A stretch of DNA of 64,000 nucleotides. Source: a virus. Made by a program: the position numbers and the translations under genes. The first letter of the stretch is position 1; the number at the start of each line of letters is the position of its first letter. The stretch covers positions 45,753-109,752 of IMG/VR virus record IMGVR_UViG_3300045303_000152; one strand, written 5' to 3'. The notes below the pieces were generated by a model. The model saw only the letters and a program-made list of their open reading frames with translations. It searched no databases and had not been told where the DNA came from. Positions 1 to 64,000 of the stretch are shown piece by piece.

Positions 1-363
1 CTCGGCTTTTGCGCGCTGCTGCTGCGGGGTTTGCTACCAGCATCGCCAGTGCCCATCGTGGCCGCGTGCGAGGCATGGTCGGCCGCTAGTGCGGTCGGGC
101 AATAGCACTCACGAGCTAGAGCACCAACGTCGCCCCATTGCTTACCGTCACACGCGCGCACCGTCGCTGCACCGTGACGCGGGCATGGCTACCGGCGCCC
201 GTAACCCCTAGCACCAACAAACCCCAAACTTGCGAAACCCATGTTTCGCCTTCAATGCTCGGCACGCGCGCACCGTCGCCACAGCACGAGCATTGCGGCC
301 GATACCATCGGGCATGATTGAACTAATCAGCATGCAAACCAACATCGACGGGGGTTTTACACT
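1..363. other. Gene-less leader region with repeats and hairpins
   Basis: I see no convincing gene here. The stretch contains a 17-bp direct repeat CACGCGCGCACCGTCGC at 151-167 and 263-279, a hairpin GCGAAAC-ccat-GTTTCGC at 232-249, and a wider inverted repeat AATGCTCG (254-261) / CGAGCATT (288-295). The last ~15 bases (350-363) form the first copy of the GGGGGTTTTACACT leader used by the small-gene array that follows. Confidence 0.6.
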
Positions 364-615
364 ATGACGCGAATTGATCGGTACAAGCACAATCGCAACG
401 TTGCCGAGCAATCGGCAACACTCACGGTCGGCTCAATTGTGCGCATCACTAGCGAGCACAATTTTTACAACGGTCGGCTTGCAGTCATCATCGGGCACGT
501 TCAATTCGCAATGAGCGAGCTTGATTGCTATTGGGTGCGTATCACTGATACGCAAGTCACTTGCCTTGAACGGGCAAACGAACTGCGCTTGATTGATCGT
601 CAGCACTCAAACTAA
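364..615 (+). CDS. Small SH3/KOW-like early protein
   Basis: An 83-residue protein of unknown function. Residues ~22-77 alternate strands with glycine turns (VGSIVRI, GRLAVIIG, YWVRI, ANELRLID), as in small SH3/KOW beta barrels that bind RNA or protein; this is a pattern match only. The start is fixed by the conserved GGGGGTTTTACACT leader immediately upstream. It is the first member of the small-gene array. Confidence 0.6.
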   Translation: MTRIDRYKHNRNVAEQSATLTVGSIVRITSEHNFYNGRLAVIIGHVQFAMSELDCYWVRITDTQVTCLERANELRLIDRQHSN

Positions 616-628
616 GGGGTTTACACTG

Positions 629-1048
629 ATGGTTAAACGCCCATTCGACGGCATCAACGTTGATGCCTTGCAAGCTTGGCTCGATAACTTCGAGCGAGCG
701 CACCCGACGACTAGCGTTAAGCCGGCCTTGCCCACTAAGGCGCAAACGTTTGCCGAGCTTGATCGACTCGCAACACCAACAACCCTTGCGACCGTGAGCA
801 TTCGCACGCGCAAGGGTTATCGACCGCTGAAGGGTTACAGCTACCCATTCGACAGTACACCGAATGATAGCGTCGTGCATACGCTGGTGCATTGTTGGTT
901 CATTGATTACGTCGGCCCCGACAAGCCCGCGCGCTATGGCAATGTCGAAATTTCGGCCGACGAAACGGCGACTTTGCTTGCATGGGTAGCCGAGTGGCGC
1001 ATTGCGCGTCGTCGCCCCATCAAACGCGTGGCTAACTGCTATCGCTAA
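629..1048 (+). CDS. Early ORFan, 139 aa
   Basis: Product not recognised. The ATG at 629 is chosen over an upstream in-frame start because it directly follows the AAGGGGTTTACACTG leader shared by neighbouring cassettes. The protein is soluble, with an Arg/Lys-rich C-terminus (residues ~125-139) and a compact mixed core. It lies 13 bp after the previous gene and is followed by a hairpin-rich spacer. Confidence 0.6.
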   Translation: MVKRPFDGINVDALQAWLDNFERAHPTTSVKPALPTKAQTFAELDRLATPTTLATVSIRTRKGYRPLKGYSYPFDSTPNDSVVHTLVHCWFIDYVGPDKPARYGNVEISADETATLLAWVAEWRIARRRPIKRVANCYR

Positions 1049-1088
1049 CCTTGCCTCGCCTCACTTGCCTGCGATCACTCGCGGGCTT

Positions 1089-1134
1089 GTGGGCCGATGC
1101 AATCGCATCGGTTGCCGTTTCGGCTTAGGCCCAC
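1089..1134 (+). repeat. Nested stem-loop between early cassettes
   Basis: The outer arms GTGGGCC (1089-1095) and GGCCCAC (1128-1134) enclose a perfect inner hairpin CCGATGC-aatc-GCATCGG (1094-1111). It sits between two small genes, just before the next leader. No U-run follows, so it is more likely an RNA-stability or processing element, or a factor-dependent terminator, than an intrinsic terminator. Confidence 0.6.
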
Positions 1135-1168
1135 GGCGAAAACACTGCACACTGAGGGGTTTACGATC

Positions 1169-1519
1169 ATGGCTCGTTCGATCAAGCATGCCAAGGCCAA
1201 GGGCGCGACCGTCACCAAGGCCAATGGCAAGGCCAAGTCGGCCAAGTCGCGCAAGGGCGCCAAGTCGCGCAAGGGCGCCAAGTCGCGCGTTGTCGCTCGC
1301 GAGTACCAGCCCAAGCCCGGTACCGGGCTCGAGTTCACCGACGACACGCGCATCACTGTGCTAGTGCGCGAAAACCCGAAGCGTGGCAAATCGGCCAAGC
1401 GCTTCGCAGGGTACCTCACCAAAAAGCCGAAAACCGTCGCGGCCGCGATTGCCGCCGGCCTCACCCGCGCCGACATTCGCTGGGATGCCGGCAAGGGTTT
1501 CATCAAGCTGGGCAAGTAA
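1169..1519 (+). CDS. Histone H1-like basic protein
   Basis: 116 residues. The first ~45 are a Lys/Ala/Ser tail with the tandem unit SRKGAK, like bacterial histone-H1-type DNA-compacting proteins. Residues ~55-116 form a folded domain (TRITVLVRENPKR, GLTRADIRWDAGKGFIKLG) that recurs at the C-terminus of the protein at 32760-33395 (QRITVLSKKNPKR, GVTSGDLKWDSEHKFIKI). The ATG at 1169 follows the conserved leader GAGGGGTTTACGATC. A role in binding host or phage DNA is likely; the exact function is unknown. Confidence 0.7.
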   Translation: MARSIKHAKAKGATVTKANGKAKSAKSRKGAKSRKGAKSRVVAREYQPKPGTGLEFTDDTRITVLVRENPKRGKSAKRFAGYLTKKPKTVAAAIAAGLTRADIRWDAGKGFIKLGK

Positions 1520-1575
1520 GCTCGGCTAGTCGCGTGGTAGCGTAGCGCGTCAAACATCAGCCCACAAACTGCAAC

Positions 1576-1630
1576 GCCCACGCGCACACGGTTGCCAAGC
1601 TGGCGATTGTGTGGCGTGGGCTTTTTTGTT
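1576..1630 (+). terminator. Intrinsic terminator after H1-like gene
   Basis: The arms GCCCACGC-g-CACAC (1576-1589) and GTGTG-GCGTGGGC (1609-1621) form a long GC-rich stem with a ~19-nt loop, directly followed by TTTTTTG. This is a textbook rho-independent terminator and would isolate the first three genes from the rest of the array. Confidence 0.85.
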
Positions 1631-1660
1631 TGTACACTACCAATCATCATGGGGGTTCAC

Positions 1661-1774
1661 ATGCTCGACAAGCTTTGCGCGTGGGCATACCGGCTGCCGT
1701 TTCGTTTGTGCGAGCCGGCTTACCTGCGAGCCGACTACTGGCGCGAGGTGCATCATGCATCGCGGCATACATAA
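1661..1774 (+). CDS. Micro-protein, 37 aa
   Basis: A 37-residue ORF, MLDKLCAWAYRLPFRLC and onward, not recognised. It is supported by the exact leader GGGGGTTCAC directly before its ATG and by overlap with the next ORF, which suggests translational coupling. Aromatic and Arg residues suggest membrane or protein interaction, but nothing more can be said. Confidence 0.5.
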   Translation: MLDKLCAWAYRLPFRLCEPAYLRADYWREVHHASRHT

Positions 1775-1949
1775 GCTAATTCACCAATGGGTTGCTCGGC
1801 ACAACGTTTGGGCAATCATAGCGTTTTGTGTACTGATGATTTACGCACCTCGCGTGCTGCAAGTCGCGTGGCCGTTCATTGGCCAGCTAGCTTGCGCGAC
1901 AATCGTAGCCTGCGCGGTCGCGGCAATCGTCGCACGCTTCACACGTTGA
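1755..1949 (+). CDS. Small two-helix membrane protein
   Basis: 64 residues with two hydrophobic helices (about residues 18-38 and 42-60) and basic flanks at both ends. Its start lies inside the 3' end of the preceding micro-gene, with GAGGTG as a possible ribosome binding site. Holin-like topology is possible, but its location among early genes argues for a host-membrane effector instead. Confidence 0.5.
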   Translation: MHRGIHKLIHQWVARHNVWAIIAFCVLMIYAPRVLQVAWPFIGQLACATIVACAVAAIVARFTR

Positions 1950-1965
1950 ACGTTTCGCCTCACGG

Positions 1966-2016
1966 GCTCGCACGATGCGAGCTTGTGGGCCGACACGTGG
2001 CGCAATCATGTGTCGG
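1966..2016 (+). repeat. Pair of stem-loops
   Basis: Two consecutive hairpins: GCTCGCA-cga-TGCGAGC (1966-1982) and CCGACAC (1990-1996) / GTGTCGG (2010-2016). They belong to the same hairpin-rich inter-cassette architecture seen throughout 1000-2712. Confidence 0.6.
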
Positions 2017-2052
2017 GCTTGTTGCCGCGCGCCAAGTACGGCGCAACGCCTG

Positions 2053-2094
2053 ATGAGGTTAGCCGGGTTCAACCCGTTACCCGCTAAACCTCAT
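2053..2094 (+). repeat. Large nested hairpin
   Basis: The arms ATGAGGTTAGC (2053-2063) and GCTAAACCTCAT (2083-2094) flank an inner odd palindrome CGGGTT-C-AACCCG (2064-2076). It is a stable cruciform/hairpin with no U-tract, sitting between two leader-driven mini-genes. Confidence 0.65.
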
Positions 2095-2164
2095 TGGCCG
2101 TTGCACTGAGCGGCGGGCGCGCTGGCGATTGTCAGCGTGCAAACTAAACTCAATGGGGGTTCAT

Positions 2165-2347
2165 GTGCGATACGCAATTGTTGACTTGCGCACCGGGGAA
2201 ACCATGCGCGTTTGCGTCAGCATGCTCGCAGCGTTGCGTGAGGTGCGGCGCTTCAATGACCACGCGGCACAATGGCACGGCGCCTTGTCGCGCTACGCGA
2301 TTGTGCCGACTTATGACGCGGCGAACCTTTGCGGGTTCGAACTGTGA
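2165..2347 (+). CDS. Early ORFan with GTG start, 60 aa
   Basis: A 60-residue soluble protein, not recognised. The GTG at 2165 is chosen because GGGGGTTCAT-GTG aligns base for base with GGGGGTTCAC-ATG of the neighbouring cassettes. The alternative ATG two bases earlier opens another frame with a Cys/Arg-rich, shadow-like product. Confidence 0.5.
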   Translation: MRYAIVDLRTGETMRVCVSMLAALREVRRFNDHAAQWHGALSRYAIVPTYDAANLCGFEL

Positions 2348-2352
2348 CGCCT

Positions 2353-2426
2353 GACAAGCTGCGAGCCTCGCACGTTCGCAGCTTGTCGGCCGCTACAGGC
2401 TAGCGGCGCCTCGCAATCGTGCGAGG
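2353..2426 (+). repeat. Three tandem hairpins
   Basis: Three perfect hairpins occur head to tail: GACAAGCTGCGA (2353-2364) / TCGCAGCTTGTC (2376-2387); GCCGCTA (2389-2395) / TAGCGGC (2401-2407); CCTCGCA-atcg-TGCGAGG (2409-2426). They fill almost the whole spacer between two small genes and end 10 bp before the next GGGGGTTCACATG leader. Confidence 0.75.
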
Positions 2427-2446
2427 TGCAATCGACGGGGGTTCAC

Positions 2447-2674
2447 ATGATGCAATCGCATAGCGTCACTCAGTTGCGCCACGCCATGACTCACGGCCAC
2501 TATCGCCGCATGCGCGCGGGTGACCTGTTGACGGGCTTGGTGCTCGGCATGGCACTCGGCATGGCACTCGGCACAATCATCACGCTCGCATGCCTGCGAC
2601 TTGATGAACTGACGCACAGCAGCGCCCGCGCGGTCGTGAGCGAGCGCACGTGCATCGAGGCGATGTTACGCTAA
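2447..2674 (+). CDS. Small single-span membrane protein
   Basis: 75 residues with one hydrophobic segment (about residues 31-53, containing a repeated LGMA unit), a His/Arg-rich N-terminus and a polar C-terminus. The ATG at 2447 follows the GGGGGTTCAC leader exactly. Last gene of the cassette array. Function unknown. Confidence 0.55.
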   Translation: MMQSHSVTQLRHAMTHGHYRRMRAGDLLTGLVLGMALGMALGTIITLACLRLDELTHSSARAVVSERTCIEAMLR

Positions 2675-2688
2675 CCCGCTGCTGCCTG

Positions 2689-2712
2689 CTGCTACCCTCG
2701 CGAGGGTAGCAG
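2689..2712 (+). terminator. Perfect 24-bp palindrome after the array
   Basis: A gap-free palindrome with half CTGCTACCCTCG, 15 bp after the last cassette gene. It can form a 10-11 bp RNA stem with a minimal loop or a DNA cruciform. There is no T-run, so it may be a factor-dependent terminator, RNA-stability element or protein-binding site. Confidence 0.45.
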
Positions 2713-3672
2713 TGGCCAGCAACGGCAGTTGTATCCGCAACACCGTTGCTTGTCGCACGCAAGCCGAGTTGTATATCAAAGTAGTTCATGTTGGAATTGC
2801 AACTTGTTGGTGTGTCAGCGGTCGCGGTCGCGAGGCTCGCGAGGGTAGCTGGCCACGGGCTTGCGAGGCGCGATGCCGCATATGGTCACAATGGGGCCTA
2901 GCGCGGTCGCTGGCTCGCATCGTGCGAGGTGCGGCACTGCCCTAGCCGCGCGCGGTCGCTGGCCACGGGCGACGCTGCTAGGGGGCTTGCGTGCGTTGCG
3001 TGACGTGCGGTCGCTGGCCAGCTCGGCAGCTTGCCCAGCTCGGGGCCGACCGTGGCAGAGTTGTATAGTCAACAGAAGTCGAGTTTCCTCAACCTGAGGT
3101 TTCAATGCACATACATCTTCGCCTTGACTGTACATCTGAACCGCGTTCATCTTGTAGCTACATTCTGAACCGCGTTCATCTTGCATATGCATCTGATCAG
3201 CGTTCAGTTGCATGTCGAACGCAGGCAGGCAGGCGGCGGCTCCTTGTAATCGGCCTCGGTCGCCTCGGTCGCGCCGAAGTCCAGCAAATCTGAGATTTGT
3301 CTTGGGAAAATCTTAAATCTGAAGCTCGAAGCTTTTTGCCTCGGTCGCTTTTTCAACAATTCAATTCGAAACTTTCACAAACGATCCTTATGACGCCGCC
3401 CCACGCGCGGGCGCGCGCTGCCATGTTGTTGACGATTTGCTCGGCGATGCTGGGCAACTCCTTAGCAACAGATGCAGCTTTTGCTATAAGCTCAACGCTG
3501 AGCGATAGCACTAGCCTTGGGCTAGATCTACAGCATTGTTGCAAATCGTACATCGTATGATCGGCATGCGAGGTTCGAAAAACGGTTTTTCAATTTCGAT
3601 TTGGATTTTCCAAGTTCAAAATTTCCAAGTGCCAGTGAGGAAGCAACCAGTGCAACAAGTGAGGAGCGTGCT
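2713..3672. other. Gene-less repeat-rich regulatory region
   Basis: No ORF here has a ribosome binding site or protein-like composition. It holds three copies of CGGTCGCTGGC (near 2903, 2953 and 3008), and GCCTCGGTCGC at about 3249, again in the overlapping CCTCGGTCGC just after it, and at 3343. There are two copies of CTGAACCGCGTTCATCTTG (about 3136 and 3166), and a small dyad AAATCT-G-AGATTT near 3288. The GC-rich first half changes abruptly to AT-richer sequence after ~3290, as expected of a control region ahead of the 3673 operon. Confidence 0.55.
3137..3208. promoter_or_regulatory. Operator-like dyads TGAAC-N3-GTTCA
   Basis: Two copies of TGAACCGCGTTCA lie about 30 bp apart (starting near 3138 and 3168), and a degenerate third, TGATCAGCGTTCA, starts near 3195. 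The same dyad recurs once more far away at 51413-51427 (CTGAAC-GCG-GTTCAG). The phased repeats suggest a binding site for a dimeric regulator; promoters were not identified. Confidence 0.5.
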
Positions 3673-3972
3673 ATGAAAGTGTCAGAAGCAGGCGTGCTGA
3701 CATTTCAGGGGGTCAGCTTCAATTACACCCTGAGGAAGCCAGAGCACTATCGCAGTGCGATGTTTCAATACTGCAATCGCAACGCCTTCAAGGTTGAAGA
3801 TAGCAGAATATGGGGCATCGAGCTGGAACATGCAATCGAGTGCTTACGCAAGTACGCGCAACTGAAGCTGCCCGACATCATCGCCGATCAAGAGGCGATG
3901 TTTCGAGCTCTCGGCTTCAACGTAACGTGGGGCACTAACAGCAAGGCCCAACACGTCATCATCATTCACTAA
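3673..3972 (+). CDS. Early ORFan, 99 aa
   Basis: A soluble 99-residue protein, not recognised. The ATG at 3673 is preferred to an upstream in-frame start because GAGGAG precedes it with good spacing. Gly-Val-rich strands sit at the N-terminus and a helical middle follows (EHAIECLRKYAQLK). First gene of the 3673-5768 operon. Confidence 0.6.
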   Translation: MKVSEAGVLTFQGVSFNYTLRKPEHYRSAMFQYCNRNAFKVEDSRIWGIELEHAIECLRKYAQLKLPDIIADQEAMFRALGFNVTWGTNSKAQHVIIIH

Positions 3973-3984
3973 GGAGAAAGGATC

Positions 3985-4248
3985 ATGCCCGCCCCGTTAG
4001 GCAAAACGATCAGGCTCGAAACCTACAAGAAGAATGTGTACCGATGCGTAACGAACATTCGGTATCAAGAAACCCAACTGCATGAGCTAACGATGCAGTT
4101 GGCCGGAACTACAAACCTGTACCGTCAGTCGAAGCTGCGCAAGCTTATCAAGAATAAGCACTTCACCATCGCACGCTGGCGTGACAAGTTAAAGTTCGAG
4201 AATGCTCGCGAGATAGAACCTGAGCCTAGACCAACACGAGTACGCTAA
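3985..4248 (+). CDS. Small basic coiled protein
   Basis: 87 residues, strongly basic and mainly helical (residues ~20-70), not recognised. It has a strong AAGGAG Shine-Dalgarno 12 bp after the previous stop. A nucleic-acid-binding role is conceivable from charge only. Confidence 0.6.
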   Translation: MPAPLGKTIRLETYKKNVYRCVTNIRYQETQLHELTMQLAGTTNLYRQSKLRKLIKNKHFTIARWRDKLKFENAREIEPEPRPTRVR

Positions 4249-4286
4249 CCTGCACTGCACAGTCTGACACTCAATGGAGCATGACT

Positions 4287-4589
4287 ATGCCTATCAGCCG
4301 AAAGACCAACCTGCCGCCCACCAAGCCCAAGGTAAAGGTAGAAGAAGCTGCGCCTACCCCAAGCGTCGAGTACAAGCCTTCTACAACCAAATACCTGTTC
4401 ACGCCCAAGCATCACCGCAAGCTCGCTGAGTTCTGCGCTGCTCATATCAAGAAGGTTGAGCAGCGTGAGCGTGAGCAAGCATGGCAAATGGCCTATGATA
4501 TGGGCGAGATGTTACAAGCCGACCATCGCGAGCACTTCAAGCCAACTGAGTTCTTCGCGCTGGTACATCAGCTAGTAGACCAGAAGTAA
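4287..4589 (+). CDS. Early ORFan, 100 aa
   Basis: Not recognised. It has a Pro/Lys-rich flexible N-terminus (~40 residues) followed by a helical domain with Glu/Arg-rich heptads. The start at 4287 is chosen because the ATG at 4281 lies too close to the GGAG of the recurrent CAATGGAGC leader. Confidence 0.6.
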   Translation: MPISRKTNLPPTKPKVKVEEAAPTPSVEYKPSTTKYLFTPKHHRKLAEFCAAHIKKVEQREREQAWQMAYDMGEMLQADHREHFKPTEFFALVHQLVDQK

Positions 4590-4627
4590 ACTGCACACAC
4601 TGCACAACTAACAAATGGAGCACTACT

Positions 4628-5146
4628 ATGCCTAGGTTCGAATACATGAAGCTCAATCTTAGTCATGAAGATCGTGACGGCGATGATGTGGATAGCTTGA
4701 ACTACTACGGCGAGCAGGGTTGGCAAGTCATCGCCGTGCAAGTGAACGGCATGGCATATCTGATGCGGGCTGTAGAAGAAACTACTAGTGCAACCGTCGA
4801 CACGCCACCTGCAAGCCCGCGTGGTGTGCTGACGCTCGACGTAACATCCTTCGACCGCAAGGCTGATGAGACAATGTTGCGCGAGCTACACATACTGCGC
4901 AAACTGGCTACACAGGAAATAACGAAGTTGTCAGAGTTTGTTGAGGTGGTTCAATATCTGGAACCGACCGTCGAGTATGCGTCGGTAGTAGCGCTGCTCG
5001 ACAGGCTCGAGAACGTCGGCGTGGTTACGCGGCCCCAGAAGGGCAAATATACGGCAGGCCCGAATGCACAGCAATATATGCTGCTACTTATTCAAACGCT
5101 GACGGAACGGAAAGTAGAAATACCCAATGGGGTTCACAAGAAGTAA
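4628..5146 (+). CDS. DUF4177-like / winged-helix-like protein
   Basis: 172 residues. Residues 1-50 resemble the small DUF4177 fold (FEYMKLNL, then LNYYGEQGWQVIAV). Residues ~95-165 look like a winged helix (SVVALLDRLENVGVVTR, then GKYTAG). The leader AAATGGAGCACTACT precedes the ATG. Perhaps a DNA-binding early regulator; the assignment rests on pattern only. Confidence 0.5.
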   Translation: MPRFEYMKLNLSHEDRDGDDVDSLNYYGEQGWQVIAVQVNGMAYLMRAVEETTSATVDTPPASPRGVLTLDVTSFDRKADETMLRELHILRKLATQEITKLSEFVEVVQYLEPTVEYASVVALLDRLENVGVVTRPQKGKYTAGPNAQQYMLLLIQTLTERKVEIPNGVHKK

Positions 5147-5187
5147 GCAGCGCCTAAACCAAACCAGCTAATGAGGGGGAATATCAA

Positions 5188-5502
5188 ATGCCCGCGACTG
5201 ACAACGCCTTGATGGCAAAGCCTCGTAATGTGGATGTTACCGATGCACGCACCCCGATGTGGATTGTACGCAAGATCGTACATCGCTTGGTGCTCGACTT
5301 CGGCAGCATCTACGTGGTTGATCAGATACAAGTGGCGATGGTTGGCAAGGCGTATGGGTTTATGGTCAGTTTCGAACTGACGCCCCAATCACCAAACGTG
5401 GAGTTGATGTTCAACGTGAGAATTGCGTACTTCGACTATGTTGGGGAGATCAAGTGGTGTTGCCTTACTACCAGAAATGAGGTAACTGGGAGGTGGCAGT
5501 AA
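5188..5502 (+). CDS. Early ORFan, 104 aa
   Basis: A soluble beta-rich protein, not recognised. GAGGGG ribosome binding site. Its stop codon overlaps the ATG of the next gene by one base (TAATG), indicating translational coupling. Confidence 0.6.
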   Translation: MPATDNALMAKPRNVDVTDARTPMWIVRKIVHRLVLDFGSIYVVDQIQVAMVGKAYGFMVSFELTPQSPNVELMFNVRIAYFDYVGEIKWCCLTTRNEVTGRWQ

Positions 5503-5768
5503 TGTCAACACAATACGCCGTCATGCGGCGGAGGGAAGTGAATATGTGGTATGTTGAGATGTGCAATGGCAAACGTCACGGCCCATTCGAAAGCTATGAA
5601 GATGCTAACCAAATGGCTAGCGACGACGTAGCCAGAATATACCGGGTTCACAGCGTATCTCATCTACTGGCCTATGACAGAGCCATGCGCGAGCGGCGTG
5701 GCAAGCTGTCGCCCATAACGCTGCCAACGCCAGATCACCCGGCATTGCGGCGCCTGCTTGACGAGTAG
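5502..5768 (+). CDS. Early ORFan, 88 aa
   Basis: Not recognised. The start at 5502 has GGGAGG upstream and couples to the previous stop. An alternative start at 5544 (MWYVEMCNGK) also has AGGGA in front and would begin exactly at the apparent domain. The segment GKRHGPFESYEDA resembles small host-interaction proteins in phages that display a substrate-like strand, but no function can be given. Confidence 0.55.
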   Translation: MSTQYAVMRRREVNMWYVEMCNGKRHGPFESYEDANQMASDDVARIYRVHSVSHLLAYDRAMRERRGKLSPITLPTPDHPALRRLLDE

Positions 5769-5970
5769 TCGTTCTACCCCAATTACCCCTAGCTATTAAT
5801 GTAGATCTAGTACCATTAGCTGCCCTAGCTAGCACCCTAGCGCCCAAAATTGCTGAACGCTGTATATGCACTAATAGCTACCAGATTTCGACCGTAAATC
5901 GCGTATGTTTCGAGTACCGGCCAACGCCGAACCCTACAAACCAACGTCAACTTATGAAGAGGAACTAACC

Positions 5971-6543
5971 ATGCCTGCATTCATCAATGCCGCGACTGGC
6001 AAGCCTGAGAAGAAGCGCATGCGAATGGAAACTACGATGCAAAGCGGCAATCGCCCATTGTCATTCGAGGATGCGTGCAAAAGGTTCAAGAAGCGCTTCA
6101 CCCTCGATCACACACCGGGCTGGGCGCGTCACATCGTCGAGCGCACGGGCAAGTATCCGGCTCCTCGGTACAACAGCGACGTGGAATGGTACCAACGGTC
6201 GGAGTTCATCGGTTTCGCTACGACCGGCAGCCGTAAGTACATTCGTGAGAACGACCCGACATGGCCGGTTGGTCGCTGGCTCGATAAGCCGTTCAAGCGT
6301 GAGGAGTTTGGCAAGGTAGCCAAGGCCAAGCAGAAAGCCGAGCGTTATGGCACGCAGCGCAAAACGTTGAGTAATCCTACTCCCAAGGCTTTGCAAGAGC
6401 TCGATCGGCTGATTACCGCTACCAAGCCCGCTGCACCAACTCAAACGGTGCCAAAAGGTCGGATCAGCGGTAAGAAGGCCAATCACCGGCCGACCAAAGC
6501 TGGCAAGAAGCCGACCAACGGCAACAAGAACGGCAAGAAGTGA
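5971..6543 (+). CDS. Basic DNA-binding-like protein, 190 aa
   Basis: Not recognised. The C-terminal ~60 residues are Lys/Gly/Asn/Pro-rich (GKKPTNGNKNGKK), resembling the flexible basic tails on other DNA-associated proteins in this window. The N-terminal part has aromatic-rich segments (SDVEWYQRSEFIGF). The start follows GAGGAACTAACC. A 200-bp spacer with no gene precedes it; TTGCTG and TAATAG spaced 16 bp apart near 5850-5875 might be a weak promoter. Confidence 0.6.
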   Translation: MPAFINAATGKPEKKRMRMETTMQSGNRPLSFEDACKRFKKRFTLDHTPGWARHIVERTGKYPAPRYNSDVEWYQRSEFIGFATTGSRKYIRENDPTWPVGRWLDKPFKREEFGKVAKAKQKAERYGTQRKTLSNPTPKALQELDRLITATKPAAPTQTVPKGRISGKKANHRPTKAGKKPTNGNKNGKK

Positions 6544-6571
6544 ACAAACGTCAACTCAAGGAACGTGCGTC

Positions 6572-6778
6572 ATGAGCGAGTCTGAAGCAGTTGCGTGGGT
6601 AGCACTGGGCTGGTGCTACTTCTGGGGAGCCATAGTTTCATTTGTACTGGTCTATATGCTTCGTGCTCCTGATCCAACAATAAATAGGTGGATTGTGCTG
6701 GTAACTTTCTCATGGCCAGTAACAATGCCTTGGATGATCGTTGATGCACTCGCCAACATGGTGAAGGACAAGAAATGA
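6572..6778 (+). CDS. Two-span membrane protein, paralog of 7978
   Basis: 68 residues with two hydrophobic segments (about 8-30 and 38-58). It shares ALGWCYFWG and FSWPVTMP with ALGWLYFWG and ICWPVSLP of the protein at 7978-8232, so the two are paralogs. They bracket the ArdC gene. Its stop overlaps the ArdC start. Function unknown. Confidence 0.65.
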   Translation: MSESEAVAWVALGWCYFWGAIVSFVLVYMLRAPDPTINRWIVLVTFSWPVTMPWMIVDALANMVKDKK

Positions 6779-7740
6779 AAGCGCGCACATTCGACAAGGC
6801 CGATGTGTACGAGCGCATAACTGCTCAGATTATTAAGGACGTTGAGGCTGGGACGATACCCTGGCTGATACCCTGGTCACATTCTAAAGCCACTCAGGCT
6901 CGAGATTTGACCTTGCAAGACGTGTGGCCGGCTAACGCAATCACCGGCCACCTGTACAACGGCGCAAACGTGTTTCAATGCTGGATGCATCAGTCAAGGC
7001 TGAAGGCAGAAGGGCCACCGCTGTTCTTAACCTTCAAGCAAGCGAAGGCAGCCGGCGGCTACGTGCGCAAAGGAGAGCAGAGCATCATCGTCATCGGCTT
7101 CAACAGTGGCTTGAAGAAAGTCGAGCAGGACGATGGTACGACCAAAACCAAAAAGACTTTCTATGCGTTCGGCCACTTCGTATTTCACATCAGCCAATGT
7201 GAGAATGTGAAGCTGCCAAAGCGCAAGCCCATAGAGCGACCCGTGGGCCTCGACGATGACAAGGCATGGCAGGCGTTCATCAAAGCTACCGGAGCAGACA
7301 TTCGCCACGGTGGCACGAGTGCTCACTACAAGCCCATCGCAGACTACATACAAATGCCGACGGCCAAGGCGTTCAAGACTAAGGATGATTACAAGGCTGT
7401 CGAGTTGCACGAGTTGACACACTGGACAAGCCACAAGACTAGGTGCGACAGGCCAATCATGCACATGTTCCAAAGCGAGGGCTACGCAAAGGAGGAGCTG
7501 ATTGCCGAGCTGGGCAGTGCATTTCTATGTGCCAAGCTGGGCGTCGTGCAAAAGACTGTGCGTCACGCCGACTATGTTGGCGATTGGCTGAAAGTGCTCA
7601 AGAACGACAAGCGCGCCATCGTGCGCGCTGCGTCGCAGGCAATGAAGGCCACAACCTTCATTGAGACGCTGGTAGGTGATGCGTTGAAACCAAAAGTGAA
7701 GCGCAAGCGTTTGAAACCATCGAAAGGAAAAAGGCGATGA
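6775..7740 (+). CDS. ardC: ArdC-like antirestriction protein
   Basis: 321 residues. The N-terminal ~130 residues match the ssDNA-binding ArdC domain (VYERITAQIIKDVEAGTIPW, then NAITGHLYNGAN). The C-terminal half is a zincin-like metallopeptidase domain with HELTHW at ~212-217 and a downstream Glu in EELIAELG. ArdC proteins protect incoming DNA from host restriction. The gene starts inside the 3' end of the small membrane protein gene (ATGA-type coupling) and its own stop overlaps the next gene. Early expression fits DNA protection at entry. The basic C-terminal tail (KVKRKRLKPSKGKRR) is an extra. Confidence 0.88.
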   Translation: MKARTFDKADVYERITAQIIKDVEAGTIPWLIPWSHSKATQARDLTLQDVWPANAITGHLYNGANVFQCWMHQSRLKAEGPPLFLTFKQAKAAGGYVRKGEQSIIVIGFNSGLKKVEQDDGTTKTKKTFYAFGHFVFHISQCENVKLPKRKPIERPVGLDDDKAWQAFIKATGADIRHGGTSAHYKPIADYIQMPTAKAFKTKDDYKAVELHELTHWTSHKTRCDRPIMHMFQSEGYAKEELIAELGSAFLCAKLGVVQKTVRHADYVGDWLKVLKNDKRAIVRAASQAMKATTFIETLVGDALKPKVKRKRLKPSKGKRR

Positions 7741-7973
7741 CCCCAAGACACGGCGTAGCAGCAGCGACCTTCTTCACAGGCACGAGAAAGAATGGTGACA
7801 AGGTATGGATCAACGTGGCTGAAATAACCACGATGATCGACCACACCGACAAGAAGAAACCTGACAACAGGTACACCATCATCGCAACGGTGCATGGCGT
7901 GAGCCAGCAAGCTATGTTTCTGAACGAAACGCCAGAAACCCTGATCGCCACGGCGGTAACGATAGTCGGGTAA
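7737..7973 (+). CDS. Small FlbD-like protein
   Basis: 78 residues. The pattern VWINVAEITTMIDHT ... YTIIATVHG ... FLNETPETL resembles the short FlbD-type fold seen in small phage and bacterial proteins. It overlaps the ArdC stop by 4 bp, so it is co-translated with it. Role unknown. Confidence 0.5.
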   Translation: MTPRHGVAAATFFTGTRKNGDKVWINVAEITTMIDHTDKKKPDNRYTIIATVHGVSQQAMFLNETPETLIATAVTIVG

Positions 7974-7977
7974 GCCC

Positions 7978-8232
7978 ATGTCAACTCGAGAAACGCTGCT
8001 GGTGCTGGCATTGGGTTGGCTCTATTTCTGGGGCCTGTTCATAACATTCTGCTTTCAAATGCTGACGGTAGCCTATTTCAAACAGACTAAGGAGATGAAC
8101 GGCCTGCATTTGGCCTACATCATCTTCTTATGCATATGCTGGCCTGTTAGCTTACCCAAGGCTGGCGTGCCAGCTATCGGCGACATGCTGTCAACGTTGG
8201 CAGCTCACATCAAGCAAAGGAGAAAGAAGTGA
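7978..8232 (+). CDS. Two-span membrane protein, paralog of 6572
   Basis: 84 residues with hydrophobic segments ~7-30 and 41-60 and a Lys/Arg-rich C-terminus. Paralogous to the 6572 protein (ALGW-YFWG and WPV-LP motifs). Having both copies around ardC suggests duplication of a membrane partner in the same operon. Confidence 0.65.
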   Translation: MSTRETLLVLALGWLYFWGLFITFCFQMLTVAYFKQTKEMNGLHLAYIIFLCICWPVSLPKAGVPAIGDMLSTLAAHIKQRRKK

Positions 8233-8408
8233 GAGTGTTCAGGCGCCTGTCAGATGATGGGCATGCTTCTGTATTCAAGTCAAGGGTAAGCGCCGGCATG
8301 ATCGTACTGGAAATTGCCTATGCGCATGGCTTGGCCAGAATGATCACAACCTTATCCAAGGAGGAGGCCAAGCGTTACGCAACGTGGTTACTAAGCAAAA
8401 CGGAGTGA
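8229..8408 (+). CDS. Small ORFan with GTG start, 59 aa
   Basis: Begins VRVFRRLSDDGHASVFKSRV and ends WLLSKTE. The GTG at 8229 overlaps the upstream stop (GTGA) and has AAGGAG at the right distance. Not recognised. Confidence 0.6.
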   Translation: MRVFRRLSDDGHASVFKSRVSAGMIVLEIAYAHGLARMITTLSKEEAKRYATWLLSKTE

Positions 8409-8412
8409 GCTA

Positions 8413-8592
8413 ATGACTGGGGGTCACATGACGTTCATTGAGGAATACCTAGGCTGGGAGATATACCTCGATATGCCAGCGAAGATGTACTACGCAATAG
8501 ATCCTAGTAGCGGCACTCGCTACGGGCCTAGCCGCAGTCGAGCCGACTTGAAACTCTATATCAACAGAGTAAAAAGTAGCTTTAGCCTGTAA
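8413..8592 (+). CDS. Small ORFan, 59 aa
   Basis: Contains EEYLGWEIYLDMPAKMYYAI and a basic C-terminal helix. The ATG at 8413 has GGAG 7 nt upstream. An in-frame ATG at 8428 instead follows GGGGGTCAC, the same leader type as in the 1-2700 array, so either start is possible. Not recognised. Confidence 0.55.
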   Translation: MTGGHMTFIEEYLGWEIYLDMPAKMYYAIDPSSGTRYGPSRSRADLKLYINRVKSSFSL

Positions 8593-8623
8593 CAATTAAC
8601 ATTCAAAGAAAGGAGAACTGACC

Positions 8624-8716
8624 ATGCCGCAACTTGCGAGAGTTACCGTGCTGATGGGCCTAGTCACGGCATTTGCCATCGTGCTGGCTATCAGCTTGAT
8701 CGTGATATTCGGGTAG
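8624..8716 (+). CDS. 30-aa single-span membrane peptide
   Basis: MPQLARVTVLMGLVTAFAIV and further hydrophobic residues: one transmembrane helix and almost nothing else. A strong AAAGGAGAACTGACC leader supports translation. Function unknown. Confidence 0.5.
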   Translation: MPQLARVTVLMGLVTAFAIVLAISLIVIFG

Positions 8717-8723
8717 TCTGCAA

Positions 8724-8741
8724 AAGTTCAAAATTGAACTT
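8724..8741. promoter_or_regulatory. Palindrome AAGTTCAA-AA-TTGAACTT
   Basis: An 18-bp dyad between two small genes, ending just upstream of the next ribosome binding site. It is one of six copies of GTTCAA-NN-TTGAAC in the window (8726, 14962, 21134, 31017, 38237, 38562 as core starts). The form suggests an operator for a dimeric regulator; no terminator T-run follows. Confidence 0.55.
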
Positions 8742-8759
8742 CACCAAGGAGAGGGAAAT

Positions 8760-9026
8760 ATGAGCGAGCATCGAGACGTGCGTAGTGACGCTTATTGGCA
8801 GGAGTGGGCCGATAACTACAAGCCGACGCCAAGTGGTCCACAGCCAACCGCCACGGGTTATCTGCTGCTGGCGGCGTATGGTAAGGCTAAGCGGGCACTC
8901 ATTCGGCTGGTGTGCTTTGTGTACCAGCACGACATCGAGACTGAAGAGTGGGATGAAGTCAACTACAAGATCGAAAACATACCCTGGCACTGCCGGCGTT
9001 GCGGTGCTGGCGGCATAACCCGCTAA
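8760..9026 (+). CDS. Small CxxC protein, 88 aa
   Basis: Helical N-terminus, a hydrophobic middle helix and a C-terminal CRRC motif that might bind a metal if a second pair is supplied in trans. GAGAGGG ribosome binding site. Lies directly downstream of a GTTCAA palindrome. Not recognised. Confidence 0.55.
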   Translation: MSEHRDVRSDAYWQEWADNYKPTPSGPQPTATGYLLLAAYGKAKRALIRLVCFVYQHDIETEEWDEVNYKIENIPWHCRRCGAGGITR

Positions 9027-9085
9027 GGCTAAGCTTCAACACAATCAGGCAGTATGTAAACTCTAAGGAAGAGAGGGATCGAGCT

Positions 9086-9289
9086 ATGGCTAAAACAACC
9101 CAAGTCTGCATCAATGAGAACTGCGTGTTCGTGTTTCAGACCAATCACGGCTCGCTAGTAGTGAGGTTCGAGAAGGTAGGCACCCGTGATACTATTTACA
9201 GCGTCGTGACCTATCAGGACAAAAACAATACAATCATCGGGCCGAACATCGGCTACGCGTTCAAGCCGAGAAACAGCAACGAGGCGTGA
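9086..9289 (+). CDS. Small beta-rich ORFan, 67 aa
   Basis: Soluble beta-rich protein (CVFVFQTNHGSLVVRFEKVG). The ATG at 9086 follows AGAGAGGGATCGAGCT. An upstream in-frame start lacks a ribosome binding site. Not recognised. Confidence 0.55.
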   Translation: MAKTTQVCINENCVFVFQTNHGSLVVRFEKVGTRDTIYSVVTYQDKNNTIIGPNIGYAFKPRNSNEA

Positions 9290-9335
9290 GCATATGTGGA
9301 TACACAAAGTAGAACGAATATTAAAGGAGGGAACT

Positions 9336-9560
9336 ATGGATGTGCAAATCGAGGCGATGCGTTGTCAAGTATCGAACGTGTTCTACCCTCATTGGGCACT
9401 CAGAAGGGTAGCGCTTGATACTAGCAAGGACACCGGCAAGAGCATCATCGTGCATGAGCCGTTGGCTCGAATGACAGCAACGGCTGTAAGGAACAATAGC
9501 CTAGAAGCTTTTGTGAAGCTGGTACGACTGTCGCAAACACTAAAAGACATAAAGGAGTGA
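9336..9560 (+). CDS. Small ORFan, 74 aa
   Basis: The start is set by a strong AAAGGAGGGAACT leader. An in-frame ATG at 9294 lacks one. Soluble and mostly helical in its C-terminal half. Not recognised. Confidence 0.55.
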   Translation: MDVQIEAMRCQVSNVFYPHWALRRVALDTSKDTGKSIIVHEPLARMTATAVRNNSLEAFVKLVRLSQTLKDIKE

Positions 9561-9565
9561 GTAGC

Positions 9566-9925
9566 ATGGGGAAGAACAGACGTAAGCCAATCGAGCGCAA
9601 GCGGCTAGGCCCAGTCGGTGGGCGATACTCGACGCCGTTCTTGAACTATGGCGCGGGCGTTATGAAGGTAACGCCACGACCCATCGACATCAAGATACCT
9701 CGCCGCTTGCTGCTTGCCTTGCAAGTACGTGAGGATAGCAAAAAAGAATGGGGTAACCTGCGCGCGCATTCGATCAACCAGTACACACCCGAAAGCCAGA
9801 AAAACAAGCTAAGAAAGGAACTCGAGTACTTGCGTGAGGGTTGGATGGTGAATGCCTACTTCGGTAGCAATGCATCATTCAGAATTCACGAGGTTTACAC
9901 CCGGCCCGAGGCAGCCACCTACTAA
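9566..9925 (+). CDS. Basic ORFan, 119 aa
   Basis: Arg/Lys-rich N-terminus (GKNRRKPIERKRLGP), then a mixed domain with long helices. AAAGGAG precedes at the right spacing. Not recognised. Confidence 0.55.
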   Translation: MGKNRRKPIERKRLGPVGGRYSTPFLNYGAGVMKVTPRPIDIKIPRRLLLALQVREDSKKEWGNLRAHSINQYTPESQKNKLRKELEYLREGWMVNAYFGSNASFRIHEVYTRPEAATY

Positions 9926-9939
9926 GGAACATGAATATC

Positions 9940-10287
9940 ATGACAAAGAAAGCAAAGAAAAAGCTCAACGGCGTTCACGTGCAAGTCGCAGCGGAGCCAA
10001 TCGAAGCACCTCAATACCTGGGGCACAAGCCGCGCATGGGTAAAGGCAATAAGATCGCCTTGGCCCGAGCAATAGCAGCAGCACGCAACGCCGCTCGCAA
10101 GAGCAACTTGTTCGACGGCATCAGGGGGCACGGCATCGTGATACTCATAGATGCTGCATTGCAGGATGCATTCTTACCCAAGGGCAAGATCGAGGTGCGC
10201 CGCGAGGGGGATCGCTTACAACAAGCATTGAAGCTAGTGAGAGACAGCCAGCGCATGCAGCAGGCACCGCCAGGATTGCTAACCTAA
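9940..10287 (+). CDS. Basic ORFan, 115 aa
   Basis: Lys-rich N-terminus and an Ala/Arg-rich helix (residues ~40-55), not recognised. The start at 9940 is preferred because the ATG at 9931 is only two bases from the AAGGA. Its stop overlaps an upstream ATG of the next leader. Confidence 0.5.
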   Translation: MTKKAKKKLNGVHVQVAAEPIEAPQYLGHKPRMGKGNKIALARAIAAARNAARKSNLFDGIRGHGIVILIDAALQDAFLPKGKIEVRREGDRLQQALKLVRDSQRMQQAPPGLLT

Positions 10288-10298
10288 TGGAGCCAGAA

Positions 10299-10493
10299 AT
10301 GAAACACAAGCTAAAGCCCAAGGCTAAACCTAAGCTTGAGGAGTACATATACGCAATCGCAAATCCAGTCACCGGCATGGAGTTGGTGCGCTCGACCTGG
10401 GCGTACTCACTGCAGGAAGCTACTCGCCAAACTGAGAATATTGCTCGGTGCTTTGGCAAGTCAACAGAAGTTGTTCATGTTGAGAGGGCCTGA
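10299..10493 (+). CDS. Small Lys-rich ORFan, 64 aa
   Basis: Begins with a KxKxK-rich stretch (MKHKLKPKAKPKLEEY), followed by a small alpha/beta domain. The start at 10299 fits the recurrent AATGGAGC leader. Its stop overlaps the next start (TGATG). Not recognised. Confidence 0.5.
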   Translation: MKHKLKPKAKPKLEEYIYAIANPVTGMELVRSTWAYSLQEATRQTENIARCFGKSTEVVHVERA

Positions 10494-10720
10494 TGATTAG
10501 AATAACACTGCCCCCTTATCCAGAAGTGATCCACATCATGGGCACGCACGGCCTACAATCGCTGACCACTGATAGATTTGCATACCTAGAGAGGGAGTAC
10601 AAGCAACATCTAGCCTTGCTGGTCAGCATGCAATACCACGGCAAGTTCACCGCAGATCAAATAACGGGCATGGTCTTTATCATAGGACTAATGCTGCAAG
10701 CACCCGATGGAGGTAACTGA
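10493..10720 (+). CDS. Small ORFan, 75 aa
   Basis: Mostly helical soluble protein, not recognised. Coupled by TGATG overlaps to the genes on both sides. Confidence 0.55.
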   Translation: MIRITLPPYPEVIHIMGTHGLQSLTTDRFAYLEREYKQHLALLVSMQYHGKFTADQITGMVFIIGLMLQAPDGGN

Positions 10721-11079
10721 TGGCAACGTACAAACAATTCCCACACTGTCACGCATTCGCAGCCGGGCATGCTGCTGAGAACAGCATACCGCACGACGCC
10801 TTTCATCGCCTAAGGGACTGTGAGGTGTTGCAGACTGAAATCAACCTTTGGAATAGGACTGAAACCGTACTCGCTGCGCTGAAGCTAGATACTCCTGGTG
10901 GCAAAATTTCAGAGCGGCAAGCTGCACTGTTTCAGCTCGGCTATACCCAAGCAATGGGTACGGATGAAATTGCCGATGCCGCTGACGATACCGAGCGCGA
11001 CAAGCTTGAGAAGGAGTACGACCAAAAGCTGGGCCTCGACGACCCGACTATCAGAGAGTTTGTGATTTCGCTGTACTGA
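10720..11079 (+). CDS. Acidic ORFan, 119 aa
   Basis: A soluble acidic helical protein (ADAADDTERDKLEKEYDQ), not recognised. GGAGG ribosome binding site and TGATG coupling to the upstream gene. Confidence 0.55.
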   Translation: MATYKQFPHCHAFAAGHAAENSIPHDAFHRLRDCEVLQTEINLWNRTETVLAALKLDTPGGKISERQAALFQLGYTQAMGTDEIADAADDTERDKLEKEYDQKLGLDDPTIREFVISLY

Positions 11080-11108
11080 AAGCAAACTCAACCCTAAGGA
11101 GACTTACT

Positions 11109-11219
11109 ATGGAACCCAAGTTGGAATTCGCATTGACTTCGTGGTGCGTGATCTGCCGTAAGTTCGTGCTCGTGCCTTGCGAGCGTGGTGAGTTCGCCAG
11201 TAGTAAGAAACCAAGCTAA
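11109..11219 (+). CDS. 36-aa Cys-containing peptide
   Basis: Begins MEPKLEFALTSWCVICRKFV, with a CxxC and a third Cys nearby, so it could be a partial zinc knuckle. A strong TAAGGAGACTTACT leader supports translation. It sits right before the helicase gene. Confidence 0.45.
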   Translation: MEPKLEFALTSWCVICRKFVLVPCERGEFASSKKPS

Positions 11220-11245
11220 GCAAGCGCAAGCTAAGGAGATTTGTA

Positions 11246-13153
11246 ATGGCCGCTACTCGCAAGGTTAAAGAGCCAACAACTGCCAGACGTAAGGCAGCCG
11301 CCAAGAAAAATGAAAAGGTGGTGAAGGAGTATATAAGAAAAAAGCTGCCGAAGCCTTCGGCGAAGAAGTTCACGCCGAAGGCAATGATCGTCACGAGCAA
11401 AACGATCAAAAACACACCGGGCATGCCGCTCACGGCCAAGGCGTATTTGAAGAAGCCTACCAAGCCCACCGCAAAGGCAAAGAAGCCAGCCAAGGCTAAG
11501 GAGACTGTTAAGCGTTGGATACCAGCGCTCAGTGAACCCCAAGCCGAGCGAATGGCTAAGAAGCTAACCGAACAAATGGCTGCGGAGCTAACAGTTGAGT
11601 GGAAACCCAAGTACGAGCTTATTCTGCCCAAGGGCAACGTACCGGCCTCGCCGCAACAGTCTATATTATTTGATTGGATCATCGTGGGTTCCGGCAACGC
11701 GTTCGTGGAAGCTGTCGCCGGCAGCGGTAAGACGACATCGCTGACGCAAGGCTGCCGGTTCATGAGTGGCAGCGTGATGTTGACTTGCTTCAATAAGAAG
11801 ATAGCGGTCGACATCAGCACCAAGCTGGAACAGTTGAAGCTGGCCAACGTGAGTTCCAGCACGTTCCACTCGGTTGGTTGGAAAGCATGCATCAGAGCTT
11901 ACAAAGGCGTCAAGCTCGACGCCCGTGGTAAGCGCGATGCCATGTTCGAGTATTTGCGGGTAGAGGCTACCTTGATGGAGTTTCCCGTCAAGCTGCGCAG
12001 CATCGTCGGCAACCTCGTATCACTGGCAAAGCAGAAGGGCGTGTTCAAGTTTCACGAGCCTGATGATCGGGAGTTTTGGCATGACATCATCGAGCATCAC
12101 AACCTCGATGATGAGATCGAAGACCCCGCAATGGTCGAGCAGGCAATCGAGTTCGCCATCAGCGGCATCAAATGGTCGAAGGAGATTGCACCAAAGCTGA
12201 TGGACTTCGACGATCAGATTTGGATGCCCATCATCACCAACATGCAGGTGCCTAAGTTCGACTGGGTGCTGGTAGATGAAGCGCAGGATACGAATGCAGC
12301 ACGCCGGGCATTGGCACACAAGATGATGCACGAGCGCAGCCGCATTGTATTCGTCGGTGATCGCAACCAAGCCATCTACGGCTTTTGCGGTGCCGACAGC
12401 GATGCCATCGACATTTTGATGAAGGACTTCAACTGTATCGCCCTGCCGTTGAATGTCACCTATCGCTGCCCGCAAGCCGTGGTGCGTGAGGCTCAGAAAT
12501 ACGTGAGCCACATCGTAGCGTGGGATCAGGCAGCCATCGGCTCAGTGGCCAGCGTCAACGCCACCGAGTTTTGGGATAACGAAGTGGCGAAGCTTTATCC
12601 CGAATGCGCCATACTGTGCCGCAACACCAAGCCGCTCGTTGCATTGGCGTTTCAGTTGATCCGTCGCAACGTGGCTTGCCATGTCGAGGGTCGCGACATT
12701 GGCCAAGGTTTGCTCAAGCTGACCCAACGATGGAAAGTCACTGAGATAGGTGAGCTGCACGACAAGCTCGAAGAGTATCTCGAGCGTGAGCGGGCCAAGC
12801 TCGACCTTGCTCGTAAGGAGGCTCAGTCGGCCGCCCTGCAAGATAGGGTCGAAACCCTGTACATTTTGATGGAGGGCTGCACGACCGTATCGCAGCTTGC
12901 CGCCAAGATAGACAACCTGTTCAAGGATACCGAGGGTAGCCAAAAGCGAACCGTCACCCTGAGCACCGTACACAAAGCCAAGGGTCGAGAGTGGGACTAC
13001 GTGTACATTCTCGGCTTCGACAAGTACATGCCGAGCAAGTGGGCCAAGCAATCGTGGGAGAAGGAGCAAGAGACTAATATCATTTACGTCGCGATCACCC
13101 GAGCCATCAAACAACTCACGTTCACCGAGCACTTGGAGGATAAGAAAGCATGA
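11246..13153 (+). CDS. UvrD/PcrA-type superfamily 1 helicase with basic N-tail
   Basis: 635 residues. Walker A is AGSGKT at ~158-163, motif II DEAQD at ~342, motif III GDRNQAIYGF, motif IV TYRCP, motif V STVHKAKGREWDYV, and motif VI YVAITRAI near 612. These support an ATP-dependent 3'-5' DNA helicase/translocase of the UvrD-Rep class, for unwinding during replication, repair or removal of proteins. The first ~95 residues are an added Lys/Ala/Pro-rich tail (KPTAKAKKPAKAKETVK) similar in style to the histone-like proteins here, presumably for nonspecific DNA binding. It overlaps the next gene by 4 bp. Confidence 0.9.
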   Translation: MAATRKVKEPTTARRKAAAKKNEKVVKEYIRKKLPKPSAKKFTPKAMIVTSKTIKNTPGMPLTAKAYLKKPTKPTAKAKKPAKAKETVKRWIPALSEPQAERMAKKLTEQMAAELTVEWKPKYELILPKGNVPASPQQSILFDWIIVGSGNAFVEAVAGSGKTTSLTQGCRFMSGSVMLTCFNKKIAVDISTKLEQLKLANVSSSTFHSVGWKACIRAYKGVKLDARGKRDAMFEYLRVEATLMEFPVKLRSIVGNLVSLAKQKGVFKFHEPDDREFWHDIIEHHNLDDEIEDPAMVEQAIEFAISGIKWSKEIAPKLMDFDDQIWMPIITNMQVPKFDWVLVDEAQDTNAARRALAHKMMHERSRIVFVGDRNQAIYGFCGADSDAIDILMKDFNCIALPLNVTYRCPQAVVREAQKYVSHIVAWDQAAIGSVASVNATEFWDNEVAKLYPECAILCRNTKPLVALAFQLIRRNVACHVEGRDIGQGLLKLTQRWKVTEIGELHDKLEEYLERERAKLDLARKEAQSAALQDRVETLYILMEGCTTVSQLAAKIDNLFKDTEGSQKRTVTLSTVHKAKGREWDYVYILGFDKYMPSKWAKQSWEKEQETNIIYVAITRAIKQLTFTEHLEDKKA

Positions 13154-13341
13154 GACGGCTTTTGAAATGGTGGCGTAGGGAGAATTTGCGTGCAGCGGTC
13201 TACGGCGAGCAAATGCGATTTTTCTACCTCACACACCCCGACGACGTATCGGCTGAAGAGCTAGCAAAACATCGTGCGGATTGGGCTCGCCGTTTGCAAC
13301 TTGCTGATGCTGAGTACAGGCTGGAGGAGAAGAAGTCATGA
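13150..13341 (+). CDS. Small Arg-rich ORFan, 63 aa
   Basis: A helical, Arg/Trp-rich N-terminus (MRRLLKWWRRENLR) suggests membrane-surface or nucleic-acid contact. Coupled by ATGA overlap to the helicase. Not recognised. Confidence 0.55.
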   Translation: MRRLLKWWRRENLRAAVYGEQMRFFYLTHPDDVSAEELAKHRADWARRLQLADAEYRLEEKKS

Positions 13342-13565
13342 ACTACTACTGGGTTTGGTTTCGTACCTCTAAGTACGAGTCACTGGAAATAGCCAAGTTC
13401 GATAGTCAGGAGGGTGTGACGACCTTTCTAAACGCTTACGCCGGCAATAGTGAACTCGAGTTTACCGTCGTGTTTGGATCAGAGATCAAGTTCAGAGCTG
13501 TCACTGTCATCACCAAGTACGAGCGGGATGATACCGGCGAAAACCAAGGGGAGAAGAAAGCGTGA
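13338..13565 (+). CDS. Small alpha/beta ORFan, 75 aa
   Basis: Soluble alpha/beta pattern (YYWVWFRTSKYESLEIAKF), not recognised. ATGA overlap upstream, GTGA overlap downstream. Confidence 0.55.
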   Translation: MNYYWVWFRTSKYESLEIAKFDSQEGVTTFLNAYAGNSELEFTVVFGSEIKFRAVTVITKYERDDTGENQGEKKA

Positions 13566-13849
13566 CGGACCAGTACTGTAGCAAGTGTAGAAGTAGAATG
13601 GACATGATTATCACTGACTGCTCACAAATAGGTAGGTGGGTGGGCAGTGATGGGCTAACCGCAAATCGCCAGTTTAGAAAGGACACTGGTGAAGAGATTA
13701 TGGTGCGTATGTGGGTGTGCCCCAACTTCAATAAGAGAACCAACAACAATTGGTTTCAAGTAAACGTGCTAGGGCATGCCAAGTACGAGCAGCATGACAA
13801 GCAAGCAGAGTTTGTAAACCATGACAACCCGCACGCTGTAATCCTATAG
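13562..13849 (+). CDS. Zinc-ribbon-like ORFan, 95 aa, GTG start
   Basis: N-terminal CSKC and later single Cys residues (DC, WVCP) suggest a zinc ribbon formed by Cys residues at the start and middle. The GTG overlaps the upstream stop. Not recognised. Confidence 0.5.
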   Translation: MTDQYCSKCRSRMDMIITDCSQIGRWVGSDGLTANRQFRKDTGEEIMVRMWVCPNFNKRTNNNWFQVNVLGHAKYEQHDKQAEFVNHDNPHAVIL

Positions 13850-13879
13850 CGCGCAACCCCAACCAAGGAGAACTACCCA

Positions 13880-14152
13880 ATGTTACAAGATAAGCTCATA
13901 CCCCTACTGCTGGGCGCTGCTGTTTGCACCCTGGCCGGCGCGCTGGTATTTGGCGTTTCCACCATACCACGTGACCCGCCGCTGGCGCCGATCAAGCCAA
14001 TGAGCTTGAACACGGCAATCCAGCATTGCAACGATGCCGCCTACCAGAAGGCGCCCAACGTCAAGCAGTGGGACATCACCGAATGCCTGTACCATGCGCT
14101 GGATGGCAAGTACCCGATCAAGTCTTCCATTTCGAAGAAGCTGCCACAGTAG
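13880..14152 (+). CDS. Membrane-anchored small protein, 90 aa
   Basis: One N-terminal hydrophobic segment (residues ~7-26), then a polar domain with two Cys residues (QHC and TEC) that could form a disulfide in the periplasm. AAGGAG leader. Not recognised. Confidence 0.55.
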   Translation: MLQDKLIPLLLGAAVCTLAGALVFGVSTIPRDPPLAPIKPMSLNTAIQHCNDAAYQKAPNVKQWDITECLYHALDGKYPIKSSISKKLPQ

Positions 14153-14192
14153 GTATGTTATAGGCGAGGCTGCATCAACCCCGAGGGCTCAA

Positions 14193-14573
14193 ATGCGACG
14201 CAAACAACTAACCTCACAAAGGCGCAGAATCGCACCGCCGGCGCCTGATCGCCCGCCAGTAAAGGAGATGCTGGTCGGGCCAAAGAAAGCTTTCAAGCCA
14301 TCGCTGCTCGCGCAGTTTCAGCGGTTGCTTGAAAAGACCCCCGGCAACTACTGGATAATCGTGTACAGTGGCAAAGGGTATACTGACCTGGATTTGAATA
14401 CTACCAAAGAATCCACCGTCAGCACCATACGCCACTTCAAGCACTGTTACCCAGATGCCAAAGTGATCTACTTGAAAATACCCGACGAAGAGCCTAAAGC
14501 TAGCCCCAAACCAGCCAAGCGCAGCTTTGATAAAAAGAAGTACGCGAAAGCTGCCAGAGCCCGTCAATACTAA
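14193..14573 (+). CDS. Basic ORFan, 126 aa
   Basis: Not recognised. Basic termini surround a Rossmann-like alternation (WIIVYSGKGYTDLDL, then AKVIYLKI). The start at 14193 has GAGGG upstream. The longer frame to the left overlaps the previous gene and looks like shadow. Confidence 0.5.
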   Translation: MRRKQLTSQRRRIAPPAPDRPPVKEMLVGPKKAFKPSLLAQFQRLLEKTPGNYWIIVYSGKGYTDLDLNTTKESTVSTIRHFKHCYPDAKVIYLKIPDEEPKASPKPAKRSFDKKKYAKAARARQY

Positions 14574-14591
14574 ACCCAGTGGAGGCGTACC

Positions 14592-14954
14592 GTGCTTCGC
14601 TTAATAGTCAAAGTGTGCCCGAAAGAAAATGGCCGTTTCAACGGTGATGACGAAAGCATCAACCTGAAATGCTACAAAGTTTTCGAGGTGGAGCACGAGG
14701 ACTTGGAGGACTACATCACTGAGCAGCGTGATAATGGCCAGCCAATCAAGCTGGTGGCAATAGAAGTGTTCGAGCAAGCGCCACTGCCATTGGCAACGCC
14801 AGTGTTTCCAGAGTACAAGCCGAGCGATGCAAGCCCCGCCGCGCAAGGCTCATTGATGGCAGCACTCGCAGCGAAGCACAAGCCGGCTAATGACTTCTGG
14901 GGCAGCCTGTTCAAGCGTAAACGCTACGTGCCGCCGCTCAACTTGCCTAAGTAG
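14592..14954 (+). CDS. ORFan, 120 aa, GTG start
   Basis: GGAGG precedes the GTG. N-terminal beta-rich domain, then a Pro/Ala linker and a basic aromatic tail (FWGSLFKRKRYVPPLN). Not recognised. Confidence 0.5.
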   Translation: MLRLIVKVCPKENGRFNGDDESINLKCYKVFEVEHEDLEDYITEQRDNGQPIKLVAIEVFEQAPLPLATPVFPEYKPSDASPAAQGSLMAALAAKHKPANDFWGSLFKRKRYVPPLNLPK

Positions 14955-14961
14955 AATTGGC

Positions 14962-14975
14962 GTTCAATTTTGAAC
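14962..14975. promoter_or_regulatory. Palindrome GTTCAATTTTGAAC
   Basis: A copy of the dispersed GTTCAA-NN-TTGAAC dyad, 7 bp after a stop codon and 20 bp before a terminator-like hairpin. Confidence 0.5.
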
Positions 14976-14994
14976 TTGTGGGGTAGAAACAGCT

Positions 14995-15031
14995 AGGGCG
15001 GTCGAGGGTGATGGGATTCCCTGACCGCCCT
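14995..15031 (+). terminator. Terminator-like hairpin
   Basis: The arms AGGGCGGTC (14995-15003) and GACCGCCCT (15023-15031) pair perfectly, and the stem is extended by AGGG/CCCT inside. No U-run follows, so termination may be factor-dependent. It closes the 13-15 kb gene run. Confidence 0.55.
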
Positions 15032-15134
15032 AACTCGTTGCACCCGCGCCGTCAACCCCTTGCGCGTCACAGGAGCATCATAACACTAGCGTAAACATAC
15101 CTAATCGTCAACCTAAACTGAGGGAGAACTAGCT

Positions 15135-15482
15135 ATGAGCCTTAATTGGGAGAACGACAAATGCCGCAAGTGCAAGCTAGCGCGCACACCTGAAGGGCAC
15201 GACCCATGCCTAGGTGAACTGCCGGGGGTTTTGTTCGCATGTTGCGGGCATGGCAACGGTGCGGGGTACATCTACTTCCAAAGCGGGGTGCTTATCAACT
15301 TCGGCTTTTGCTCGATTGAGCAAGTACCGCCAGAAAAGCTGGCTCAAAGCCGAGCATTGAAGCAATCAGAGTTATTCGAGGCTTACAAGCTCAGGCGATT
15401 GAACAATACCAGCATTGTTAAGCGAGATTCTGATGCATTAGTAAAGGCTAGAACATTCAGGTGGAGTAAGCAGTCGGGCTAG
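15135..15482 (+). CDS. Cys-rich zinc-binding-like protein, 115 aa
   Basis: Cys pairs CRKC and ACC plus CGHGNGAGYIYF suggest a metal-stabilised fold. The segment CCGHG...YIYF...G..INF resembles small proteins common in phage and prophage genomes, without known function. AGGGAG ribosome binding site. Last gene before a 640-bp gene-less stretch. Confidence 0.55.
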   Translation: MSLNWENDKCRKCKLARTPEGHDPCLGELPGVLFACCGHGNGAGYIYFQSGVLINFGFCSIEQVPPEKLAQSRALKQSELFEAYKLRRLNNTSIVKRDSDALVKARTFRWSKQSG

Positions 15483-16125
15483 AGGGTTAGGCTGGCAGGC
15501 ATAGGCTGGGCAACCCCGTTGCCGCCCCTACGAGCCTCGGCACTGGTGCTAGGGCTGGTACTGGGCATGCAACTAGAGTGCTAACCAGCATTGTTGAACC
15601 AGAAGAGAGTGAATAGTAGATTGGCGGGGTTCAACACGTTACTGGCTTGAAGCAGTTTCAGCGACGACCTACAGGCGCTTTTGTTTTGCCAGAGCCTCAA
15701 CTGGCCGCCCCTACGATCCGCAGGGTTTGGTTTGCATCAGTGGAGCCCCCACTGATCGAGCTACGCGCTTCCATGAGCGTGTTGCCGTATGCTCGCTGTT
15801 CGGTAGCAACCGGCCTTCAAACCGCATTGCTATATCCGGGGTTATGAGATTTGTCGCAGTAGGTGCTCGGCAGCACCGTCGCCTTTCATTGGTGGGCGGT
15901 GAAGGGTCAAGTTCCGCTGAAGCATCATCAGGCCGTAATCGCTAGGCAGTAGGCGGCGGAGGTCACGCTTCAACACCACTCCGCTCTTTAACAAGCTCGA
16001 TCAGCTATTAGCTGGGCTCGCCTAGTGTGTAAGTACAACCATACTGCGATTCTTAAATCAAGTTGGTAATCGTATGTTGAAAGTGAGCAAGCAATCGGGC
16101 TTCGCTCAAACTCGAAGGTAACATC
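15483..16125. other. Gene-less region upstream of ParB-like genes
   Basis: ORFs here lack ribosome binding sites and protein-like composition. I looked for a tRNA cloverleaf and found none. The distal part holds a boxA-like element and hairpin at 15983-16014, so the stretch is probably a long 5' untranslated or control region for the 16126-18137 operon. Confidence 0.5.
15983..16014 (+). promoter_or_regulatory. boxA-like antitermination element with hairpin
   Basis: GCTCTTTAACAA (15983-15994) matches the bacterial rRNA-leader boxA consensus bound by NusB-S10. Eight bases later CAGCT-ATT-AGCTG (16002-16014) forms a small hairpin, the arrangement of boxA then boxB in lambdoid nut sites. It lies ~110 bp ahead of the 16126 gene. 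The assignment is by sequence resemblance only. Confidence 0.55.
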
Positions 16126-17076
16126 ATGTCACGTATGGAATCCAAAGCTTTGGAGCGGGCTATTGAAGCGTTCCGCAAGTTTACTGAAACACAAACAACA
16201 TTGATGGCATTGACCATCGGCCCTGAAGAGCTCATGAAGTTTTTGCAATGCAGGGGGAGTTGCATCATAACAGTAACACCCTCGCTCGCTCGCTGGATAC
16301 TTGATAACATGGGCGGGCGCAATCGCGATATCGTCAAGGCTACGGTAGATCGGTACGCCGAAGCCATGAAGAAGCCCAATGGCTGGCGCGTCACTGGTCA
16401 AGGGCTAATCTTCAACCGGGCTGGTAAGCTTGACGATGGGCAACACCGTCTCAGCGCTTGCATACAAGCCGAGGTACCATTCCAAACCTTCGTGGTGTTC
16501 GGCATGGAAGAAGACATTTTCAAGTACCTCGATGACAACAAGCCGCGCCGTGGCTCGGACATTTTCAAAATCAACGGCGTGCCTCTCTATGAGCCTACGG
16601 CAAATGCCATGCGTTGGCTTATGGTGCTTCGCAGTGAGGGTAACAACAAGAAGCGCGTCAGCAACGATGACAAGCTTGATTTCTATATCGAGCATGTTCG
16701 CGAGGTTGACAAGGTAGAGTTCATGCGCGAGTGCGCCGAAACCGCCTTGCAATTGGTGGGTGTTGGTGGGTTTCCAAAGGGGATCTTGGCAGCGCTGCTG
16801 TTCGAGGCCGGCGAAAAGCACGGTGAGCCAAAAGCACAAAAGGTCATGCAGGACCTGAAGCTCAACAAAGGCGAAGCGCGGATCTTCCGCGAAAACTACG
16901 GCAAAATGATGACTGGCTTCAGAGACGACAAGTCGTCATTGACTGACACTGCCAAGTTGCGAGCCATTGCCGAGGGCGTTACGGCTTGCATCGAGGAACG
17001 CCGCGTTTCGGTTAGCGCGCTCATGCGTGCAACTAACGTGAACAAGCCGGAGGAAACTGAGCCCAGCAACAAGTAA
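16126..17076 (+). CDS. ParB/DGQHR-domain-like protein
   Basis: 316 residues. The core GLIFNRAGKLDDGQHRLSA (about residues 92-110) carries the DGQHR signature of ParB/DndB-type domains, followed by VVFGMEEDIFKYLDDNKPRR. The C-terminal half is helical. ParB-like folds bind CTP/DNA or act as nucleases, and DndB-type members regulate DNA modification. Which applies here is unknown. It is directly followed by a strong hairpin and a second ParB-like gene, suggesting a pair working on phage DNA partition, regulation or host shutdown. Confidence 0.6.
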   Translation: MSRMESKALERAIEAFRKFTETQTTLMALTIGPEELMKFLQCRGSCIITVTPSLARWILDNMGGRNRDIVKATVDRYAEAMKKPNGWRVTGQGLIFNRAGKLDDGQHRLSACIQAEVPFQTFVVFGMEEDIFKYLDDNKPRRGSDIFKINGVPLYEPTANAMRWLMVLRSEGNNKKRVSNDDKLDFYIEHVREVDKVEFMRECAETALQLVGVGGFPKGILAALLFEAGEKHGEPKAQKVMQDLKLNKGEARIFRENYGKMMTGFRDDKSSLTDTAKLRAIAEGVTACIEERRVSVSALMRATNVNKPEETEPSNK

Positions 17077-17093
17077 CATTTGGAAAATGGATG

Positions 17094-17127
17094 GGGTAGG
17101 CTCAGTATGTATAGTACGAGCCTACCC
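17094..17127 (+). terminator. Intergenic hairpin GGGTAGGCTC/GAGCCTACCC
   Basis: A perfect 10-bp stem (17094-17103 with 17118-17127) and a 14-nt loop, followed by TAACCTTTT. It separates the two ParB-like genes and could be an attenuating terminator or processing site. Confidence 0.55.
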
Positions 17128-17148
17128 TAACCTTTTGGAGCTTACAAC

Positions 17149-17898
17149 ATGGCCGACTTCAAGGTACAAAATCTACGGGTTGCGAGTATAGGCTTTCCAG
17201 TCATTCGCCTTCGCAAGATCAACGATCAAAATGTTGCCGCTTTAGCTTCTTCCATGAAGCGAATTGGACTTCAACAGCCAATCATCGTTTACCATGCCAC
17301 GCGCGGGGCGATGGGGTTTGAGTTGGTCGCTGGTAAGCATCGGTTGCTGGCAGCAAAGAAATTAAAGTGGAAAACCATACCGGGGCGCGTGCTGCCTCAC
17401 GATCAAGTTAGGCAGGCTACTTTGATTGAGATAGATGAAAACCTTTGCCGAGCTGAGTTAACACCAGCCGAACGTGTGGCGCACCTTGCCGAGCGTAAGC
17501 GCTTATATGAAGAAGATCACCCTGAAACCAAACATGGCAAGGCCTCCAAAAGTAAAGGCGCAAAGTTTGCGCCTTTATTTAAGGATAAAGCTTTTCATAA
17601 AGATACAGCAGATAAAATTGGTAGGTCAGCGCGAGCAGTTCAACTTGACGCAGAACGTGGCGCAAAGATAGCGCCAAAAGTGCTTCAACGTATTCAAGGC
17701 ACAGCTCTTGATAAAGGGGTACATCTCGATACATTGAAAAACTTGAGTACTAAGGAACAGCATAAGTACGTGGACGATATGTTTCGTAAACCAAAAGAGC
17801 CTAGGTTAAAACCAACAGTCCGGTTGATAACATGCCCACGTTGTAAGAATTGCCCTGATTGTCACGGCACTCGAAAGATCGAAGTTGAAATCGACTAA
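17149..17898 (+). CDS. ParB-like nuclease/partition-type DNA-binding protein
   Basis: 249 residues. N-terminal ParB domain: INDQNVAALASSMKRIGLQQ, then ELVAGKHRLLAAKKL (the GxHR box). A central helix-turn-helix-like part follows, then a C-terminal zinc knuckle CPRCKNCPDCHG (~228-239). It would bind specific DNA and use the ParB nucleotide pocket. The codon usage of the middle (many AAA/GAT/TTT) looks more AT-rich than the flanks. TTGGAG leader. Confidence 0.8.
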   Translation: MADFKVQNLRVASIGFPVIRLRKINDQNVAALASSMKRIGLQQPIIVYHATRGAMGFELVAGKHRLLAAKKLKWKTIPGRVLPHDQVRQATLIEIDENLCRAELTPAERVAHLAERKRLYEEDHPETKHGKASKSKGAKFAPLFKDKAFHKDTADKIGRSARAVQLDAERGAKIAPKVLQRIQGTALDKGVHLDTLKNLSTKEQHKYVDDMFRKPKEPRLKPTVRLITCPRCKNCPDCHGTRKIEVEID

Positions 17899-17918
17899 CA
17901 TCAATGGAGCACGAGAAA

Positions 17919-18137
17919 ATGCGTAAGAATGCCAAAGTAGCTCGCTCAGACCGCGAGCTTACAAAACTAACTGATCTGGAGAGACTTGCGTGGCGCTTGG
18001 TCCGTCACGACGCGCACGCTGCCTTCAGAGAAGGTAGACCTGGATGTATTGAACTGAAGCATCTTTACGCTTGGTTAGTAGAGCAGCGAAGCATTAAGCT
18101 CGGCCATCCATTACACAAGCTGTTATATCAGGAGTAA
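17919..18137 (+). CDS. Small helical ORFan, 72 aa
   Basis: A basic helical protein, not recognised. The start at 17919 follows the recurrent CAATGGAGCACGAGAAA leader; the ATG at 17904 is inside that leader. Confidence 0.55.
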   Translation: MRKNAKVARSDRELTKLTDLERLAWRLVRHDAHAAFREGRPGCIELKHLYAWLVEQRSIKLGHPLHKLLYQE

Positions 18138-18183
18138 GCTTGAGTATAGCGTAGCCAACGAAACCTCAATGGAGCAGACTACC

Positions 18184-18750
18184 ATGACCAACCGTGATTA
18201 TGAAGAAACAGAAGCTAACAGGCGTAACCGCGATCATATGGAGCTCTGGACTGCTAACGCGATAGAAGCCTGTCGTAACGACCCCGAGTTCTTAGCCACG
18301 GGGCTTTGCCCAGTGTGTGTTTGCCACACCCCCTGCCTCTGTGACCAAGCGGCAATCGTCTCTCGCATGAGAGCCTTCTACGAACTGCACCGACCTGGAC
18401 TCAAAAACGGCTATGCGCCTGCCACTATCAACTCTCACCCGCATAGCTTGCCGGAGGTGGGTGGCGGCGCACCGCTGCATTTGGGGACAGGTAGGGACCA
18501 TCTGGACGAACTGCTTACGCGGCTCTACACGATAGTAGAAAAAGGGCTTGATGCGCGCAAGGCCGGTAAGGAAATCGACCCGCCTGTTACTACGGCCGAA
18601 CGTATTGCGTGGGGAGAGCCAACCGCCGTGACTGAGCCCCGCCCTGAGAACCCCCCAGTCTTTGACAGCTTCGACTGGACCGGCGAGGTACGCGAGCCTC
18701 TGCTACTTAGGTTCTTCAGATGGCTCGCGCGGCCGCCAGTGATTAAGTAA
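18184..18750 (+). CDS. Cys-cluster protein, 188 aa
   Basis: Residues ~42-55 carry CPVCVCHTPCLC, a dense metal-binding-like cluster, followed by long flexible and helical segments. It resembles phage proteins described only as hypothetical with an N-terminal Cys cluster. The start is defined by CAATGGAGCAGACTACC. Function unknown. Confidence 0.55.
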   Translation: MTNRDYEETEANRRNRDHMELWTANAIEACRNDPEFLATGLCPVCVCHTPCLCDQAAIVSRMRAFYELHRPGLKNGYAPATINSHPHSLPEVGGGAPLHLGTGRDHLDELLTRLYTIVEKGLDARKAGKEIDPPVTTAERIAWGEPTAVTEPRPENPPVFDSFDWTGEVREPLLLRFFRWLARPPVIK

Positions 18751-18766
18751 GCCTTAGGAGAAAGAA

Positions 18767-19024
18767 ATGTCAGTAGTTTGGAAAGAGACTGAGTGGGGGC
18801 GTAAACCCTACGGAAAGTGTGGACAAATAACGTGGCACTGCCCCTACGAACCTACCGATCCAATGTGCTGTCAGTACGCCGATATTCAAGCTAACAAGGC
18901 GCGAGCAGCAAAAAGGGAGTATCTCGAGCACAACAAGGCAGCATTCGACGCCGAGTATGGACCTGAGGTAGTATCGCAGGCTGAGTATGACGATGGGCCA
19001 GTAGGAGATACCAACGGAGGCTAA
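18767..19024 (+). CDS. Cys-containing ORFan, 85 aa
   Basis: Contains CPYEPTDPMCC and a helical middle with an acidic C-terminus. TTAGGAG ribosome binding site. Not recognised. Confidence 0.5.
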   Translation: MSVVWKETEWGRKPYGKCGQITWHCPYEPTDPMCCQYADIQANKARAAKREYLEHNKAAFDAEYGPEVVSQAEYDDGPVGDTNGG

Positions 19025-19025
19025 T

Positions 19026-19250
19026 ATGGATACAGCAACATGGCAATTCATAGGAGTGCTAGTAGCGATTGGAAGTAACTTGATTACTACCGTGTACTTT
19101 CTAGCTCGGCTACAAGCAAAGGTCGAGGCACTTACTGATAGAATTGATAGGCTTGAGGCTGATCTAAAACAAGACATTCGCGACCTAAGAAAAGATCTAA
19201 ATGATGTCATCCGACGCATTGATAAAAGCAGTTACGTGCCTGGAAGTTAA
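19026..19250 (+). CDS. Membrane-anchored coiled coil, 74 aa
   Basis: N-terminal hydrophobic helix (residues ~6-28), then a heptad coiled coil LQAKVEALTDRIDRLEADLK. The topology resembles small i-spanin-like or membrane-scaffold phage proteins, but no lysis genes are nearby. CGGAGG leader. Confidence 0.55.
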   Translation: MDTATWQFIGVLVAIGSNLITTVYFLARLQAKVEALTDRIDRLEADLKQDIRDLRKDLNDVIRRIDKSSYVPGS

Positions 19251-19314
19251 GTTGAGTATGCCTAGTGAGTATCACTGCACCTGACTACCAAACCCCAATG
19301 AATGGAGAACTGCA

Positions 19315-20061
19315 ATGCAGAAGGTCAATGACACCTCAACCGACCGCCTGATCCGTTTCTCTTATACCGAGGGGGGCGGCTTGGGGCTCTTTATGATCGT
19401 GTTCAATGAGCCCGCACATGCGCATCACATTGGCAAGGCGATCAGCGACCCCACTGATCGCATTGAGATTATGTGCGAAGGCAGACTGCCAGACGGTTCG
19501 TCCTTCTTTCGCATCAGCGTGCTGACTACCGCCAAGAATGGTGGCAAGGTCAGCTACGAGGCCCGCCCGATGGGCAAGCAGGTTTACGTCTACCGGCGTG
19601 CTGCGGTATTTTCCAAACTCTTCAAAAAGCCCGGCTCACGTGGGCAAGGGCTCGAACGCCCGTTCATGTTCGGTCGTACCGACGCTGTAGAACTTACTAC
19701 GCTGCAAGTAGCAGAAGCTGGTGTAGATATGAACACGGTGAGTGACGCTGACTTCTTCATATCTGTTCCCATGGTCAACATGCCAGCGCCAAAGCCACGA
19801 CCAAAGGAGGTCGCTAGGCAAGGGCGCAAGCGTAAGCCGGAGTCATTAGAAAACGTCGCTGCCGGCGAGTTCCACATGAACACTGCCGACTTGTTGACGG
19901 AGGCAGGCTTCAAATGGCTAGTAGAGCAGCTTAATGCAGCCATGCAGCATAATCTAAACTTAGGCATCGCCGGCACCGAGGCCGAGCGAGTGGGTAAGGA
20001 AACTATGCTGCGGGGCACCTTGTCAGCGGTGCGCCGGCCTGTCACTTGGTCCAAATTATAA
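19315..20061 (+). CDS. ORFan, 248 aa
   Basis: Soluble protein, not recognised. N-terminal half beta-rich (RLIRFSYTEGGGLGLFMIVF), then a Pro/Lys/Arg linker near residues 155-180 and a helical C-terminal domain. ATGGAGAACTGC leader. A hairpin follows its stop. Confidence 0.6.
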   Translation: MQKVNDTSTDRLIRFSYTEGGGLGLFMIVFNEPAHAHHIGKAISDPTDRIEIMCEGRLPDGSSFFRISVLTTAKNGGKVSYEARPMGKQVYVYRRAAVFSKLFKKPGSRGQGLERPFMFGRTDAVELTTLQVAEAGVDMNTVSDADFFISVPMVNMPAPKPRPKEVARQGRKRKPESLENVAAGEFHMNTADLLTEAGFKWLVEQLNAAMQHNLNLGIAGTEAERVGKETMLRGTLSAVRRPVTWSKL

Positions 20062-20080
20062 CCTAGAACGCGGGTGTGTT

Positions 20081-20124
20081 AAGGTGAAAGGCAGTCGAGT
20101 ACTCACTCGATTACCTTTCAACCT
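20081..20124 (+). terminator. Long hairpin just upstream of exported-protein gene
   Basis: The arms AAGGTGAAAGG and CCTTTCAACCTT enclose an inner stem TCGAGT-actc-ACTCGA. It ends a few bases before the TTGGAGA ribosome binding site at ~20125, so it could terminate the previous transcript or modulate translation of the next gene. Confidence 0.5.
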
Positions 20125-20136
20125 TGGAGAGACTTT

Positions 20137-20682
20137 ATGAAAGCCCCGCTCGTACTAATCCTAGCCCCCGTACTATTGCTATGGCCAGTCGCAGCCAAAG
20201 CGCAAGAACCTGACATGAAGTGGCTTAACCGCAACGTCGATTGTTTCTTCGGTCATTGCTATCGGGAACCTGCCCGTCGTGTGATTGTCATATATAGAAA
20301 GCAGAAGCAGGCTCGCATTTATCGAGATAGGTATAGAGAACGCGATGTGAACTATGACCGATATGATCGTGATAGGTATGATCGGTATGGCAGGCACGAG
20401 CGAGGTAGTGAGGGCGAGCATGGGTGTAAATCTCGAGTAGTGATTGCCGGCAATCAACATCTTACCGTCGCGGGCGCGAAAAAAGCCGCCGACGATGTCT
20501 GGGCCGGCATGGTGCGATTTCGCTATGGAGAAATGTTTATGGATCTCGATAACGCGCGGCGGGTTAGCTACACCTGTTCGCGTAGCTCAATTGCTGAGGG
20601 TGGTGTTGCTAACCTTGGCCAAACGTTGACCCGCTGCGAGATCGAAGCCGCGCCCTGCGCTGCTAAAAGAGACAACAAGTAA
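20137..20682 (+). CDS. Secreted Tyr/Arg/Asp-rich protein
   Basis: 181 residues. A typical signal peptide (MKAPLVLILAPVLLLW, then AAKA at the cleavage site) is followed by a low-complexity DRYDRDRYDRYGRHERG stretch (~residues 65-90), then a domain with several Cys (CKSRVV, YTCSRS, LTRCEIE, APCAAK). It is probably exported to the periplasm. Function unknown; a surface or envelope effect (for example superinfection exclusion) is a guess. Confidence 0.6.
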   Translation: MKAPLVLILAPVLLLWPVAAKAQEPDMKWLNRNVDCFFGHCYREPARRVIVIYRKQKQARIYRDRYRERDVNYDRYDRDRYDRYGRHERGSEGEHGCKSRVVIAGNQHLTVAGAKKAADDVWAGMVRFRYGEMFMDLDNARRVSYTCSRSSIAEGGVANLGQTLTRCEIEAAPCAAKRDNK

Positions 20683-20695
20683 AAGGAGCAGTGCG

Positions 20696-21109
20696 ATGTA
20701 CGATATCATCAACTCGACCGTCAACTTAGGTCACATCCCTCTAACCAGTTTACTGCCGATAGTTTTGGCTTTCCTATTGTTCTATTGGGCGATGTATCAG
20801 GTACGACGGGATATCAAAGCCCTCACTGCACAGCTCAAAGGATTAGATACCATCACTACCGTTGACGCGAAACTGGTTAGTGCCCTCGAATTGATTGAGG
20901 ACCAGCGCACGCTTATCAAAGAACAGACCAAGCGCATGGACGACATCGAGCGTGGAATTCGAGAGGTAGCTGTCAATACTGCCGCGGATGTGGCTTTGGC
21001 CCTAGAGAAAGCTTTACAAAAGACTCGTGGACGATACCGGCTGGTAGTCCACAAGCCTACACTCAAACTAGCCGAAGCCTTGAAGTCCGTCGAAGTAGCA
21101 GCATCGTAA
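20696..21109 (+). CDS. Membrane-anchored coiled-coil protein, 137 aa
   Basis: One transmembrane helix (residues ~17-34) followed by a long coiled coil (residues ~40-110) and a basic tail. Same architecture as the protein at 19026, so the two may be functional relatives. AAAGGAGC leader. Confidence 0.6.
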   Translation: MYDIINSTVNLGHIPLTSLLPIVLAFLLFYWAMYQVRRDIKALTAQLKGLDTITTVDAKLVSALELIEDQRTLIKEQTKRMDDIERGIREVAVNTAADVALALEKALQKTRGRYRLVVHKPTLKLAEALKSVEVAAS

Positions 21110-21131
21110 CTCAGGCGTGTAAGTAGAACTT

Positions 21132-21149
21132 GGGTTCAAATTTGAACCC
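21132..21149. promoter_or_regulatory. Perfect palindrome GGGTTCAAATTTGAACCC
   Basis: A gap-free 18-bp palindrome between two genes, 9 bp before the AAGGAG of the next one. It is the most symmetric copy of the dispersed GTTCAA-NN-TTGAAC family, consistent with an operator overlapping a translation or transcription start region. Confidence 0.6.
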
Positions 21150-21169
21150 TAGACCAAGGAGAACTAGCC

Positions 21170-21739
21170 GTGCAGAACCGCGACTGTTTGGAAGCCCTCG
21201 CTATCTTGCTCGAGACCCATGACTTCAAGCCCGGCAAGTTCCACCTCCACAGCTTCATGAGCTCTTACGCCTATCTCCATGACACTTACATGAGCTCTTA
21301 CGCCTATCTCCATGCCACTTATGGGATAGGGGATGACCCGATATACCCCATAATCAAGAAGCTAGCCTCGCGGCACAATGGCATGGCGCCAATTGTTAAG
21401 GATGGGCAGCTTATTGACTGCCGCACCGTTGGCTGCGCGATTGGCTGGGGCATTGTTCTACTTCCGATTTTTAAGGAGCGAGGGCTGACGTTTAGCCAGC
21501 CGTGTAGAAGCGGCGGCTACGACGTTTTGGGTATTGAGTATAGACCCCCAAACCCCCGAGAGCACAACGTCGGCATGTATGCTGTAGAGAGGTTCTTTGA
21601 CCTGTCTACAACAGTGGCACACTGGCTATTCGTGGCGCATGAGTATAGCGTGCCCGAGCGGTCGAACCCGAAAGCAGTTGCCAGCCGCATTCGTGAGGTG
21701 TTAGCAAACCCAGAGCTAGCTAAACCCTCGTACACCTAA
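21170..21739 (+). CDS. ORFan with internal 11-residue tandem duplication
   Basis: 189 residues, GTG start after AAGGAG. Residues 30-51 are two near-identical copies of MSSYAYLHDTY, encoded by 33-bp units at 21257-21289 and 21290-21322. A CRTVGCAIGWG motif (~83-93) resembles the CGTxxCxAG pattern of small phage and bacterial domains of unknown function. C-terminal helix NPKAVASRIREVLAN. Function unknown. Confidence 0.6.
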   Translation: MQNRDCLEALAILLETHDFKPGKFHLHSFMSSYAYLHDTYMSSYAYLHATYGIGDDPIYPIIKKLASRHNGMAPIVKDGQLIDCRTVGCAIGWGIVLLPIFKERGLTFSQPCRSGGYDVLGIEYRPPNPREHNVGMYAVERFFDLSTTVAHWLFVAHEYSVPERSNPKAVASRIREVLANPELAKPSYT

Positions 21740-21772
21740 AAGTTTGCAACGTTGGTAAAAGGAGAATTACGC

Positions 21773-22126
21773 ATGAAGCCTAGAAAACCCCAAAAACCCC
21801 AACCGCTCCCCGCTGTGCGACTGCCGCCACTAGCTGCGCCCTACTGCGAGACCTACCAGTACCGCATAGACACTAACCATGTCATCACCTTGTGGGGCAA
21901 GCAGGGTGACACGTTTCATGTCGGCATGGCAATGCACCTCAATCTGCTGCGCAACCTGTACGAAAGGGTGATGACATCTGCAGCTGAAATGTCGCAGAGA
22001 CAGCAGCAGGCAAACGCGACCGCTCAAAAGGCCGCGGTCAATGGCAAGGATGAGCCAAAGCTGGTAGAACCCGAGCCTGCAAAATCCGAGCTGGTAGAAA
22101 CTAAACCTGAGGAGAAGCAACCATGA
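21773..22126 (+). CDS. Pro/Lys-rich ORFan, 117 aa
   Basis: A Pro-rich N-terminus and a Lys/Glu/Pro C-terminus flank a small domain (YQYRIDTNHVITLWGKQGD). AAAGGAG leader. The stop overlaps the next start (ATGA). Not recognised. Confidence 0.55.
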   Translation: MKPRKPQKPQPLPAVRLPPLAAPYCETYQYRIDTNHVITLWGKQGDTFHVGMAMHLNLLRNLYERVMTSAAEMSQRQQQANATAQKAAVNGKDEPKLVEPEPAKSELVETKPEEKQP

Positions 22127-22407
22127 TACAGGCTACCGCCACAGCCGAACTCCGCTGGGTACTGCGCCCAGTAATCACCGGCGCCGCAGCTACGCTGGAA
22201 CAGCCCCCCGCCGTGCCTATTCTGCAGCGCCGGTTCCATGCCGTCGAGAACCCCGGCGGCCACAACGAGCGCAGTTACTTCCTTTGGCTCGACGTTCCTA
22301 CTATTGCCGAGCCCGAGGCTGACAGGTTGGCCAGAGTAAAGGCTGAGAATGCTATGGCAGCCAGCCAGCTGACGTTGCAATGGCCGAGCGTCAAGTTGTT
22401 CGGTTAA
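22123..22407 (+). CDS. ORFan, 94 aa
   Basis: A small soluble protein, not recognised; translationally coupled to the preceding gene. Confidence 0.55.
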   Translation: MIQATATAELRWVLRPVITGAAATLEQPPAVPILQRRFHAVENPGGHNERSYFLWLDVPTIAEPEADRLARVKAENAMAASQLTLQWPSVKLFG

Positions 22408-22450
22408 GTGCGTAGATAGTGCTTGCGTCAAACGATAAAGGAACGTCACT

Positions 22451-22642
22451 ATGACAGGTCAAGACGTACTCGTGATCGCAGGCAGCCTAGGCTTCTTCGC
22501 CTACTCGTACTTCCTTTATAAATGGGGGTACGGGATGGGCCTAGCCGACGGTACCGCAACAGCCTACACATGCGATGTAGAGGCTAGGCAGTCGGTGGAG
22601 CGCTTTCAATCCGAGCGCGCTTCGCCAAAAAAGCTTCACTGA
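22451..22642 (+). CDS. Small single-span membrane protein, 63 aa
   Basis: An N-terminal hydrophobic helix (residues ~5-26), a Gly-rich second segment, and a polar tail. AAAGGAACGTCACT leader. Its 3' end overlaps, on the opposite strand, the remnant C-terminus of the broken methyltransferase gene. Confidence 0.55.
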   Translation: MTGQDVLVIAGSLGFFAYSYFLYKWGYGMGLADGTATAYTCDVEARQSVERFQSERASPKKLH

Positions 22643-23180
22643 GTTTGAAGACTAGCCTCCGGGCCTTTTCACTTTCGTTTGGAATTTGCATCACAGTGAC
22701 AAACCCGGAGGCTAGCATTCGTTCCTCGCCCTCAGTACGGCGCCTGATGTCGGTAACGACCAAGCCATTATCCGTCAGACAGCGTCGGGCGAGATCCGTG
22801 TAGGCTTAGATATTATAGTGATGCCCCCATGAGCGGAAGGATACTATCAAGTCGACGGGTGGGATCACTAGGTTCGGGTCTGCGATGTGCCAATAGCATT
22901 CGACGTGCGGCAGCCGAGCTACGAAGTTGTTGTAGCCATCTCTAACGTCTGACCATGCCTCTGGCACCTTTTCGGTATAGCCGCCGTTGTTACCTGTGTC
23001 CTTACAGCTGCCGCCAGTACCATCCATTAAGTGAACTCGACCAATCTTGTAGTGCTCGGCAATCAGCAAACTTTTGACGGCGCGGCCTGAGCCGATGTCT
23101 AACATGGACTGTGGCTTGATATCGGGCAATGCCTCGACAAAGCCTGCGAAGGTCTTTTGAGCCCTGTACAAACCCGACAT
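22584..23180 (-). pseudogene. SAM methyltransferase paralog broken by an in-frame TAA
   Basis: The only - strand gene I can support. The start at 23180 has AGAGGGA upstream. The intact part (124 aa, to the stop at 22806) has the SAM-binding LDIGSGR motif, HLMDGTGG and SFRSWGHHYNI, matching paralogs at 24376 (LDIGADAG, LLDGDGT, SLKSWGHHYPV) and 25252. After the TAA the same frame continues without other stops to 22584 and still reads like the family: LTDNGLVVTDIRRRTEGEER aligns with LAATGVVLLDIRENTNGRQ of the 24376 protein. The TAA aligns with a Glu codon position, so a single GAA/GAG to TAA-type change is the likely cause. Alternatives are a sequencing error or readthrough. TAA is an ordinary stop elsewhere here, so recoding is unlikely. 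Confidence 0.8.
22652..22715. repeat. 12-bp inverted repeat CTAGCCTCCGGG
   Basis: Perfect arms at 22652-22663 and 22704-22715 with a 40-nt spacer, lying inside the degenerate C-terminal part of the - strand gene and just after the converging + strand gene. It may be a bidirectional transcription block; there is no U-tract. Confidence 0.4.
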
Positions 23181-23251
23181 GGTTTTCCCTCTACTTAACC
23201 CCAACCGTATGTGATTATAGCAAACCCTCAACCAGTGAGCAAGGAGTGACT

Positions 23252-23482
23252 ATGATCTTCCCAATCGAAAGCAGGCTGTACATGGAGAATGACAGGTTTA
23301 TGCTGCAATGGCGCGGCCATCAGTACGTCGGAAGTGGAGCTGGCGGCGGCGGAGCCGGCAGTGGCGGCGGTGGTCCGGCGAACACTAGCGAGTGCGGTGG
23401 AACGGTCGACTTAACCTCACACATCGAAGGGATAATTCGCCACGTACTGGACTCGTACTTCACGGGCAAAAGGCCAACCTGA
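23252..23482 (+). CDS. Gly-rich-linker ORFan, 76 aa
   Basis: An N-terminal beta hairpin, a Gly/Ser linker GAGGGGAGSGGGG (~31-43) and a C-terminal helix. CAAGGAG leader. Not recognised. Confidence 0.5.
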   Translation: MIFPIESRLYMENDRFMLQWRGHQYVGSGAGGGGAGSGGGGPANTSECGGTVDLTSHIEGIIRHVLDSYFTGKRPT

Positions 23483-23503
23483 CATAAGCAAGGAGTTACC
23501 TCA

Positions 23504-23602
23504 ATGCGTCTAATTCTACCCATCGTGCTGCTAGTGACGAAAGTGTACGAGATCTATGAAGCCTGCAAGCTCAGATGCCTCAAGCTGAGGAGGGGACGAT
23601 GA
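23504..23602 (+). CDS. 32-aa micro-protein
   Basis: Hydrophobic N-terminus MRLILPIVLLVTKVYEIYEA followed by a Cys/Lys/Arg-rich end. CAAGGAG leader and ATGA overlap with the next ORF support it. Confidence 0.45.
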   Translation: MRLILPIVLLVTKVYEIYEACKLRCLKLRRGR

Positions 23603-23754
23603 AAACTCGTGTTATATGGGAGGTAATGATTGCATGGAAACATCCATGCAAAGGTGTTGAGTACGAAGTGTATTACATAACCAGCCAATGGGAGTTAGTG
23701 GTACTTATAGATAAATGCACCGATCCTTTCTATTTATCAATGCAAATAGCCTAA
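23599..23754 (+). CDS. 51-aa ORFan
   Basis: Starts MKTRVIWEVMIAWKHPCKGV. Begins in the ATGA overlap with the preceding micro-gene, with GAGGGG in front. Not recognised. AT-richer than its neighbours. Confidence 0.45.
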   Translation: MKTRVIWEVMIAWKHPCKGVEYEVYYITSQWELVVLIDKCTDPFYLSMQIA

Positions 23755-23829
23755 TATTAGGGTTGTCTAAGCAAGGGGCAATATGCTAGGTCTTACCCGA
23801 CCATCGAGGGTTTAGTAGGAGGGACTAAG

Positions 23830-24003
23830 ATGAGCAGCAAGGTACTCGATCTCTATAACGCAGCTTCGCCGTACTTGGCCAAAGCTTGGGCTTGGCTGGA
23901 GCAGGCTGCCGCGCAAGTATTCATCTGGGCAAAAACCTACACCCATGCCACCATGTTCATCATTGGGTTCTTCTTAGGCTTGCTCGCTAGTCGCTTCATC
24001 TAA
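23830..24003 (+). CDS. Tail-anchored small membrane protein, 57 aa
   Basis: An amphipathic Trp/Ala-rich helix, then a C-terminal hydrophobic anchor (FIIGFFLGLLASRFI). TAGGAGGGA leader. Function unknown. Confidence 0.5.
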   Translation: MSSKVLDLYNAASPYLAKAWAWLEQAAAQVFIWAKTYTHATMFIIGFFLGLLASRFI

Positions 24004-24015
24004 GGAAAGTAATAA

Positions 24016-24369
24016 ATGTGGAAGTCGCTCAGGGCGTGCTTGATTGCTTTGCTTGTCGGCGGGCATGGCTGGTACCCTCATGAGTGTTGCAGCGGGTTGG
24101 ATTGCGCCGAGGTAACGCAATTTTCCCACCCGATTGGGGAACAACTCGAGGCGTTGATTGTACCGGGCACACCAACCCCACCCATGATCGGTGACATCGG
24201 GCCACTGGCCGTAACGACCAAATATGGAACTGTCGTCGTGCCTGATAAATTCCCTCGACGGCGCTCAGAAGATAGTAACTGGCACGCATGCATTCGCATA
24301 GTCATGAAGAATAACGTGGTGCTGCTGCGTCGCCTGCTGTGCTTGTTCGAACCCGATCCAACATTGTAG
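24016..24369 (+). CDS. Exported HGWYP-CCS-DC family protein
   Basis: 117 residues. A short hydrophobic N-terminus precedes HGWYPHECCSGLDCAEV and a later NWHACIR, giving conserved His/Cys residues. I recall a family of small periplasmic hypotheticals in Rhizobiales and their phages with this HGWYP..CCS..DC signature, so this hints at host range. Biochemical role unknown. Confidence 0.55.
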   Translation: MWKSLRACLIALLVGGHGWYPHECCSGLDCAEVTQFSHPIGEQLEALIVPGTPTPPMIGDIGPLAVTTKYGTVVVPDKFPRRRSEDSNWHACIRIVMKNNVVLLRRLLCLFEPDPTL

Positions 24370-24375
24370 AGTGCT

Positions 24376-25011
24376 ATGCAAATTATCGAAGGCATACACT
24401 TCCCTCAGCCGGTGCTGGATCACTTGAATGCAATTGCGCCCACGTGGGCGCAAACATTGATTGACCGAGCGTGGATGGCTTACATCACTATGGAGAAAGC
24501 CCTTAACCACGCAGTCGAGCGGAATGAAGTCAAAACCCTGCTCGACATAGGTGCTGACGCCGGCATGATTGATATTCTGCTGGGCGCCACCTCACAATTC
24601 CCCCAACTGACCGACATTTATTTGCTTGACGGCGATGGCACAAGCACGCGCCTCACTGAGAAGTACAGCGCAGAGCAGGTAGCCTGGAACAACGTGCATA
24701 TGGGCGTCGAGCTGGTGAAGGCTAACGTTAGCTCCACCATTGCCGTGCATGCCGTGAAGCCAGACCCGAGCTTGATACTGCCTCAAGCCATGGATGTTAT
24801 AATCAGCCTCAAGTCGTGGGGGCATCACTATCCCGTCGAGGTGTATCTCGAGTTCGTGAAGCATAACTTGGCTGCAACCGGCGTCGTGCTGCTCGACATC
24901 CGCGAAAATACTAACGGCCGCCAAGTGTTAGAGGCTAACGGCTTCAAGGTAGTCGAGTTGATACCTGATAGATCCTCAAAGTGCCAACGTATGTTACTAA
25001 GGCGGAACTGA
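24376..25011 (+). CDS. Class I SAM methyltransferase-like protein A
   Basis: 211 residues. Rossmann motif I LLDIGADAG (~55-63), acidic strand 2 LLDGDG, motif IV region DVIISLKSWGHHYP (140-153), and strand 5 GVVLLDIRE. The SWGHHYP box is shared with the 25252 protein (SWGVHYP) and the broken 22584-23180 gene, defining a local family of three. The target is unknown; it lies next to glycosyltransferase-like genes and a 2OG oxygenase, so a sugar, base or small molecule is more likely than protein. Confidence 0.65.
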   Translation: MQIIEGIHFPQPVLDHLNAIAPTWAQTLIDRAWMAYITMEKALNHAVERNEVKTLLDIGADAGMIDILLGATSQFPQLTDIYLLDGDGTSTRLTEKYSAEQVAWNNVHMGVELVKANVSSTIAVHAVKPDPSLILPQAMDVIISLKSWGHHYPVEVYLEFVKHNLAATGVVLLDIRENTNGRQVLEANGFKVVELIPDRSSKCQRMLLRRN

Positions 25012-25024
25012 AGGGGTAAATCAA

Positions 25025-25282
25025 ATGTCAAGATACCTTTACCCTCGTGAAGAGCGAGGCACTAACGTCGAGCTACCAGCTACTCTCGCTCAATGGAGGG
25101 CTAATGTCGCCTATCGCTGCAAGCTGTGTGACACGGTAGTATGGACCAACACGAAGATCGAGCCGGTCGACGTACCCATCACGCGGGTTGAGCTGTTCAA
25201 TTTCAAGATCGTGAAGCCTGCAGAACCTACTAATTCATGGAGCTTGCAGCGATGCGTATCAACTGGACTGAAAAGTCAGTAG
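25025..25282 (+). CDS. Small ORFan with CxxC, 85 aa
   Basis: Contains YRCKLCDTVVW, half of a zinc ribbon, followed by a beta-rich part. It overlaps the start of the next gene by ~31 bp. Not recognised. Confidence 0.5.
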   Translation: MSRYLYPREERGTNVELPATLAQWRANVAYRCKLCDTVVWTNTKIEPVDVPITRVELFNFKIVKPAEPTNSWSLQRCVSTGLKSQ

Positions 25283-25887
25283 AGTATTTGAACCGGCACA
25301 ATAAGCAGGGCGACGATAACTTTGCCCTGTTCGCTAAGCAGCAGATCAGAGCTCAGAAGCGCCTCGACGACATAGCACGGGTTGTCGATGAGTGGAGGCC
25401 AACTCGCTCGCTCGACATCGGGTGCGGGCTGGGCGTGATTGATATCCTACTTGCCGATCGCTATGATCTGGCTCACATTCACTTGCTCGACGGCGACGGC
25501 AGCAGCCCTATTCAGCACGACTATCAGTCTGACATGCAGCCGTGGAATGACGTGTTTGCGGCAGCCGAGCTTGTGCAGAAAAACGTGGGTAAGGAAGTAT
25601 CGGTCTACCCTCATTTGGTAGTGTCAGCGGGTGAGTCCATGGCTTCGATGGCCAAGGAGATTGGCTGGCTCGACATGGTGTGTAGCTTCAAGTCGTGGGG
25701 CGTCCACTATCCCGTCAGCACCTACCTGCAATTCGTGCACGAGGTTTTGCGCCCTGGGGGTTTGCTGGTCATCGACATTCGCGAGGAGCGTGGCGATGGT
25801 GACAAGAACAACCAAGTCGAGCAGGCTGGCTTTCGGCTCGTGAAGCAGTTGGACGCGCGAGTTCGCACGTTCAGGAGAGGCATATGA
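25252..25887 (+). CDS. Class I SAM methyltransferase-like protein B
   Basis: 211 residues. Motif I SLDIGCGLG (~53-61), strand 2 HLLDGDG, motif IV region DMVCSFKSWGVHYP and strand 5 GGLLVIDIREE. Paralog of the 24376 protein. The start at 25252 follows a CATGGAGCTTGCAGCG leader. The stop overlaps the start of the GT-B-like gene (ATGA), so methyltransferase and transferase are co-translated, as expected for enzymes acting on one product. Confidence 0.68.
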   Translation: MRINWTEKSVEYLNRHNKQGDDNFALFAKQQIRAQKRLDDIARVVDEWRPTRSLDIGCGLGVIDILLADRYDLAHIHLLDGDGSSPIQHDYQSDMQPWNDVFAAAELVQKNVGKEVSVYPHLVVSAGESMASMAKEIGWLDMVCSFKSWGVHYPVSTYLQFVHEVLRPGGLLVIDIREERGDGDKNNQVEQAGFRLVKQLDARVRTFRRGI

Positions 25888-26774
25888 AAGTCGGCTTCTT
25901 TTGCTCAAAGCGCCCTCGCTGCATTGAGTTCGCAGAGCTGTTTCGATTTGGCGTGCAGCGGTGCGGCGACGAGTTAGCTATCAGACCGGTGCTGAAAGCT
26001 CATGGCGATCCTCATGAGGTTGATGGGGAAATAGTACCTGATGTGGATGTAGCGATCATCAATGCAATCCTGCACCGCAAAGCTTTCAAGACCATGTACG
26101 ATGCCGGCATTCCAGTTGTGTACATCGACAAGGCTTATAATCGGAATTGGGACTGGCGGCGTGTCAGCATTGGCGCGCACCAGCCAACGCACTACCTAGG
26201 CTTTAGAGGCAAGCGTGATGGACGCCGAGTACAGTTCGGGTGGGAACCTGCAACGTGGCGCCGCAAAGGTTCGCACGTGTTGCTAGCGTGGTCAGATAAC
26301 CGCGATCATGAGTGGCGCGGCTGGCCCCCGCCGGAAGTTCATGTCAGACCTGTCATTATCGGCTTGCAGCATTTCACCGACCGCAAACTCTACTATGGCG
26401 CCAAGCCGAACTATCATCCAAGTGCTTCAATCACTAGCCTACTCGACATTCGCAATCTAACCCCTGATGCACAAATCTCTGATTACTTTACGGGTTGTCA
26501 TGCGTTGGTAACTCCCGGTACCAGTGTGTGCTTGCAGGCTATGTTGGTAGGTATTCCTACCATCGTGCTCGCTGATGCCATAGTGCGCAGCATATCCTCT
26601 ACATGCATTTGCCAGATCGAAAGCCCGTACCTAGCAACCCAACATGAGCGCATTCAGCTACTCAATGATCTTGCTTACTGTCAGTGGCATAAGGGGGAGT
26701 TTGCCGATGGCACAGCTTGGTTCGATATTCGTGACCAGTTAGAGGAAGGGGTAGGAGTCAATGTCAAATCGTAG
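25884..26774 (+). CDS. GT-B-like glycosyltransferase paralog 1
   Basis: 296 residues. N-terminal Rossmann-like half; VVYIDKAYNR near residues 79-88 corresponds to MLFDKGYVR and LLIDDGYIN in its paralogs at 28244 and 60554. C-terminal half has HALVTPGTSVCLQAMLVGIP, resembling the nucleotide-sugar site of GT-B enzymes. It ends with the family motif LAYCQWHKGEFADG. Sugar donor and acceptor unknown. Part of the modification island with methyltransferases A and B. Confidence 0.6.
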   Translation: MKVGFFCSKRPRCIEFAELFRFGVQRCGDELAIRPVLKAHGDPHEVDGEIVPDVDVAIINAILHRKAFKTMYDAGIPVVYIDKAYNRNWDWRRVSIGAHQPTHYLGFRGKRDGRRVQFGWEPATWRRKGSHVLLAWSDNRDHEWRGWPPPEVHVRPVIIGLQHFTDRKLYYGAKPNYHPSASITSLLDIRNLTPDAQISDYFTGCHALVTPGTSVCLQAMLVGIPTIVLADAIVRSISSTCICQIESPYLATQHERIQLLNDLAYCQWHKGEFADGTAWFDIRDQLEEGVGVNVKS

Positions 26775-27036
26775 CGGCGCCTACTTGCTGTCAGAAACCT
26801 ATAACTTGCAAGCTGCAAGCGAGGGTATGTTGGTAGTGCCGAAGCTCAGGCGACGGCAGCCTAAGCAGACGATGCTGCCTAAAGATCCGCCATTGGTTAG
26901 GCAGTTTCGCTGGACTACCCCCGAAAGCGTGCTGGCTCGTATCAAGGAACTCGCGAGCCAGCCGCTCCGTACAGCACCAACTGGGTTTGCGCTCAACTAC
27001 AAAAGGCGCGACCAATGCCAAAGGGTGATCCCATGA
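26761..27036 (+). CDS. ORFan, 91 aa
   Basis: A basic, Pro/Arg-rich small protein, not recognised. It overlaps the end of the GT-B-like gene and the start region of the next gene. Confidence 0.5.
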   Translation: MSNRSGAYLLSETYNLQAASEGMLVVPKLRRRQPKQTMLPKDPPLVRQFRWTTPESVLARIKELASQPLRTAPTGFALNYKRRDQCQRVIP

Positions 27037-27209
27037 AGTACATTCTGATTTGGTATATCTTACAAGCGAGTGGGTCAGCTATCGCATCAGGTGGCATGAC
27101 TTCTGGCTCAGCCGAGTTCAACGATCAAAAGAGCTGCGAGCTTGCGGCCGAGCAAATCAAGTCGTGGAATGACAAGGCCAAAACTGCGTGCATGGAAAAG
27201 GGTGAGTAA
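27033..27209 (+). CDS. Small exported-like protein, 58 aa
   Basis: A hydrophobic N-terminus (MKYILIWYILQASGSAIAS) that may be a signal peptide, then a small helical domain with two Cys. The start at 27033 has AAGGG upstream. Not recognised. Confidence 0.5.
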   Translation: MKYILIWYILQASGSAIASGGMTSGSAEFNDQKSCELAAEQIKSWNDKAKTACMEKGE

Positions 27210-27220
27210 GGAGTGGGGTG

Positions 27221-27448
27221 ATGAATACCAAGTTTGTGAAGCATCTGAAAGTAGGGGATCGCGTTCGGGTACAAGACCCTGAAGGCGTAGGCAAGGTGAC
27301 ATACGTTGGACGTTCTATAATGTTCACGGCGTCGGGCGGGTGCTTTAGAATAGATGCTGACTTGGTAGCCGGCCCAAATGCCGGCAAATCGGTGTGGGAT
27401 CAGCACCTGCCCGGCGATGCTGAAATCGAAGTCTACCCAGTTCACTAG
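27221..27448 (+). CDS. SH3/KOW-like small protein, 75 aa
   Basis: The pattern LKVGDRVRVQDPEGVGKVTYVG is typical of small SH3/KOW barrels. AAGGAG leader. Role unknown. Confidence 0.55.
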   Translation: MNTKFVKHLKVGDRVRVQDPEGVGKVTYVGRSIMFTASGGCFRIDADLVAGPNAGKSVWDQHLPGDAEIEVYPVH

Positions 27449-27459
27449 GAGTAACGAAC

Positions 27460-27555
27460 ATGATGACGTATGCGCAAGGTTGGATCATCATCGGTGAGCT
27501 TGCCTTTGTCATCTTTCTAATCATTTACAACATTGGTATCGGAGGCCCACAATGA
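27460..27555 (+). CDS. 31-aa membrane peptide
   Basis: MMTYAQGWIIIGELAFVIFL followed by IIYN: one transmembrane helix. TAGGAG leader and ATGA overlap with the oxygenase gene. Confidence 0.45.
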   Translation: MMTYAQGWIIIGELAFVIFLIIYNIGIGGPQ

Positions 27556-28247
27556 TTACGGTAACGCAAACCGAGCTCTATGCTCATGTGTGCAGTGGGG
27601 TTCATGGGGCGAAGTTGTCGACCTACCCATTCACGCACATCAGCATGAGGAACTTCCTGCCGCAGTTTCTGTACGGGCGGCTTATCAATTCACTGCCGGC
27701 GCCTGAGCTCTATACCCCGTTGAGCGATACTCGCGCGCAATTCGTATTCACGCCCGAGAACCAAGCGAAGCTGCCGGCCGATACGGTCGGAGTTTGGATG
27801 GACCTGCTCAAAGTGTTCAATGAGATTGGGTTCAAACAGACCATGTTCAACAAGCTGGCCAGCGGGTTGAAGCATCGCTTTGGCGATAAGACCCTCGACG
27901 ACATCGACTGCGACATGGATATCAGGTTGATGCGTGACACGGCTGGCTATGGCATTCTGCCTCACTGCGATACCATGAAGAAGATAATCACGATGCAAAT
28001 CTACCTGCCGGCCACCGATCGCTATATGGATAGCGGTACGGTCATGTACAAGAAAGACGTAGTCGCTGATGGTGAGGAATACGTTGAGGTAGTGCGCTTT
28101 CCCTTCATACCGAATTTCAGCTATGCATTCGTCGTCAACAATAAGGAGCCTCACCAAAGCTGGCACGGGGTAGAAACTCTGCCACCTGATTTCCCCGGCG
28201 CGCGCAACAGTCTGCTTGTGATGTTCAATGCTGTAGGTGGTAAATGA
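27552..28247 (+). CDS. 2OG-Fe(II) oxygenase-like protein
   Basis: 231 residues. H138-C-D140 fits the HxD iron ligands, H205 in WHGVE the distal iron ligand, and R218 (GARNSLLV) the 2-oxoglutarate-binding Arg: the prolyl-4-hydroxylase-type double-stranded beta helix. Such enzymes hydroxylate proteins, small molecules or nucleobases. It overlaps both neighbours by 4 bp and is directly followed by a GT-B-like gene, so hydroxylation followed by glycosylation of one substrate is an attractive inference. Confidence 0.75.
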   Translation: MITVTQTELYAHVCSGVHGAKLSTYPFTHISMRNFLPQFLYGRLINSLPAPELYTPLSDTRAQFVFTPENQAKLPADTVGVWMDLLKVFNEIGFKQTMFNKLASGLKHRFGDKTLDDIDCDMDIRLMRDTAGYGILPHCDTMKKIITMQIYLPATDRYMDSGTVMYKKDVVADGEEYVEVVRFPFIPNFSYAFVVNNKEPHQSWHGVETLPPDFPGARNSLLVMFNAVGGK

Positions 28248-29116
28248 AATTCGCCTATCATCTGCGAGGCGAACGCCCTCGACAGAAGCAACTGTGTACT
28301 GCATTGCAAGCCGGCGCTGCCAAGCATGGGGATGAGGTAATCCCCATCGTTGGCTACCTAGGCCCAGAACCTAACGTCGATGGCGTGATACTGCTAGGCG
28401 TCAGCGGCCTTCACCACAGAATAAGCAACCGCATGGTGTACGATGCTTATCTCGCCAAGGGTAAGCGAACGATGCTGTTCGACAAGGGCTATGTGCGGAA
28501 GGACAGTAGCGACCGCGACTACTTGCGGGTGTGCGTCGATGGGTTCCAGCCACTCAGCTACTTCATGAACACAACCAGACCCAATGACAGATTTAAGCAG
28601 TTGGGTATCAAGCTAAGGCCCTACGCCACCAAAGGCGACTACTTCTTGCTGGATGGTGTCAGTCAGAAGTACTGCGCTTGGCATGGCATCGACAGTCACC
28701 TTGCCTGGGGCTTGAGCGTAATTGAGAAGATCAGGGCACACAGCAACCGCCCCATCGTTTACCGGCTTAAGAAGTCAGCGGCGAACTACAAGGCTCTGCG
28801 CGACATGCTGCGTACGACCATATCGAAGCGTGATCTGGCTGACGATATGAAACGCGCCATGATCGTCATCAGCCACGGCGGCAATCTGGGTTGGGATGCC
28901 ATGATGAATGGTCGCGCTCACTTTGCTATCGGCCCGAGCATTGCTAGAAGGGTAAGCGAAACCGACTGGGATAAAATTCACACGCCGTATGTACCTAGTG
29001 AGGCAGAGCGCTATCAGTTGATGTGCAATGTTGCGTACTGTCAATGGACCGTGGCCGAGCTAGCGAGCGGTGAGGGATGGGCAGTCATCAACCAGCAGTT
29101 AGAGGAAACCAAATGA
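28244..29116 (+). CDS. GT-B-like glycosyltransferase paralog 2
   Basis: 290 residues. Family boxes: TMLFDKGYVRKDSSDRDYLR (about 78-97), DGFQPLSYFMNT, MIVISHGGNLGWDAMMNG (C-terminal nucleotide-sugar-type motif) and VAYCQWTVAELASG at the end. Related throughout to the 25884 and 60554 proteins. Coupled to the 2OG oxygenase upstream and the MazG-like gene downstream by ATGA overlaps. Confidence 0.6.
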   Translation: MKFAYHLRGERPRQKQLCTALQAGAAKHGDEVIPIVGYLGPEPNVDGVILLGVSGLHHRISNRMVYDAYLAKGKRTMLFDKGYVRKDSSDRDYLRVCVDGFQPLSYFMNTTRPNDRFKQLGIKLRPYATKGDYFLLDGVSQKYCAWHGIDSHLAWGLSVIEKIRAHSNRPIVYRLKKSAANYKALRDMLRTTISKRDLADDMKRAMIVISHGGNLGWDAMMNGRAHFAIGPSIARRVSETDWDKIHTPYVPSEAERYQLMCNVAYCQWTVAELASGEGWAVINQQLEETK

Positions 29117-29394
29117 GAGTAGAACTGTGGCGGGGCATTTATAAGTTGCAGGAAGAAATGGGTGACCTACAGCAGCTACTAGGCAAGCTTGGGGCATTTC
29201 CAAGCGAGCACCCTAGCGGTGAGGATACTGTAACTAAGGTATGGGAAGAGGTTGCTGATGTTCAGGCAGCCCTTGTTTACTTTAGGCGGCACAATGCCCC
29301 GCCCACTCAAGAAACCTATATTGTGAAACGGATGACACATAAGCTTGAGTTGTTCGAAACGTGGAACTTGAGCGGGGTAAAACCAAATGAGTGA
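29113..29394 (+). CDS. MazG-like nucleotide pyrophosphohydrolase
   Basis: 93 residues, helical. KLQEEMGDLQQLLGKLG and KVWEEVADVQAALVYF provide the EExxD/ExxD acidic clusters of MazG-type all-alpha NTP pyrophosphatases, which hydrolyse dNTPs or ppGpp in phages. In this context it could trim an unmodified nucleotide pool. Starts in the ATGA overlap. Confidence 0.65.
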   Translation: MRVELWRGIYKLQEEMGDLQQLLGKLGAFPSEHPSGEDTVTKVWEEVADVQAALVYFRRHNAPPTQETYIVKRMTHKLELFETWNLSGVKPNE

Positions 29395-29605
29395 CGCAGA
29401 AGGACCAACGTGGTTTTACTGGCTCACCTATGAAGGCACGGGTAATCCACGTAGGCCCGATTATTTTGGTGGAGTATATTCGGCATTACAGCTAGCACAA
29501 GCGGCTGTGACTGATATCCACACTCATGTAGCAATTGCTAGGATCTATAAAATTGCCTTAGATCACCCGTGGTCGCCCGAATTAGTTTGGCAAGAGCGCG
29601 AGTAG
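29387..29605 (+). CDS. ORFan, 72 aa
   Basis: Small alpha/beta protein (TWFYWLTYEGTGNPRRPDYF), not recognised. ATGA overlap upstream; just before the primase. Confidence 0.5.
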   Translation: MSDAEGPTWFYWLTYEGTGNPRRPDYFGGVYSALQLAQAAVTDIHTHVAIARIYKIALDHPWSPELVWQERE

Positions 29606-29609
29606 TTCA

Positions 29610-30596
29610 ATGCCCGTATTCGATTGGCAGAAGTTTCTCGAGCATCATCGCATCGAGTACACTGATCGAGGCCGTAACGTCAGCAAGAACAACCTCGCGC
29701 TGAAATGCCCGTGGTGCGGCTCGGCTGATCCCAGCCAGCACATGAACGTGAGCCTTAAAGGCTACGGCTATTTCTGCTGGCGTGATGCCACGCATCGGGG
29801 TACCAACAATGCCAAGTTGGTGCAGAAGCTACTCAACTCGACTTGGGCAGAAGCAATTGAGGTAACTGGTGGCGCCGTCGAGGTGTTGCCAGATGAAGAC
29901 TTTGGTACCAGAATTAACCACTTGCTGCATGGTGAGGCTGAGCCGGTTCGCAAACTGCCCATGCCAAAGGATTGGAAGCGCCTCGACCAGCCGTCAGGCA
30001 ACCTACAGCGTAATCTCATCATCGAGTACATGAAGCGGCGAGGCTATGGGCTCGGTAGTGTGATGCGGCTGGCCAAGCGGTATGACATCCATTACGCAAT
30101 GAAGGATAATTGGGATCGTCGGGTTATTTGGCCGCTGCATGATCGGCATGGCGACTTGGTGAACTACACCGGCCGCGCCATCAGCAGCACTCAAAAGATC
30201 AGATACAAAACCCTGTCGGGCGACTTGGCCCGCATGCGCATGAGCGAGTGTCTGTTCGACCTGGGCACGCTTATCAAAGTGCGGGCAGAAGCTTTGGTAC
30301 TGACTGAAGGCCCGTTCGATGCCATGCGCATGGGTTGGATAGGTGAGCCGTTAGGCATCTACTCGACGTGCGTGTTCACTCAGAATGTCAGCGAAACGCA
30401 GGCCGCATTGCTAAGCCAGCTTGCTTACAGATTTGAACGTGTGTTCGTGCTATTCGACCAGGGCGCCGACTTGCAATCATTTAGAGCTGCAAGCTCGCTG
30501 GGCTTCGAGCGCATCAAACTTCCCAACGGTGTTAAAGATCCTGATGCTTTGTCGACTGCGCAGGCGTTTTCGATGTGCCACAGCCTGCTAGCGTGA
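29610..30596 (+). CDS. DnaG-type primase (CHC2 zinc finger plus TOPRIM)
   Basis: 328 residues. A CHC2-like zinc finger uses C33 and C36 (KCPWCGS) with a downstream Cys and His (YFCWRDATHRG, ~56-62). The TOPRIM core has LTEGPFDAMRM near 231, giving the catalytic Glu. It lacks a helicase domain, so it should act with the separate DnaB-like helicase at 52807. It makes RNA primers at the fork. Confidence 0.87.
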   Translation: MPVFDWQKFLEHHRIEYTDRGRNVSKNNLALKCPWCGSADPSQHMNVSLKGYGYFCWRDATHRGTNNAKLVQKLLNSTWAEAIEVTGGAVEVLPDEDFGTRINHLLHGEAEPVRKLPMPKDWKRLDQPSGNLQRNLIIEYMKRRGYGLGSVMRLAKRYDIHYAMKDNWDRRVIWPLHDRHGDLVNYTGRAISSTQKIRYKTLSGDLARMRMSECLFDLGTLIKVRAEALVLTEGPFDAMRMGWIGEPLGIYSTCVFTQNVSETQAALLSQLAYRFERVFVLFDQGADLQSFRAASSLGFERIKLPNGVKDPDALSTAQAFSMCHSLLA

Positions 30597-30724
30597 TGGG
30601 TTGTAACAGCAACCTAAGTTGCCAACATGGTAAATTTTATTAACCCGGATCTCGATTGTTTGGGCTATACTTAGGGCAGGCTAAACCGATGGGGTTTGGC
30701 CGAGCCTGAAATGGGGTTAGTCAC
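30597..30724 (+). promoter_or_regulatory. Leader region with hairpin before DUF3102 gene
   Basis: TATACT near 30664 may be a -10 box; no good -35 is visible. A nested hairpin CAGGCT...AGCCTG with AAACC/GGTTT inside occupies about 30677-30708. The start codon is preceded by GGGGTTAGTCAC, a relative of the early-array leader. Confidence 0.4.
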
Positions 30725-31534
30725 ATGGCAACGAAGACCAAGGAAAAGCCGAAAGTCAAGAACCTGCCAAAGTCCAGCTCGATGGTGCTGGTCAAGGTAG
30801 GCACCAAGAACACTGCCAAGTACTGGGCTGCACAGATTAATACCATTTGGCGTAAAACGGCCATCAGCTACATCGAGATGGGCAAGCTGCTGGTCGAGGC
30901 CAAGAGTGTGCTGAAGCAATCAGAATGGAAACTGCTGCTCGACAACGAACTCGACTTCGATGAGAGCAAGGCCAAAAAGTTGATACTGATCGCGCAGCAC
31001 CAAACTCTGACCAAAAGTTCAAATTTGAACTTGCTTCCACCCAGCTACACCACGCTCTACACGTTGACCAAGTTGGATGACAAGGCGGTCAGCACTGCCA
31101 TCAAGCGGGGCGATATCCACCCCAACATGGATGGTAGTGACGCCGACGAGCTGGTTCAGATGGTCAACCCAAAGAAGCCAAAGCCCGAGCTTTCGCGTGA
31201 GGCCGACGACGCCGAGGTGATCGAGCATGAGGACGATGAGCAAGAGGAAGATGATGAAGGCGAAGGCGAGGGTGCCGACGCTGGTGATGGAGATGACAAT
31301 GATGACGATGATGCGCCGGCGCCCAAGGGCATTCGAAAGACCGAGGAGGCAAAAGCGACGCCGTATGACACTGCCGTAGACAACTTCGACGGCGGCATCG
31401 ACAGCATGCTTTACTACTGTGAGAACCTCGAAGCCGCCATGGAAAAGAAAGGAGTCGATAAGCTCGATAAGGATTTGAAAGTCAAGCTGAAGCAACTGCA
31501 TGCCGTCACTGCACGGCTGCTGAAAACCTACTGA
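30725..31534 (+). CDS. DUF3102-like DNA-associated protein with acidic linker
   Basis: 269 residues. Residues ~30-130 match the helical DUF3102 pattern found in phages and plasmids (ISYIEMGKLLVEAKSVL, LPPSYTTLYTLTKLDD). A ~50-residue Asp/Glu-rich linker (about 160-200) follows, then a helical C-terminus. DUF3102 proteins are ParB-like or DNA-maintenance associated, with unclear function. A GTTCAA palindrome lies inside the gene at 31015-31032. Confidence 0.65.
   Translation: MATKTKEKPKVKNLPKSSSMVLVKVGTKNTAKYWAAQINTIWRKTAISYIEMGKLLVEAKSVLKQSEWKLLLDNELDFDESKAKKLILIAQHQTLTKSSNLNLLPPSYTTLYTLTKLDDKAVSTAIKRGDIHPNMDGSDADELVQMVNPKKPKPELSREADDAEVIEHEDDEQEEDDEGEGEGADAGDGDDNDDDDAPAPKGIRKTEEAKATPYDTAVDNFDGGIDSMLYYCENLEAAMEKKGVDKLDKDLKVKLKQLHAVTARLLKTY
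31015..31032. promoter_or_regulatory. Perfect palindrome AAGTTCAAATTTGAACTT inside a gene
   Basis: A gap-free 18-bp member of the dispersed GTTCAA family, here within the DUF3102 coding sequence (encoding SSNLNL). Its location inside a gene shows it is not only a promoter or terminator feature. Confidence 0.5.
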
Positions 31535-31559
31535 GGGGTTAGAGAGGGGAGCATTAGCT

Positions 31560-31664
31560 ATGGCATCGCATGACCAGTCAACAATCGAAAAAGCATGGCT
31601 AATTTTTCTACTAATGGTGGGCATAACCAGCATTGTTGTGCTTGCCTTTCTACTGACGAATTGA
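31560..31664 (+). CDS. 34-aa membrane peptide
   Basis: A polar N-terminus then a single hydrophobic helix (AWLIFLLMVGITSIVVLAFL). GAGGGGAGC leader. Function unknown. Confidence 0.45.
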   Translation: MASHDQSTIEKAWLIFLLMVGITSIVVLAFLLTN

Positions 31665-31676
31665 TATAACTGTAGG

Positions 31677-31736
31677 TGGCGTAGGACGGAGCTTGGCTCA
31701 ACTGCCCGAGCACCTTCACGGGCTCTGCCCTACGCC
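31677..31736 (+). terminator. Long hairpin before sigma-like gene
   Basis: GGCGTAGGACGGAGC and GCTCTGCCCTACGCC pair over ~15 bp allowing G-U, with a ~28-nt loop containing a smaller stem (GCCCGagcaccttcaCGGGC). It ends ~30 bp before the sigma-like gene. There is no U-run. Confidence 0.5.
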
Positions 31737-31766
31737 TTCACACAATCAGTTTGTCGGGGGTATCTC

Positions 31767-32378
31767 GTGACCTATACGCCATATCTCGACCAAGGACTAG
31801 AACGATGGCTGTTCACGACCGCTCGCCGTAATCTTTGGCGGGTGCCTCAATGGTACAGCGTGGATGACTTAGTGCAGGATGGCTACGCCAGCTTCTACAA
31901 ATGTGCCAAGCACTATGGCCGGCTGGCTCGCAAGCGCAAGCCTAAGAAGGATGATCGGCGCAACTTCATGGCGCTGGTCAAGCGCACGTTCGAAAACCAT
32001 ATCCATGACCTGTCGACCAAGTCTACCATTCAGCGGGTCGAAAAGCCGGTGTCGCAACTGCATCGGCCAGAAATATCGGCTGACGATTGGCTCGAACGTC
32101 ACGCCAGCGTAGTAGAAGAAAGTATGGCTGACATAACTATCGTCCTTCAGCAAGCACCGCGAGAAATCAAGCAGGCGATTGCCATACTGGTCGGCGATGT
32201 TGTGGACGTCAAATACCTACGCACTAGCAAGAAAAATACGAAGCTCGTTAATAGGGAGACAACCAATGAGTACCTGTGCCGGCGTCTGATCGCGTTTGGG
32301 CACAATTTCGATCCGAAAAAGGTTGACATGATCGAACAGGTTAGGCACTATTTCGGAGTGCAAGCTACCGCAACGTGA
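31767..32378 (+). CDS. Sigma-70-family-like transcription factor
   Basis: 203 residues, GTG start. Residues ~10-95 match sigma region 2: VPQWYSVDDLVQDGYASFYK (the DLxQD box) and FMALVKRTFENHIHD. A C-terminal DNA-binding region 4 is not obvious, although the helical tail (residues ~120-200) might serve. Phage sigma factors redirect host RNA polymerase to middle or late promoters. Its own transcript is preceded by a strong hairpin. Confidence 0.7.
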   Translation: MTYTPYLDQGLERWLFTTARRNLWRVPQWYSVDDLVQDGYASFYKCAKHYGRLARKRKPKKDDRRNFMALVKRTFENHIHDLSTKSTIQRVEKPVSQLHRPEISADDWLERHASVVEESMADITIVLQQAPREIKQAIAILVGDVVDVKYLRTSKKNTKLVNRETTNEYLCRRLIAFGHNFDPKKVDMIEQVRHYFGVQATAT

Positions 32379-32395
32379 GTAAGGAGTGATAGCAA

Positions 32396-32680
32396 ATGAG
32401 CTTTCACGTCGAGTTTGTGTCAGCTTCAGTAGAGGAGGCTGCGCACATCATCAATGAAGACTGCCCTACCTTGCCAGCCAGCGTCAAGAGCTTTCTCATC
32501 GAAGCGCTCGAAGGCTGCAAGGGCGCGGCGGTTTCAATCGCTGCACATGGGTACCTCTACGCACCGGGCGCCAAGTACGATAACTCCACCGTCAACATCG
32601 TGGTGAAACGGCTGGCGATGCGCACTGCGGCGCCCCCGCCGAAAGTGAAAGTAAAAGGGCCGAAACCCCCCAAAGGTTAG
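32396..32680 (+). CDS. ORFan, 94 aa
   Basis: A small domain (GCKGAAVSIAAHGYLY) with a Pro/Lys-rich tail (PPKVKVKGPKPPKG), not recognised. AAGGAG leader. Confidence 0.55.
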   Translation: MSFHVEFVSASVEEAAHIINEDCPTLPASVKSFLIEALEGCKGAAVSIAAHGYLYAPGAKYDNSTVNIVVKRLAMRTAAPPPKVKVKGPKPPKG

Positions 32681-32709
32681 AGCTGGACTCTAAAACGTAT
32701 GTAGTGTGT

Positions 32710-32730
32710 AGGCCCTGAGTTCGGCCTAAC
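32710..32730 (+). repeat. Hairpin TAGGCC/GGCCTA
   Basis: A short perfect stem with an 8-nt loop between two genes, upstream of the histone-like gene's AAGGAG. It might be a processing or weak termination signal. Confidence 0.4.
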
Positions 32731-32759
32731 CGATACCGTTACAACAAGGAGACTTAACG

Positions 32760-33395
32760 ATGAACGTTTATGACGAACTGACTGGCGCCGTGAAACTCAG
32801 TCAGAAGAAGGGCGAAGCCGATCAGGCGCACTTGAGGAAACTGGTCGAAAAGGCTAGCGAGCTATCTGACAAAGCGTGGGAAGGCTTGTCGGGCAAGGCT
32901 CAGACTTGGGTGAACTCGGCAGTCGATGCCGTGCAGGCCCAAGAGGACATTCCCGAACCGGCCGGCTTTGGCCAGCCCGACGATGACGACGAGGCCGAAG
33001 AGGAGCAAGAGACTGTTGAAGCTGCCGACGATGACGAAGACGCACCCCCAAGCAAAGGAGCTAAGACTGTGAAAGCCAAGGAAGCGAAGAAGGCCAAGGG
33101 CAAGCCGGCGAAGGCTGCCAAGGCTGCCAAGGGCAATGGCAAGGCAAAGGTTGCTGCCAAGAAGAAAGAGGGTGGCGCCAAGCGTGGCCGGGCAGCTCGG
33201 CTGTTCAAAGATGATCAGCGCATCACCGTGCTCAGCAAGAAGAACCCCAAGCGCGAGGGCAGCGGCGGCTACGAGCGTTTCGAGCTCTACTCCACCGGCA
33301 AGAAGGGCATGACTGTCAAGCAAGCGCTCGATGCCGGCGTCACCAGTGGCGACCTGAAGTGGGACAGCGAGCACAAGTTCATCAAGATCGACTGA
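32760..33395 (+). CDS. Histone H1-like protein with acidic and basic segments
   Basis: 211 residues in four blocks: a helical N-terminus (1-60), an acidic Asp/Glu stretch (~70-98), a Lys/Ala-rich H1-like tail (AKKAKGKPAKAAKAAKGNGK, ~105-140), and a C-terminal domain (~145-211) homologous to that of the early protein at 1169 (ITVLSKKNPKR, DLKWDSEHKFIKI). Probably coats or bridges phage DNA. Acidic and basic blocks in one chain suggest self-association or regulated DNA release. Confidence 0.7.
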   Translation: MNVYDELTGAVKLSQKKGEADQAHLRKLVEKASELSDKAWEGLSGKAQTWVNSAVDAVQAQEDIPEPAGFGQPDDDDEAEEEQETVEAADDDEDAPPSKGAKTVKAKEAKKAKGKPAKAAKAAKGNGKAKVAAKKKEGGAKRGRAARLFKDDQRITVLSKKNPKREGSGGYERFELYSTGKKGMTVKQALDAGVTSGDLKWDSEHKFIKID

Positions 33396-33423
33396 GCCTA
33401 CACAGCTAGCTCTGCCTACACAT

Positions 33424-33451
33424 GGTGGCTTCATCTCCGGGTGAAGCCATC
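33424..33451 (+). repeat. Hairpin upstream of the pyrophosphorylase-like gene
   Basis: GGTGGCTTCA (33424-33433) pairs with TGAAGCCATC (33442-33451) allowing one G-U; the loop is 8 nt. It ends ~12 bp before GAAGGA, the ribosome binding site of the 33471 gene. Confidence 0.5.
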
Positions 33452-33470
33452 ACTGTATGAAGGACACAAG

Positions 33471-34328
33471 ATGATAGAACTGCCCCCAAAAAACGTTGCA
33501 GCCCTATGCAAGTTCGTGATCGAGCGGCAGCGTATCTACACTCGTCGGCTTGCCGGCAAGTCGAAGCCTTGGACCGACGACCCGATATTGCGGCAATATA
33601 GGTTCTGCAACATTTACCGTGAGCAGGATAAGGTCACTAAGTGGATCGCCTACAACTGGCGCAATCCGAACAACATGCACACAGACTTGTGGTTTGCCAT
33701 GTTGGTCGCCCGCTACATCAACGAGCCCGGTACACTCAAGTTGCTACCGTTTCCCTTGCCTTGGAACCGGCTCAACTTTCACGATGCCGTGAGTGCTCGC
33801 AAGAAGGCTGGGCTGACGGTATACAATGCGGCTTACATCATTTCGACGGGCGGGCAATCTGTACCCAAGCACGAGTACCTGGGCAACTTCTTTGATAAGT
33901 TTTGGTGGATGCGAAAGCAAATTCGCCCACGCGAAGGCGATACCCTGGCCAATTTCAGCGAGCGGCTGGTGGCGGTGCAGGGCATGGGCAAGTTCTTTAG
34001 CGGGCAGATCATCGCTGACGTAAAGTATGCTGAAGGCAGTACCTTGCGCAAAGCCGACGATTGGTGGACATTTGCTGTGTCAGGCCCCGGCTCGAGACGC
34101 GGCCTCAATCGGGTTTGCAACAACCCCGTCGATCAGGGTTGGAATGAGGGAGATTGGCATGCGCACCTCAGTACGCTACGTCGTGCGGTCAATAAGGAGA
34201 TCACAACGAAGGGTTTGGAGAAGCTGCATGCACAGGATCTACAAAATTCGCTATGTGAGTTTGACAAGTATCTGCGAGTCCAAAAAGGTGAAGGCCGCCC
34301 TAAGCAAAAGTACGATGGTATGGCGTAG
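33471..34328 (+). CDS. Alpha-glutamyl/putrescinyl thymine pyrophosphorylase-like enzyme
   Basis: 285 residues. LRQYRFCNIYREQDKVTKW (about 35-53) is the hallmark N-terminal segment of the helical DNA-glycosylase-fold family described with 5-hmdU DNA kinases. Later parts (AYIISTGG near 118-125, VQGMGKFFSGQIIADVKY) match the helix-hairpin-helix-like core. In phages with hypermodified thymine (phiW-14, SP10, ViI, M6 types) these enzymes replace the pyrophosphate on 5-(PPO-methyl)dU in DNA with an amino compound. A thymidylate-synthase homolog, GT-A enzyme and HD hydrolase lie within 4 kb. A P-loop 5-hmdU kinase was not found in the window. Family assignment is by motif recall. Confidence 0.72.
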   Translation: MIELPPKNVAALCKFVIERQRIYTRRLAGKSKPWTDDPILRQYRFCNIYREQDKVTKWIAYNWRNPNNMHTDLWFAMLVARYINEPGTLKLLPFPLPWNRLNFHDAVSARKKAGLTVYNAAYIISTGGQSVPKHEYLGNFFDKFWWMRKQIRPREGDTLANFSERLVAVQGMGKFFSGQIIADVKYAEGSTLRKADDWWTFAVSGPGSRRGLNRVCNNPVDQGWNEGDWHAHLSTLRRAVNKEITTKGLEKLHAQDLQNSLCEFDKYLRVQKGEGRPKQKYDGMA

Positions 34329-34416
34329 CTTTTCGATTGAGGATCGGACATGCGCCATCGGCGCGGTGTTCTGGCTGTGGTGTTCGATCGGCTACTTGGC
34401 TGGTCAAGTGGGGTAG
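34315..34416 (+). CDS. 33-aa membrane micro-protein (tentative)
   Basis: MVWRSFSIEDRTCAIGAVFW then LWCSIGYLAG, one hydrophobic helix. It overlaps the end of the previous gene and stops 1 bp before the next start. The ribosome binding site is weak, so it is tentative. Confidence 0.35.
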   Translation: MVWRSFSIEDRTCAIGAVFWLWCSIGYLAGQVG

Positions 34417-34417
34417 A

Positions 34418-35278
34418 ATGGACCTGATCGTAATACCTACTTGGGGGCGGGCGAAGCGGCAGCAAACTTTGGCTGCCCTCGAGAAAACAGATGTTGTGTA
34501 TACCCACAAAGTAGTTCTACTTGTGCGGCCTGAGGAAGTGGCAAAGTACCGTCACCCAAGCTATAAAGGCAAACGCATTAAGTCAGCGACTATGAAAGAG
34601 ATTGACGTGGTGGCAGTGCCAGAAAACTGCGAAGGTATAAGTAAGAAGCGAGCCTATGCCTTGACCACGCTGGCAAAGCAGTACGACGCCAAGTATCTAA
34701 TGATGCTCGATGATGACCTGTCATTCTGTCATCGGCCTGATTTGCGTAAGGCAGATATGCCCTATATCAACGCTGACTCTTACGGCATGCACTGGATGAT
34801 CGAAACTATCACCGAGCAATTAGAAAAAGGGTATGCTCATGTCGGGTTGATTTCTAGGCAGGCCAACCGCAAGCTAGGTGTTAGGTGGCAGAAACCCGGT
34901 CGATTGATGAATGCCTATGCCTACAATGTGCCAATAATTTCTCAGCTAATACGCAAGCACAAATTAGTGCTAGGTCGCTTGCAGTTCATGGAAGACTTTG
35001 ATTTGACGTTACAGCTATTGCGCCTTGGTTATCCCAATCGCATCAGTTGCCAATTCGCCTGGACCACAACATCGAACCTAAATGGAGGTTGTAGCAGCTA
35101 TCGTACCGCAGAAGCACAAGCTGAAGCCGCGCGCAAGCTGGCCAAGCTGCACAAGCCTTTTGTGCAAACGGTAGAAAAGCAGGCCAAGACCTGGAAGAAT
35201 TCGTTGACTACCCGCGTCGATGTGCGGGTAGCGTGGAAGAAAGCCTATGAGGCTAGTAAGGGAGGTAAACGTGGCTGA
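34418..35278 (+). CDS. TET-associated-type GT-A glycosyltransferase
   Basis: 286 residues. N-terminal nucleotide-sugar fold DLIVIPTWGRAKRQQTL, then VVAVPENCEGISKKRAYAL, and the metal-binding LMMLDDDLSF with D98-D100. This pattern resembles the GT-A family associated with TET/JBP and thymine-hypermodification loci in phages (TAGT). It would add a sugar to a modified base. The gene lies directly after the pyrophosphorylase-like gene, supporting a DNA substrate. The C-terminal ~60 residues are basic. Confidence 0.65.
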   Translation: MDLIVIPTWGRAKRQQTLAALEKTDVVYTHKVVLLVRPEEVAKYRHPSYKGKRIKSATMKEIDVVAVPENCEGISKKRAYALTTLAKQYDAKYLMMLDDDLSFCHRPDLRKADMPYINADSYGMHWMIETITEQLEKGYAHVGLISRQANRKLGVRWQKPGRLMNAYAYNVPIISQLIRKHKLVLGRLQFMEDFDLTLQLLRLGYPNRISCQFAWTTTSNLNGGCSSYRTAEAQAEAARKLAKLHKPFVQTVEKQAKTWKNSLTTRVDVRVAWKKAYEASKGGKRG

Positions 35279-35444
35279 TACTTCTAAGGAACCCACCCTA
35301 AAGGACTTCACCTTGGGGGAGCTGATGGTACTGCACAACCAACAGCTAATTGCGCTGGCGCTGGCTAAGCTTTTGGCAGATCAAAACTTATTAGGAACGG
35401 CAGGTGCGCTTAGAGCTGGAATACAAACTGCACCAAGCAAGTAG
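35271..35444 (+). CDS. Small paralog with LHNQQ box (1 of 3), GTG start
   Basis: 57 residues. GGGAGG precedes the GTG at 35271. MVLHNQQLIALALAKLLAD is shared with the next gene (AILHNQQLLMLGVARLLVE). Helical; function unknown. Confidence 0.55.
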   Translation: MADTSKEPTLKDFTLGELMVLHNQQLIALALAKLLADQNLLGTAGALRAGIQTAPSK

Positions 35445-35455
35445 GGTATAAACCA

Positions 35456-35656
35456 ATGGCAGATACAAAGGACTTTTCGCCGGCTGAGCAGGCGATACTA
35501 CACAATCAGCAACTTCTCATGCTAGGAGTGGCTAGGCTTTTGGTAGAGGTGGACTGCAACTTACTGGCAGCTAAAATCCAAAGAGAGTTCATAACCGCGC
35601 CAGATTTTGTGGCGCTGGACGATACAGCTCGAGAGTTCGCGTTAAAGGGAGACTAG
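35456..35656 (+). CDS. Small paralog with LHNQQ and ALD boxes (2 of 3)
   Basis: 66 residues. The N-terminal LHNQQ box is shared with the upstream protein and the C-terminal FVALDDTAREFAL with the downstream one (FAALDEAAQEFAL). It is a middle link in a chain of partially duplicated small genes. Confidence 0.6.
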   Translation: MADTKDFSPAEQAILHNQQLLMLGVARLLVEVDCNLLAAKIQREFITAPDFVALDDTAREFALKGD

Positions 35657-35658
35657 CA

Positions 35659-35895
35659 ATGAGCTTGAAGGATGATCTCATAAAACTGCGCGACCAGCTA
35701 GCCACAGATTATCATCATTGTACCGGCTTGCGCACTATAGCTGCTGATGATCTCGTGCAAACATTAGGTGAGGTGGCGGCAGATATGCTGCCCGAGTTTG
35801 CTGCACTCGATGAAGCAGCGCAAGAGTTCGCATTGAATGAGGCGTGTCCAGAAGGCACCATTATAAGTTGTAGCCCCGTTCGCCTAGTAGAGTAA
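35659..35895 (+). CDS. Small paralog with ALD box (3 of 3)
   Basis: 78 residues, helical. Shares FAALDEAAQEFAL with the preceding protein. AAGGGAG leader. Function unknown. Confidence 0.55.
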   Translation: MSLKDDLIKLRDQLATDYHHCTGLRTIAADDLVQTLGEVAADMLPEFAALDEAAQEFALNEACPEGTIISCSPVRLVE

Positions 35896-35916
35896 CCAGT
35901 AACCGGAGTACCCCAA

Positions 35917-36576
35917 ATGAAGCACGCTGATATCTATGGAAATGCTAGGTTAGCCGGCAGCGTTAAGAGATACCACGCCCAACCCTATTTGACGACGCAA
36001 ACCGTGGGCGAGCACACGTGGCAAATCTTTCGCATTTACACAACCATTTGGGGTGAAATTCCGCCCCATGTGACGACGGCGATTATCTGGCACGATGCCG
36101 GCGAGCTGTTCGCGGGCGATACTCCCTACCCAGCCAAAAAGGCTTCGCCGGGGTTGCGTGGGTTGCTCAAAACTTTGGAAATTGATGGCATCGAGCAAAT
36201 GGGTGGGCCGTGGAACCCCGACGGCAAGCTCACGACCCTTGAGCAAATCAAGATCAAGATTTGCGATAACCTCGACATGCTTGAGCACGGCTTGGTCGAA
36301 ATGGCGATGGGCAATCGCCTTATGGAGCCTGTCACCAACGTGACTTATGCGTGGCTCATTGAAACCCTCGACTGGGATAATGATGCGATACCTCACCTCG
36401 ATAAAGACTATGCCATTCGTTACCTGCTCAAAGTCCGTAAAGCGGCGCGAACGTATGGTATACCCAACGAGGTTTTCATCATCGAGAAAAATATACCCCT
36501 CGCTGCTCAGTTGACCAAGCTGGCCGCAGTAACCCAACCGCCAGGAACCCCCGTAGTTTTACCAGTCAACATCTAG
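35917..36576 (+). CDS. HD-domain (YfbR-like) nucleotide phosphohydrolase
   Basis: 219 residues. GEHTWQI (~34), WHDAGELFAGDTP (~61-73, the HD pair) and CDNLDMLEHG (~118-127) supply the metal ligands of HD phosphohydrolases of the YfbR/5'-deoxynucleotidase class. It probably dephosphorylates dNMPs or dNTPs. Next to a TS/5-hmdUMP synthase homolog, it may remove the canonical nucleotide so that the modified one is incorporated, as known for phages with substituted bases. That role is inference. Confidence 0.75.
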   Translation: MKHADIYGNARLAGSVKRYHAQPYLTTQTVGEHTWQIFRIYTTIWGEIPPHVTTAIIWHDAGELFAGDTPYPAKKASPGLRGLLKTLEIDGIEQMGGPWNPDGKLTTLEQIKIKICDNLDMLEHGLVEMAMGNRLMEPVTNVTYAWLIETLDWDNDAIPHLDKDYAIRYLLKVRKAARTYGIPNEVFIIEKNIPLAAQLTKLAAVTQPPGTPVVLPVNI

Positions 36577-36608
36577 CACGCATCAACCCATTCAATGGAG
36601 CATAGACA

Positions 36609-37112
36609 GTGGATATCATCAAGGCAACGGGTGGCCACCCAAATCAATGGACGTATAGAGACGCACCCGGCTTGATATGGATAAACACGGTCGCTCTTAA
36701 ATACGAGGGCAATGCTTGTCTTAAATGGCCGTACAGCATGGTTAAGGGAGGGTACGGGCAGCTAACTGTGAATGGTAAGTGTTGGAAAGCTAATAGATTT
36801 TTATGCATCTTAGCCTATGGAGAACCCCCGACTAACAAACATCAAGCAGCGCATACGTGCAAAACCAAGGGATGTATGACCAAGAAACATTTAGGTTGGA
36901 AAACTCCAGCCCAAAACCAGCGTGATCGAATTAAAGATGGTACTGATAGTAAGGGAGTACGCAATGGTAGAGCCAAACTAACTTTGCGCAACGTAAAGGA
37001 GATTAGACAAGCTAAGGGCAAAGTATCGCAAAATCGGCTTGCGGTACTTTTTGGCATTCACCAGACGACAGTAAGTAAAATACAGCGCAACCAACTTTGG
37101 CAAGGAGGGTAG
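36609..37112 (+). CDS. HNH homing endonuclease with HTH tail
   Basis: 167 residues, GTG start after CAATGGAG. Core AAHTCKTKGCMTKKHLGW with downstream NQRDR is the HNH ββα-metal pattern. C-terminal NRLAVLFGIHQTTVSKIQR is a helix-turn-helix for site recognition. Typical free-standing phage HNH, sitting immediately upstream of the TS homolog, a favourite homing-endonuclease neighbour. AT-richer than the flanks. Confidence 0.8.
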   Translation: MDIIKATGGHPNQWTYRDAPGLIWINTVALKYEGNACLKWPYSMVKGGYGQLTVNGKCWKANRFLCILAYGEPPTNKHQAAHTCKTKGCMTKKHLGWKTPAQNQRDRIKDGTDSKGVRNGRAKLTLRNVKEIRQAKGKVSQNRLAVLFGIHQTTVSKIQRNQLWQGG

Positions 37113-37117
37113 TACCT

Positions 37118-38248
37118 ATGGATGTAATAAGAAGTACCAATGTTAATGAGGCGTATCTCAAAGGGTTGCACCTAATTGCAACCAAAGGCGTGCTCGAGAA
37201 ATCGCGCGCCGGCGACGTACTGGTAGTCCCCAATCCGGTCGTCACGCAATACAATTACCCAATGGAGCGGGTGCTGTTCGACGTGACCCGTGATGCTAAC
37301 CCCTGGTTTCATTTGATGGAAGCATTGTGGATGTTGATGGGCCGCAACGATGCCACATGGCTGGACCGCTTCGTCAAGGACTACTCGAAGCGGTTCGCTG
37401 AGGATGATGGTACCCAGTGGGGTGCCTATGGCCAGCGGTGGCGCAGTCACTTTCTTTCGACCAGCATGGAGTCATATGAGGAAGGCCCTATTGACCCGCT
37501 ATTTGACCAACTGTCGGAGGTGGTCAGGTTATTGCACAAGAACCCCAACGACCGGCGCGTGGTGCTACAGATGTGGGACCCCGAGTACGACCTGGGCAAA
37601 AACACGAAGGATGTACCGTGCAACCTTTGCGTGCTGCCGCGCGTGGTGAACAAAAAGCTCGACATCACCGTCTTCTGTCGCAGCAACGATGCCATCTGGG
37701 GTGCGTACGGCAGCAACGCCGTTCACTTCAGCATTTTGCAGGAATATCTTGCCGCGCGGTTGGGTGTAGGAATAGGCACGTATTACCAGATTAGCAACAA
37801 CTTTCACGCTTATAAGAACGTGTTCGAGGCTAAGACCAAGCACCTGATTATCGACCCTGCTGGACCAACCGGGCCGGCGCCCACGCCGATAGGTAAGAGT
37901 GAGTTCGTGGTGGCGCCTGCTTGGTACAGGCCAGCTGATACGTTGCAATGCCCCTACTACTTCCACACGGCGAAGCCAACGCCCATCGTGACTGCCGGCG
38001 ACACGTTCGACGATGACTTGATCCAGTTCTTCAGCGGCGATCACCCGCCGATCAAGTACTATCACAACAGCTTTTTCTCTGAGATCGCCATACCGATGTA
38101 CTACAGCTTCAAGGCGTGGCGAGATAAGGATTTGACTGGCGCCTTGCAGTGGCTTACGCGCATGCCTGAGCCAAATGGCGATTGGCGCCTTGCATGTCAA
38201 CAGTGGTATGATCGGCGCCGTTATGCTGGAACTAAGGTTCAAAGTTGA
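37118..38248 (+). CDS. Thymidylate synthase / 5-hydroxymethyl-dUMP synthase homolog
   Basis: 376 residues. The catalytic Cys is in DVPCNLCVLPRV (~165). CRSNDAIWGAYGSNAVHFS retains the Asn that selects dUMP rather than dCMP, and YYQISNNFHAYKN completes the active site. The WGAYGSNAVHF wording and extra length resemble dUMP hydroxymethylases of hmU-containing phages more than host ThyA, as far as I recall. It would supply hmdUMP (or dTMP) for the phage pool. An AAGGAGGG leader gives the start. The stop lies within a GGTTCAA palindrome. Confidence 0.8.
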   Translation: MDVIRSTNVNEAYLKGLHLIATKGVLEKSRAGDVLVVPNPVVTQYNYPMERVLFDVTRDANPWFHLMEALWMLMGRNDATWLDRFVKDYSKRFAEDDGTQWGAYGQRWRSHFLSTSMESYEEGPIDPLFDQLSEVVRLLHKNPNDRRVVLQMWDPEYDLGKNTKDVPCNLCVLPRVVNKKLDITVFCRSNDAIWGAYGSNAVHFSILQEYLAARLGVGIGTYYQISNNFHAYKNVFEAKTKHLIIDPAGPTGPAPTPIGKSEFVVAPAWYRPADTLQCPYYFHTAKPTPIVTAGDTFDDDLIQFFSGDHPPIKYYHNSFFSEIAIPMYYSFKAWRDKDLTGALQWLTRMPEPNGDWRLACQQWYDRRRYAGTKVQS

Positions 38249-38251
38249 ACC
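38236..38251. promoter_or_regulatory. Palindrome GGTTCAA-AG-TTGAACC at TS stop
   Basis: A member of the GTTCAA-NN-TTGAAC family overlapping the TS stop codon. Followed 300 bp later by another copy at 38562. Confidence 0.5.
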
Positions 38252-38277
38252 GGGGCTCTAACTCAGGAGACAGGGTG

Positions 38278-38562
38278 ATGACCCGAAATAATACTATCTT
38301 ACTGTGCCTAGCGATCAACGTTGTAGTGAGCCTAATAGTGCTAGGCGGTTGCGATCCTCGACTGTGGCCTGATCCTACCAAGGAGAAGCAAGAGAAGCAG
38401 GCGCAAGTAGTTGCCGGCCGTGACAACGAGGGCTTGAAGATACGGGTGGACGACCTTGACCATCGGGCTAGGGATGAGGCAACGGCGGTTGACAAACGCT
38501 TTAGGGAACTAGAGCGTCGCATCGAGCGATTGGAACAGGGCCTGCCCGCAGTGCGTCAATAG
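38278..38562 (+). CDS. Putative lipoprotein with coiled coil, 94 aa
   Basis: A hydrophobic N-terminus followed by LIVLGGC, which could be a lipobox, then a charged coiled coil (residues ~45-90). The architecture resembles o-spanins or small outer-membrane lipoproteins; no lysis neighbours support that. GGAGACAGGGTG leader. Confidence 0.5.
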   Translation: MTRNNTILLCLAINVVVSLIVLGGCDPRLWPDPTKEKQEKQAQVVAGRDNEGLKIRVDDLDHRARDEATAVDKRFRELERRIERLEQGLPAVRQ

Positions 38563-38575
38563 TTCAAAATTGAAC
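38562..38575. promoter_or_regulatory. Palindrome GTTCAAAATTGAAC
   Basis: A copy of the dispersed dyad exactly between the lipoprotein-like gene and the next gene, beginning at the last base of the upstream stop codon. Confidence 0.5.
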
Positions 38576-38588
38576 GAGGGTTCTAGTT

Positions 38589-38933
38589 ATGATAACCAGA
38601 AGAAAGCTGCTTTACTGGCTCGGCCTAGCGCCGGCTGCTTCAGTTCTGCCAGTCGACAAGTTCGGCTCGGCTAACGTGCTGTTCGATGGACCAACTGAGA
38701 ATATTGGCAAAACTATCCAATACGTTCAATACGTCGACCCTACTAAGTGGACTATACCTGAGGATTGGAATAAGGTTTACATTGAGTGCGTAGGTTACGG
38801 GGGTGGAAATGGTGGCGGTGGGGGTAATGCAACGAGAATGGAAATACGGCGTGGGTCAGGCGAAAGCACCACGACTGGTATTGGCGGTGCAGGTAGAAAG
38901 TTAGCTAAGGGAGAACCCGATGTCAGCGAATGA
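38589..38933 (+). CDS. Gly-rich exported-like protein, 114 aa
   Basis: The N-terminus MITRRKLLYWLGLAPAASVL has a twin-Arg plus hydrophobic stretch. DPTKWTIPEDWNKVYIECVG followed by GGGNGGGGGN resembles Gly-rich phage adhesin or tail-fibre segments. It overlaps the next gene by 14 bp. Function unknown. Confidence 0.5.
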   Translation: MITRRKLLYWLGLAPAASVLPVDKFGSANVLFDGPTENIGKTIQYVQYVDPTKWTIPEDWNKVYIECVGYGGGNGGGGGNATRMEIRRGSGESTTTGIGGAGRKLAKGEPDVSE

Positions 38934-39393
38934 TAGGCAGGTAGGTGGGAGCCACTACAAAGGCAGTTACGAGCATTGGGATTTTGTGACCAACGTTGGT
39001 ATGTCTTATTTACCAGCGCAAGTTTGCAAGTACCTGAAGCGCTGGCGTGACAAGAACGGCCGTGAGGACGTCGAAAAGGCTGGGCACTTCCTCGACAAAA
39101 TGATTGAGGTGGCACCTATTCTAATTTTGCAAAGGCCAAATATTCCCGCTGACTACATCAATAGTGAGGTTGATAGCTACTTGCACGCCAATGGCATTAA
39201 AGGTGAAGAAGCGGCCATCACTTCTATACTTGCGCATTGGTCTACCAAAAGCCATCTGCAAATGGCCAAGTGCTACATCGAGACCTTGGTAATGAAGATA
39301 CCCCAAGGGCACGCTACCATTAAGCTTGGTGGAGGCGGCGGCCACGCTTCACGGCCCGACAGCGATGAGAGCGTACATGGAAATAGATCGTGA
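38920..39393 (+). CDS. DUF3310 family protein
   Basis: 157 residues. QVGGSHYKGSYEHWDFV and QVCKYLKRWRDKNGREDVEK match DUF3310, common in tailed phages and sometimes annotated as nucleotide-kinase-like without proof. The C-terminal half (residues ~70-157) is an unusual extension. Confidence 0.8.
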   Translation: MSANDRQVGGSHYKGSYEHWDFVTNVGMSYLPAQVCKYLKRWRDKNGREDVEKAGHFLDKMIEVAPILILQRPNIPADYINSEVDSYLHANGIKGEEAAITSILAHWSTKSHLQMAKCYIETLVMKIPQGHATIKLGGGGGHASRPDSDESVHGNRS

Positions 39394-39871
39394 GGCATTG
39401 CTGGCGGCAATGACCTACAACAAAAAGTCTGGTATTTGCCGCTGGCGAACCACTCGTAAAGGAGTGGAGAAAGTTAATCAAGTGGCTGGCTATGTCGATA
39501 AGCAAGGTAAGCGCTGGATACGATTTAGCAATGGTAGGTATAGATCTACTCATCTTATTTGGTTTTACGTGACTGGTACTTGGCCTCCAGTACTTGTCGA
39601 TCATGAGGATCTAAACGTGTCAAACGATAAATGGAGAAACTTACGTTTAGCAACCCATGCGCAAAACCATTGTAACCTAAGAAAGAGTAAGCGTAACACC
39701 TCGGGTTACAAAGGGGTATCCTTTTGTAAGAAGAAAAATAAGTTTGAGGTACGTATCAATTTTGAGGGGAAATGCCACCGCCTGGGTTATTACAAAACTG
39801 CTAGGCTAGGTCACGCCGTTTACAAGAAAGCTTCGCAACGTTATCATGGTGCGTATGGGAGGATAAGCTAA
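39377..39871 (+). CDS. HNH homing endonuclease with AP2-like domain
   Basis: 164 residues. HNH part: LVDHEDLNVSNDKWRNLRLA then NHCNLRK. The AP2-like DNA-binding tail is GYKGVSFCKKKNKFEVRI and YYKTARLGHAVY. Its N-terminus MEIDREALLAAM resembles MDIDREQLLIAV of the sliding clamp that starts at its stop codon. AT-richer middle. It overlaps the DUF3310 gene by 17 bp. Confidence 0.75.
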   Translation: MEIDREALLAAMTYNKKSGICRWRTTRKGVEKVNQVAGYVDKQGKRWIRFSNGRYRSTHLIWFYVTGTWPPVLVDHEDLNVSNDKWRNLRLATHAQNHCNLRKSKRNTSGYKGVSFCKKKNKFEVRINFEGKCHRLGYYKTARLGHAVYKKASQRYHGAYGRIS

Positions 39872-40965
39872 TGGATATTGATAGAGAACAACTATTGATT
39901 GCGGTACGCGCCGCTAGCAATGTGATGGCGACCAATCATTCGGTTCCCATCTTCAGTAAAATTTGGTTGATGGAAAACCACGTGCTGGCGTTCAACAATA
40001 CCAGCATGGTGATCCATATTCCAATCGACATGCCGGCACTGGGCGGCGTCGATGGCAAGCTGTTGGCCCAGTTGCTCGACCGCTCGGGTGAGGAAACAGT
40101 CAGTATAGAAGTCATCGATGGCAACAAGGCTCGGGTGGAAATCGGGCGCAGCAAGGCAACTCTAGCCGTGATGGACCCTACCGACTACGTGCATCAGTTG
40201 GCCAAGATACCCAAGATTAACGGTGAGGCGCCTATTGAGATACTCTGCGAGCAATTGGGCGAAGAGATCGACCTGGGGGCTTTGCTCAACGTTGGTACCT
40301 TGAAGCATGAACAGGATATTGCATTCAGCTCGCTCACCCTCAACGGCAAGGATGGCAAGCTGACCATGTACGCCAGCGACCGCATTAGTATCAATCGCAG
40401 CATCCTCAGCCTCGACAACATCGAAGAGCCGATAACCCGGCTGGTGCCGATGGATTTCATGCGCACCCTCAAAAAGCTGTGGGACTTGTTTGGTGAGGGC
40501 ACGCTGGTCATCGGCCCTAAGCACGTGATGGTCAGTGTTGAGGATGGACCTACTTTCTATACTACGACCAGCACGTCAGAAAAGCCAATCGACTTCAGGG
40601 CAGCGATAGGCCGGCTGTGGCCGAGCGGTAAGATTGATACCAAAACGCTCGTGCCAATACCTGACGACTTTTGGGATATCATCAAGCGCGCCAAGCTGTT
40701 CGCCAAAAGTGATCCTAACCTCGTCACTTTGGTTGCTAGGCAAAATGAGCTTGAGGTTACGGCCGCAAGTGCCGAAGGTAACTTCAATGAGGTGTTGGAG
40801 TTCGAGCACCCGTCGCAAAAGATATCAGTCAGTTGCGATGACTTGCTTGATGCAGCCTCGCACGTTGATCGTATCTACCTATCTGCTAGTGGTGTGGCCA
40901 TGTTTGGCCCACGCAAGTTCAGCCGGTTTGTAGCTGGCAGAACAACCTACAACCCAGGAAGCTAA
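39871..40965 (+). CDS. dnaN: Beta-type DNA polymerase sliding clamp
   Basis: 364 residues, close to bacterial beta (about 366). N-terminal MDIDREQLLIAVRAASNVM, then DGKLLAQLLDRSGEETVSI, SSLTLNGKDGKLTMYASDR in the middle domain, and a C-terminal VDRIYLSASGVAMFGP. It would form a ring tethering the phage Pol I-type polymerase, loaded by the 44693 ATPase. The start overlaps the HNH stop by one base (TAATG). Confidence 0.82.
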   Translation: MDIDREQLLIAVRAASNVMATNHSVPIFSKIWLMENHVLAFNNTSMVIHIPIDMPALGGVDGKLLAQLLDRSGEETVSIEVIDGNKARVEIGRSKATLAVMDPTDYVHQLAKIPKINGEAPIEILCEQLGEEIDLGALLNVGTLKHEQDIAFSSLTLNGKDGKLTMYASDRISINRSILSLDNIEEPITRLVPMDFMRTLKKLWDLFGEGTLVIGPKHVMVSVEDGPTFYTTTSTSEKPIDFRAAIGRLWPSGKIDTKTLVPIPDDFWDIIKRAKLFAKSDPNLVTLVARQNELEVTAASAEGNFNEVLEFEHPSQKISVSCDDLLDAASHVDRIYLSASGVAMFGPRKFSRFVAGRTTYNPGS

Positions 40966-40967
40966 AA

Positions 40968-41243
40968 ATGATGAGCCCCGATGATGTAGCACGCGCATGT
41001 TCCCATGCTCGCAGCCTTATACTCGCTCGCTACCCCACAGCTCGGGCACAGTCGGGGCTTATTATGACGTCTCACGTTCTTTGGATGCTCGATCAAATAG
41101 CCGAGTTCATGAGCGTAACGCCACCTCGCCGTGAGAAAGCTATGCGCTGGCTCGGGTTTGTGCAGGGCTATCTTTGGACGGCAACCTACTGCACCATTGA
41201 AGACTTGAAGAAGGTCAACCGACCTAGCGATGGAGCTGAGTGA
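40968..41243 (+). CDS. ORFan, 91 aa
   Basis: A soluble helical protein, not recognised. ATG at 40968 or 40971. AGGAAGC leader. Stop overlaps the next start. Confidence 0.55.
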   Translation: MMSPDDVARACSHARSLILARYPTARAQSGLIMTSHVLWMLDQIAEFMSVTPPRREKAMRWLGFVQGYLWTATYCTIEDLKKVNRPSDGAE

Positions 41244-41434
41244 TGACCCCGTTGAGTAGGCTACGAGGTGATGGCTGGATGGTCGCGGTCCATAACGACT
41301 ACTGGCTTAATGGCAAGTTCATGACGTTCTGGCTATTTACTCATCCAACGGGAGTCTTTGTCAAAGGTGAGGCAGAAACAGATGAAGAAGCGCTTCGCGA
41401 GTGCGAGCGTAAGGCAACAGCTATCGGAGTTTAA
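41243..41434 (+). CDS. ORFan, 63 aa
   Basis: Small alpha/beta protein (GWMVAVHNDYWLNGKFMTFW), not recognised; TGATG coupling upstream. Confidence 0.5.
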   Translation: MTPLSRLRGDGWMVAVHNDYWLNGKFMTFWLFTHPTGVFVKGEAETDEEALRECERKATAIGV

Positions 41435-41436
41435 CA

Positions 41437-42015
41437 ATGCCCATCAATCGACGCGGCGTGCATATCAACTGGCATGGTAAGTACCTCAATGAAGAGGAAA
41501 TTGCGGCTGACATGATAGCAAAGATCAGAGCCAACCCTGAGGGCGTCAAGGTTTGGCTTGATCCCATTAGTTGGGAACTGCCTTATAGCGACTATAAGGT
41601 ACTGCCTCCGCATGCTGGCGCCTTGATGAACGTCGGTATGCAAGTTCGGAATTACTATGGGCTTTGGCATCCTGAATGCCCGTATACCAAAACCGGCGGG
41701 GCTGATTTAGAAGTTAAGGATGGTATCATCACCGACCCAATGTTCCCTGACAACCTATCAATGCGCATAATTGACCGGGTGCGCAAGGTATTCGCGGATG
41801 AGGCCAAGCAATCGAAAGAGTTGCACATTGCCGATAGTCACCCCCAACGATCAGGCTTTGCTTGGTGCGGCGAAACATTGCTAGATAGCAGTAAGCGAAC
41901 CTTTCGCAACGTTGAGGAAGCTGCTCAAATCGGCCGTAGTGGTATGGATAGTTTCATTGTTTGCACTCGTTGCCTTGAACGGGTTACAGCAGCGCTACGT
42001 CACGGGCACAAGTAA
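41437..42015 (+). CDS. ORFan with CxxC, 192 aa
   Basis: Not recognised. C-terminal CTRC and earlier WC and EC residues suggest a metal site. It lies directly before the polymerase with a one-base overlap (TAATG), so co-translation is likely. Confidence 0.55.
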   Translation: MPINRRGVHINWHGKYLNEEEIAADMIAKIRANPEGVKVWLDPISWELPYSDYKVLPPHAGALMNVGMQVRNYYGLWHPECPYTKTGGADLEVKDGIITDPMFPDNLSMRIIDRVRKVFADEAKQSKELHIADSHPQRSGFAWCGETLLDSSKRTFRNVEEAAQIGRSGMDSFIVCTRCLERVTAALRHGHK

Positions 42016-44696
42016 TGAGCTTCTTTCCTATACCTGAAAAGGTAAGCAAACAAACAGCGGCTAAAGCCGACATTAAGATGCTCCATACCCTGGAGTGTCA
42101 AGCCTGCCCGTTGTCGCAGATCAAGGGTAACAAACACCCTGACATGCCGGCAACGGGCGTCAGTAACCCGATGGTATATGCATTGGGCGAGGCCCCCGGC
42201 AAGGATGAGGATATACGCGGCCGGCAGTTCGTAGGCAAAAGCGGCCAACTGCTTAGAGACTTGCTCATTGACATTATAGGCACCGATTACAAAAACTACT
42301 TTCGTTGGAACAACACTGTTCGCACCCGACCGATTGACAATGCCACACCAACTTGGCAGAGCATCGAGTGCTGCCGGCCTAGCATCGTAAGGGATATCGA
42401 ACAAAGCAAGCCGAAGGCTATATTTGGATTTGGCAACATACCGCTATCGTGGCTCACGGGGTATTCTGGTATCTATGCCTATCGCGGTCGCTGCATGCCC
42501 GTTAAAGTAGGCACGCACGTTTGCTGGTACTTCCCCATGCTGCATCCAGCGGCGATACTGCATGGCGTCAAAGGCTATGACCCCGACGACGATGACGATG
42601 GCAGCGATTACAATCAATCCGATCGCGAGTTCATCAATGAGGACCATCGCATACTCAAGTTCGATCTCATTAAAGCCCTGGCGTTGCTCGACAAGCTCGG
42701 GCCACCTATGATCCATTCAGCTGACGATGCCTTGAGCGGCATTGATGTGATGGATAAGTGTGACGATCAAGCCCTCGATGTCATTGAAGAACAGTTGAAG
42801 CTGTACGGCTCAAAGGTAGTAATCGGCATCGACTATGAGACCGACGCACTGCGACCGTACAATCCCGACCGGCGAATACTAACCGCCGCCGTCAGCGATG
42901 GGCTCGGTGCGATCACCATTCCATTCGATCACCCTGAAGCGAGCTGGACCCCCAAGCAGCGTGAACGCCTCGACCGCATTTGGATCAACTTCCTCACCAC
43001 GGCCACAGCTATCAAAGCGGTACACAACCTGCAATTCGAGCTGGAGTGGACTGGCCATCGGTTCGCCGGCGACTTGCTCAAAGCCGGTAGGTGGGAATGT
43101 ACGATGGTTCAAGCGTCGATCATCGACCATCGCTATAAGGGCACCAAGCCGAGCCCACTGTCGTTAGAGTTTCTGGTGCTGCAACACTTCGGCTTCAACC
43201 TGAAGAAGCTCGCAGCCGTCGAGCGGCACAACCTGATAAACACGCCGTTGCCTCACGTGCTCCAATACAATGGATTGGATGCCAAGTATCATGCGTTGCT
43301 GTTCAAGCGTCAGCACTCGATTATAAGGAATGAGAACCTACTCGTTGCCTACAAGCTCGCCAGCCGCCGCGTGCCCACGTTGGTTATGAGCCAGCTCAAA
43401 GGTATTCCTGTATCACAGAAGCAAGTCGAGGTGCTGCACGCCAAGTACGCAGATCGTATAGAAACAACCTCAAAGCAGATCGCCGTCAACCGCACCGTCA
43501 AGCGGTTCAAGAAAGAGTACAAATTCGACTTCGACCCCGGCAAGCATTGCGTGAAGCTGTTTCACGACATGCTGCAACGTAAGGAGTGCGAGGTATTCGA
43601 CAAGAAGAAACGTGATGCCAAAACTTGGTGGGTGGGTGATAAGAAAGTCAACAAGATAAGCTGCGATGAAGATGTGCTCAAGCAAATTGGCGGCGAGCTG
43701 CCAGAGCTAATCATTCGCTTGCGTAAGGCACAAAAGCGCATGGGTACTTACATTCTACCCATGCGTGAGGGCAGCGGAATACTTTGGCCCGGTAGCTATC
43801 TCCATCCGGTTTACAATCATACCTTCACCGATACCGGCCGGCTGAGCGCTGAAGAGCCCAACGTTCAAAACTACCCCAAGCGTGATGGCGAGGCCAAGGA
43901 GGTTCGCAAGGGCATCGTCGCTCGCAAAGGCCGTGTGATTGTCGCCATCGACTACGGGCAAATAGAAGCTCGCGTCATCGCCATGTACACGAAGGATAAA
44001 ACCTTCGTCAAAGCGTTGTGGGAAGACTACGACGTTCATATGGAGTGGGCCGAGCGCGTAGCCTATGCGATGCCAGGGCTAGTCGGCGGCAAGCAGTACC
44101 TTAAAGACAAACCCACGATGAAAAAGTTTCGCACGGGCATCAAAAACGAATGGACATTCCCACTGTTTTTCGGGGCCACGCTTGAGTCCGTTTGCACCTA
44201 CCTGACCGAAGGCAACGATCACGACTGCAAGGTAGAGCCCGGTCAACTCAAAAAGGTTCATGCCGATTTCTGGAAGCAGTTCGGCGGCGTGAAGGAATGG
44301 CAGGAGACCCTGCGCGACTTTTATGAGGAGCATGGGTATGTAGAAACCTTCACCGGCCGGCGCCGTCACGGGCCTATGAGCTTCAACAAGCTAATCAATG
44401 CACCCGTGCAAGGGTTCACTGCCGAGCTAGTGATGGACGGTATGTGTAGGTTAAGCGAAACAAATGACCCGCTGCTGCCCCCTGAAATTCAAATCCACGA
44501 TGACTTGACGTGGGTAAGCGTGCCCGAAAACAGGGTGGATGAATTGGCTGACAAGGCGCTAGATGTGCTGCTCAACCCGCCCGCGCCGTTCATCGAGCAT
44601 GTCAACGTACCGATCACAATGGAGCTTAGCGTAGGCAAGAACTGGCTGGAAATGACCGACATAGGCGTGTTCAAATCAAACGAGTGGAAGCAATGA
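42015..44696 (+). CDS. polA: Family 4 uracil-DNA glycosylase fused to family A DNA polymerase
   Basis: 893 residues. N-terminal UDG4 domain: FeS-type C28 and C31 plus later Cys, GEAPGKDEDIRGRQFVGKSG (58-77) and MLHPAAIL. Then a 3'-5' exonuclease with IGIDYETDAL (~270). Polymerase motif A is VAIDYGQIEAR (~643), motif B KKFRTGIKNEWTFPLFFG (~703), and motif C QIHDDLT (~827, HDD where Pol I has HDE). This is the replicative polymerase. UDG-Pol fusions are known from hmU-containing phages such as SPO1; there the domain may be structural. Overlaps the clamp-loader start. Confidence 0.9.
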   Translation: MSFFPIPEKVSKQTAAKADIKMLHTLECQACPLSQIKGNKHPDMPATGVSNPMVYALGEAPGKDEDIRGRQFVGKSGQLLRDLLIDIIGTDYKNYFRWNNTVRTRPIDNATPTWQSIECCRPSIVRDIEQSKPKAIFGFGNIPLSWLTGYSGIYAYRGRCMPVKVGTHVCWYFPMLHPAAILHGVKGYDPDDDDDGSDYNQSDREFINEDHRILKFDLIKALALLDKLGPPMIHSADDALSGIDVMDKCDDQALDVIEEQLKLYGSKVVIGIDYETDALRPYNPDRRILTAAVSDGLGAITIPFDHPEASWTPKQRERLDRIWINFLTTATAIKAVHNLQFELEWTGHRFAGDLLKAGRWECTMVQASIIDHRYKGTKPSPLSLEFLVLQHFGFNLKKLAAVERHNLINTPLPHVLQYNGLDAKYHALLFKRQHSIIRNENLLVAYKLASRRVPTLVMSQLKGIPVSQKQVEVLHAKYADRIETTSKQIAVNRTVKRFKKEYKFDFDPGKHCVKLFHDMLQRKECEVFDKKKRDAKTWWVGDKKVNKISCDEDVLKQIGGELPELIIRLRKAQKRMGTYILPMREGSGILWPGSYLHPVYNHTFTDTGRLSAEEPNVQNYPKRDGEAKEVRKGIVARKGRVIVAIDYGQIEARVIAMYTKDKTFVKALWEDYDVHMEWAERVAYAMPGLVGGKQYLKDKPTMKKFRTGIKNEWTFPLFFGATLESVCTYLTEGNDHDCKVEPGQLKKVHADFWKQFGGVKEWQETLRDFYEEHGYVETFTGRRRHGPMSFNKLINAPVQGFTAELVMDGMCRLSETNDPLLPPEIQIHDDLTWVSVPENRVDELADKALDVLLNPPAPFIEHVNVPITMELSVGKNWLEMTDIGVFKSNEWKQ

Positions 44697-45619
44697 CAGC
44701 TCTAATAACCAAGTACAGACCCCGCAGATTTGCCGACGTGATCGGGCACGCTAGTGCCGTGCGTGCGTTGCAACGCGCGTTGGAAAAGGGTACCAGCAAA
44801 ACGTTTCTGCTGACTGGGCCGACTGGCGTAGGCAAAACTACGCTTGCCCGTATCGCTGCAACTGTCGCCGGCTGCAAGTCAGATATCATGGAAGTCGATG
44901 CTGCCACGCGCACTGGCATTGATGACATGCGCGAAATTGCTGAAGGCATGAACTACGCGCCGCTATCTGGCGATGCCAAGGCGTTCATCATAGATGAAGC
45001 TCATGCATTGAGCAAAGCGGCCGTGCAGTCATTGCTCAAAACGTTCGAGGAGCCGCCAAGCTGGGGCTATTGGTTCATGTGTACGACTGAGCCAACCAAG
45101 ATCCCCGCCAACCTGCGCAGCCGATGCCTGCACCTCACCTTGAAGCCGGTTGATACAGAGGATATCAAGGGCTTGCTCGATGACATAAACTCGAAAGAAA
45201 AGCTGAAGGTCAAGGGCGATATAGTGACGCTGTGCGCTGAGGAGGCCCAAGGCTCACCCCGACAAGCCATCACCAACCTAGCCTTGTGCGCCGATGTTAA
45301 AAACACAACTGAAGCTGCCGAGCTACTGCAATCGGCCGCTGAGCTACCCCAAGCAATCGACCTTGCACGCTTTCTATTCGCTGGCGGTTCATGGCGTGAT
45401 TGCCAAGCCAAGTTGCGTGCGATGAAGGATCAGAACGCCGAAAGCGTGCGCCAAGTCGTGCGGGCCTACATGACTACGATTGCGCTCTCCATTCCAGGGG
45501 GTAACAAGTTGGCCCAAGCTCTGGCCGTGCTCGAAGCCTTCGAAACCCCTTGTAACTCGCAGGACGGCATATCACCTATCGTGCTGCGTTGCGCTAGTTT
45601 GCTGGTCAGCAAAAGATGA
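44693..45619 (+). CDS. Clamp-loader AAA+ ATPase (DnaX/RFC-like)
   Basis: 308 residues. Walker A GPTGVGKTT (42-50), Walker B FIIDEAHAL (~98-106), sensor region FMCTTEPTKIPANLRSRC with the SRC arginine finger. It loads the 39871 clamp onto primed DNA. A single subunit gene is present, as in several phages with a homomeric loader. The start is inside the polymerase stop (ATGA). Confidence 0.88.
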   Translation: MTALITKYRPRRFADVIGHASAVRALQRALEKGTSKTFLLTGPTGVGKTTLARIAATVAGCKSDIMEVDAATRTGIDDMREIAEGMNYAPLSGDAKAFIIDEAHALSKAAVQSLLKTFEEPPSWGYWFMCTTEPTKIPANLRSRCLHLTLKPVDTEDIKGLLDDINSKEKLKVKGDIVTLCAEEAQGSPRQAITNLALCADVKNTTEAAELLQSAAELPQAIDLARFLFAGGSWRDCQAKLRAMKDQNAESVRQVVRAYMTTIALSIPGGNKLAQALAVLEAFETPCNSQDGISPIVLRCASLLVSKR

Positions 45620-45669
45620 TCGTATGTAGTTAGTGACCGAACCCCCAAACCCTGTCAGAAAGCACCCCC

Positions 45670-46227
45670 ATGCAGCAACGCCCCGATAAGACCCCGAGCA
45701 AAAACCCCCAAGCGGCCGACTATCGCGAATTGCTGGTGATCGACCGCGACGATCTGGAAGGCTGCCTCACCGACCACTCTGACAACTTTTTCTACATCGC
45801 CGACGCCCACGTGCGGGCGGTCGCCAAGCGCGATGCCCTCAAGCTCGAGATCGAAGAGTTGCATGCCGCCCTCGATAGAAACATCCGTGAACAGGCCGCT
45901 AAGAACGAGGAGAAAACAACCGAGGCTGGCATTCAGCAAAAGATCAAAGACGACCCCGACATGCGCGACCTGAAGCAACAGCTTTTGAACGCCAGCCAGA
46001 AGGCCGATGAGTGGGGCGCCCTGAAGGAAGCCTTTTATCAGCGCGGCTACATGCTGCGTGAGCTTGTGGCGATAACGCTCAAGAAACTTTCAATGGAAGG
46101 AGAGATCAGCTCGACCGAACGTGCAACCAACGAATTGCGAGCGAAGCAGGGCGACCGCGCCATCGAGCGGGTGAGAACTGCCCGCGAAACGATGCCCATG
46201 AAGCGACTTGGCAAAAAGAGCAAGTAG
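45670..46227 (+). CDS. Coiled-coil protein, possible recombination mediator
   Basis: 185 residues, mostly helical: LEGCLTDHSDNFFYIADAHV, then KLEIEELHAALDRNIREQAA and a basic C-terminus. Position between clamp loader and SSB/RecA resembles UvsY-type mediators, but no sequence hallmark proves it. No strong ribosome binding site is visible. Confidence 0.45.
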   Translation: MQQRPDKTPSKNPQAADYRELLVIDRDDLEGCLTDHSDNFFYIADAHVRAVAKRDALKLEIEELHAALDRNIREQAAKNEEKTTEAGIQQKIKDDPDMRDLKQQLLNASQKADEWGALKEAFYQRGYMLRELVAITLKKLSMEGEISSTERATNELRAKQGDRAIERVRTARETMPMKRLGKKSK

Positions 46228-46234
46228 GTAACTC

Positions 46235-46459
46235 ATGGCCAAAATAACTACTCCGCTGCCAACCGGCATACAAAACTTGTGGAAGGGAATGCATGTACGT
46301 CACCAGCGTAGCGGCCATAAGTACACTGTGCTGTGTGTTGCCAGGGTTGAGAAAACGCTTGAGGTAGTAGTCGTCTATCGCAGTGATGATGCCGAGGACG
46401 AGATCTGGACCCGCCCTCATGGTGAGTTTTGCGATGGCCGGTTTGCAGTAATAGGGTGA
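46235..46459 (+). CDS. DUF1653-like small protein
   Basis: 74 residues. GMHVRHQRSGHKYTVLCVA, EVVVVYRS, and IWTRPHGEFCD follow the DUF1653 pattern (small SH3-like barrel). Function unknown in phages. Confidence 0.65.
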   Translation: MAKITTPLPTGIQNLWKGMHVRHQRSGHKYTVLCVARVEKTLEVVVVYRSDDAEDEIWTRPHGEFCDGRFAVIG

Positions 46460-46470
46460 GGACAGCGGAG

Positions 46471-46689
46471 GTGGAAAACATTGCATGGATAGTTGCTATC
46501 GTTCTTGTTGCGGTAGTAGTCTTACCGATAGCTAACTATGTAAATGTCAGGCTCATAAGCCTAGCGTACTACCGCAGCAGATTAGAGTACGTCAGAAACG
46601 TTCGTCAACTTGGAGTGGATGATGAAAGCGAGTACCCAGTCAAAGACCAAGACCAACGGCGGTCGTCGGCATTTCACGTATCGCGGTGA
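46471..46689 (+). CDS. Small membrane protein overlapping SSB start (tentative)
   Basis: 72 residues, GTG start with GAGG upstream. One hydrophobic helix (residues ~4-25), then an Arg/Tyr-rich tail. Its last ~68 bases overlap the SSB gene in another frame, which is unusual here, so the 3' end may be unreliable or the gene spurious. Confidence 0.4.
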   Translation: MENIAWIVAIVLVAVVVLPIANYVNVRLISLAYYRSRLEYVRNVRQLGVDDESEYPVKDQDQRRSSAFHVSR

Positions 46690-47914
46690 AGACCGCACCG
46701 CCGAGGACGTCAGCCGCGCCAGCAAAACCAGCGGCGGCACTTTCGACCAGTATTTGACCCAAGGTGTGAATTTCTTCAAGCCTCGCGAGGGCGAGAACAA
46801 CATTCGCATCATGCCCCTTAGCTGGGAGGACACCAAAAAGTGGGGCAAGGACTGGGCGATACTGATCTACGTGCACCACAGCATCGGCGCCGACAATTCG
46901 GCCTACCTTTGCCTCGAGAAAATGAAGGGCGAGGCTTGCCCCATTTGCGAAGCACGGGCCGACGCCGAGACCGAGGAAGAGCAGCGCGCACTGAGGCCCA
47001 ACAAGCGGGCGCTGGTGTGGCTGATCGACCGCGACAACGAGAAGGCAGGGCCGCACGTGTGGTCTATGCCGCTTCAGCTTTACCGTGACCTGCAAACGCG
47101 CAGCATCGACAAGAAGACCGGCACGGTGATACTGATCGACCATCCTGACGAGGGCTACGACATTAGCTTCGTCAAGGAGGGCACCGGCCTGCATACCAAG
47201 TACACGGCCGTCGAGGTTGCTCGGGATGGCTCGGCACTCAGCGAGAACGAGAAAAAGCAAACCCGCTGGCTCGACCTGATCGCCGAGCAGCCGTTGCCCG
47301 AAATCCTCAACTACTACGATGCCGACTACATCACCAAGGTTCTCGAGGGCAAGTCGTCGAAGCGCGATGACGACGAGGACGAGGACGATGATGACAAGCC
47401 AGCCCGTAAGCGCGTCAAGTTGGAGAACCGGCGCAACAAGGGCAAGGCCGATGATGACGATGACGAGGCCGAGGAGACTGAGGACGAAGACGAGGACGAG
47501 GCTGACGAAAAGGCCATTCGTCGCAACAAGCGAAGCGTCGCCCGTGACGAGGACGATGACGATGGTGAGGCTGAAGAGGAGTCTGAAGACAGCGACGATG
47601 AGGACGAGGAGGATGCCAAGCCTACTCGCCGCCGCACCTCGAAGGTAGTCGATGATGACGACGGGGATGAAGAGACTGAGGAAAGCGACGATGACGACGA
47701 TGACGAGCCCAAGGCCAAAAAGGGTAAGGGCAAGCCGTCAAAGAGACGTGCGGTTGCCGCTGACGATGACGACGATGACGGAGATGATGAGGAGGCTGAC
47801 GACGATAGTGATGACGAGGACGAAGAAGACAGTCCGCCTAAGAGTAAAGCTGGTTCGGCCAGTGCCCGAGCGCGGGCTAAGCTCGAAGCGCTGAAGAAAA
47901 AGCGCCGTAAGTAA
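46622..47914 (+). CDS. gp32-like single-stranded DNA-binding protein with very long charged tail
   Basis: 430 residues. The core (~40-240) matches T4 gp32-type SSB: FFKPREGENNIRIMP, a zinc site from H85/H86, C97, C106 and C109 (CLEKMKGEACPIC), and an OB-like region with HVWSMPLQLYRDL. From ~245 to ~420 the chain is an Asp/Glu-rich tail broken by Lys/Arg patches (RRNKR, KGKGKPSKRR), several times longer than gp32's acidic tail. Coats ssDNA and recruits partners. GGAG sets the start at 46622. A strong terminator follows. Confidence 0.85.
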   Translation: MKASTQSKTKTNGGRRHFTYRGEDRTAEDVSRASKTSGGTFDQYLTQGVNFFKPREGENNIRIMPLSWEDTKKWGKDWAILIYVHHSIGADNSAYLCLEKMKGEACPICEARADAETEEEQRALRPNKRALVWLIDRDNEKAGPHVWSMPLQLYRDLQTRSIDKKTGTVILIDHPDEGYDISFVKEGTGLHTKYTAVEVARDGSALSENEKKQTRWLDLIAEQPLPEILNYYDADYITKVLEGKSSKRDDDEDEDDDDKPARKRVKLENRRNKGKADDDDDEAEETEDEDEDEADEKAIRRNKRSVARDEDDDDGEAEEESEDSDDEDEEDAKPTRRRTSKVVDDDDGDEETEESDDDDDDEPKAKKGKGKPSKRRAVAADDDDDDGDDEEADDDSDDEDEEDSPPKSKAGSASARARAKLEALKKKRRK

Positions 47915-47951
47915 GGTTTCCTGGCCTCTCGTGCAGTGTAGGTCAGGAGGC

Positions 47952-48003
47952 GGGTGGCGTAAGGCTTCAGCTCCATTGAGCCTTGCGTCACCCGTCACTT
48001 TTT
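47952..48003 (+). terminator. Intrinsic terminator after SSB
   Basis: GGGTGGCGTAAGGCT pairs with AGCCTTGCGTCACCC (15 bp allowing G-U) around a ~12-nt loop, followed by GTCACTTTTT. Allows the abundant SSB transcript to be separated from the recombinase gene. Confidence 0.85.
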
Positions 48004-48022
48004 AACGTTAGAAGGTAGGAAA

Positions 48023-49039
48023 ATGCGTAAGCGCCTAGGTGAGAAAGCTAACGGGGCTGACAATGACTACTTCAAGCCGGCAACCAACATCGAGTTCATC
48101 AGAAGCGGCTGCGTGCTGTTCGACTGCATGCTCGGCGGAGGCTGGCCACTCGGCAGAATGTCGAACCTCGTTGGCGACAAGTCAACCGGAAAAACCCTTT
48201 GCGCCATTGAGGCTGCTGCAAACTTCGCCCGACAATATCCTAACGGTCATATCTGGTATCGAGAGGCAGAAGCAGCATTTGATGAAAGCTATGCTGGTGC
48301 CCTCGGCCTACCTGTTGACCGGGTTGACTTTGGACCAGAGGGCCTCGATAGTGCTTGGGAAACTGTGGAAGATATATTCGAAGACCTTACCGACTGCTGC
48401 GAGCGAGCCATCGAAAGCAAAGAACCAGGGCTCTACATAATCGACAGCCTCGATGCCTTATCAAGCCGCGCCGAGCTGGCACGTAAGATTGATGAAGGCA
48501 GCTACGGCATGGAAAAGCAAAAGCAGCTTGGCCAGTTGTTTCGCCGGCTGACCCGCAAGCTAAAGGAAGCTCGCATCGCTTTGCTGATTATCTCGCAGGT
48601 GCGTGACAAGATCGGCATATCATTCGGTGACAAGCACCGGCGTTCTGGTGGCCGCGCGATGGACTTTTACGCCTCGCTCGTTGTATACCTGAGCCATCTT
48701 AAGCAACTCAGTCGCACCATTGGCGGCATCAAGCGGCCGACAGCCATTCACGTCAGGGCCAAATGCCAAAAGAACAAGATCGCCATGCCGTTTAGAGAGT
48801 GTGAGTTCACCTTGCGCTTTGGGTATGGCATCGACGAAATGGATGCCTGCGTGACCTTTCTCGAAATGGCCAAGGCGACCAAGCTCGTGCCTGAGCTGGA
48901 CAAGAACTTCATGACACGGGTTGATAAGCTGAACGATGCCGACTATAAAAAGCAATTGATCGTGCTGCGCAAAGCTACACGCAAAGCATGGCGAGCTATC
49001 GAGGTAGATTTTGCCCCCACAAGGAGGAAGTACGTATGA
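48023..49039 (+). CDS. RecA/UvsX-like recombinase
   Basis: 338 residues. Walker A GDKSTGKT (51-58), Walker B region LYIIDSLDALSS (~137-148), and IALLIISQVRDKIG (L2-preceding strand), then a KRPTAIHVRAKCQKNK segment. Strand-exchange ATPase for recombination-dependent replication together with SSB, SbcCD-like nuclease and SNF2-like helicase. Overlaps the next gene by 4 bp. Confidence 0.85.
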   Translation: MRKRLGEKANGADNDYFKPATNIEFIRSGCVLFDCMLGGGWPLGRMSNLVGDKSTGKTLCAIEAAANFARQYPNGHIWYREAEAAFDESYAGALGLPVDRVDFGPEGLDSAWETVEDIFEDLTDCCERAIESKEPGLYIIDSLDALSSRAELARKIDEGSYGMEKQKQLGQLFRRLTRKLKEARIALLIISQVRDKIGISFGDKHRRSGGRAMDFYASLVVYLSHLKQLSRTIGGIKRPTAIHVRAKCQKNKIAMPFRECEFTLRFGYGIDEMDACVTFLEMAKATKLVPELDKNFMTRVDKLNDADYKKQLIVLRKATRKAWRAIEVDFAPTRRKYV

Positions 49040-49410
49040 ATGAGGCACTTCCTAAATTGCTACGCGCAATCGCTAACGGCACCGCTGCTAAAGAAGCAGG
49101 GCACGACGTTGCGCTTAATTTAGCTGCCAATAAGCTAGAAAGGCTGCAGGATCTTACAGTCACTACTATTGTTGAGGTATGGAATAGTTTCGAAGGTAAG
49201 GAGGAGTGGACTGTACGCAAAAACAAGCTTCGTAATGATAGTCGAATTTATGAAGTCTGCCGTTGTAGGATTGATGAACCAGCAAGTAACGAGACAATTA
49301 AAGTGTTAGAAGCATTTTATACAGATGAAGAGGCTTACGTATTTCGCAAACGAGCAAAAAATGAAGCGCGTGCCAAAGCGGTTCTGGAATTTATAGGAAA
49401 GGATCACTAA
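49036..49410 (+). CDS. ORFan, 124 aa
   Basis: A helical protein with a central alpha/beta part (RIYEVCRCRIDEPAS), AT-richer than the recombinase, not recognised. AGGAGGAAG leader. Confidence 0.55.
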   Translation: MNEALPKLLRAIANGTAAKEAGHDVALNLAANKLERLQDLTVTTIVEVWNSFEGKEEWTVRKNKLRNDSRIYEVCRCRIDEPASNETIKVLEAFYTDEEAYVFRKRAKNEARAKAVLEFIGKDH

Positions 49411-49670
49411 TGAAACCCCAACTTAAACGTAGATTGGTTATCAAGCAACCTGAGGCTCCATCTGAGGAAATTGCAGTTTCTATAATAGCCGAAGCTATCG
49501 TTGCAATTGCAGATGGCATTACAAACCTTCGCAATGGGCCACTGAATGATAAGGCACTACTGCTTTTAATTCAGCATGCAATACCAACAAGGCATCGGCC
49601 GACCACACAGCAGATAAGCGCCGTGTTGGAAGGCATTCAAGATCTGAAGCGACAGTATATCAAACGGTAG
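49410..49670 (+). CDS. ORFan, 86 aa
   Basis: Helical with a basic N-terminus, not recognised. Overlaps the upstream stop by one base (TAATG). Confidence 0.5.
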   Translation: MKPQLKRRLVIKQPEAPSEEIAVSIIAEAIVAIADGITNLRNGPLNDKALLLLIQHAIPTRHRPTTQQISAVLEGIQDLKRQYIKR

Positions 49671-49679
49671 GAGACTTAC

Positions 49680-49997
49680 ATGAGACCTGCAAAGATAGGC
49701 GGTTTCACCAACATCATGCGCAAGCCTGATAAATGGAACCACAAAATACCTTGTGAAGATTTATATGTTCGTGCTGTGCGAAGCGCCGATGGCATGCCAA
49801 CCGTGACTAGCGCTTGGCTACCTAGCAAGGAAGAACTCGAGCAATTGAACAATGGCTGCCCGGTGCTGGTTTCCATCATAACAACCCAGCCGCTGCATCC
49901 TATGTCAATCAATGTTGGTACAGTTATCGATCTACTACCCGCTGCCGGCTTGCCGGGTGGTCCGAAGTTAGTCATTCCTAAAAAGGATCATAATTGA
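49680..49997 (+). CDS. ORFan, 105 aa
   Basis: A soluble beta-rich protein, not recognised. TAGGAGACTTAC leader. Followed at once by an HNH gene. Confidence 0.5.
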   Translation: MRPAKIGGFTNIMRKPDKWNHKIPCEDLYVRAVRSADGMPTVTSAWLPSKEELEQLNNGCPVLVSIITTQPLHPMSINVGTVIDLLPAAGLPGGPKLVIPKKDHN

Positions 49998-49998
49998 T

Positions 49999-50631
49999 AT
50001 GCATATATCAGCTAAGGAAATTTGGCGTGCTGTACCTGGATTGCCTTACTATTATCAAGTAAGCAACCGTGGACGCATGCGTTCTTTGGCTCGCAAAGAT
50101 AAACGTGGTTGGAATATAAAAACTCGTTATATGGTTGCTCGTGATAGATTCTTAATAACTAATGAAGGAAATAAAATTTGGTGCCCTTTTGCTGCATTAG
50201 TACTAAAAGCGTTTGTAGGTCCTCCACCTGATGATTGCTACTTATCTAGGCACCTAGACGATGATCGCTCAAACAATAAAGTAAGTAACCTTGCTTGGGG
50301 GACAGATGCTGATAATAGTAAAGATGCTATAAGAAATGGACGCAGCTTTGCATCTTATGGTCATTTAGGAAAAAAGCATTCTCTAAAGACTAAAAAATTA
50401 CTAAGCGATAAGTTTAAGGGCAGGCCAACTGGTAGAAAAATATCACCTTCCCATAGAAAAGCTTTACTTAAAGGATATAGAATTAAATTTCCAGAAAAAC
50501 CTGTAATCCTTTGTTTATGTGGTTGTGGAGAAGTAACACGCCCAGGTAAAAAATTTAGACATGGTCACTCAGGTAGAATTAGATTTCGCCAAATAAACAA
50601 AGATAGAATAGGAAAGGCAAGAACATGGTGA
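49999..50631 (+). CDS. NUMOD4-HNH homing endonuclease
   Basis: 210 residues. NUMOD4 start EIWRAVPGLPYYYQVSNRGR, HNH core YLSRHLDDDRSNNKVSNLAW, NUMOD3-like repeats KKHSLKTKKLLSDKFKGRP, and a Cys pair CLCGCGE. Strikingly AT-rich compared with neighbours, consistent with recent acquisition. It overlaps the start of the resolvase-like gene. Confidence 0.85.
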   Translation: MHISAKEIWRAVPGLPYYYQVSNRGRMRSLARKDKRGWNIKTRYMVARDRFLITNEGNKIWCPFAALVLKAFVGPPPDDCYLSRHLDDDRSNNKVSNLAWGTDADNSKDAIRNGRSFASYGHLGKKHSLKTKKLLSDKFKGRPTGRKISPSHRKALLKGYRIKFPEKPVILCLCGCGEVTRPGKKFRHGHSGRIRFRQINKDRIGKARTW

Positions 50632-51167
50632 ACAGTAAAAGAAAAGGTGGAGCTTTCGAACGGGAAATATGCCGCTTGCTGTCGCTTTGGGTATCACACG
50701 GCAAGCAGGAAGATTTGTATTGGCGGTCGGCAATGAGCGGCGGTCGCGCTACTGTTGGCAAGCGGCGAGGGATTGATCTCGTTGCGCAGGCTGGAGATAT
50801 CAGTAGCGTACACAAAGCTGGCCACGTGCTCACCACTGAGTTCTACTTCGAAACCAAACACGTGAAGGAATTGCACTTAGACAATTTCATGGTGAAGGGT
50901 ACTGGCCAGCTCGCCACGTTTTGGGAAACCGCAGCTCAGGAAGCCTCCAGCTACCATAAGGCGCCGGTCATCATCGCTCGGCAAAATCATTTCCCTACCT
51001 TGTGGATCAGTGAGGATGGCATCGTTGACATGTTGCACGGCAGGGCGATCAAGCGGCGATGGCCAAAAGGCAAGCTCGCGCTTATCCGCGTAGCGGGTAC
51101 AGCCCTAGCTATATGGAACTTTGATTTGCTGCTCGCCACGCCGTTCAAGTATAGCGGCTTAAACTAG
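50625..51167 (+). CDS. Hjc-like Holliday-junction resolvase / PD-(D/E)xK nuclease
   Basis: 180 residues. SKRKGGAFEREICRLLS (first Glu), then RATVGKRRGIDL, GDIS (catalytic Asp) and FYFETKHVKEL (ExK) trace the PD-(D/E)xK core of Hjc-type resolvases. It would cut four-way junctions before packaging. Its start sits inside the HNH stop region. Confidence 0.65.
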   Translation: MVNSKRKGGAFEREICRLLSLWVSHGKQEDLYWRSAMSGGRATVGKRRGIDLVAQAGDISSVHKAGHVLTTEFYFETKHVKELHLDNFMVKGTGQLATFWETAAQEASSYHKAPVIIARQNHFPTLWISEDGIVDMLHGRAIKRRWPKGKLALIRVAGTALAIWNFDLLLATPFKYSGLN

Positions 51168-51229
51168 AGCCCCGTATGTTATGATTAGCCCGCATGCAGC
51201 TGCCTCCCCCGTCGGCCTCATGCGTGGCA

Positions 51230-51276
51230 GGCACGGGCCGACCCCCGCCCCAAGGAAGTCGGCCCGTGCCACTTTT
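51230..51276 (+). terminator. Strong intrinsic terminator
   Basis: Perfect arms GGCACGGGCCGAC (51230-51242) and GTCGGCCCGTGCC (51258-51270), 15-nt loop, followed by ACTTTTA. Ends the resolvase operon. The remaining spacer to 51458 has no gene but carries the CTGAAC dyad. Confidence 0.85.
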
Positions 51277-51412
51277 ACCTGCAACCTGAGTAGCTACAAC
51301 CCGCCCCGGCGCCGTACCTAACCCCATGCCGCGCGAGCCTCGCCATTGCCCCCTAATCGTGGCGCCCGTAAGCACGAGCGACCCGCCCGCTAGGGTGCTG
51401 AGGGTAGGCAAA

Positions 51413-51427
51413 CTGAACGCGGTTCAG
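51413..51427. promoter_or_regulatory. Operator-like dyad CTGAAC-GCG-GTTCAG
   Basis: An odd 15-bp palindrome in the spacer upstream of the HNH/DnaB operon; same dyad as the two copies near 3138 and 3168. Suggests one regulator acting at both the early region and the helicase operon. Confidence 0.5.
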
Positions 51428-51458
51428 GTGTCATAGCAACCTAGTACGAGGTAGCGCC

Positions 51459-52271
51459 ATGCTAGAGACAATGACCAAGCAGTCAGATTTAACTGATATG
51501 AAGTTTGGTAAGTGGATCGTGCTTGCTAGAGCAGCCAATCATGGTAAGGGTCAATTTTGGAAGTGTAGGTGTGGTGGCTGCAAGAAAACCTATAAGATCT
51601 ATTGGTCTAACTTGGTAAAAGGCAAGACTAGTCAATGCCGTCACTGTGCAAATAAGAGTAGTAGGCATGTACCTAGTGAGTATAGATCTAATTCTATTAG
51701 TAACCTTACAGGGCAGTCGTTTGATAATTGGGAAGTTCTATCGCTAACGAAGAGATTTAGCAGCTACTGTTGGATTTGTAGGTGTAAAATTTGTGGACAT
51801 CAAAAACAATTTCCCACTAGTTGGCTTACAAGAAAGAATACAAAAGGTTACGCGCGATTAGATTGCTATCGTTGCATAAAGAAGAAACAGCCAAAAGCTC
51901 TAACTGAAAAGCTCACAGAAATAACTCCAGTTAAAAAGCTTAGAACTATATATCGTAGAGAACGAATAAGCATCGCTGGAAGGTGGTGTGTTTACTGCGG
52001 TGAGTTAGCAACTACTAGGGAACATTACCCACCCAGAACCTCTACTAGAGGAGGATTTATTTTGCCTTGTTGTTTGCTCTGTAACGTTACGATCGGTGCT
52101 CGCTGGCCTTTCTCTTTTACGCGGCGAACAGCCGAAGTGCAATTAAAACGAAAGATAGCCTATCCTTGGTGCCCTATTACTTACTTGAGATTATTAGGCT
52201 TGAGTTATGATATTCTTGATCGTTTGATAAATCCTTGGATACCAGTATCGCTAACAACACTGGGAGACTGA
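51459..52271 (+). CDS. Zinc-finger HNH-type homing endonuclease
   Basis: 270 residues. Two tandem DNA-binding modules of the same plan (FGKWIVLARAANHGKGQFWK and FDNWEVLSLTKRFSSYCWIC, each with Cys pairs), then an HNH/zinc domain WCVYCGELATTREHYPPR ... CCLLC. AT-rich against its flanks. Inserted ahead of the helicase genes. Start at 51459 or the in-frame ATG at 51471. Confidence 0.7.
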   Translation: MLETMTKQSDLTDMKFGKWIVLARAANHGKGQFWKCRCGGCKKTYKIYWSNLVKGKTSQCRHCANKSSRHVPSEYRSNSISNLTGQSFDNWEVLSLTKRFSSYCWICRCKICGHQKQFPTSWLTRKNTKGYARLDCYRCIKKKQPKALTEKLTEITPVKKLRTIYRRERISIAGRWCVYCGELATTREHYPPRTSTRGGFILPCCLLCNVTIGARWPFSFTRRTAEVQLKRKIAYPWCPITYLRLLGLSYDILDRLINPWIPVSLTTLGD

Positions 52272-52272
52272 A

Positions 52273-52803
52273 ATGCCACGAAGCGCCGCATACCGTAGGT
52301 GTCAAGATTTACTGCCTGACCTGAGTAAGGAAGAGTTAAAGGATATAATACTGAGGGCCAATGCGCTCGCCGGTATGGGCCGCGTGGCCGAAGCAATCGC
52401 ACCCACCACTAAAGGGAATTTGCTCGATCAAGATGACTGGCTGGCCTACGCCATTAGCCGAGCTATGATCCGTCGAGGGCAGTTCACTACTAAGAATGCA
52501 AACATGAGGATTGCCCTCGCTGCTAGGATCACCCCAACCTATAAAGAAGCTAGCCTCGCTCAGCGTATATGGATATTGGCACAGGTAGGTAGGCAGGAGC
52601 CGCTATTGGAGTATGAGCTACAATACTTAGGGGATGTCGTAATCAACGCCCTCATGAACAACCTATCATGGATGAACGGGCTCGACGCCGAAACACTGAT
52701 GCGCAACATCGACCGCATACCCAAAGCTTTGGATGCTGAGTTCCCAGGCTATGCCGCTAACAACCTGCTTCGTTTACTATTACCACATCGTAATAGAGGA
52801 TAA
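52273..52803 (+). CDS. ORFan upstream of helicase, 176 aa
   Basis: A helical protein, not recognised. Position directly before the DnaB-like helicase suggests a replication accessory such as a helicase loader; no AAA+ motif is present, so this is only positional. Confidence 0.55.
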   Translation: MPRSAAYRRCQDLLPDLSKEELKDIILRANALAGMGRVAEAIAPTTKGNLLDQDDWLAYAISRAMIRRGQFTTKNANMRIALAARITPTYKEASLAQRIWILAQVGRQEPLLEYELQYLGDVVINALMNNLSWMNGLDAETLMRNIDRIPKALDAEFPGYAANNLLRLLLPHRNRG

Positions 52804-52806
52804 GTG

Positions 52807-54258
52807 ATGGCAGAGAATGAAAAGCTTGATGCCAACATTCAAAAGAACTTGCTGGCATTGCTGTGCTACGACGACAAGCGGGGTACAGAAGTTGCGAGCA
52901 TGCTGGAGGCCGATCAGTTCGATGGCTTGACGCGCACGATTGCCACGGCAGTCTACAAGTACCGATCGCAGTACAGAGGCAAGCCGCCCGGCCGACGCTA
53001 CATGCCAACGTTGATTGAGCAGTTGCCAATTCAGGATGAGCAATTGAAAGCTGCCCGCATGCTCAATCTTGAGATGGGCAAGCTGGTCAAGGCTATAAAT
53101 TCTGATTACGTGATAGGGCAGGCGAGCGGGTTTGCCATCAGGCAGAAATTCAAGCTCGAGACTGAGGCCCTGGCTACGGTACTCACCAAGCCGCCTTACG
53201 ATATGGATAAAGCCCGTGAGCTAGTTCATTCGATGGCGACCTACCAGCCTAGAGTAGTTGATGCCGGTATCAGGCTAAACGATGCGCGACAATCACTCGC
53301 TTTCCTCACTGCGCCGGATGATGGCTACAAGCTGCTCATTGGCCCTTTCGACAATACCAAGTTGCGGCTCGCGCCCAAAACCCTGCTACTCTATTTGGCT
53401 TTCAAGAACTCAGGCAAGTCATGGTTTTGCACGCATGTCGGGCGCTCATGCGCAATGCAAGGCGCAAACGTGCTGCACGTCAGCCTCGAGATGTCGCAAC
53501 AGCAAGTCGCCGGTCGGTACGTGCAAAACTTCTTCGGCGTGTCGAAGTACAGCTCGAAGTATCTGAAGGTTTCGTTTACGACTGAAAAAGGTGCAGCGAC
53601 GGGTTGGAACCAAAAGCTGGTCACACCTAAGCTGACAGTGGATAAGCGAGGTATCTACCAAATACTGAAAAACAAGCTGGCACAGTTCGATCGGTTGACA
53701 GAACGTATCATCATAAAGGAATTTCCCACTGGTAGCATGACGCTTCACATGCTCGAAAGCTATCTTGACTTTATGGATAGGCATTTCAACTTCCAGCCTA
53801 ATGTCATCATTGTCGACTACCCAGATTTGATGAAGCTGAGCACGAGGGATTATCGCATTGACATAGGCGAGAACGTCAAGGCGTTGCGTGGCTTGGCCAA
53901 CACCCGTAATGCAGCCCTGGTCTGCCCAAGCCAAATCAATCGAAGCGGAGCTACCAAAAAGCAGGTGCGCAGCATTCACACGGCTGAGGATATCAGCAAG
54001 GTGAACACGGCCGACAATGTGATTACCTACTCGCAAACTGGCACAGAGCGGCAGTACCATTTGGCTCGCCTATTGCTAGAACATGCGCGCGATACCGAAG
54101 CCGGTATAGAGGTCGCCATAACTCAGAACTATGCGATTGGCCAGTATGTTACTGATGCCCGGCTAATGCTCAACAGCTATCGCGCACGCATTGAAGAGGG
54201 TAACGAGCTGAGCGGCGACGATGCAAAGCCTGACGACAAGCCAGAAGGTTTGGTATGA
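52807..54258 (+). CDS. DnaB-like replicative helicase
   Basis: 483 residues. RecA-fold C-terminal half: Walker A variant LAFKNSGKSWF (~197-207; Ala where Gly usually opens the loop), HVSLEMSQQQVAGR, Walker B VIIVDYPDLM, then LVCPSQINRSG (motif H3). N-terminal helical domain (1-120). It unwinds the fork 5'-3' with the 29610 primase. The acidic C-terminus overlaps the SNF2-like gene by 4 bp. Confidence 0.83.
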   Translation: MAENEKLDANIQKNLLALLCYDDKRGTEVASMLEADQFDGLTRTIATAVYKYRSQYRGKPPGRRYMPTLIEQLPIQDEQLKAARMLNLEMGKLVKAINSDYVIGQASGFAIRQKFKLETEALATVLTKPPYDMDKARELVHSMATYQPRVVDAGIRLNDARQSLAFLTAPDDGYKLLIGPFDNTKLRLAPKTLLLYLAFKNSGKSWFCTHVGRSCAMQGANVLHVSLEMSQQQVAGRYVQNFFGVSKYSSKYLKVSFTTEKGAATGWNQKLVTPKLTVDKRGIYQILKNKLAQFDRLTERIIIKEFPTGSMTLHMLESYLDFMDRHFNFQPNVIIVDYPDLMKLSTRDYRIDIGENVKALRGLANTRNAALVCPSQINRSGATKKQVRSIHTAEDISKVNTADNVITYSQTGTERQYHLARLLLEHARDTEAGIEVAITQNYAIGQYVTDARLMLNSYRARIEEGNELSGDDAKPDDKPEGLV

Positions 54259-55829
54259 TCCTTCAAAGTACCATTCGCAAGTTTCTTAACCGGCAGCGTG
54301 ACGATCACCGCTGGCTCAAGAAGCTTAGCAAAAGCGACGTGGATGCATTGCTGAACTCGCTTGAGCCGCGCCCCAAGCTGTGGCCGAAGCTCATGCTGCA
54401 CCAAAAGGTCGCTTTCTACTTGGGGGTTGCCTACCAAAGCTTCTCATTCTGGCTTGACATGGGCTCGGGCAAAACCCTCGTTGCCTTGGAGCTCATGAAA
54501 TACTGGTACCAGTGCGGCGCCGCGAAGCGCTGCATCGTGTTTGTGATAACCGACAAGGCATTCCCCACGTGGGAAAAGCAAATCGAAAGGTACAAGATCG
54601 GCCTGCCGGTCATCGCCCTCGAAGAATCCAGCGTGAACAAGTGGGAGCAGCTCGACAGCTTTAAGCACGGTTTCGTTCTCGTCACCTATGCCGGCGCCGT
54701 GGCCATGTGCAGCGAAACGGTATCGGGCAAGGGTAAGAAAAAGCGTGGGTGGAAACTCAACAAGAACTTGATGAACAGGCTCAGCAACGGCGCTGACATG
54801 CTGGTTATGGATGAAAGCACTAGGGCCGGCAACATTCAATCGCTGAGCCACAAGCTCTGCGCCTACCTGTCGAAACGCATGGACTATCGCTATGCCCTAG
54901 CAGGCCGGCCGTTCGGGCGCGACCCCACATTGCTGTGGACCCAACAGCGTTTGATTGATCAGGGCGGTAGCCTTGGTGAAACGAAGGCGCTGTTTCAGGA
55001 AGCCTTTTTTGCTAAAGAGCGCAACCCATTTGCTCGCTCGCAGTATGCCTTCAACTACACGTTTAGAAAAGAGATGATGCCCAAGCTGACGGAGCTCATG
55101 CAGCACCGCAGCATCACGTATGAAGAGCGCGAGTTTCAGGATGTTGCCAAGGTAATTCGCATCGTCGAGCCGGTGTACCTGAACCGCACGGCTAGAAAGT
55201 ACTACGACTACGGCGTCAAAGAACTTGCCAAAGCTAGGGGTAACTTTGTCGAGACCAACAATATATTCCTAAAGCTGCGCCAAATCACGTCAGGGTTTGT
55301 CGGCGTCAAGAACGATGAAACTGGCGAGAAGGCATCGTTGAAGTTTGACGACAACCCCAAGCTGGACAAGCTGAGCGAACTCGTTGCGGAATTGCCCCTC
55401 GACCGTAAGGCCGTGGTATTCTACGATTACACATGGTCGGCCAGTCAAATCATTGCGCACTTGTCCTTTCTGCAGGGCATTCAATATATCTGGCTTTGGT
55501 CAGGCACTAAAAACTATCGTGCCGATCTAAAGAAGTTTACCGATGATCCCAAATGCCGCATTGCCATCATCAACAACAAGGTCGGTGCCTACTCGCTCGA
55601 TGGCTTGCAGGAAGTAGCCAACTACATATTCTTCTATGAAAGCCCGGTGTCGGTCATCGACCGCGAGCAATCAGAAAAGCGCCTCAACCGTAAAGGCCAG
55701 AAACGAAAGGTGTGGATGTATGACTTGGCAGTAGTCAACAGTGTGGATGAGCGCATACTTGCTTTCCATAAGGAAGGTAAGGACTTGATGACGATGGCTC
55801 GCAAAAACCCCGAAATCTTGTTGGAGTAA
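54255..55829 (+). CDS. SNF2-like superfamily 2 helicase
   Basis: 524 residues. Motif I LDMGSGKTLVALEL (~66-79), motif Ia FVITDK, motif II MDES (~184), motif IV AVVFYDYT, motif V YSLDGLQEVANYIFF and motif VI REQSEKRLNRKGQKRKV. DNA translocase of the UvsW/SNF2 type, probably remodelling forks or branch-migrating recombination intermediates. Confidence 0.82.
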   Translation: MILQSTIRKFLNRQRDDHRWLKKLSKSDVDALLNSLEPRPKLWPKLMLHQKVAFYLGVAYQSFSFWLDMGSGKTLVALELMKYWYQCGAAKRCIVFVITDKAFPTWEKQIERYKIGLPVIALEESSVNKWEQLDSFKHGFVLVTYAGAVAMCSETVSGKGKKKRGWKLNKNLMNRLSNGADMLVMDESTRAGNIQSLSHKLCAYLSKRMDYRYALAGRPFGRDPTLLWTQQRLIDQGGSLGETKALFQEAFFAKERNPFARSQYAFNYTFRKEMMPKLTELMQHRSITYEEREFQDVAKVIRIVEPVYLNRTARKYYDYGVKELAKARGNFVETNNIFLKLRQITSGFVGVKNDETGEKASLKFDDNPKLDKLSELVAELPLDRKAVVFYDYTWSASQIIAHLSFLQGIQYIWLWSGTKNYRADLKKFTDDPKCRIAIINNKVGAYSLDGLQEVANYIFFYESPVSVIDREQSEKRLNRKGQKRKVWMYDLAVVNSVDERILAFHKEGKDLMTMARKNPEILLE

Positions 55830-55834
55830 CCCCA

Positions 55835-56152
55835 ATGGCTAAACAGCGTATGACTGTAGAAGAAATAATGGAGCAACTCGCCAGTGAGACTTTGCTAAAC
55901 CAAGTTAGGCGCAAGATCAGCAGCCACGCTGGCGTAGTGGAACAAGCTACGAGGCAAGTTGAGTCCCTTAGCCCGATTGCGCTTCGCAGGATGGAGTTCG
56001 AGGCAGCGATTGAAATCGCAGCTACGCTCGGCATCGACCTAACGCCTGGAGCTCAGCCACCAACTGGCGTGCGTGGAGCTATTGGTCCTAAAGGGCCTAC
56101 TGGCGCCCCAAAAGGTCCTACAGGTCCTAAAGCCAGTGAGAGGAATAAATGA
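55835..56152 (+). CDS. Small protein with collagen-like Gly-X-Y tail
   Basis: 105 residues. Helical N-terminus (1-70), then a Gly/Pro-rich tail GPKGPTGAPKGPTGPK. Short collagen-like repeats in phages often trimerise proteins; here it is in the middle of recombination genes. Overlaps SbcD-like start by 4 bp. Confidence 0.55.
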   Translation: MAKQRMTVEEIMEQLASETLLNQVRRKISSHAGVVEQATRQVESLSPIALRRMEFEAAIEIAATLGIDLTPGAQPPTGVRGAIGPKGPTGAPKGPTGPKASERNK

Positions 56153-57174
56153 CCGCAATAGTCACCGCTGACTTGCACTTGAGCAGCAACCCCCGTGATA
56201 GCTATCGGCATTACTTTGTCAGGAACATCTTGCTCGGCATCGTGACGCGCAAGCGGCCGACCACGCTAATCATTCTGGGCGACCTGACCGATCAAAAGGA
56301 CTATCACAGCTCAGAACTGGTCAACACGATCGTCGAGTATCTATACGCCTTTTCGCTAGAATGTCCCGTAATCGTCATGCGGGGTAATCATGATTGCATC
56401 AACCCCGACATGCCATTCTTTGGCTTTGTCAAGCATATCCCCAACATCACTTGGATTACCCAACCCAAAGTGATGACCCTCGCCGGGCTTGGTGTGTGCT
56501 GCTTTCTGCCTCACACGCGCAACTACAAACGGGATTGGGAAGAGCTATCGTTCGCCCCGTACAAGCGTGACTCCAATACAGGCTTCATCTTTGCTCACAA
56601 TACCTTCGACGGCGCCGATGCTGGCCACGGTCGAACGCTGCGAGGCATACCAACGTCGGTGTTCCCCAAACAGGCTACAGTCATCAGCGGCGATATCCAC
56701 ATACCGCAAACTCTCAATCAGGTGACTTATGTGGGCGCACCCTACACCGTCACGTTCGGCGATAGCTACAAACCCCGCGTGCTACAGATTGGGTTGACAC
56801 CCTCGCGTGAAATCCAAATGCAGTCGATACCATGCGAGGGGGCGCAAAAGCGTGTCGTCGATATTAAGAACCCTCACAAGGGCTTGGCTATTGCTCTTAA
56901 CAAGGGCGACATGGTAAAAGCTCGTGTTCACTTGGCGGCGGAAGACTACGCTCGATGGAATGAAATACAGGCGCAAGTGCGCAAGGCAATCGAGCAACAG
57001 GGCGCCATCGCCAGCATCATCCAGCCCATAAAGGTAAGCCAGACTATCAAGCTGCAACGCAAGCGCACGGCTGGACTTCAGAATGATCTCGAGCTACTCG
57101 AAACCTACGCGAAGCGACGAGGCGTGACAACTGACACGCTGAAAACTGGTAAATGGATCATGGAGCAAGTGTGA
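56149..57174 (+). CDS. SbcD/Mre11-like exonuclease (gp47)
   Basis: 341 residues. Metallophosphoesterase motifs: TADLHL (~6-11), ILGDLTDQ (~42), MRGNHDC (~79), FAHN (~145) and SGDIHIPQ (~180). With the SbcC-like protein at 57350 it forms the end-processing nuclease equivalent to T4 gp47/gp46. Confidence 0.87.
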   Translation: MTAIVTADLHLSSNPRDSYRHYFVRNILLGIVTRKRPTTLIILGDLTDQKDYHSSELVNTIVEYLYAFSLECPVIVMRGNHDCINPDMPFFGFVKHIPNITWITQPKVMTLAGLGVCCFLPHTRNYKRDWEELSFAPYKRDSNTGFIFAHNTFDGADAGHGRTLRGIPTSVFPKQATVISGDIHIPQTLNQVTYVGAPYTVTFGDSYKPRVLQIGLTPSREIQMQSIPCEGAQKRVVDIKNPHKGLAIALNKGDMVKARVHLAAEDYARWNEIQAQVRKAIEQQGAIASIIQPIKVSQTIKLQRKRTAGLQNDLELLETYAKRRGVTTDTLKTGKWIMEQV

Positions 57175-57353
57175 TGCACTGGATATTTCTGTCGGTACTA
57201 GCTGTATGCGTAGCCATCCTAGCAATAGTATCAGATACTGACGACTTGAAGCAACGAGTTTGCCTATTAGAAGGCCGAGAGGTAACTAGAACCTACGTGC
57301 TTGGGTTCATATTGAACTATGGCTGTACTGACAAGGCGAAGGAAACGAAGTGA
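57174..57353 (+). CDS. Small membrane protein, 59 aa
   Basis: An N-terminal hydrophobic helix (residues ~2-20) then a polar tail with two Cys. It is squeezed between the gp47 and gp46 homologs, coupled at both ends. Function unknown. Confidence 0.5.
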   Translation: MHWIFLSVLAVCVAILAIVSDTDDLKQRVCLLEGREVTRTYVLGFILNYGCTDKAKETK

Positions 57354-59194
57354 AGATCGAGTTTCGCCAGCTAGCAATCGAGCACTTCGGCAGCTTTGCT
57401 GAGAAGCAATTTCTCCGCCTCACGCCGTTGAGCGTCGGGGTGCATTTCGTGCGCGGCGTCAACGAGGTGGAAAAGCTTGGCCCCAACGGTGCCGGCAAGT
57501 CGAAGATGGTCAACGCTCTGGCGTGGTGCCTGTACGGCAAGACGACCGACAACCTCAAAGCATCTGATGTCAAGCCGTGGTCAGGTAAAGGCAAACCCCG
57601 CGTCAGTCTGATTGCCAACTTCGACGGCAAGAAACGGAAGGTAACGCGCACCGCCCCCAACTTTCTCGAGCTTGATGGCAAAGAGGTAAGCCAGGACGAG
57701 ATAGATAACTTGATGCACATGGACTACGGGGTGTTCAAGCAGGCTATGCTGTTCGGCCAATCAGAGCCGCTATTCTTTGACTTACCTAATAAAGATAAGC
57801 TGGCACTGCTGAGTGAAGTACTTGAGTTAGATAAGTGGGAAGTTCGTTCGCAAAGGGCGAGTGAGCGCACCCGCGAGCTAGAAGGTAAGCTGGCTGAATT
57901 GCGTTCGCAGGATATAGCGTTGGAGTCAGCTATTGTCAGAGTACGCGAGTTGATTGCCAGCACGATCGCCGCTCGCGATAAGTGGGAAGCTGAGCTGGCC
58001 ACCAAGCTGAAGAACGCTGATAAAGACAAACGAACACTTACAGAACAACTTGCAGCGGTTGAGAAGAAACTCAAAACGGCTACTCGCATCGGCGTGCATG
58101 CCGCGACCAAGCTAGGTGAGGTGCAGGCTGATCTCAAAATAGCTGAAGAGTACCTGAACAAGCATAACCAGCAACTATCTGTACTCAACGAGCGCAACCG
58201 GCAGCTTACGAGCCAGCGTGCGGTAGTTGTCAAAGACCTTAAAGAATTAGATAAGGCTCGCCGCTGCCCGACATGCAATCAACCCATAACCCACGTCAAC
58301 GTACGCACGCATCGGCAGCATTTGCAGGATAGGTTGAAGCAGCTCGATAAGCAAATCAAAGAGAGCACGCCGGCTGATATTCCTGAAACCCAAAAGCTGA
58401 CGTTCAAGTATAAGAATGACGTAATCATGAACCGGGCGCACGCGGTCACATACCAAACTGAGATGGATGGCCGCGCTCGTGAGGTAACAGCCCTGAATGT
58501 CACGCGGTCAGAATGCCGGGCAAGGCTCGACGTGATCGACAAGCTGATACAAGAGCGCGAGACTGAAGCCAATCCACACACGGCCCAGCTCAAAAAGCTC
58601 AAGACCCAGCTTACAGAAATGAAGGCTGAAAGCCTCGTAGCCGGCAAAGCAGCCGACAAAGCTTCAAGGCAGGCCGCGCGCAGCAAGTACTGGATAAAAG
58701 GGTTCAAGGACGTTCGACTGTTCGTAATAGAGGACGTGCTGCAGGAACTCGAGTTGACAACCAATGCATTGCTGGAAGACATGGGCTTGCTCGGCTGGCA
58801 AGTCAATTATGCAGTGGAGCGGGAAACCAAGTCGGGCAGCATTCAAACCGGCATGACGATCAGCATTCTATCGCCGCGCAACAAAAAGTCGGTCAAATGG
58901 GAGTCCTGGTCAGGAGGTGAAGGCCAACGCCTACGATTGGCTGGTGCTTTGGCACTGTCTGAGGTATTATTGGGGTACGCCAATATCGAGGTCAATCTCG
59001 AGATATTGGACGAGCCTACAAAGCACTTATCCGATGAGGGGGTAGTCGACTTGTGCGAGATGCTGACAGCGCGCAGTGAGCAACTGGGCCGGAAAATCCT
59101 GTACATCGATCACATGATGACGGAAGGTAGCCAGTTCGCCTCGACTATCGTGGTGCGCAAGACTAAGGCCGGTTCATTGATTGAGCAGAGCTAA
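57350..59194 (+). CDS. SbcC/Rad50-like ATPase (gp46)
   Basis: 614 residues, GTG start. Walker A GPNGAGKS (44-51), coiled coil ~165-300, zinc hook CPTC (~306), second coiled coil ~330-450, ABC signature SGGEGQRLRLA (~521) and Walker B LEILDEPTKHL (~551). ATP-driven partner of the SbcD-like nuclease in DNA-end resection and host DNA breakdown. Confidence 0.88.
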   Translation: MKIEFRQLAIEHFGSFAEKQFLRLTPLSVGVHFVRGVNEVEKLGPNGAGKSKMVNALAWCLYGKTTDNLKASDVKPWSGKGKPRVSLIANFDGKKRKVTRTAPNFLELDGKEVSQDEIDNLMHMDYGVFKQAMLFGQSEPLFFDLPNKDKLALLSEVLELDKWEVRSQRASERTRELEGKLAELRSQDIALESAIVRVRELIASTIAARDKWEAELATKLKNADKDKRTLTEQLAAVEKKLKTATRIGVHAATKLGEVQADLKIAEEYLNKHNQQLSVLNERNRQLTSQRAVVVKDLKELDKARRCPTCNQPITHVNVRTHRQHLQDRLKQLDKQIKESTPADIPETQKLTFKYKNDVIMNRAHAVTYQTEMDGRAREVTALNVTRSECRARLDVIDKLIQERETEANPHTAQLKKLKTQLTEMKAESLVAGKAADKASRQAARSKYWIKGFKDVRLFVIEDVLQELELTTNALLEDMGLLGWQVNYAVERETKSGSIQTGMTISILSPRNKKSVKWESWSGGEGQRLRLAGALALSEVLLGYANIEVNLEILDEPTKHLSDEGVVDLCEMLTARSEQLGRKILYIDHMMTEGSQFASTIVVRKTKAGSLIEQS

Positions 59195-59215
59195 CGTATG
59201 TTGTAAGCGGGGCTG

Positions 59216-59731
59216 ATGCACGACGATGATAAAACATTCTGGTTGATGCTGTTCCTGCTGTTTAGCCTAGTCGCTATATCAGCACTGGTAGCCATCAGCT
59301 TGATGGAGGAAGCGTTCGGTGACGATCTCAACAGGCAAATGGGCATACGGAAAATGGTACCCACCCTGCAGACTCTATCGCATAAAGCAGCGAGGCACGC
59401 GCGGCAAGTACAAGCGCTCGACCGAGACACGCATGAAAGCCTCTCAAGCCGTCAAAAAGACGAAGGCGAAGCGGTGGCAATCGCTCGCAAAGAAGTTCAA
59501 CACTTCTACCAAAAACATACAGATGTTCAACAAGTTGTGGAAAAACCAACAACGATGCGCAAAACGACGAGGCATAGGATTTCAGTTAACCTTTCATCAA
59601 TGGATGGCAATTTGGCTAAATTCTGGCAAACTACACAAACGCGGCAAGGGTGCGAAACTCTACGTTATGGCGAGGTTCAACGATGTGGGAAATTACGCCG
59701 TAGGCAACGTGAAGATAATTCTTGGCACTGA
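59216..59731 (+). CDS. Small membrane protein, 3' extent uncertain
   Basis: The first ~45 residues are credible: a polar start then a hydrophobic helix (FWLMLFLLFSLVAISALVAI). The frame stays open to 59731, but that part overlaps an HNH-like gene in another frame and has shadow-like composition. Either two genuinely overlapping genes exist or an indel joined the frames. Confidence 0.4.
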   Translation: MHDDDKTFWLMLFLLFSLVAISALVAISLMEEAFGDDLNRQMGIRKMVPTLQTLSHKAARHARQVQALDRDTHESLSSRQKDEGEAVAIARKEVQHFYQKHTDVQQVVEKPTTMRKTTRHRISVNLSSMDGNLAKFWQTTQTRQGCETLRYGEVQRCGKLRRRQREDNSWH

Positions 59732-59897
59732 AAATGTTAGCGAGGGGCATAAACGTGAGCGTGTACGTAGACGATATGTGGAAGTACCCGATGGGCCAAT
59801 TCAAGGCCAGAGGTGGGCGCACCTACAAGATGAGCCACCTGATCGCCACCGACCTAAAAGAGCTGCATCGTATGGCTCGTCGCCTTGGTGTAGATAA
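59319..59897 (+). CDS. HNH-like family protein overlapping both neighbours
   Basis: 192 residues, GTG start with GGAGG ~10 nt upstream. Residues ~75-150 contain CAKRRGIGFQLTFHQWMAIW and KLYVMARFNDVGNYAVGNVK then ENVSEGH, the pattern of a phage/prophage HNH-like family. The N-terminus is basic. Its last ~143 bp overlap the DUF4031 gene, so the true C-terminus may be shorter. Confidence 0.5.
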   Translation: MTISTGKWAYGKWYPPCRLYRIKQRGTRGKYKRSTETRMKASQAVKKTKAKRWQSLAKKFNTSTKNIQMFNKLWKNQQRCAKRRGIGFQLTFHQWMAIWLNSGKLHKRGKGAKLYVMARFNDVGNYAVGNVKIILGTENVSEGHKRERVRRRYVEVPDGPIQGQRWAHLQDEPPDRHRPKRAASYGSSPWCR

Positions 59898-60162
59898 ACG
59901 CCACTTTCAAGATAAGCATAGCGGGCCTCACTATGACATTGCGATGTCTAAGCGAAAGCTCGCAGTCGAGTACGGAGCTGTGGAAGTAACCATGCGCGAG
60001 CTTGCCGCCATACTTTGGTGCCAGCGCAACGAGTTGCCATTCCGCAATCCAGGTCACGCTTATAGACGAATGATCGCAAACTATCGAAACAGGGTGAGGG
60101 TTAGTGATGGAACGTCGTCGCTTGGGACAACTACCAAAGCCGTGCCCGCTCGTAACAGGTAG
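59755..60162 (+). CDS. DUF4031 family protein
   Basis: 135 residues, GTG start after GAGGGG. SVYVDDMWKYPMGQFKARGG, SHLIATDLKELHRMARRLGV and HYDIAMSKRKLAVEYGAVEV match DUF4031, a small domain frequent in phages, function unknown. C-terminal ~45 residues overlap the next gene by 56 bp. Confidence 0.75.
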   Translation: MSVYVDDMWKYPMGQFKARGGRTYKMSHLIATDLKELHRMARRLGVDKRHFQDKHSGPHYDIAMSKRKLAVEYGAVEVTMRELAAILWCQRNELPFRNPGHAYRRMIANYRNRVRVSDGTSSLGTTTKAVPARNR

Positions 60163-60550
60163 AATAATCTACGATAAGTCAGCCGGTCAGCTTAGGCCCG
60201 AGAATTACCAATGGTACACGTACCTCACCAAGCCAACGTATGAGAAGTTTGGTGGCGTATTCAAGCGAGTAGGCCGCGACCCTAAGCGAATACCACAGAA
60301 TATTCTCGAGGCGTCAGGGCACAAGCCTCGCTCGGCAACGTCACGCATCAAAACCTATCTCATTGACTTAGAGATAGAGCGTGACCCCTCGCGAGATCGT
60401 GGCTTGAAGCGGTTGCGTGAGCTTTGCCTGCGCTGTGCCATAACGACCAATGAGATCCGGCACTGCGCGATCATTAACTGCCCACTCTGGTGCCATCGCC
60501 TAGGTACTAATCCCCATAACTTTCACAAGCGTCAAGCTAGAAAGGAGTAG
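60107..60550 (+). CDS. Zinc-binding C-terminal (CPLWxxRxGxNP) protein
   Basis: 147 residues. CLRCAITTNEIRHCAIINCP followed by LWCHRLGTNPH is a Cys-rich motif seen at the C-termini of phage/prophage proteins (EVRxCTxxxCPLWPxRxGxNP). The rest is basic. Possibly DNA-binding; role unknown. Confidence 0.6.
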   Translation: MERRRLGQLPKPCPLVTGRIIYDKSAGQLRPENYQWYTYLTKPTYEKFGGVFKRVGRDPKRIPQNILEASGHKPRSATSRIKTYLIDLEIERDPSRDRGLKRLRELCLRCAITTNEIRHCAIINCPLWCHRLGTNPHNFHKRQARKE

Positions 60551-60553
60551 TGC

Positions 60554-62080
60554 ATGCGCGTTGTAATTTACAGACCTACCAAGTCAGAGCATGACGCGGC
60601 GCTCGCTGACGCTTTGCTTACCGGGTTCGAGGCTAATGGCGACAAGGTATTTCTGAAGAAGTCAGTCGAGTTTAGCGGGATTGACGAATGGACCCAAATG
60701 ATCGTGCTTATTGGGCTCAACGACAAGTCGCTATATACCCAGCATATCAGAGCCGGCAAGAGCGTGCTGCTGATTGATGACGGCTACATCAACCCGCAGA
60801 AGTACTATCGGTTCGCCCTAGATGGGTTTCAGTCATGGTTTCTGCACAACAAGCCAATGGCGCATGGCCGGCTGGCAACTATATTGAAGGAAGCAGAGCT
60901 AACCATGCTACCTTTCGAAGAACGCCAGCAACCGCTCGGGCTGTACGTCGGCAACCCTGAAGCCTATTGCAGATGGCATGAGCTGACCGACGATAAGGAC
61001 GACAAGCATTCCTTCGACAGCAATATGTGCCGGCACATCGCCGTCAGGATAATCCCACAGGTTTGGGGCACGCCGACAGCGGCTTACCTACCAAATGCAA
61101 ACTTCAATGCTGCGCACCCAAAGTTCATGGATGGTCCCCGAGGCACCATTGTACTGCCCTCTGATACTCCTCTTAGCGAAGCGTTGCGGAATTGCTCCAT
61201 GCTGGTCGAGCACGGCGGAAACTTCGGCGTTGCCGCGCTTATTGCCGGCGTACCAGTTGTAGTTACAACGGCGGAAGGGATAAGTCCGGTGTACCCCATC
61301 GCTGGGCACGGCATTGAGGCAGTGCGATCACCCCCTAAAACTACGGATGCAGAGCGTGTGCAAGTACTGGCCAACCTAGCATGGCATCAGTTCACGTTGA
61401 ATGAGATTGCATCGGGCATGGCGTTGCAACACCTAACCCCGCACACGATTAAGCATTTGGAGGGCATGGTCAGCGATCCCAATAACCAAACCTATCTGAT
61501 TGCCCAATACAAGATGATGCACAACGCCGGCAAGTATCGTGGCGGGCTCAATGAGGAGATCATTGCCCACATCACCACGATGGTTGACGCTCACAAGCCG
61601 CAGAGCTTGCTCGACTATGGCAGCGGCAAGGGCAGGCAGTACCTCGAGAAAAAGCAGCACGAGCTATGGAACGGCCCCGAGCCAACATGCTATGACCCTG
61701 CACACGCGCCGTTCGCGACCAGACCCGAAGGGCAGTTCGACGGCGTGATCTGTACCGATGTGGCCGAGCATATTCCACCCGATGGCGTCGAGGCATTTCT
61801 CGACGACGTGTTGCAGTACGCTCGCAAGTTCGTGTTCTTTTGTATTTACACCGGGCCGGCGATCAAGTATTTACCCGACGGGCGCAACGTTCACCTCACG
61901 GTAAGAAAGCAAAAATGGTGGAACCAGCAAATCTTTGAGGCAATCTACCGACGTGAGCCGGCAAGCTTGACGCCGATAGCTGTTACCGTGCTCAGTGACA
62001 AGTCAATCCGAATGAAAAGCGACACCATCGAGATCACCACATTGTACCGAGGCGGGGAGCGAGATGAAAAAGCAGCTTAG
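60554..62080 (+). CDS. GT-B-like glycosyltransferase fused to SAM methyltransferase
   Basis: 508 residues. Residues 1-~310: third GT-B-like paralog, with LLIDDGYINPQKYYRFALDG, MLVEHGGNFGVAALIAGVP and LANLAWHQFTLNEIASG. Residues ~340-500: SAM methyltransferase SLLDYGSGKGRQYL, DGVICTDVAEHIPPDGVEAF. The fusion joins in one chain what is two adjacent genes at 25252/25884, strong evidence that transfer and methylation act on the same product. AAAGGAG leader. Confidence 0.68.
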   Translation: MRVVIYRPTKSEHDAALADALLTGFEANGDKVFLKKSVEFSGIDEWTQMIVLIGLNDKSLYTQHIRAGKSVLLIDDGYINPQKYYRFALDGFQSWFLHNKPMAHGRLATILKEAELTMLPFEERQQPLGLYVGNPEAYCRWHELTDDKDDKHSFDSNMCRHIAVRIIPQVWGTPTAAYLPNANFNAAHPKFMDGPRGTIVLPSDTPLSEALRNCSMLVEHGGNFGVAALIAGVPVVVTTAEGISPVYPIAGHGIEAVRSPPKTTDAERVQVLANLAWHQFTLNEIASGMALQHLTPHTIKHLEGMVSDPNNQTYLIAQYKMMHNAGKYRGGLNEEIIAHITTMVDAHKPQSLLDYGSGKGRQYLEKKQHELWNGPEPTCYDPAHAPFATRPEGQFDGVICTDVAEHIPPDGVEAFLDDVLQYARKFVFFCIYTGPAIKYLPDGRNVHLTVRKQKWWNQQIFEAIYRREPASLTPIAVTVLSDKSIRMKSDTIEITTLYRGGERDEKAA

Positions 62081-62921
62081 GGCTAGAACCTTCAACTTCG
62101 AGCAAACCCCGCAATCCTCCCATACGGTGCTGCCGGCACCACCAGCCGAGTTCATCCCTACCTGCAAGCTCGATGTGATAACGTCGTGCTCGGCTGAAGG
62201 CTGGACCCGCTACGGCCAAAAGTGCGTGCGCTCATTCATGGACTATTGGCCAGCCGGCATCAAGCTGCATTTGGTGAGCGAGGATAACCTTACCCAGCAC
62301 ATTTCGGGGTTTGACCCCAACCGCATAGTATTCCACTCACTGTACAGCTACGAACTGGCTGCGAAGTTCTACGAGCGTCATAAGGATAACAAAGCATCCA
62401 AGGGCTACAAGCGACACACGTTCTACAACTTTCGCGAGGATGCCTATCGCTTCAGCAAGAAGGTATTCGCTATTCGCTTGGTGACGCTCAACATGATCGA
62501 GGGCCGGGTAATCTGGCTCGATGCCGATACGGTCACATCTAGCGCGATACCGTTGGAGTTGCTGTACCGCATACCACCCGATGACTACTGCCTCGCTTTT
62601 CTGGATCGGCCCCGCTACCATAGCGAGTGCGGCTTTGTCGGCTATAACCTCAACCATCAGGATACCAAAGACTTCATTGCCAAGTTCGCGCAGCTATACG
62701 AGCTGGATAAAGTGTTCGACTTGCGCGAGTGGCATGATAGCTGGGTATTCGATTGGCTGCGTCACAAGATGCAGATTAAGGGCTACCCAATCTCACACAA
62801 TAACCTGAGCCACCCATTTGTCCATAGCGAGCTGGGCAAGTATATGGACCACATGAAAGGCAATCGCAAGAACCTAGGTATGTCGGTTGAGCATCCAAAG
62901 TACAAACGTAAGAAGGGTTAA
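62064..62921 (+). CDS. GT-A glycosyltransferase-like protein
   Basis: 285 residues. KLDVITSCSAEGWTRYGQKC starts the fold; VIWLDADTVTSSAIP has the DxD metal site at D153/D155; ECGFVGYNLNHQDTKDF follows as in GT8-like enzymes. It overlaps the fusion gene by 17 bp. Sugar and acceptor unknown. Confidence 0.7.
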   Translation: MKKQLRARTFNFEQTPQSSHTVLPAPPAEFIPTCKLDVITSCSAEGWTRYGQKCVRSFMDYWPAGIKLHLVSEDNLTQHISGFDPNRIVFHSLYSYELAAKFYERHKDNKASKGYKRHTFYNFREDAYRFSKKVFAIRLVTLNMIEGRVIWLDADTVTSSAIPLELLYRIPPDDYCLAFLDRPRYHSECGFVGYNLNHQDTKDFIAKFAQLYELDKVFDLREWHDSWVFDWLRHKMQIKGYPISHNNLSHPFVHSELGKYMDHMKGNRKNLGMSVEHPKYKRKKG

Positions 62922-62923
62922 GC

Positions 62924-63184
62924 ATGCTTCGCACCTGTATGGATTGTGAAGGCCCGCTGCATGCCGCCTTTAGCTTTGTGCTAGCTAGGGATGTCAATGC
63001 TTACCTCAATGGCGAGCCTGTAGCAGTAATTCGCGAGAGATGCGATTGGTGTGCTGCTTGGGCAGCTAGCTATGGAGGATGTGATAACGGCCTTCCCTTC
63101 ATGTGGAGGCTCGACGCCACGCAAGCGATAGCCGCTCGACGTAGGCAGCTCTGTGAACGACAAATGCAGCGCGCAGGTAAATAG
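62924..63184 (+). CDS. Cys-rich ORFan, 86 aa
   Basis: CMDC and CDWC form a plausible zinc ribbon; further Cys near the C-terminus. Not recognised. Two bases after the previous stop. Confidence 0.5.
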   Translation: MLRTCMDCEGPLHAAFSFVLARDVNAYLNGEPVAVIRERCDWCAAWAASYGGCDNGLPFMWRLDATQAIAARRRQLCERQMQRAGK

Positions 63185-63193
63185 GAGTGGAAT

Positions 63194-63883
63194 GTGAAAC
63201 AGCACCGGGGCATTTGGTTGCCAGATAACGACACGCACTTTGCCGAACACTTGGATGCAGGACCTGAGTACCAGGGTGCCGGCACCTACCAGTTTAAGAA
63301 GATTGAAATGGCACTGGCCAAGGTTGAGCAATGGCGAGGTGCGGTTGACGTAGGCGCGCACGTTGGCCTATGGTCGCGCGTACTAGCCGACAAATTCGAA
63401 AACCTCTGGGCCTTCGAGCCGGTACCAGAGCACCAAGCCTGCTTCATCAAGAACCTAGTCGAGCATAAGGCGGGCAAGGTAAGAGCTATCAATCCGCGTG
63501 TAGTGCTGCACCCTATCGCCCTTGGCAGCGCTGCCGGTCACACGTTCATCGACCCTGTTCCTGACAACAGTGGCAATGCCTGCGTTACCGACCATCACTT
63601 AAAGGGAATTAAAGTTCAATTACGAACTTTGGATAGCTTCAGGCTGTTCGAAAAGCACGTCGACTTCATCAAGATAGATGTTGAGGGCTACGAGCTTGAG
63701 GTTATCAAAGGCGGCGAGGAAACTATCAGGAAGTGCCGGCCGGTGATGGTAATCGAGCAAAAGCCGGGGCACGCCCAACGCTACGGGTTTGGGGAACGTG
63801 CCGCCGTCAATGTCGTGCTGGCTTGGGGTGCTGAGCTGCTGTGGCATCGAGCCGGCGACTACTGCCTGGGTTGTAAAAACTAA
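63194..63883 (+). CDS. FkbM-family methyltransferase
   Basis: 229 residues, GTG start after AGGAG. SAM motif VDVGAHVGLWSRVL (51-64), WAFEPVPEHQACF, and the FkbM signature IKIDVEGYELEVIKGGEE (~163-180). FkbM enzymes O-methylate sugars or polyketides. Next to two glycosyltransferases, sugar methylation is the natural inference. Confidence 0.82.
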   Translation: MKQHRGIWLPDNDTHFAEHLDAGPEYQGAGTYQFKKIEMALAKVEQWRGAVDVGAHVGLWSRVLADKFENLWAFEPVPEHQACFIKNLVEHKAGKVRAINPRVVLHPIALGSAAGHTFIDPVPDNSGNACVTDHHLKGIKVQLRTLDSFRLFEKHVDFIKIDVEGYELEVIKGGEETIRKCRPVMVIEQKPGHAQRYGFGERAAVNVVLAWGAELLWHRAGDYCLGCKN

Positions 63884-63895
63884 CGGAGAGCAATC

Positions 63896-64000
63896 ATGGC
63901 CACGCCTAATACACCGTCGAATGAGAATACACAGCCAAATGAAACGATTGGAGCAACGTCTGCCAAGCCACGTGGCAAACCGTTCAAGAAGCTCGACCCG
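63896..64000 (+). CDS. Partial gene running off the window
   Basis: 35 codons visible, starting MATPNTPSNENTQPNETIGA, a Thr/Asn/Pro-rich flexible N-terminus turning basic (KPRGKPFKKLDP). ACGGAGAGC leader. Product cannot be named. Confidence 0.5.
   Translation, partial: MATPNTPSNENTQPNETIGATSAKPRGKPFKKLDP

Follow-up and report, generated by a model that had tools for sequence, protein, structure and literature searches.

A phage gene cluster that pairs a PF18723 helical protein with a TAGT glycosyltransferase and is predicted to glycosylate 5-hydroxymethyluracil in DNA

Gene Cluster

The window analyzed here is a 64,000-nucleotide stretch of a viral record (IMG/VR IMGVR_UViG_3300045303_000152, positions 45,753 to 109,752). 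Profile searches identify four cluster genes in the window, all on the + strand. The first encodes a 285-aa protein of Pfam family PF18723, "5-hmdU DNA kinase, helical domain" (33471–34328, denoted HEL), and the second a GT-A glycosyltransferase of family PF20691 (34418–35278, alternative TTG start at 34337, denoted TAGT), both recognized by Pfam and PHROG models. These are followed by an HD-domain, YfbR-like predicted 5′-deoxynucleotidase (35917–36576; PF12917, E 6e-6) and a thymidylate synthase (TS) homolog that is a predicted dUMP hydroxymethylase, or 5-hmdUMP synthase (37118–38248; PF00303 and phrog_5131). The HD protein, which the original prediction had described as an HD phosphohydrolase, is homologous to gp59 of phage M6 and also to the HD proteins of R11 and ctUhy936. 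All four genes are kept in a sister contig, L009, at 88–96% identity with dN/dS of 0.10–0.17, which puts the cluster far beyond chance and under purifying selection. The HEL and TAGT genes are adjacent on the same strand, both with dN/dS of about 0.1.

Three small ORFs separate the glycosyltransferase and HD genes. Two are conserved in the sister contig and lie on the + strand, one of 66 aa (35456–35656, dN/dS 0.24) and one of 78 aa (35659–35895, 96% identical, dN/dS 0.09). A gene for an HNH endonuclease with a C-terminal HTH (36609–37112, +; PHROG HNH endonuclease families) separates the HD and TS genes. The segment 36623–37118 has no counterpart in the sister contig, and the HNH gene is a mobile insertion outside the pathway. 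The HNH gene and the three small ORFs were absent from the original prediction. Further along the + strand are a DUF3310 protein syntenic with M6 gp61 (38920–39393) and a family A DNA polymerase with an N-terminal UDG-superfamily domain, a weak homolog of M6 gp62 (42015–44696). The window holds further glycosyltransferase- or methyltransferase-like genes at 25252–29116 and 60554–63883.

Thymidylate Synthase Homolog and Base Specificity

The TS homolog is recognized by PF00303 (Thymidylat_synt) at E 5e-22 and by phrog_5131 at E 1e-101, and it carries the exact motif WGAYGSNAVHF, in agreement with the original prediction. Its closest enzymes are of the M6/YuA type, among them M6 gp58 (39%). The nucleophile is Cys168, and Asn200 corresponds to N177 of E. 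coli ThyA, where the 5-hydroxymethylase MilA has Asp. Asn occupies this position in the window enzyme and in all 99 related TS proteins in which the column is filled. ThyA Trp80 and His147 were taken as marks of a synthase that makes dTMP; the window enzyme has Ser in the column of Trp80, near which the alignment is uncertain, and Asn in that of His147, and M6 gp58 likewise lacks both ThyA residues. The sequence predicts an enzyme of the M6 5-hmdUMP-synthase type in which the dUMP-specific Asn is kept. Phages of the M6/YuA type carry modified T (PMC6449724). The earlier assignment of the locus as a cluster for thymine (5-hmdU) modification with an added glycosyl step is supported.

Glycosyltransferase

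The product of 34418–35278 matches PF20691 with E 2e-14 and 54.4 bits, above the curated cut-off of 27.5, which bears out the GT-A assignment made at the outset. It also matches phrog_842, annotated "beta-glucosyl-HMC-alpha-glucosyltransferase" (E 5e-37). Invariant residues of the TAGT proteins are R11, the acidic metal-binding motif DDD at 98–100, and D193. An NCBIfam search returned nothing useful for HEL or the glycosyltransferase. Searches of the PDB by sequence with HEL and TAGT profiles gave no significant match, so folds were compared instead. The TAGT model (pLDDT 92.7) matches GT-A enzymes such as TarP, SpsA, and GalNAc-T2 with a probability of 1.0.

Members of PF20691 are known chiefly from T-even/TET phages, where they act on hmC (PMC13216743, PMC13390438). 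TAGT homologs occur without alpha- or beta-glucosyltransferases in 288 of 753 phage genomes, and the substrate of these "orphan" enzymes was left open in that 2026 study (PMC13216743). The window gene is one of this solitary kind: searches of the record for PF11440 and PF09198 (alpha-GT and beta-GT) and for Tet_JBP, run without a positive control, gave no match. The genes around it point to 5-hmdU, and we propose that the enzyme is a 5-hmdU-DNA glycosyltransferase.

Helical Protein

HEL matches PF18723 (HMUDK_hel) over profile positions 6–277 of 281 with E 1.4e-43 and phrog_2396 with E 8e-53, and is a homolog of M6 gp55 (33%). A P-loop was not found in the window protein. The original prediction had read this gene as a pyrophosphorylase; the family stands, in that PF18723 was formerly named aGPT-Pplase1 and homologs in GenBank still bear the old "pyrophosphorylase" name ("clade 1"), but in Pfam the model now goes by HMUDK_hel. 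The protein does not belong to PF18724, the family that installs amino acids, and its reading as an enzyme that attaches an amino acid or putrescine is not supported.

The AlphaFold2 model of HEL is all-alpha (pLDDT 96.1). Structure searches gave strong matches to the HMUDK proteins of phiRSL1, phiW-14, and SP10, while the best matches in the PDB are weak (E 0.4–1.6) and include helix-hairpin-helix (HhH) DNA glycosylases and the ADDT-type enzyme PUGT. The modeled architecture may be that of an HhH glycosylase. A by-eye alignment had suggested Asp197 as a glycosylase-type catalytic residue, an idea weakened by the absence of this Asp from the HEL protein of Brevibacterium phage LuckyBarnes. A comparison of HEL with ADDT profiles is marginal (E 0.003, probability 10%), aligning a G-x-G and a C-terminal LC(E/K).

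HEL proteins found with kinases and those found with glycosyltransferases have 19 near-invariant residues in common, and a comparison of conserved residues revealed none that separates the two types. HEL is fused to a kinase in locus L019 and in SP10 (the 637-aa "5-hmdU DNA kinase"), which shows HEL working jointly with a modifying enzyme. We propose that HEL is a recognition subunit for 5-hmdU DNA that presents the base.

Search for a 5-hmdU Kinase and an Amino Acid:DNA Transferase

A 5-hmdU kinase had been expected elsewhere in the genome. The P-loop kinase profile PF18748 has no match in the 109,752-bp record, which may be incomplete, and none in 16 genomes or records of relatives; as a positive control, the same search matches in 14 of 14 kinase-type records. 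Matches in the record are likewise absent for PF18724 (amino acid:DNA transferase, ADDT), and no PLP or radical-SAM tailoring enzymes were detected there. Walker A motif matches included no small nucleotide kinase. Those considered and rejected were a DNA polymerase (a false positive), DnaX/clamp-loader-like, RecA-like, and SbcC-like proteins, a DnaB-like helicase, an uncharacterized 635-aa ORF, and chance matches.

Exchange of Partners beside the Helical Protein

The partners of HEL were sought within 3 kb in 92 TS-linked PF18723 loci of below 90% identity to one another. A P-loop kinase alone is present in 30 loci, a glycosyltransferase-type gene alone in 43, both in 2, and neither in 17 (Fisher p 6e-10), where "glycosyltransferase" covers four groups of proven or suspected enzymes, one of which (GTB2) is without database support and another (GTB1) is included through similarity to the GT4 group. 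TAGT itself occurs in none of the 32 kinase loci and in 27 of the 60 others (p 1e-6). The HD gene, taken as a control, shows no exclusion and if anything an association (22/32 kinase loci, 23/60 others). These loci are phylogenetically non-independent, and a strict independent-pairs test on the well-supported (starred) branches of the HEL tree has only 6 pairs. On that tree the kinase/glycosyltransferase label changes about 15 times, with at least five changes forced by starred branches. In kinase-type loci the kinase usually adjoins HEL, the place held by TAGT in the window.

Seen from the glycosyltransferase, HEL lies within 8 kb in 69 of 80 TAGT loci, always on the same strand and within 500 bp in 53; 67 of the 69 also have a TS gene and none has a kinase. 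The other 11 have no HEL match within 8 kb, some being truncated and some having ample flanks, and five of them have a TS gene. A stretch of ctUhy936, within about 2.7 kb of the record end, has the order TS-TAGT-HD with no HEL match. Judging from these loci, TAGT may not always need HEL. No fusion of HEL to a glycosyltransferase was found.

Kinase and glycosyltransferase thus seem to be alternatives beside HEL in the relatives, with several partner exchanges. Together with the kinase search, this alternation leaves the expectation of a kinase elsewhere unsupported, and a sugar that is itself the modification becomes likelier than one that decorates a kinase/amino-acid pathway. A broader reading, which we hold tentatively and place somewhat short of an even chance, is that PF18723, rather than a kinase domain, represents an interchangeable reader or base-flipping subunit for 5-hmdU, whose catalytic partner has been swapped repeatedly (P-loop kinase, TAGT, GT4-like enzymes, possibly others). 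One module would then support aminated or glycosylated T, and base-J-like DNA would be widespread in uncultivated phages. A family named after a kinase would then be seen as a recognition module able to pair with different enzymes to place different marks on the same base.

Proposed Pathway

In M6, ViI, and SP10, the helical module serves a P-loop kinase. Our main reading, with a probability of roughly 0.57, is that the window cluster makes glycosylated 5-hydroxymethyluracil, a base-J-like T, and that a glycosyltransferase takes the place of a kinase as the enzyme to which the helical protein presents the base. The phage probably replaces T with hydroxymethyluracil and then attaches a sugar. 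We infer the enzymatic steps, the identity of the sugar, and a contact between HEL and the glycosyltransferase from the genes and their families. The TS homolog, judging from its family and specificity residue, would convert dUMP to 5-hmdUMP, and the HD nucleotidase would deplete competing dTMP or other dNMP. Nucleotide kinases would then yield 5-hmdUTP for polymerization by the phage DNA polymerase, a step established for M6-type phages. HEL would bind 5-hmdU in duplex DNA and present the base, and, in place of the kinase step, the adjacent GT-A enzyme would glycosylate the 5-hydroxymethyl group with a nucleotide-sugar as donor.

If the main reading is correct, 5-hmdU is the likely DNA substrate of a group of orphan phage TAGTs, and base-J-like T is predicted in many phages. 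Such a base would bear on restriction, on Brig1-type glycosylase defense, and on sequencing bias.

Alternative Explanations

HEL might itself be a transferase, and not a recognition subunit, working in sequence with the glycosyltransferase, for instance by activating the 5-hydroxymethyl group or attaching a further group. PUGT and ADDT proteins are among its structural relatives, the marginal ADDT profile match aligns the G-x-G and LC(E/K) elements, and many of the 19 near-invariant residues are polar or Gly and resemble an active site. We consider this unlikely: in SP10, M6, and L019 activation is already done by the kinase fused or adjacent to HEL, and the conserved residues of HEL are unchanged with a different partner.

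There is similarly little probability that the phage uses the classic M6/ViI-type pathway, as the original prediction had it, with a kinase and an amino acid:DNA transferase in a missing part of the genome and a glycosyltransferase that decorates some sites or the finished side chain. The record is without end repeats and may be incomplete, and two loci (L042 and L057) combine a kinase with a possible glycosyltransferase. In L011, a relative whose HEL is 50% identical to that of the window, an ADDT-like match and a P-loop protein lie about 7 kb away, but the P-loop protein has no PF18748 match. Against the classic pathway are also the occupation by TAGT of the usual place of the kinase in the window, the absence of any TAGT–kinase co-occurrence in the 92 loci, and the LuckyBarnes genome, which matches neither PF18748 nor PF18724.

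A T-even-like route, in which the TS homolog makes 5-hmdCMP and TAGT glycosylates 5-hydroxymethylcytosine, is improbable. It would fit the known action of PF20691 on hmC, and the authors of the LuckyBarnes report call its TS a dCMP-hydroxymethylase (PMC6588365). However, the base-specificity residue is Asn rather than Asp throughout the 99 related enzymes, the closest TS enzymes belong to phages with modified T, and TAGT adjoins a helical protein of the 5-hmdU-kinase type in a record where the control-free searches for Tet_JBP, alpha-GT, and beta-GT gave no match. That the glycosyltransferase acts on the host or virion surface, apart from the DNA-modification genes, is very improbable given the linkage of TAGT to HEL and TS and the overlapping genes of LuckyBarnes, even with other such genes of unknown role at either side of the window cluster.

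Relation to Known Systems

The M6 set comprises the kinase gp54, helical protein gp55, TS gp58, HD protein gp59, and ADDT gp51. The window resembles the M6/YuA-like systems in having homologs in a similar order (helical protein, TS, HD, DUF3310, and DNA polymerase), and 5-hmdU is the presumed intermediate in both. It differs in having a PF20691 glycosyltransferase beside the helical protein and in the lack of a detectable kinase, amino acid:DNA transferase, or PLP or radical-SAM enzyme.

A similar gene set is already known in pelagiphages. In those of the HTVC023P type, matching genes of all four kinds lie close to the DNA polymerase, annotated as TS, aG/PT-PPlase1, 5′-deoxynucleotidase, and beta-glucosyl-HMC-alpha-glucosyltransferase, and a broadened thymidine hypermodification was suggested (PMC9599517). 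The portion of that paper drawn on here mentions neither a missing kinase nor an alternation between kinase and glycosyltransferase next to the same helical protein.

The predicted product belongs to the same class as base J, a glycosylated 5-hmU in DNA. Base J is the beta-D-glucosyl-hydroxymethyluracil of kinetoplastids, in which JBP dioxygenases start from thymine already in DNA, whereas in the window 5-hmdU would arise as a nucleotide through the TS homolog, the Tet_JBP search (without a positive control) having found no such gene.

Brevibacterium phage LuckyBarnes carries a compact operon of overlapping genes, gp38–gp41, in the order TS-TAGT-TAGT-HEL. It differs from the window in its two TAGTs and in the lack of an annotated HD gene within this stretch. 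LuckyBarnes is a cultured phage, which makes the prediction testable.

Gene Cluster and Proposed Pathway

The most economical reading of the cluster is that a helical protein recognizes 5-hmdU in DNA and passes it to the enzyme encoded alongside, which would be a P-loop 5-hmdU DNA kinase in M6-type phages and a glycosyltransferase in the phage studied here. Hypermodified thymine is reported for phages M6, ViI, and phiW-14, as is a preference of the M6 kinase for TG/TC (PMC6449724). We infer all of the enzymatic activities in the cluster.

The four pathway genes, all on the + strand, encode the helical protein (33471-34328), a full-length match to PF18723, "HMUDK_hel, 5-hmdU DNA kinase, helical domain" (E 1.4e-43); a GT-A glycosyltransferase of family PF20691, denoted TAGT (34418-35278, E 2e-14); a YfbR-like HD phosphohydrolase (35917-36576, E 6e-6); and a thymidylate synthase (TS) homolog (37118-38248; PF00303, E 5e-22; phrog_5131, E 1e-101). 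These profile matches bear out the glycosyltransferase, HD, and TS genes of the original prediction. Its "pyrophosphorylase" at 33471-34328 is a former name of the same family, still borne by homologs annotated "alpha-glutamyl/putrescinyl thymine pyrophosphorylase clade 1", but PF18723 now denotes the helical domain of 5-hmdU DNA kinase. The HD nucleotidase would keep dTMP low; for phiW-14, a dTTPase and a hydroxymethyluracil synthase have been reported (PMC5977210).

DNA-level relatives of the cluster in the phage collection are limited to short patches, and near-identical clusters occur in two IMG/VR contigs, whose helical proteins and glycosyltransferases match at 95-96%. Compared with L009, the sister contig, the four pathway genes show dN/dS of 0.10, 0.12, 0.12, and 0.17. 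Segment 36623-37118 is missing from L009, so the HNH gene between HD and TS (36609-37112) is probably a mobile insertion. A second HNH-type gene, named from sequence alone, flanks the TS region (39326-39871), where L009 lacks 39411-39909. Neither is present in the closest relative, so the two appear to be mobile endonuclease genes inserted recently, and one sits directly upstream of the TS gene.

Exchange of the Enzyme Beside the Helical Protein

In M6, gp55 is homologous to the window helical protein (33% identity), the gene before it encodes gp54, the P-loop kinase (PF18748, E 8e-18), and the true amino acid:DNA transferase is gp51 (PF18724, E 1e-46). Helical protein and kinase form one chain in SP10 and in the compared locus L019; no helical protein-glycosyltransferase fusion was seen. 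A 5-hmdU kinase had been expected elsewhere in the genome, but none was found when the whole 109,752-bp IMG/VR virus record, of which the window spans bases 45,753-109,752 and which is possibly incomplete, was scanned: PF18748 and PF18724 profiles and tblastn with M6 gp51-gp54 gave no match, and none of the Walker A proteins detected is a small nucleotide kinase. The PF18748 search is sensitive enough, since it matches 14 of 14 kinase-type records (E 1e-4 to 1e-25). In the cultured REPRESENTATIVE, Brevibacterium phage LuckyBarnes (complete genome, 50,774 bp), four overlapping genes encode TS, TAGT, TAGT, and the helical protein (L263:4430-8445, NC_047851.1). The LuckyBarnes genome likewise has no PF18748 or PF18724 match and, being complete, its lack of a kinase is not attributable to an incomplete contig.

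An alignment of the helical protein was used as query to collect 80 viral and 79 genome loci, and profiles built for kinase, TAGT, TS, HD, and amino acid:DNA transferase were run on all their six-frame ORFs. Within 3 kb of the helical protein, the 92 TS-linked loci (<90% identity) hold a kinase only (30), a glycosyltransferase-type gene of four groups only (43), both (2), or neither (17), an exclusion with Fisher p 6e-10, although the loci are not independent. With the same caveat, TAGT alone, the best-supported group, occurs in 0/32 kinase loci vs 27/60 others (p 1e-6). The kinase does not exclude HD, which served as control: HD occurs in 22/32 kinase loci vs 23/60 others. On a tree of 90 helical proteins, the kinase/glycosyltransferase label changes 15 times, at least 5 of them forced by branches with SH-aLRT >=95; L065 (kinase) and L067 (TAGT), for example, are sisters with support of 99, and a branch with support of 98 joins L072 (kinase) to L075/L089 (TAGT).

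Viewed from the TAGT side, the helical protein lies within 8 kb in 69 of 80 loci, always on the same strand, and within 500 bp in 53; 67 of these 69 loci also carry TS, and the kinase occurs in none. These loci support linkage rather than frequency, because their profile was seeded from TAGTs linked to the helical protein and they are non-dereplicated and partly overlap the first sample. TAGT and TS also occur without a helical protein match, as in the ctUhy936 stretch, and so the helical protein may be helpful rather than essential to TAGT. Solitary TAGTs of unknown substrate were reported in 288 of 753 phage genomes in a 2026 study (PMC13216743). The literature searched, a set without Lee 2018, Lee 2022, Iyer 2013, and Wen 2024, yielded no statement that the gene next to this helical protein alternates between kinase and glycosyltransferases.

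The window TAGT is modeled as a GT-A fold, and the DDD motif is invariant in TAGT. Many loci with neither kinase nor TAGT hold another enzyme in that position: a GT4-like glycosyltransferase (its profile matches glycosyltransferase structures, PimA among them, at E about 1e-4), the related group GTB1, the unclassified group GTB2, suspected to be GT-B and without database support, or a radical SAM-SPASM protein. The radical SAM-SPASM gene recurs a few kb from the helical protein (L027, L053, L058, L026, L025, L043, L046, L064, L088, L113, L122), mostly alongside glycosyltransferase-type partners, which suggests that the modified base or sugar undergoes additional reactions. An unnamed ~320-residue family with the motif QNDY...HSPANRFYE, lacking Pfam or PDB matches, occupies or neighbors the partner position in L032 (8012-8992), L036, L039, L042, L045, L049, L059, and L064, and is possibly a new GT-B glycosyltransferase family.

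Architecture of the Helical Protein

The window helical protein has no P-loop and is modeled as all-helical (pLDDT 96.1). Among its top-ranking PDB matches are a DNA-3-methyladenine glycosylase, the 5-PmdU glycinyltransferase PUGT, and an 8-oxoguanine glycosylase; such structures fill 4 of the 5 top rows among 350,542 chains, at weak E-values of 0.4-1.6. Among viral models, the strong matches are the HMUDK proteins of phiRSL1, phiW-14, and SP10, with amino acid:DNA transferases weaker. Together these matches make a base-flipping helix-hairpin-helix architecture plausible. The near-invariant residues (R19, D37, F45, N47, R50, D53, R81, A121, K133, F175, D183, D197, G205, P206, G207, G211, C262, E263, K266) are identical with either type of partner, and no residue was found that separates the two. 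PF18723 is also present in cellular-genome contigs of alphaproteobacteria, haloarchaea, DPANN archaea, and Patescibacteria (L131, L134, L136, L140-L142, L144, L151-L156, L163, and others), with TS, kinase, and glycosyltransferase not nearby; these proteins perhaps serve in defense or mobile elements.

Base Specificity

In the TS family, Asn at the position of Escherichia coli ThyA N177 denotes dUMP and Asp denotes dCMP. The window homolog has Asn200 there, as do M6 gp58 and all 99 related sequences that have a residue in this column; in the cytidylate hydroxymethylase MilA, an Asp aligns there. In T4 gp42, the known Asp179 falls beside the column because the alignment is shifted by one residue. 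Trp80 and His147 of ThyA are absent from the window homolog, with the alignment uncertain near Trp80, and their loss is in line with a hydroxymethylase. Searches of the record with Tet_JBP, alpha-GT, and beta-GT profiles, run without a positive control, gave no match.

The LuckyBarnes TS was termed a dCMP-hydroxymethylase by its authors (PMC6588365). It carries the dUMP-type Asn within an RSND...GIN motif, and this residue and the neighboring helical protein gene point to action on uracil; the published annotation is probably wrong. The base assignment is a clear, testable disagreement.

Other Genes of the Window

The family A DNA polymerase (42015-44696) has an N-terminal domain of the uracil-DNA-glycosylase superfamily (PF03167, E 5e-16), which is noteworthy given the predicted use of a uracil derivative by this phage. 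Two clusters, 25252-29116 and 60554-63883, contain methyltransferase-like and possibly GT-B-like genes, most without a family match. The genes at 25884-26774 and 28244-29116 resemble each other, and also the N-terminal portion of 60554-62080, when compared by eye. An FkbM methyltransferase lies at 63194-63883, and the 231-residue protein at 27552-28247, also judged by eye, may be a 2-oxoglutarate/Fe(II) oxygenase.
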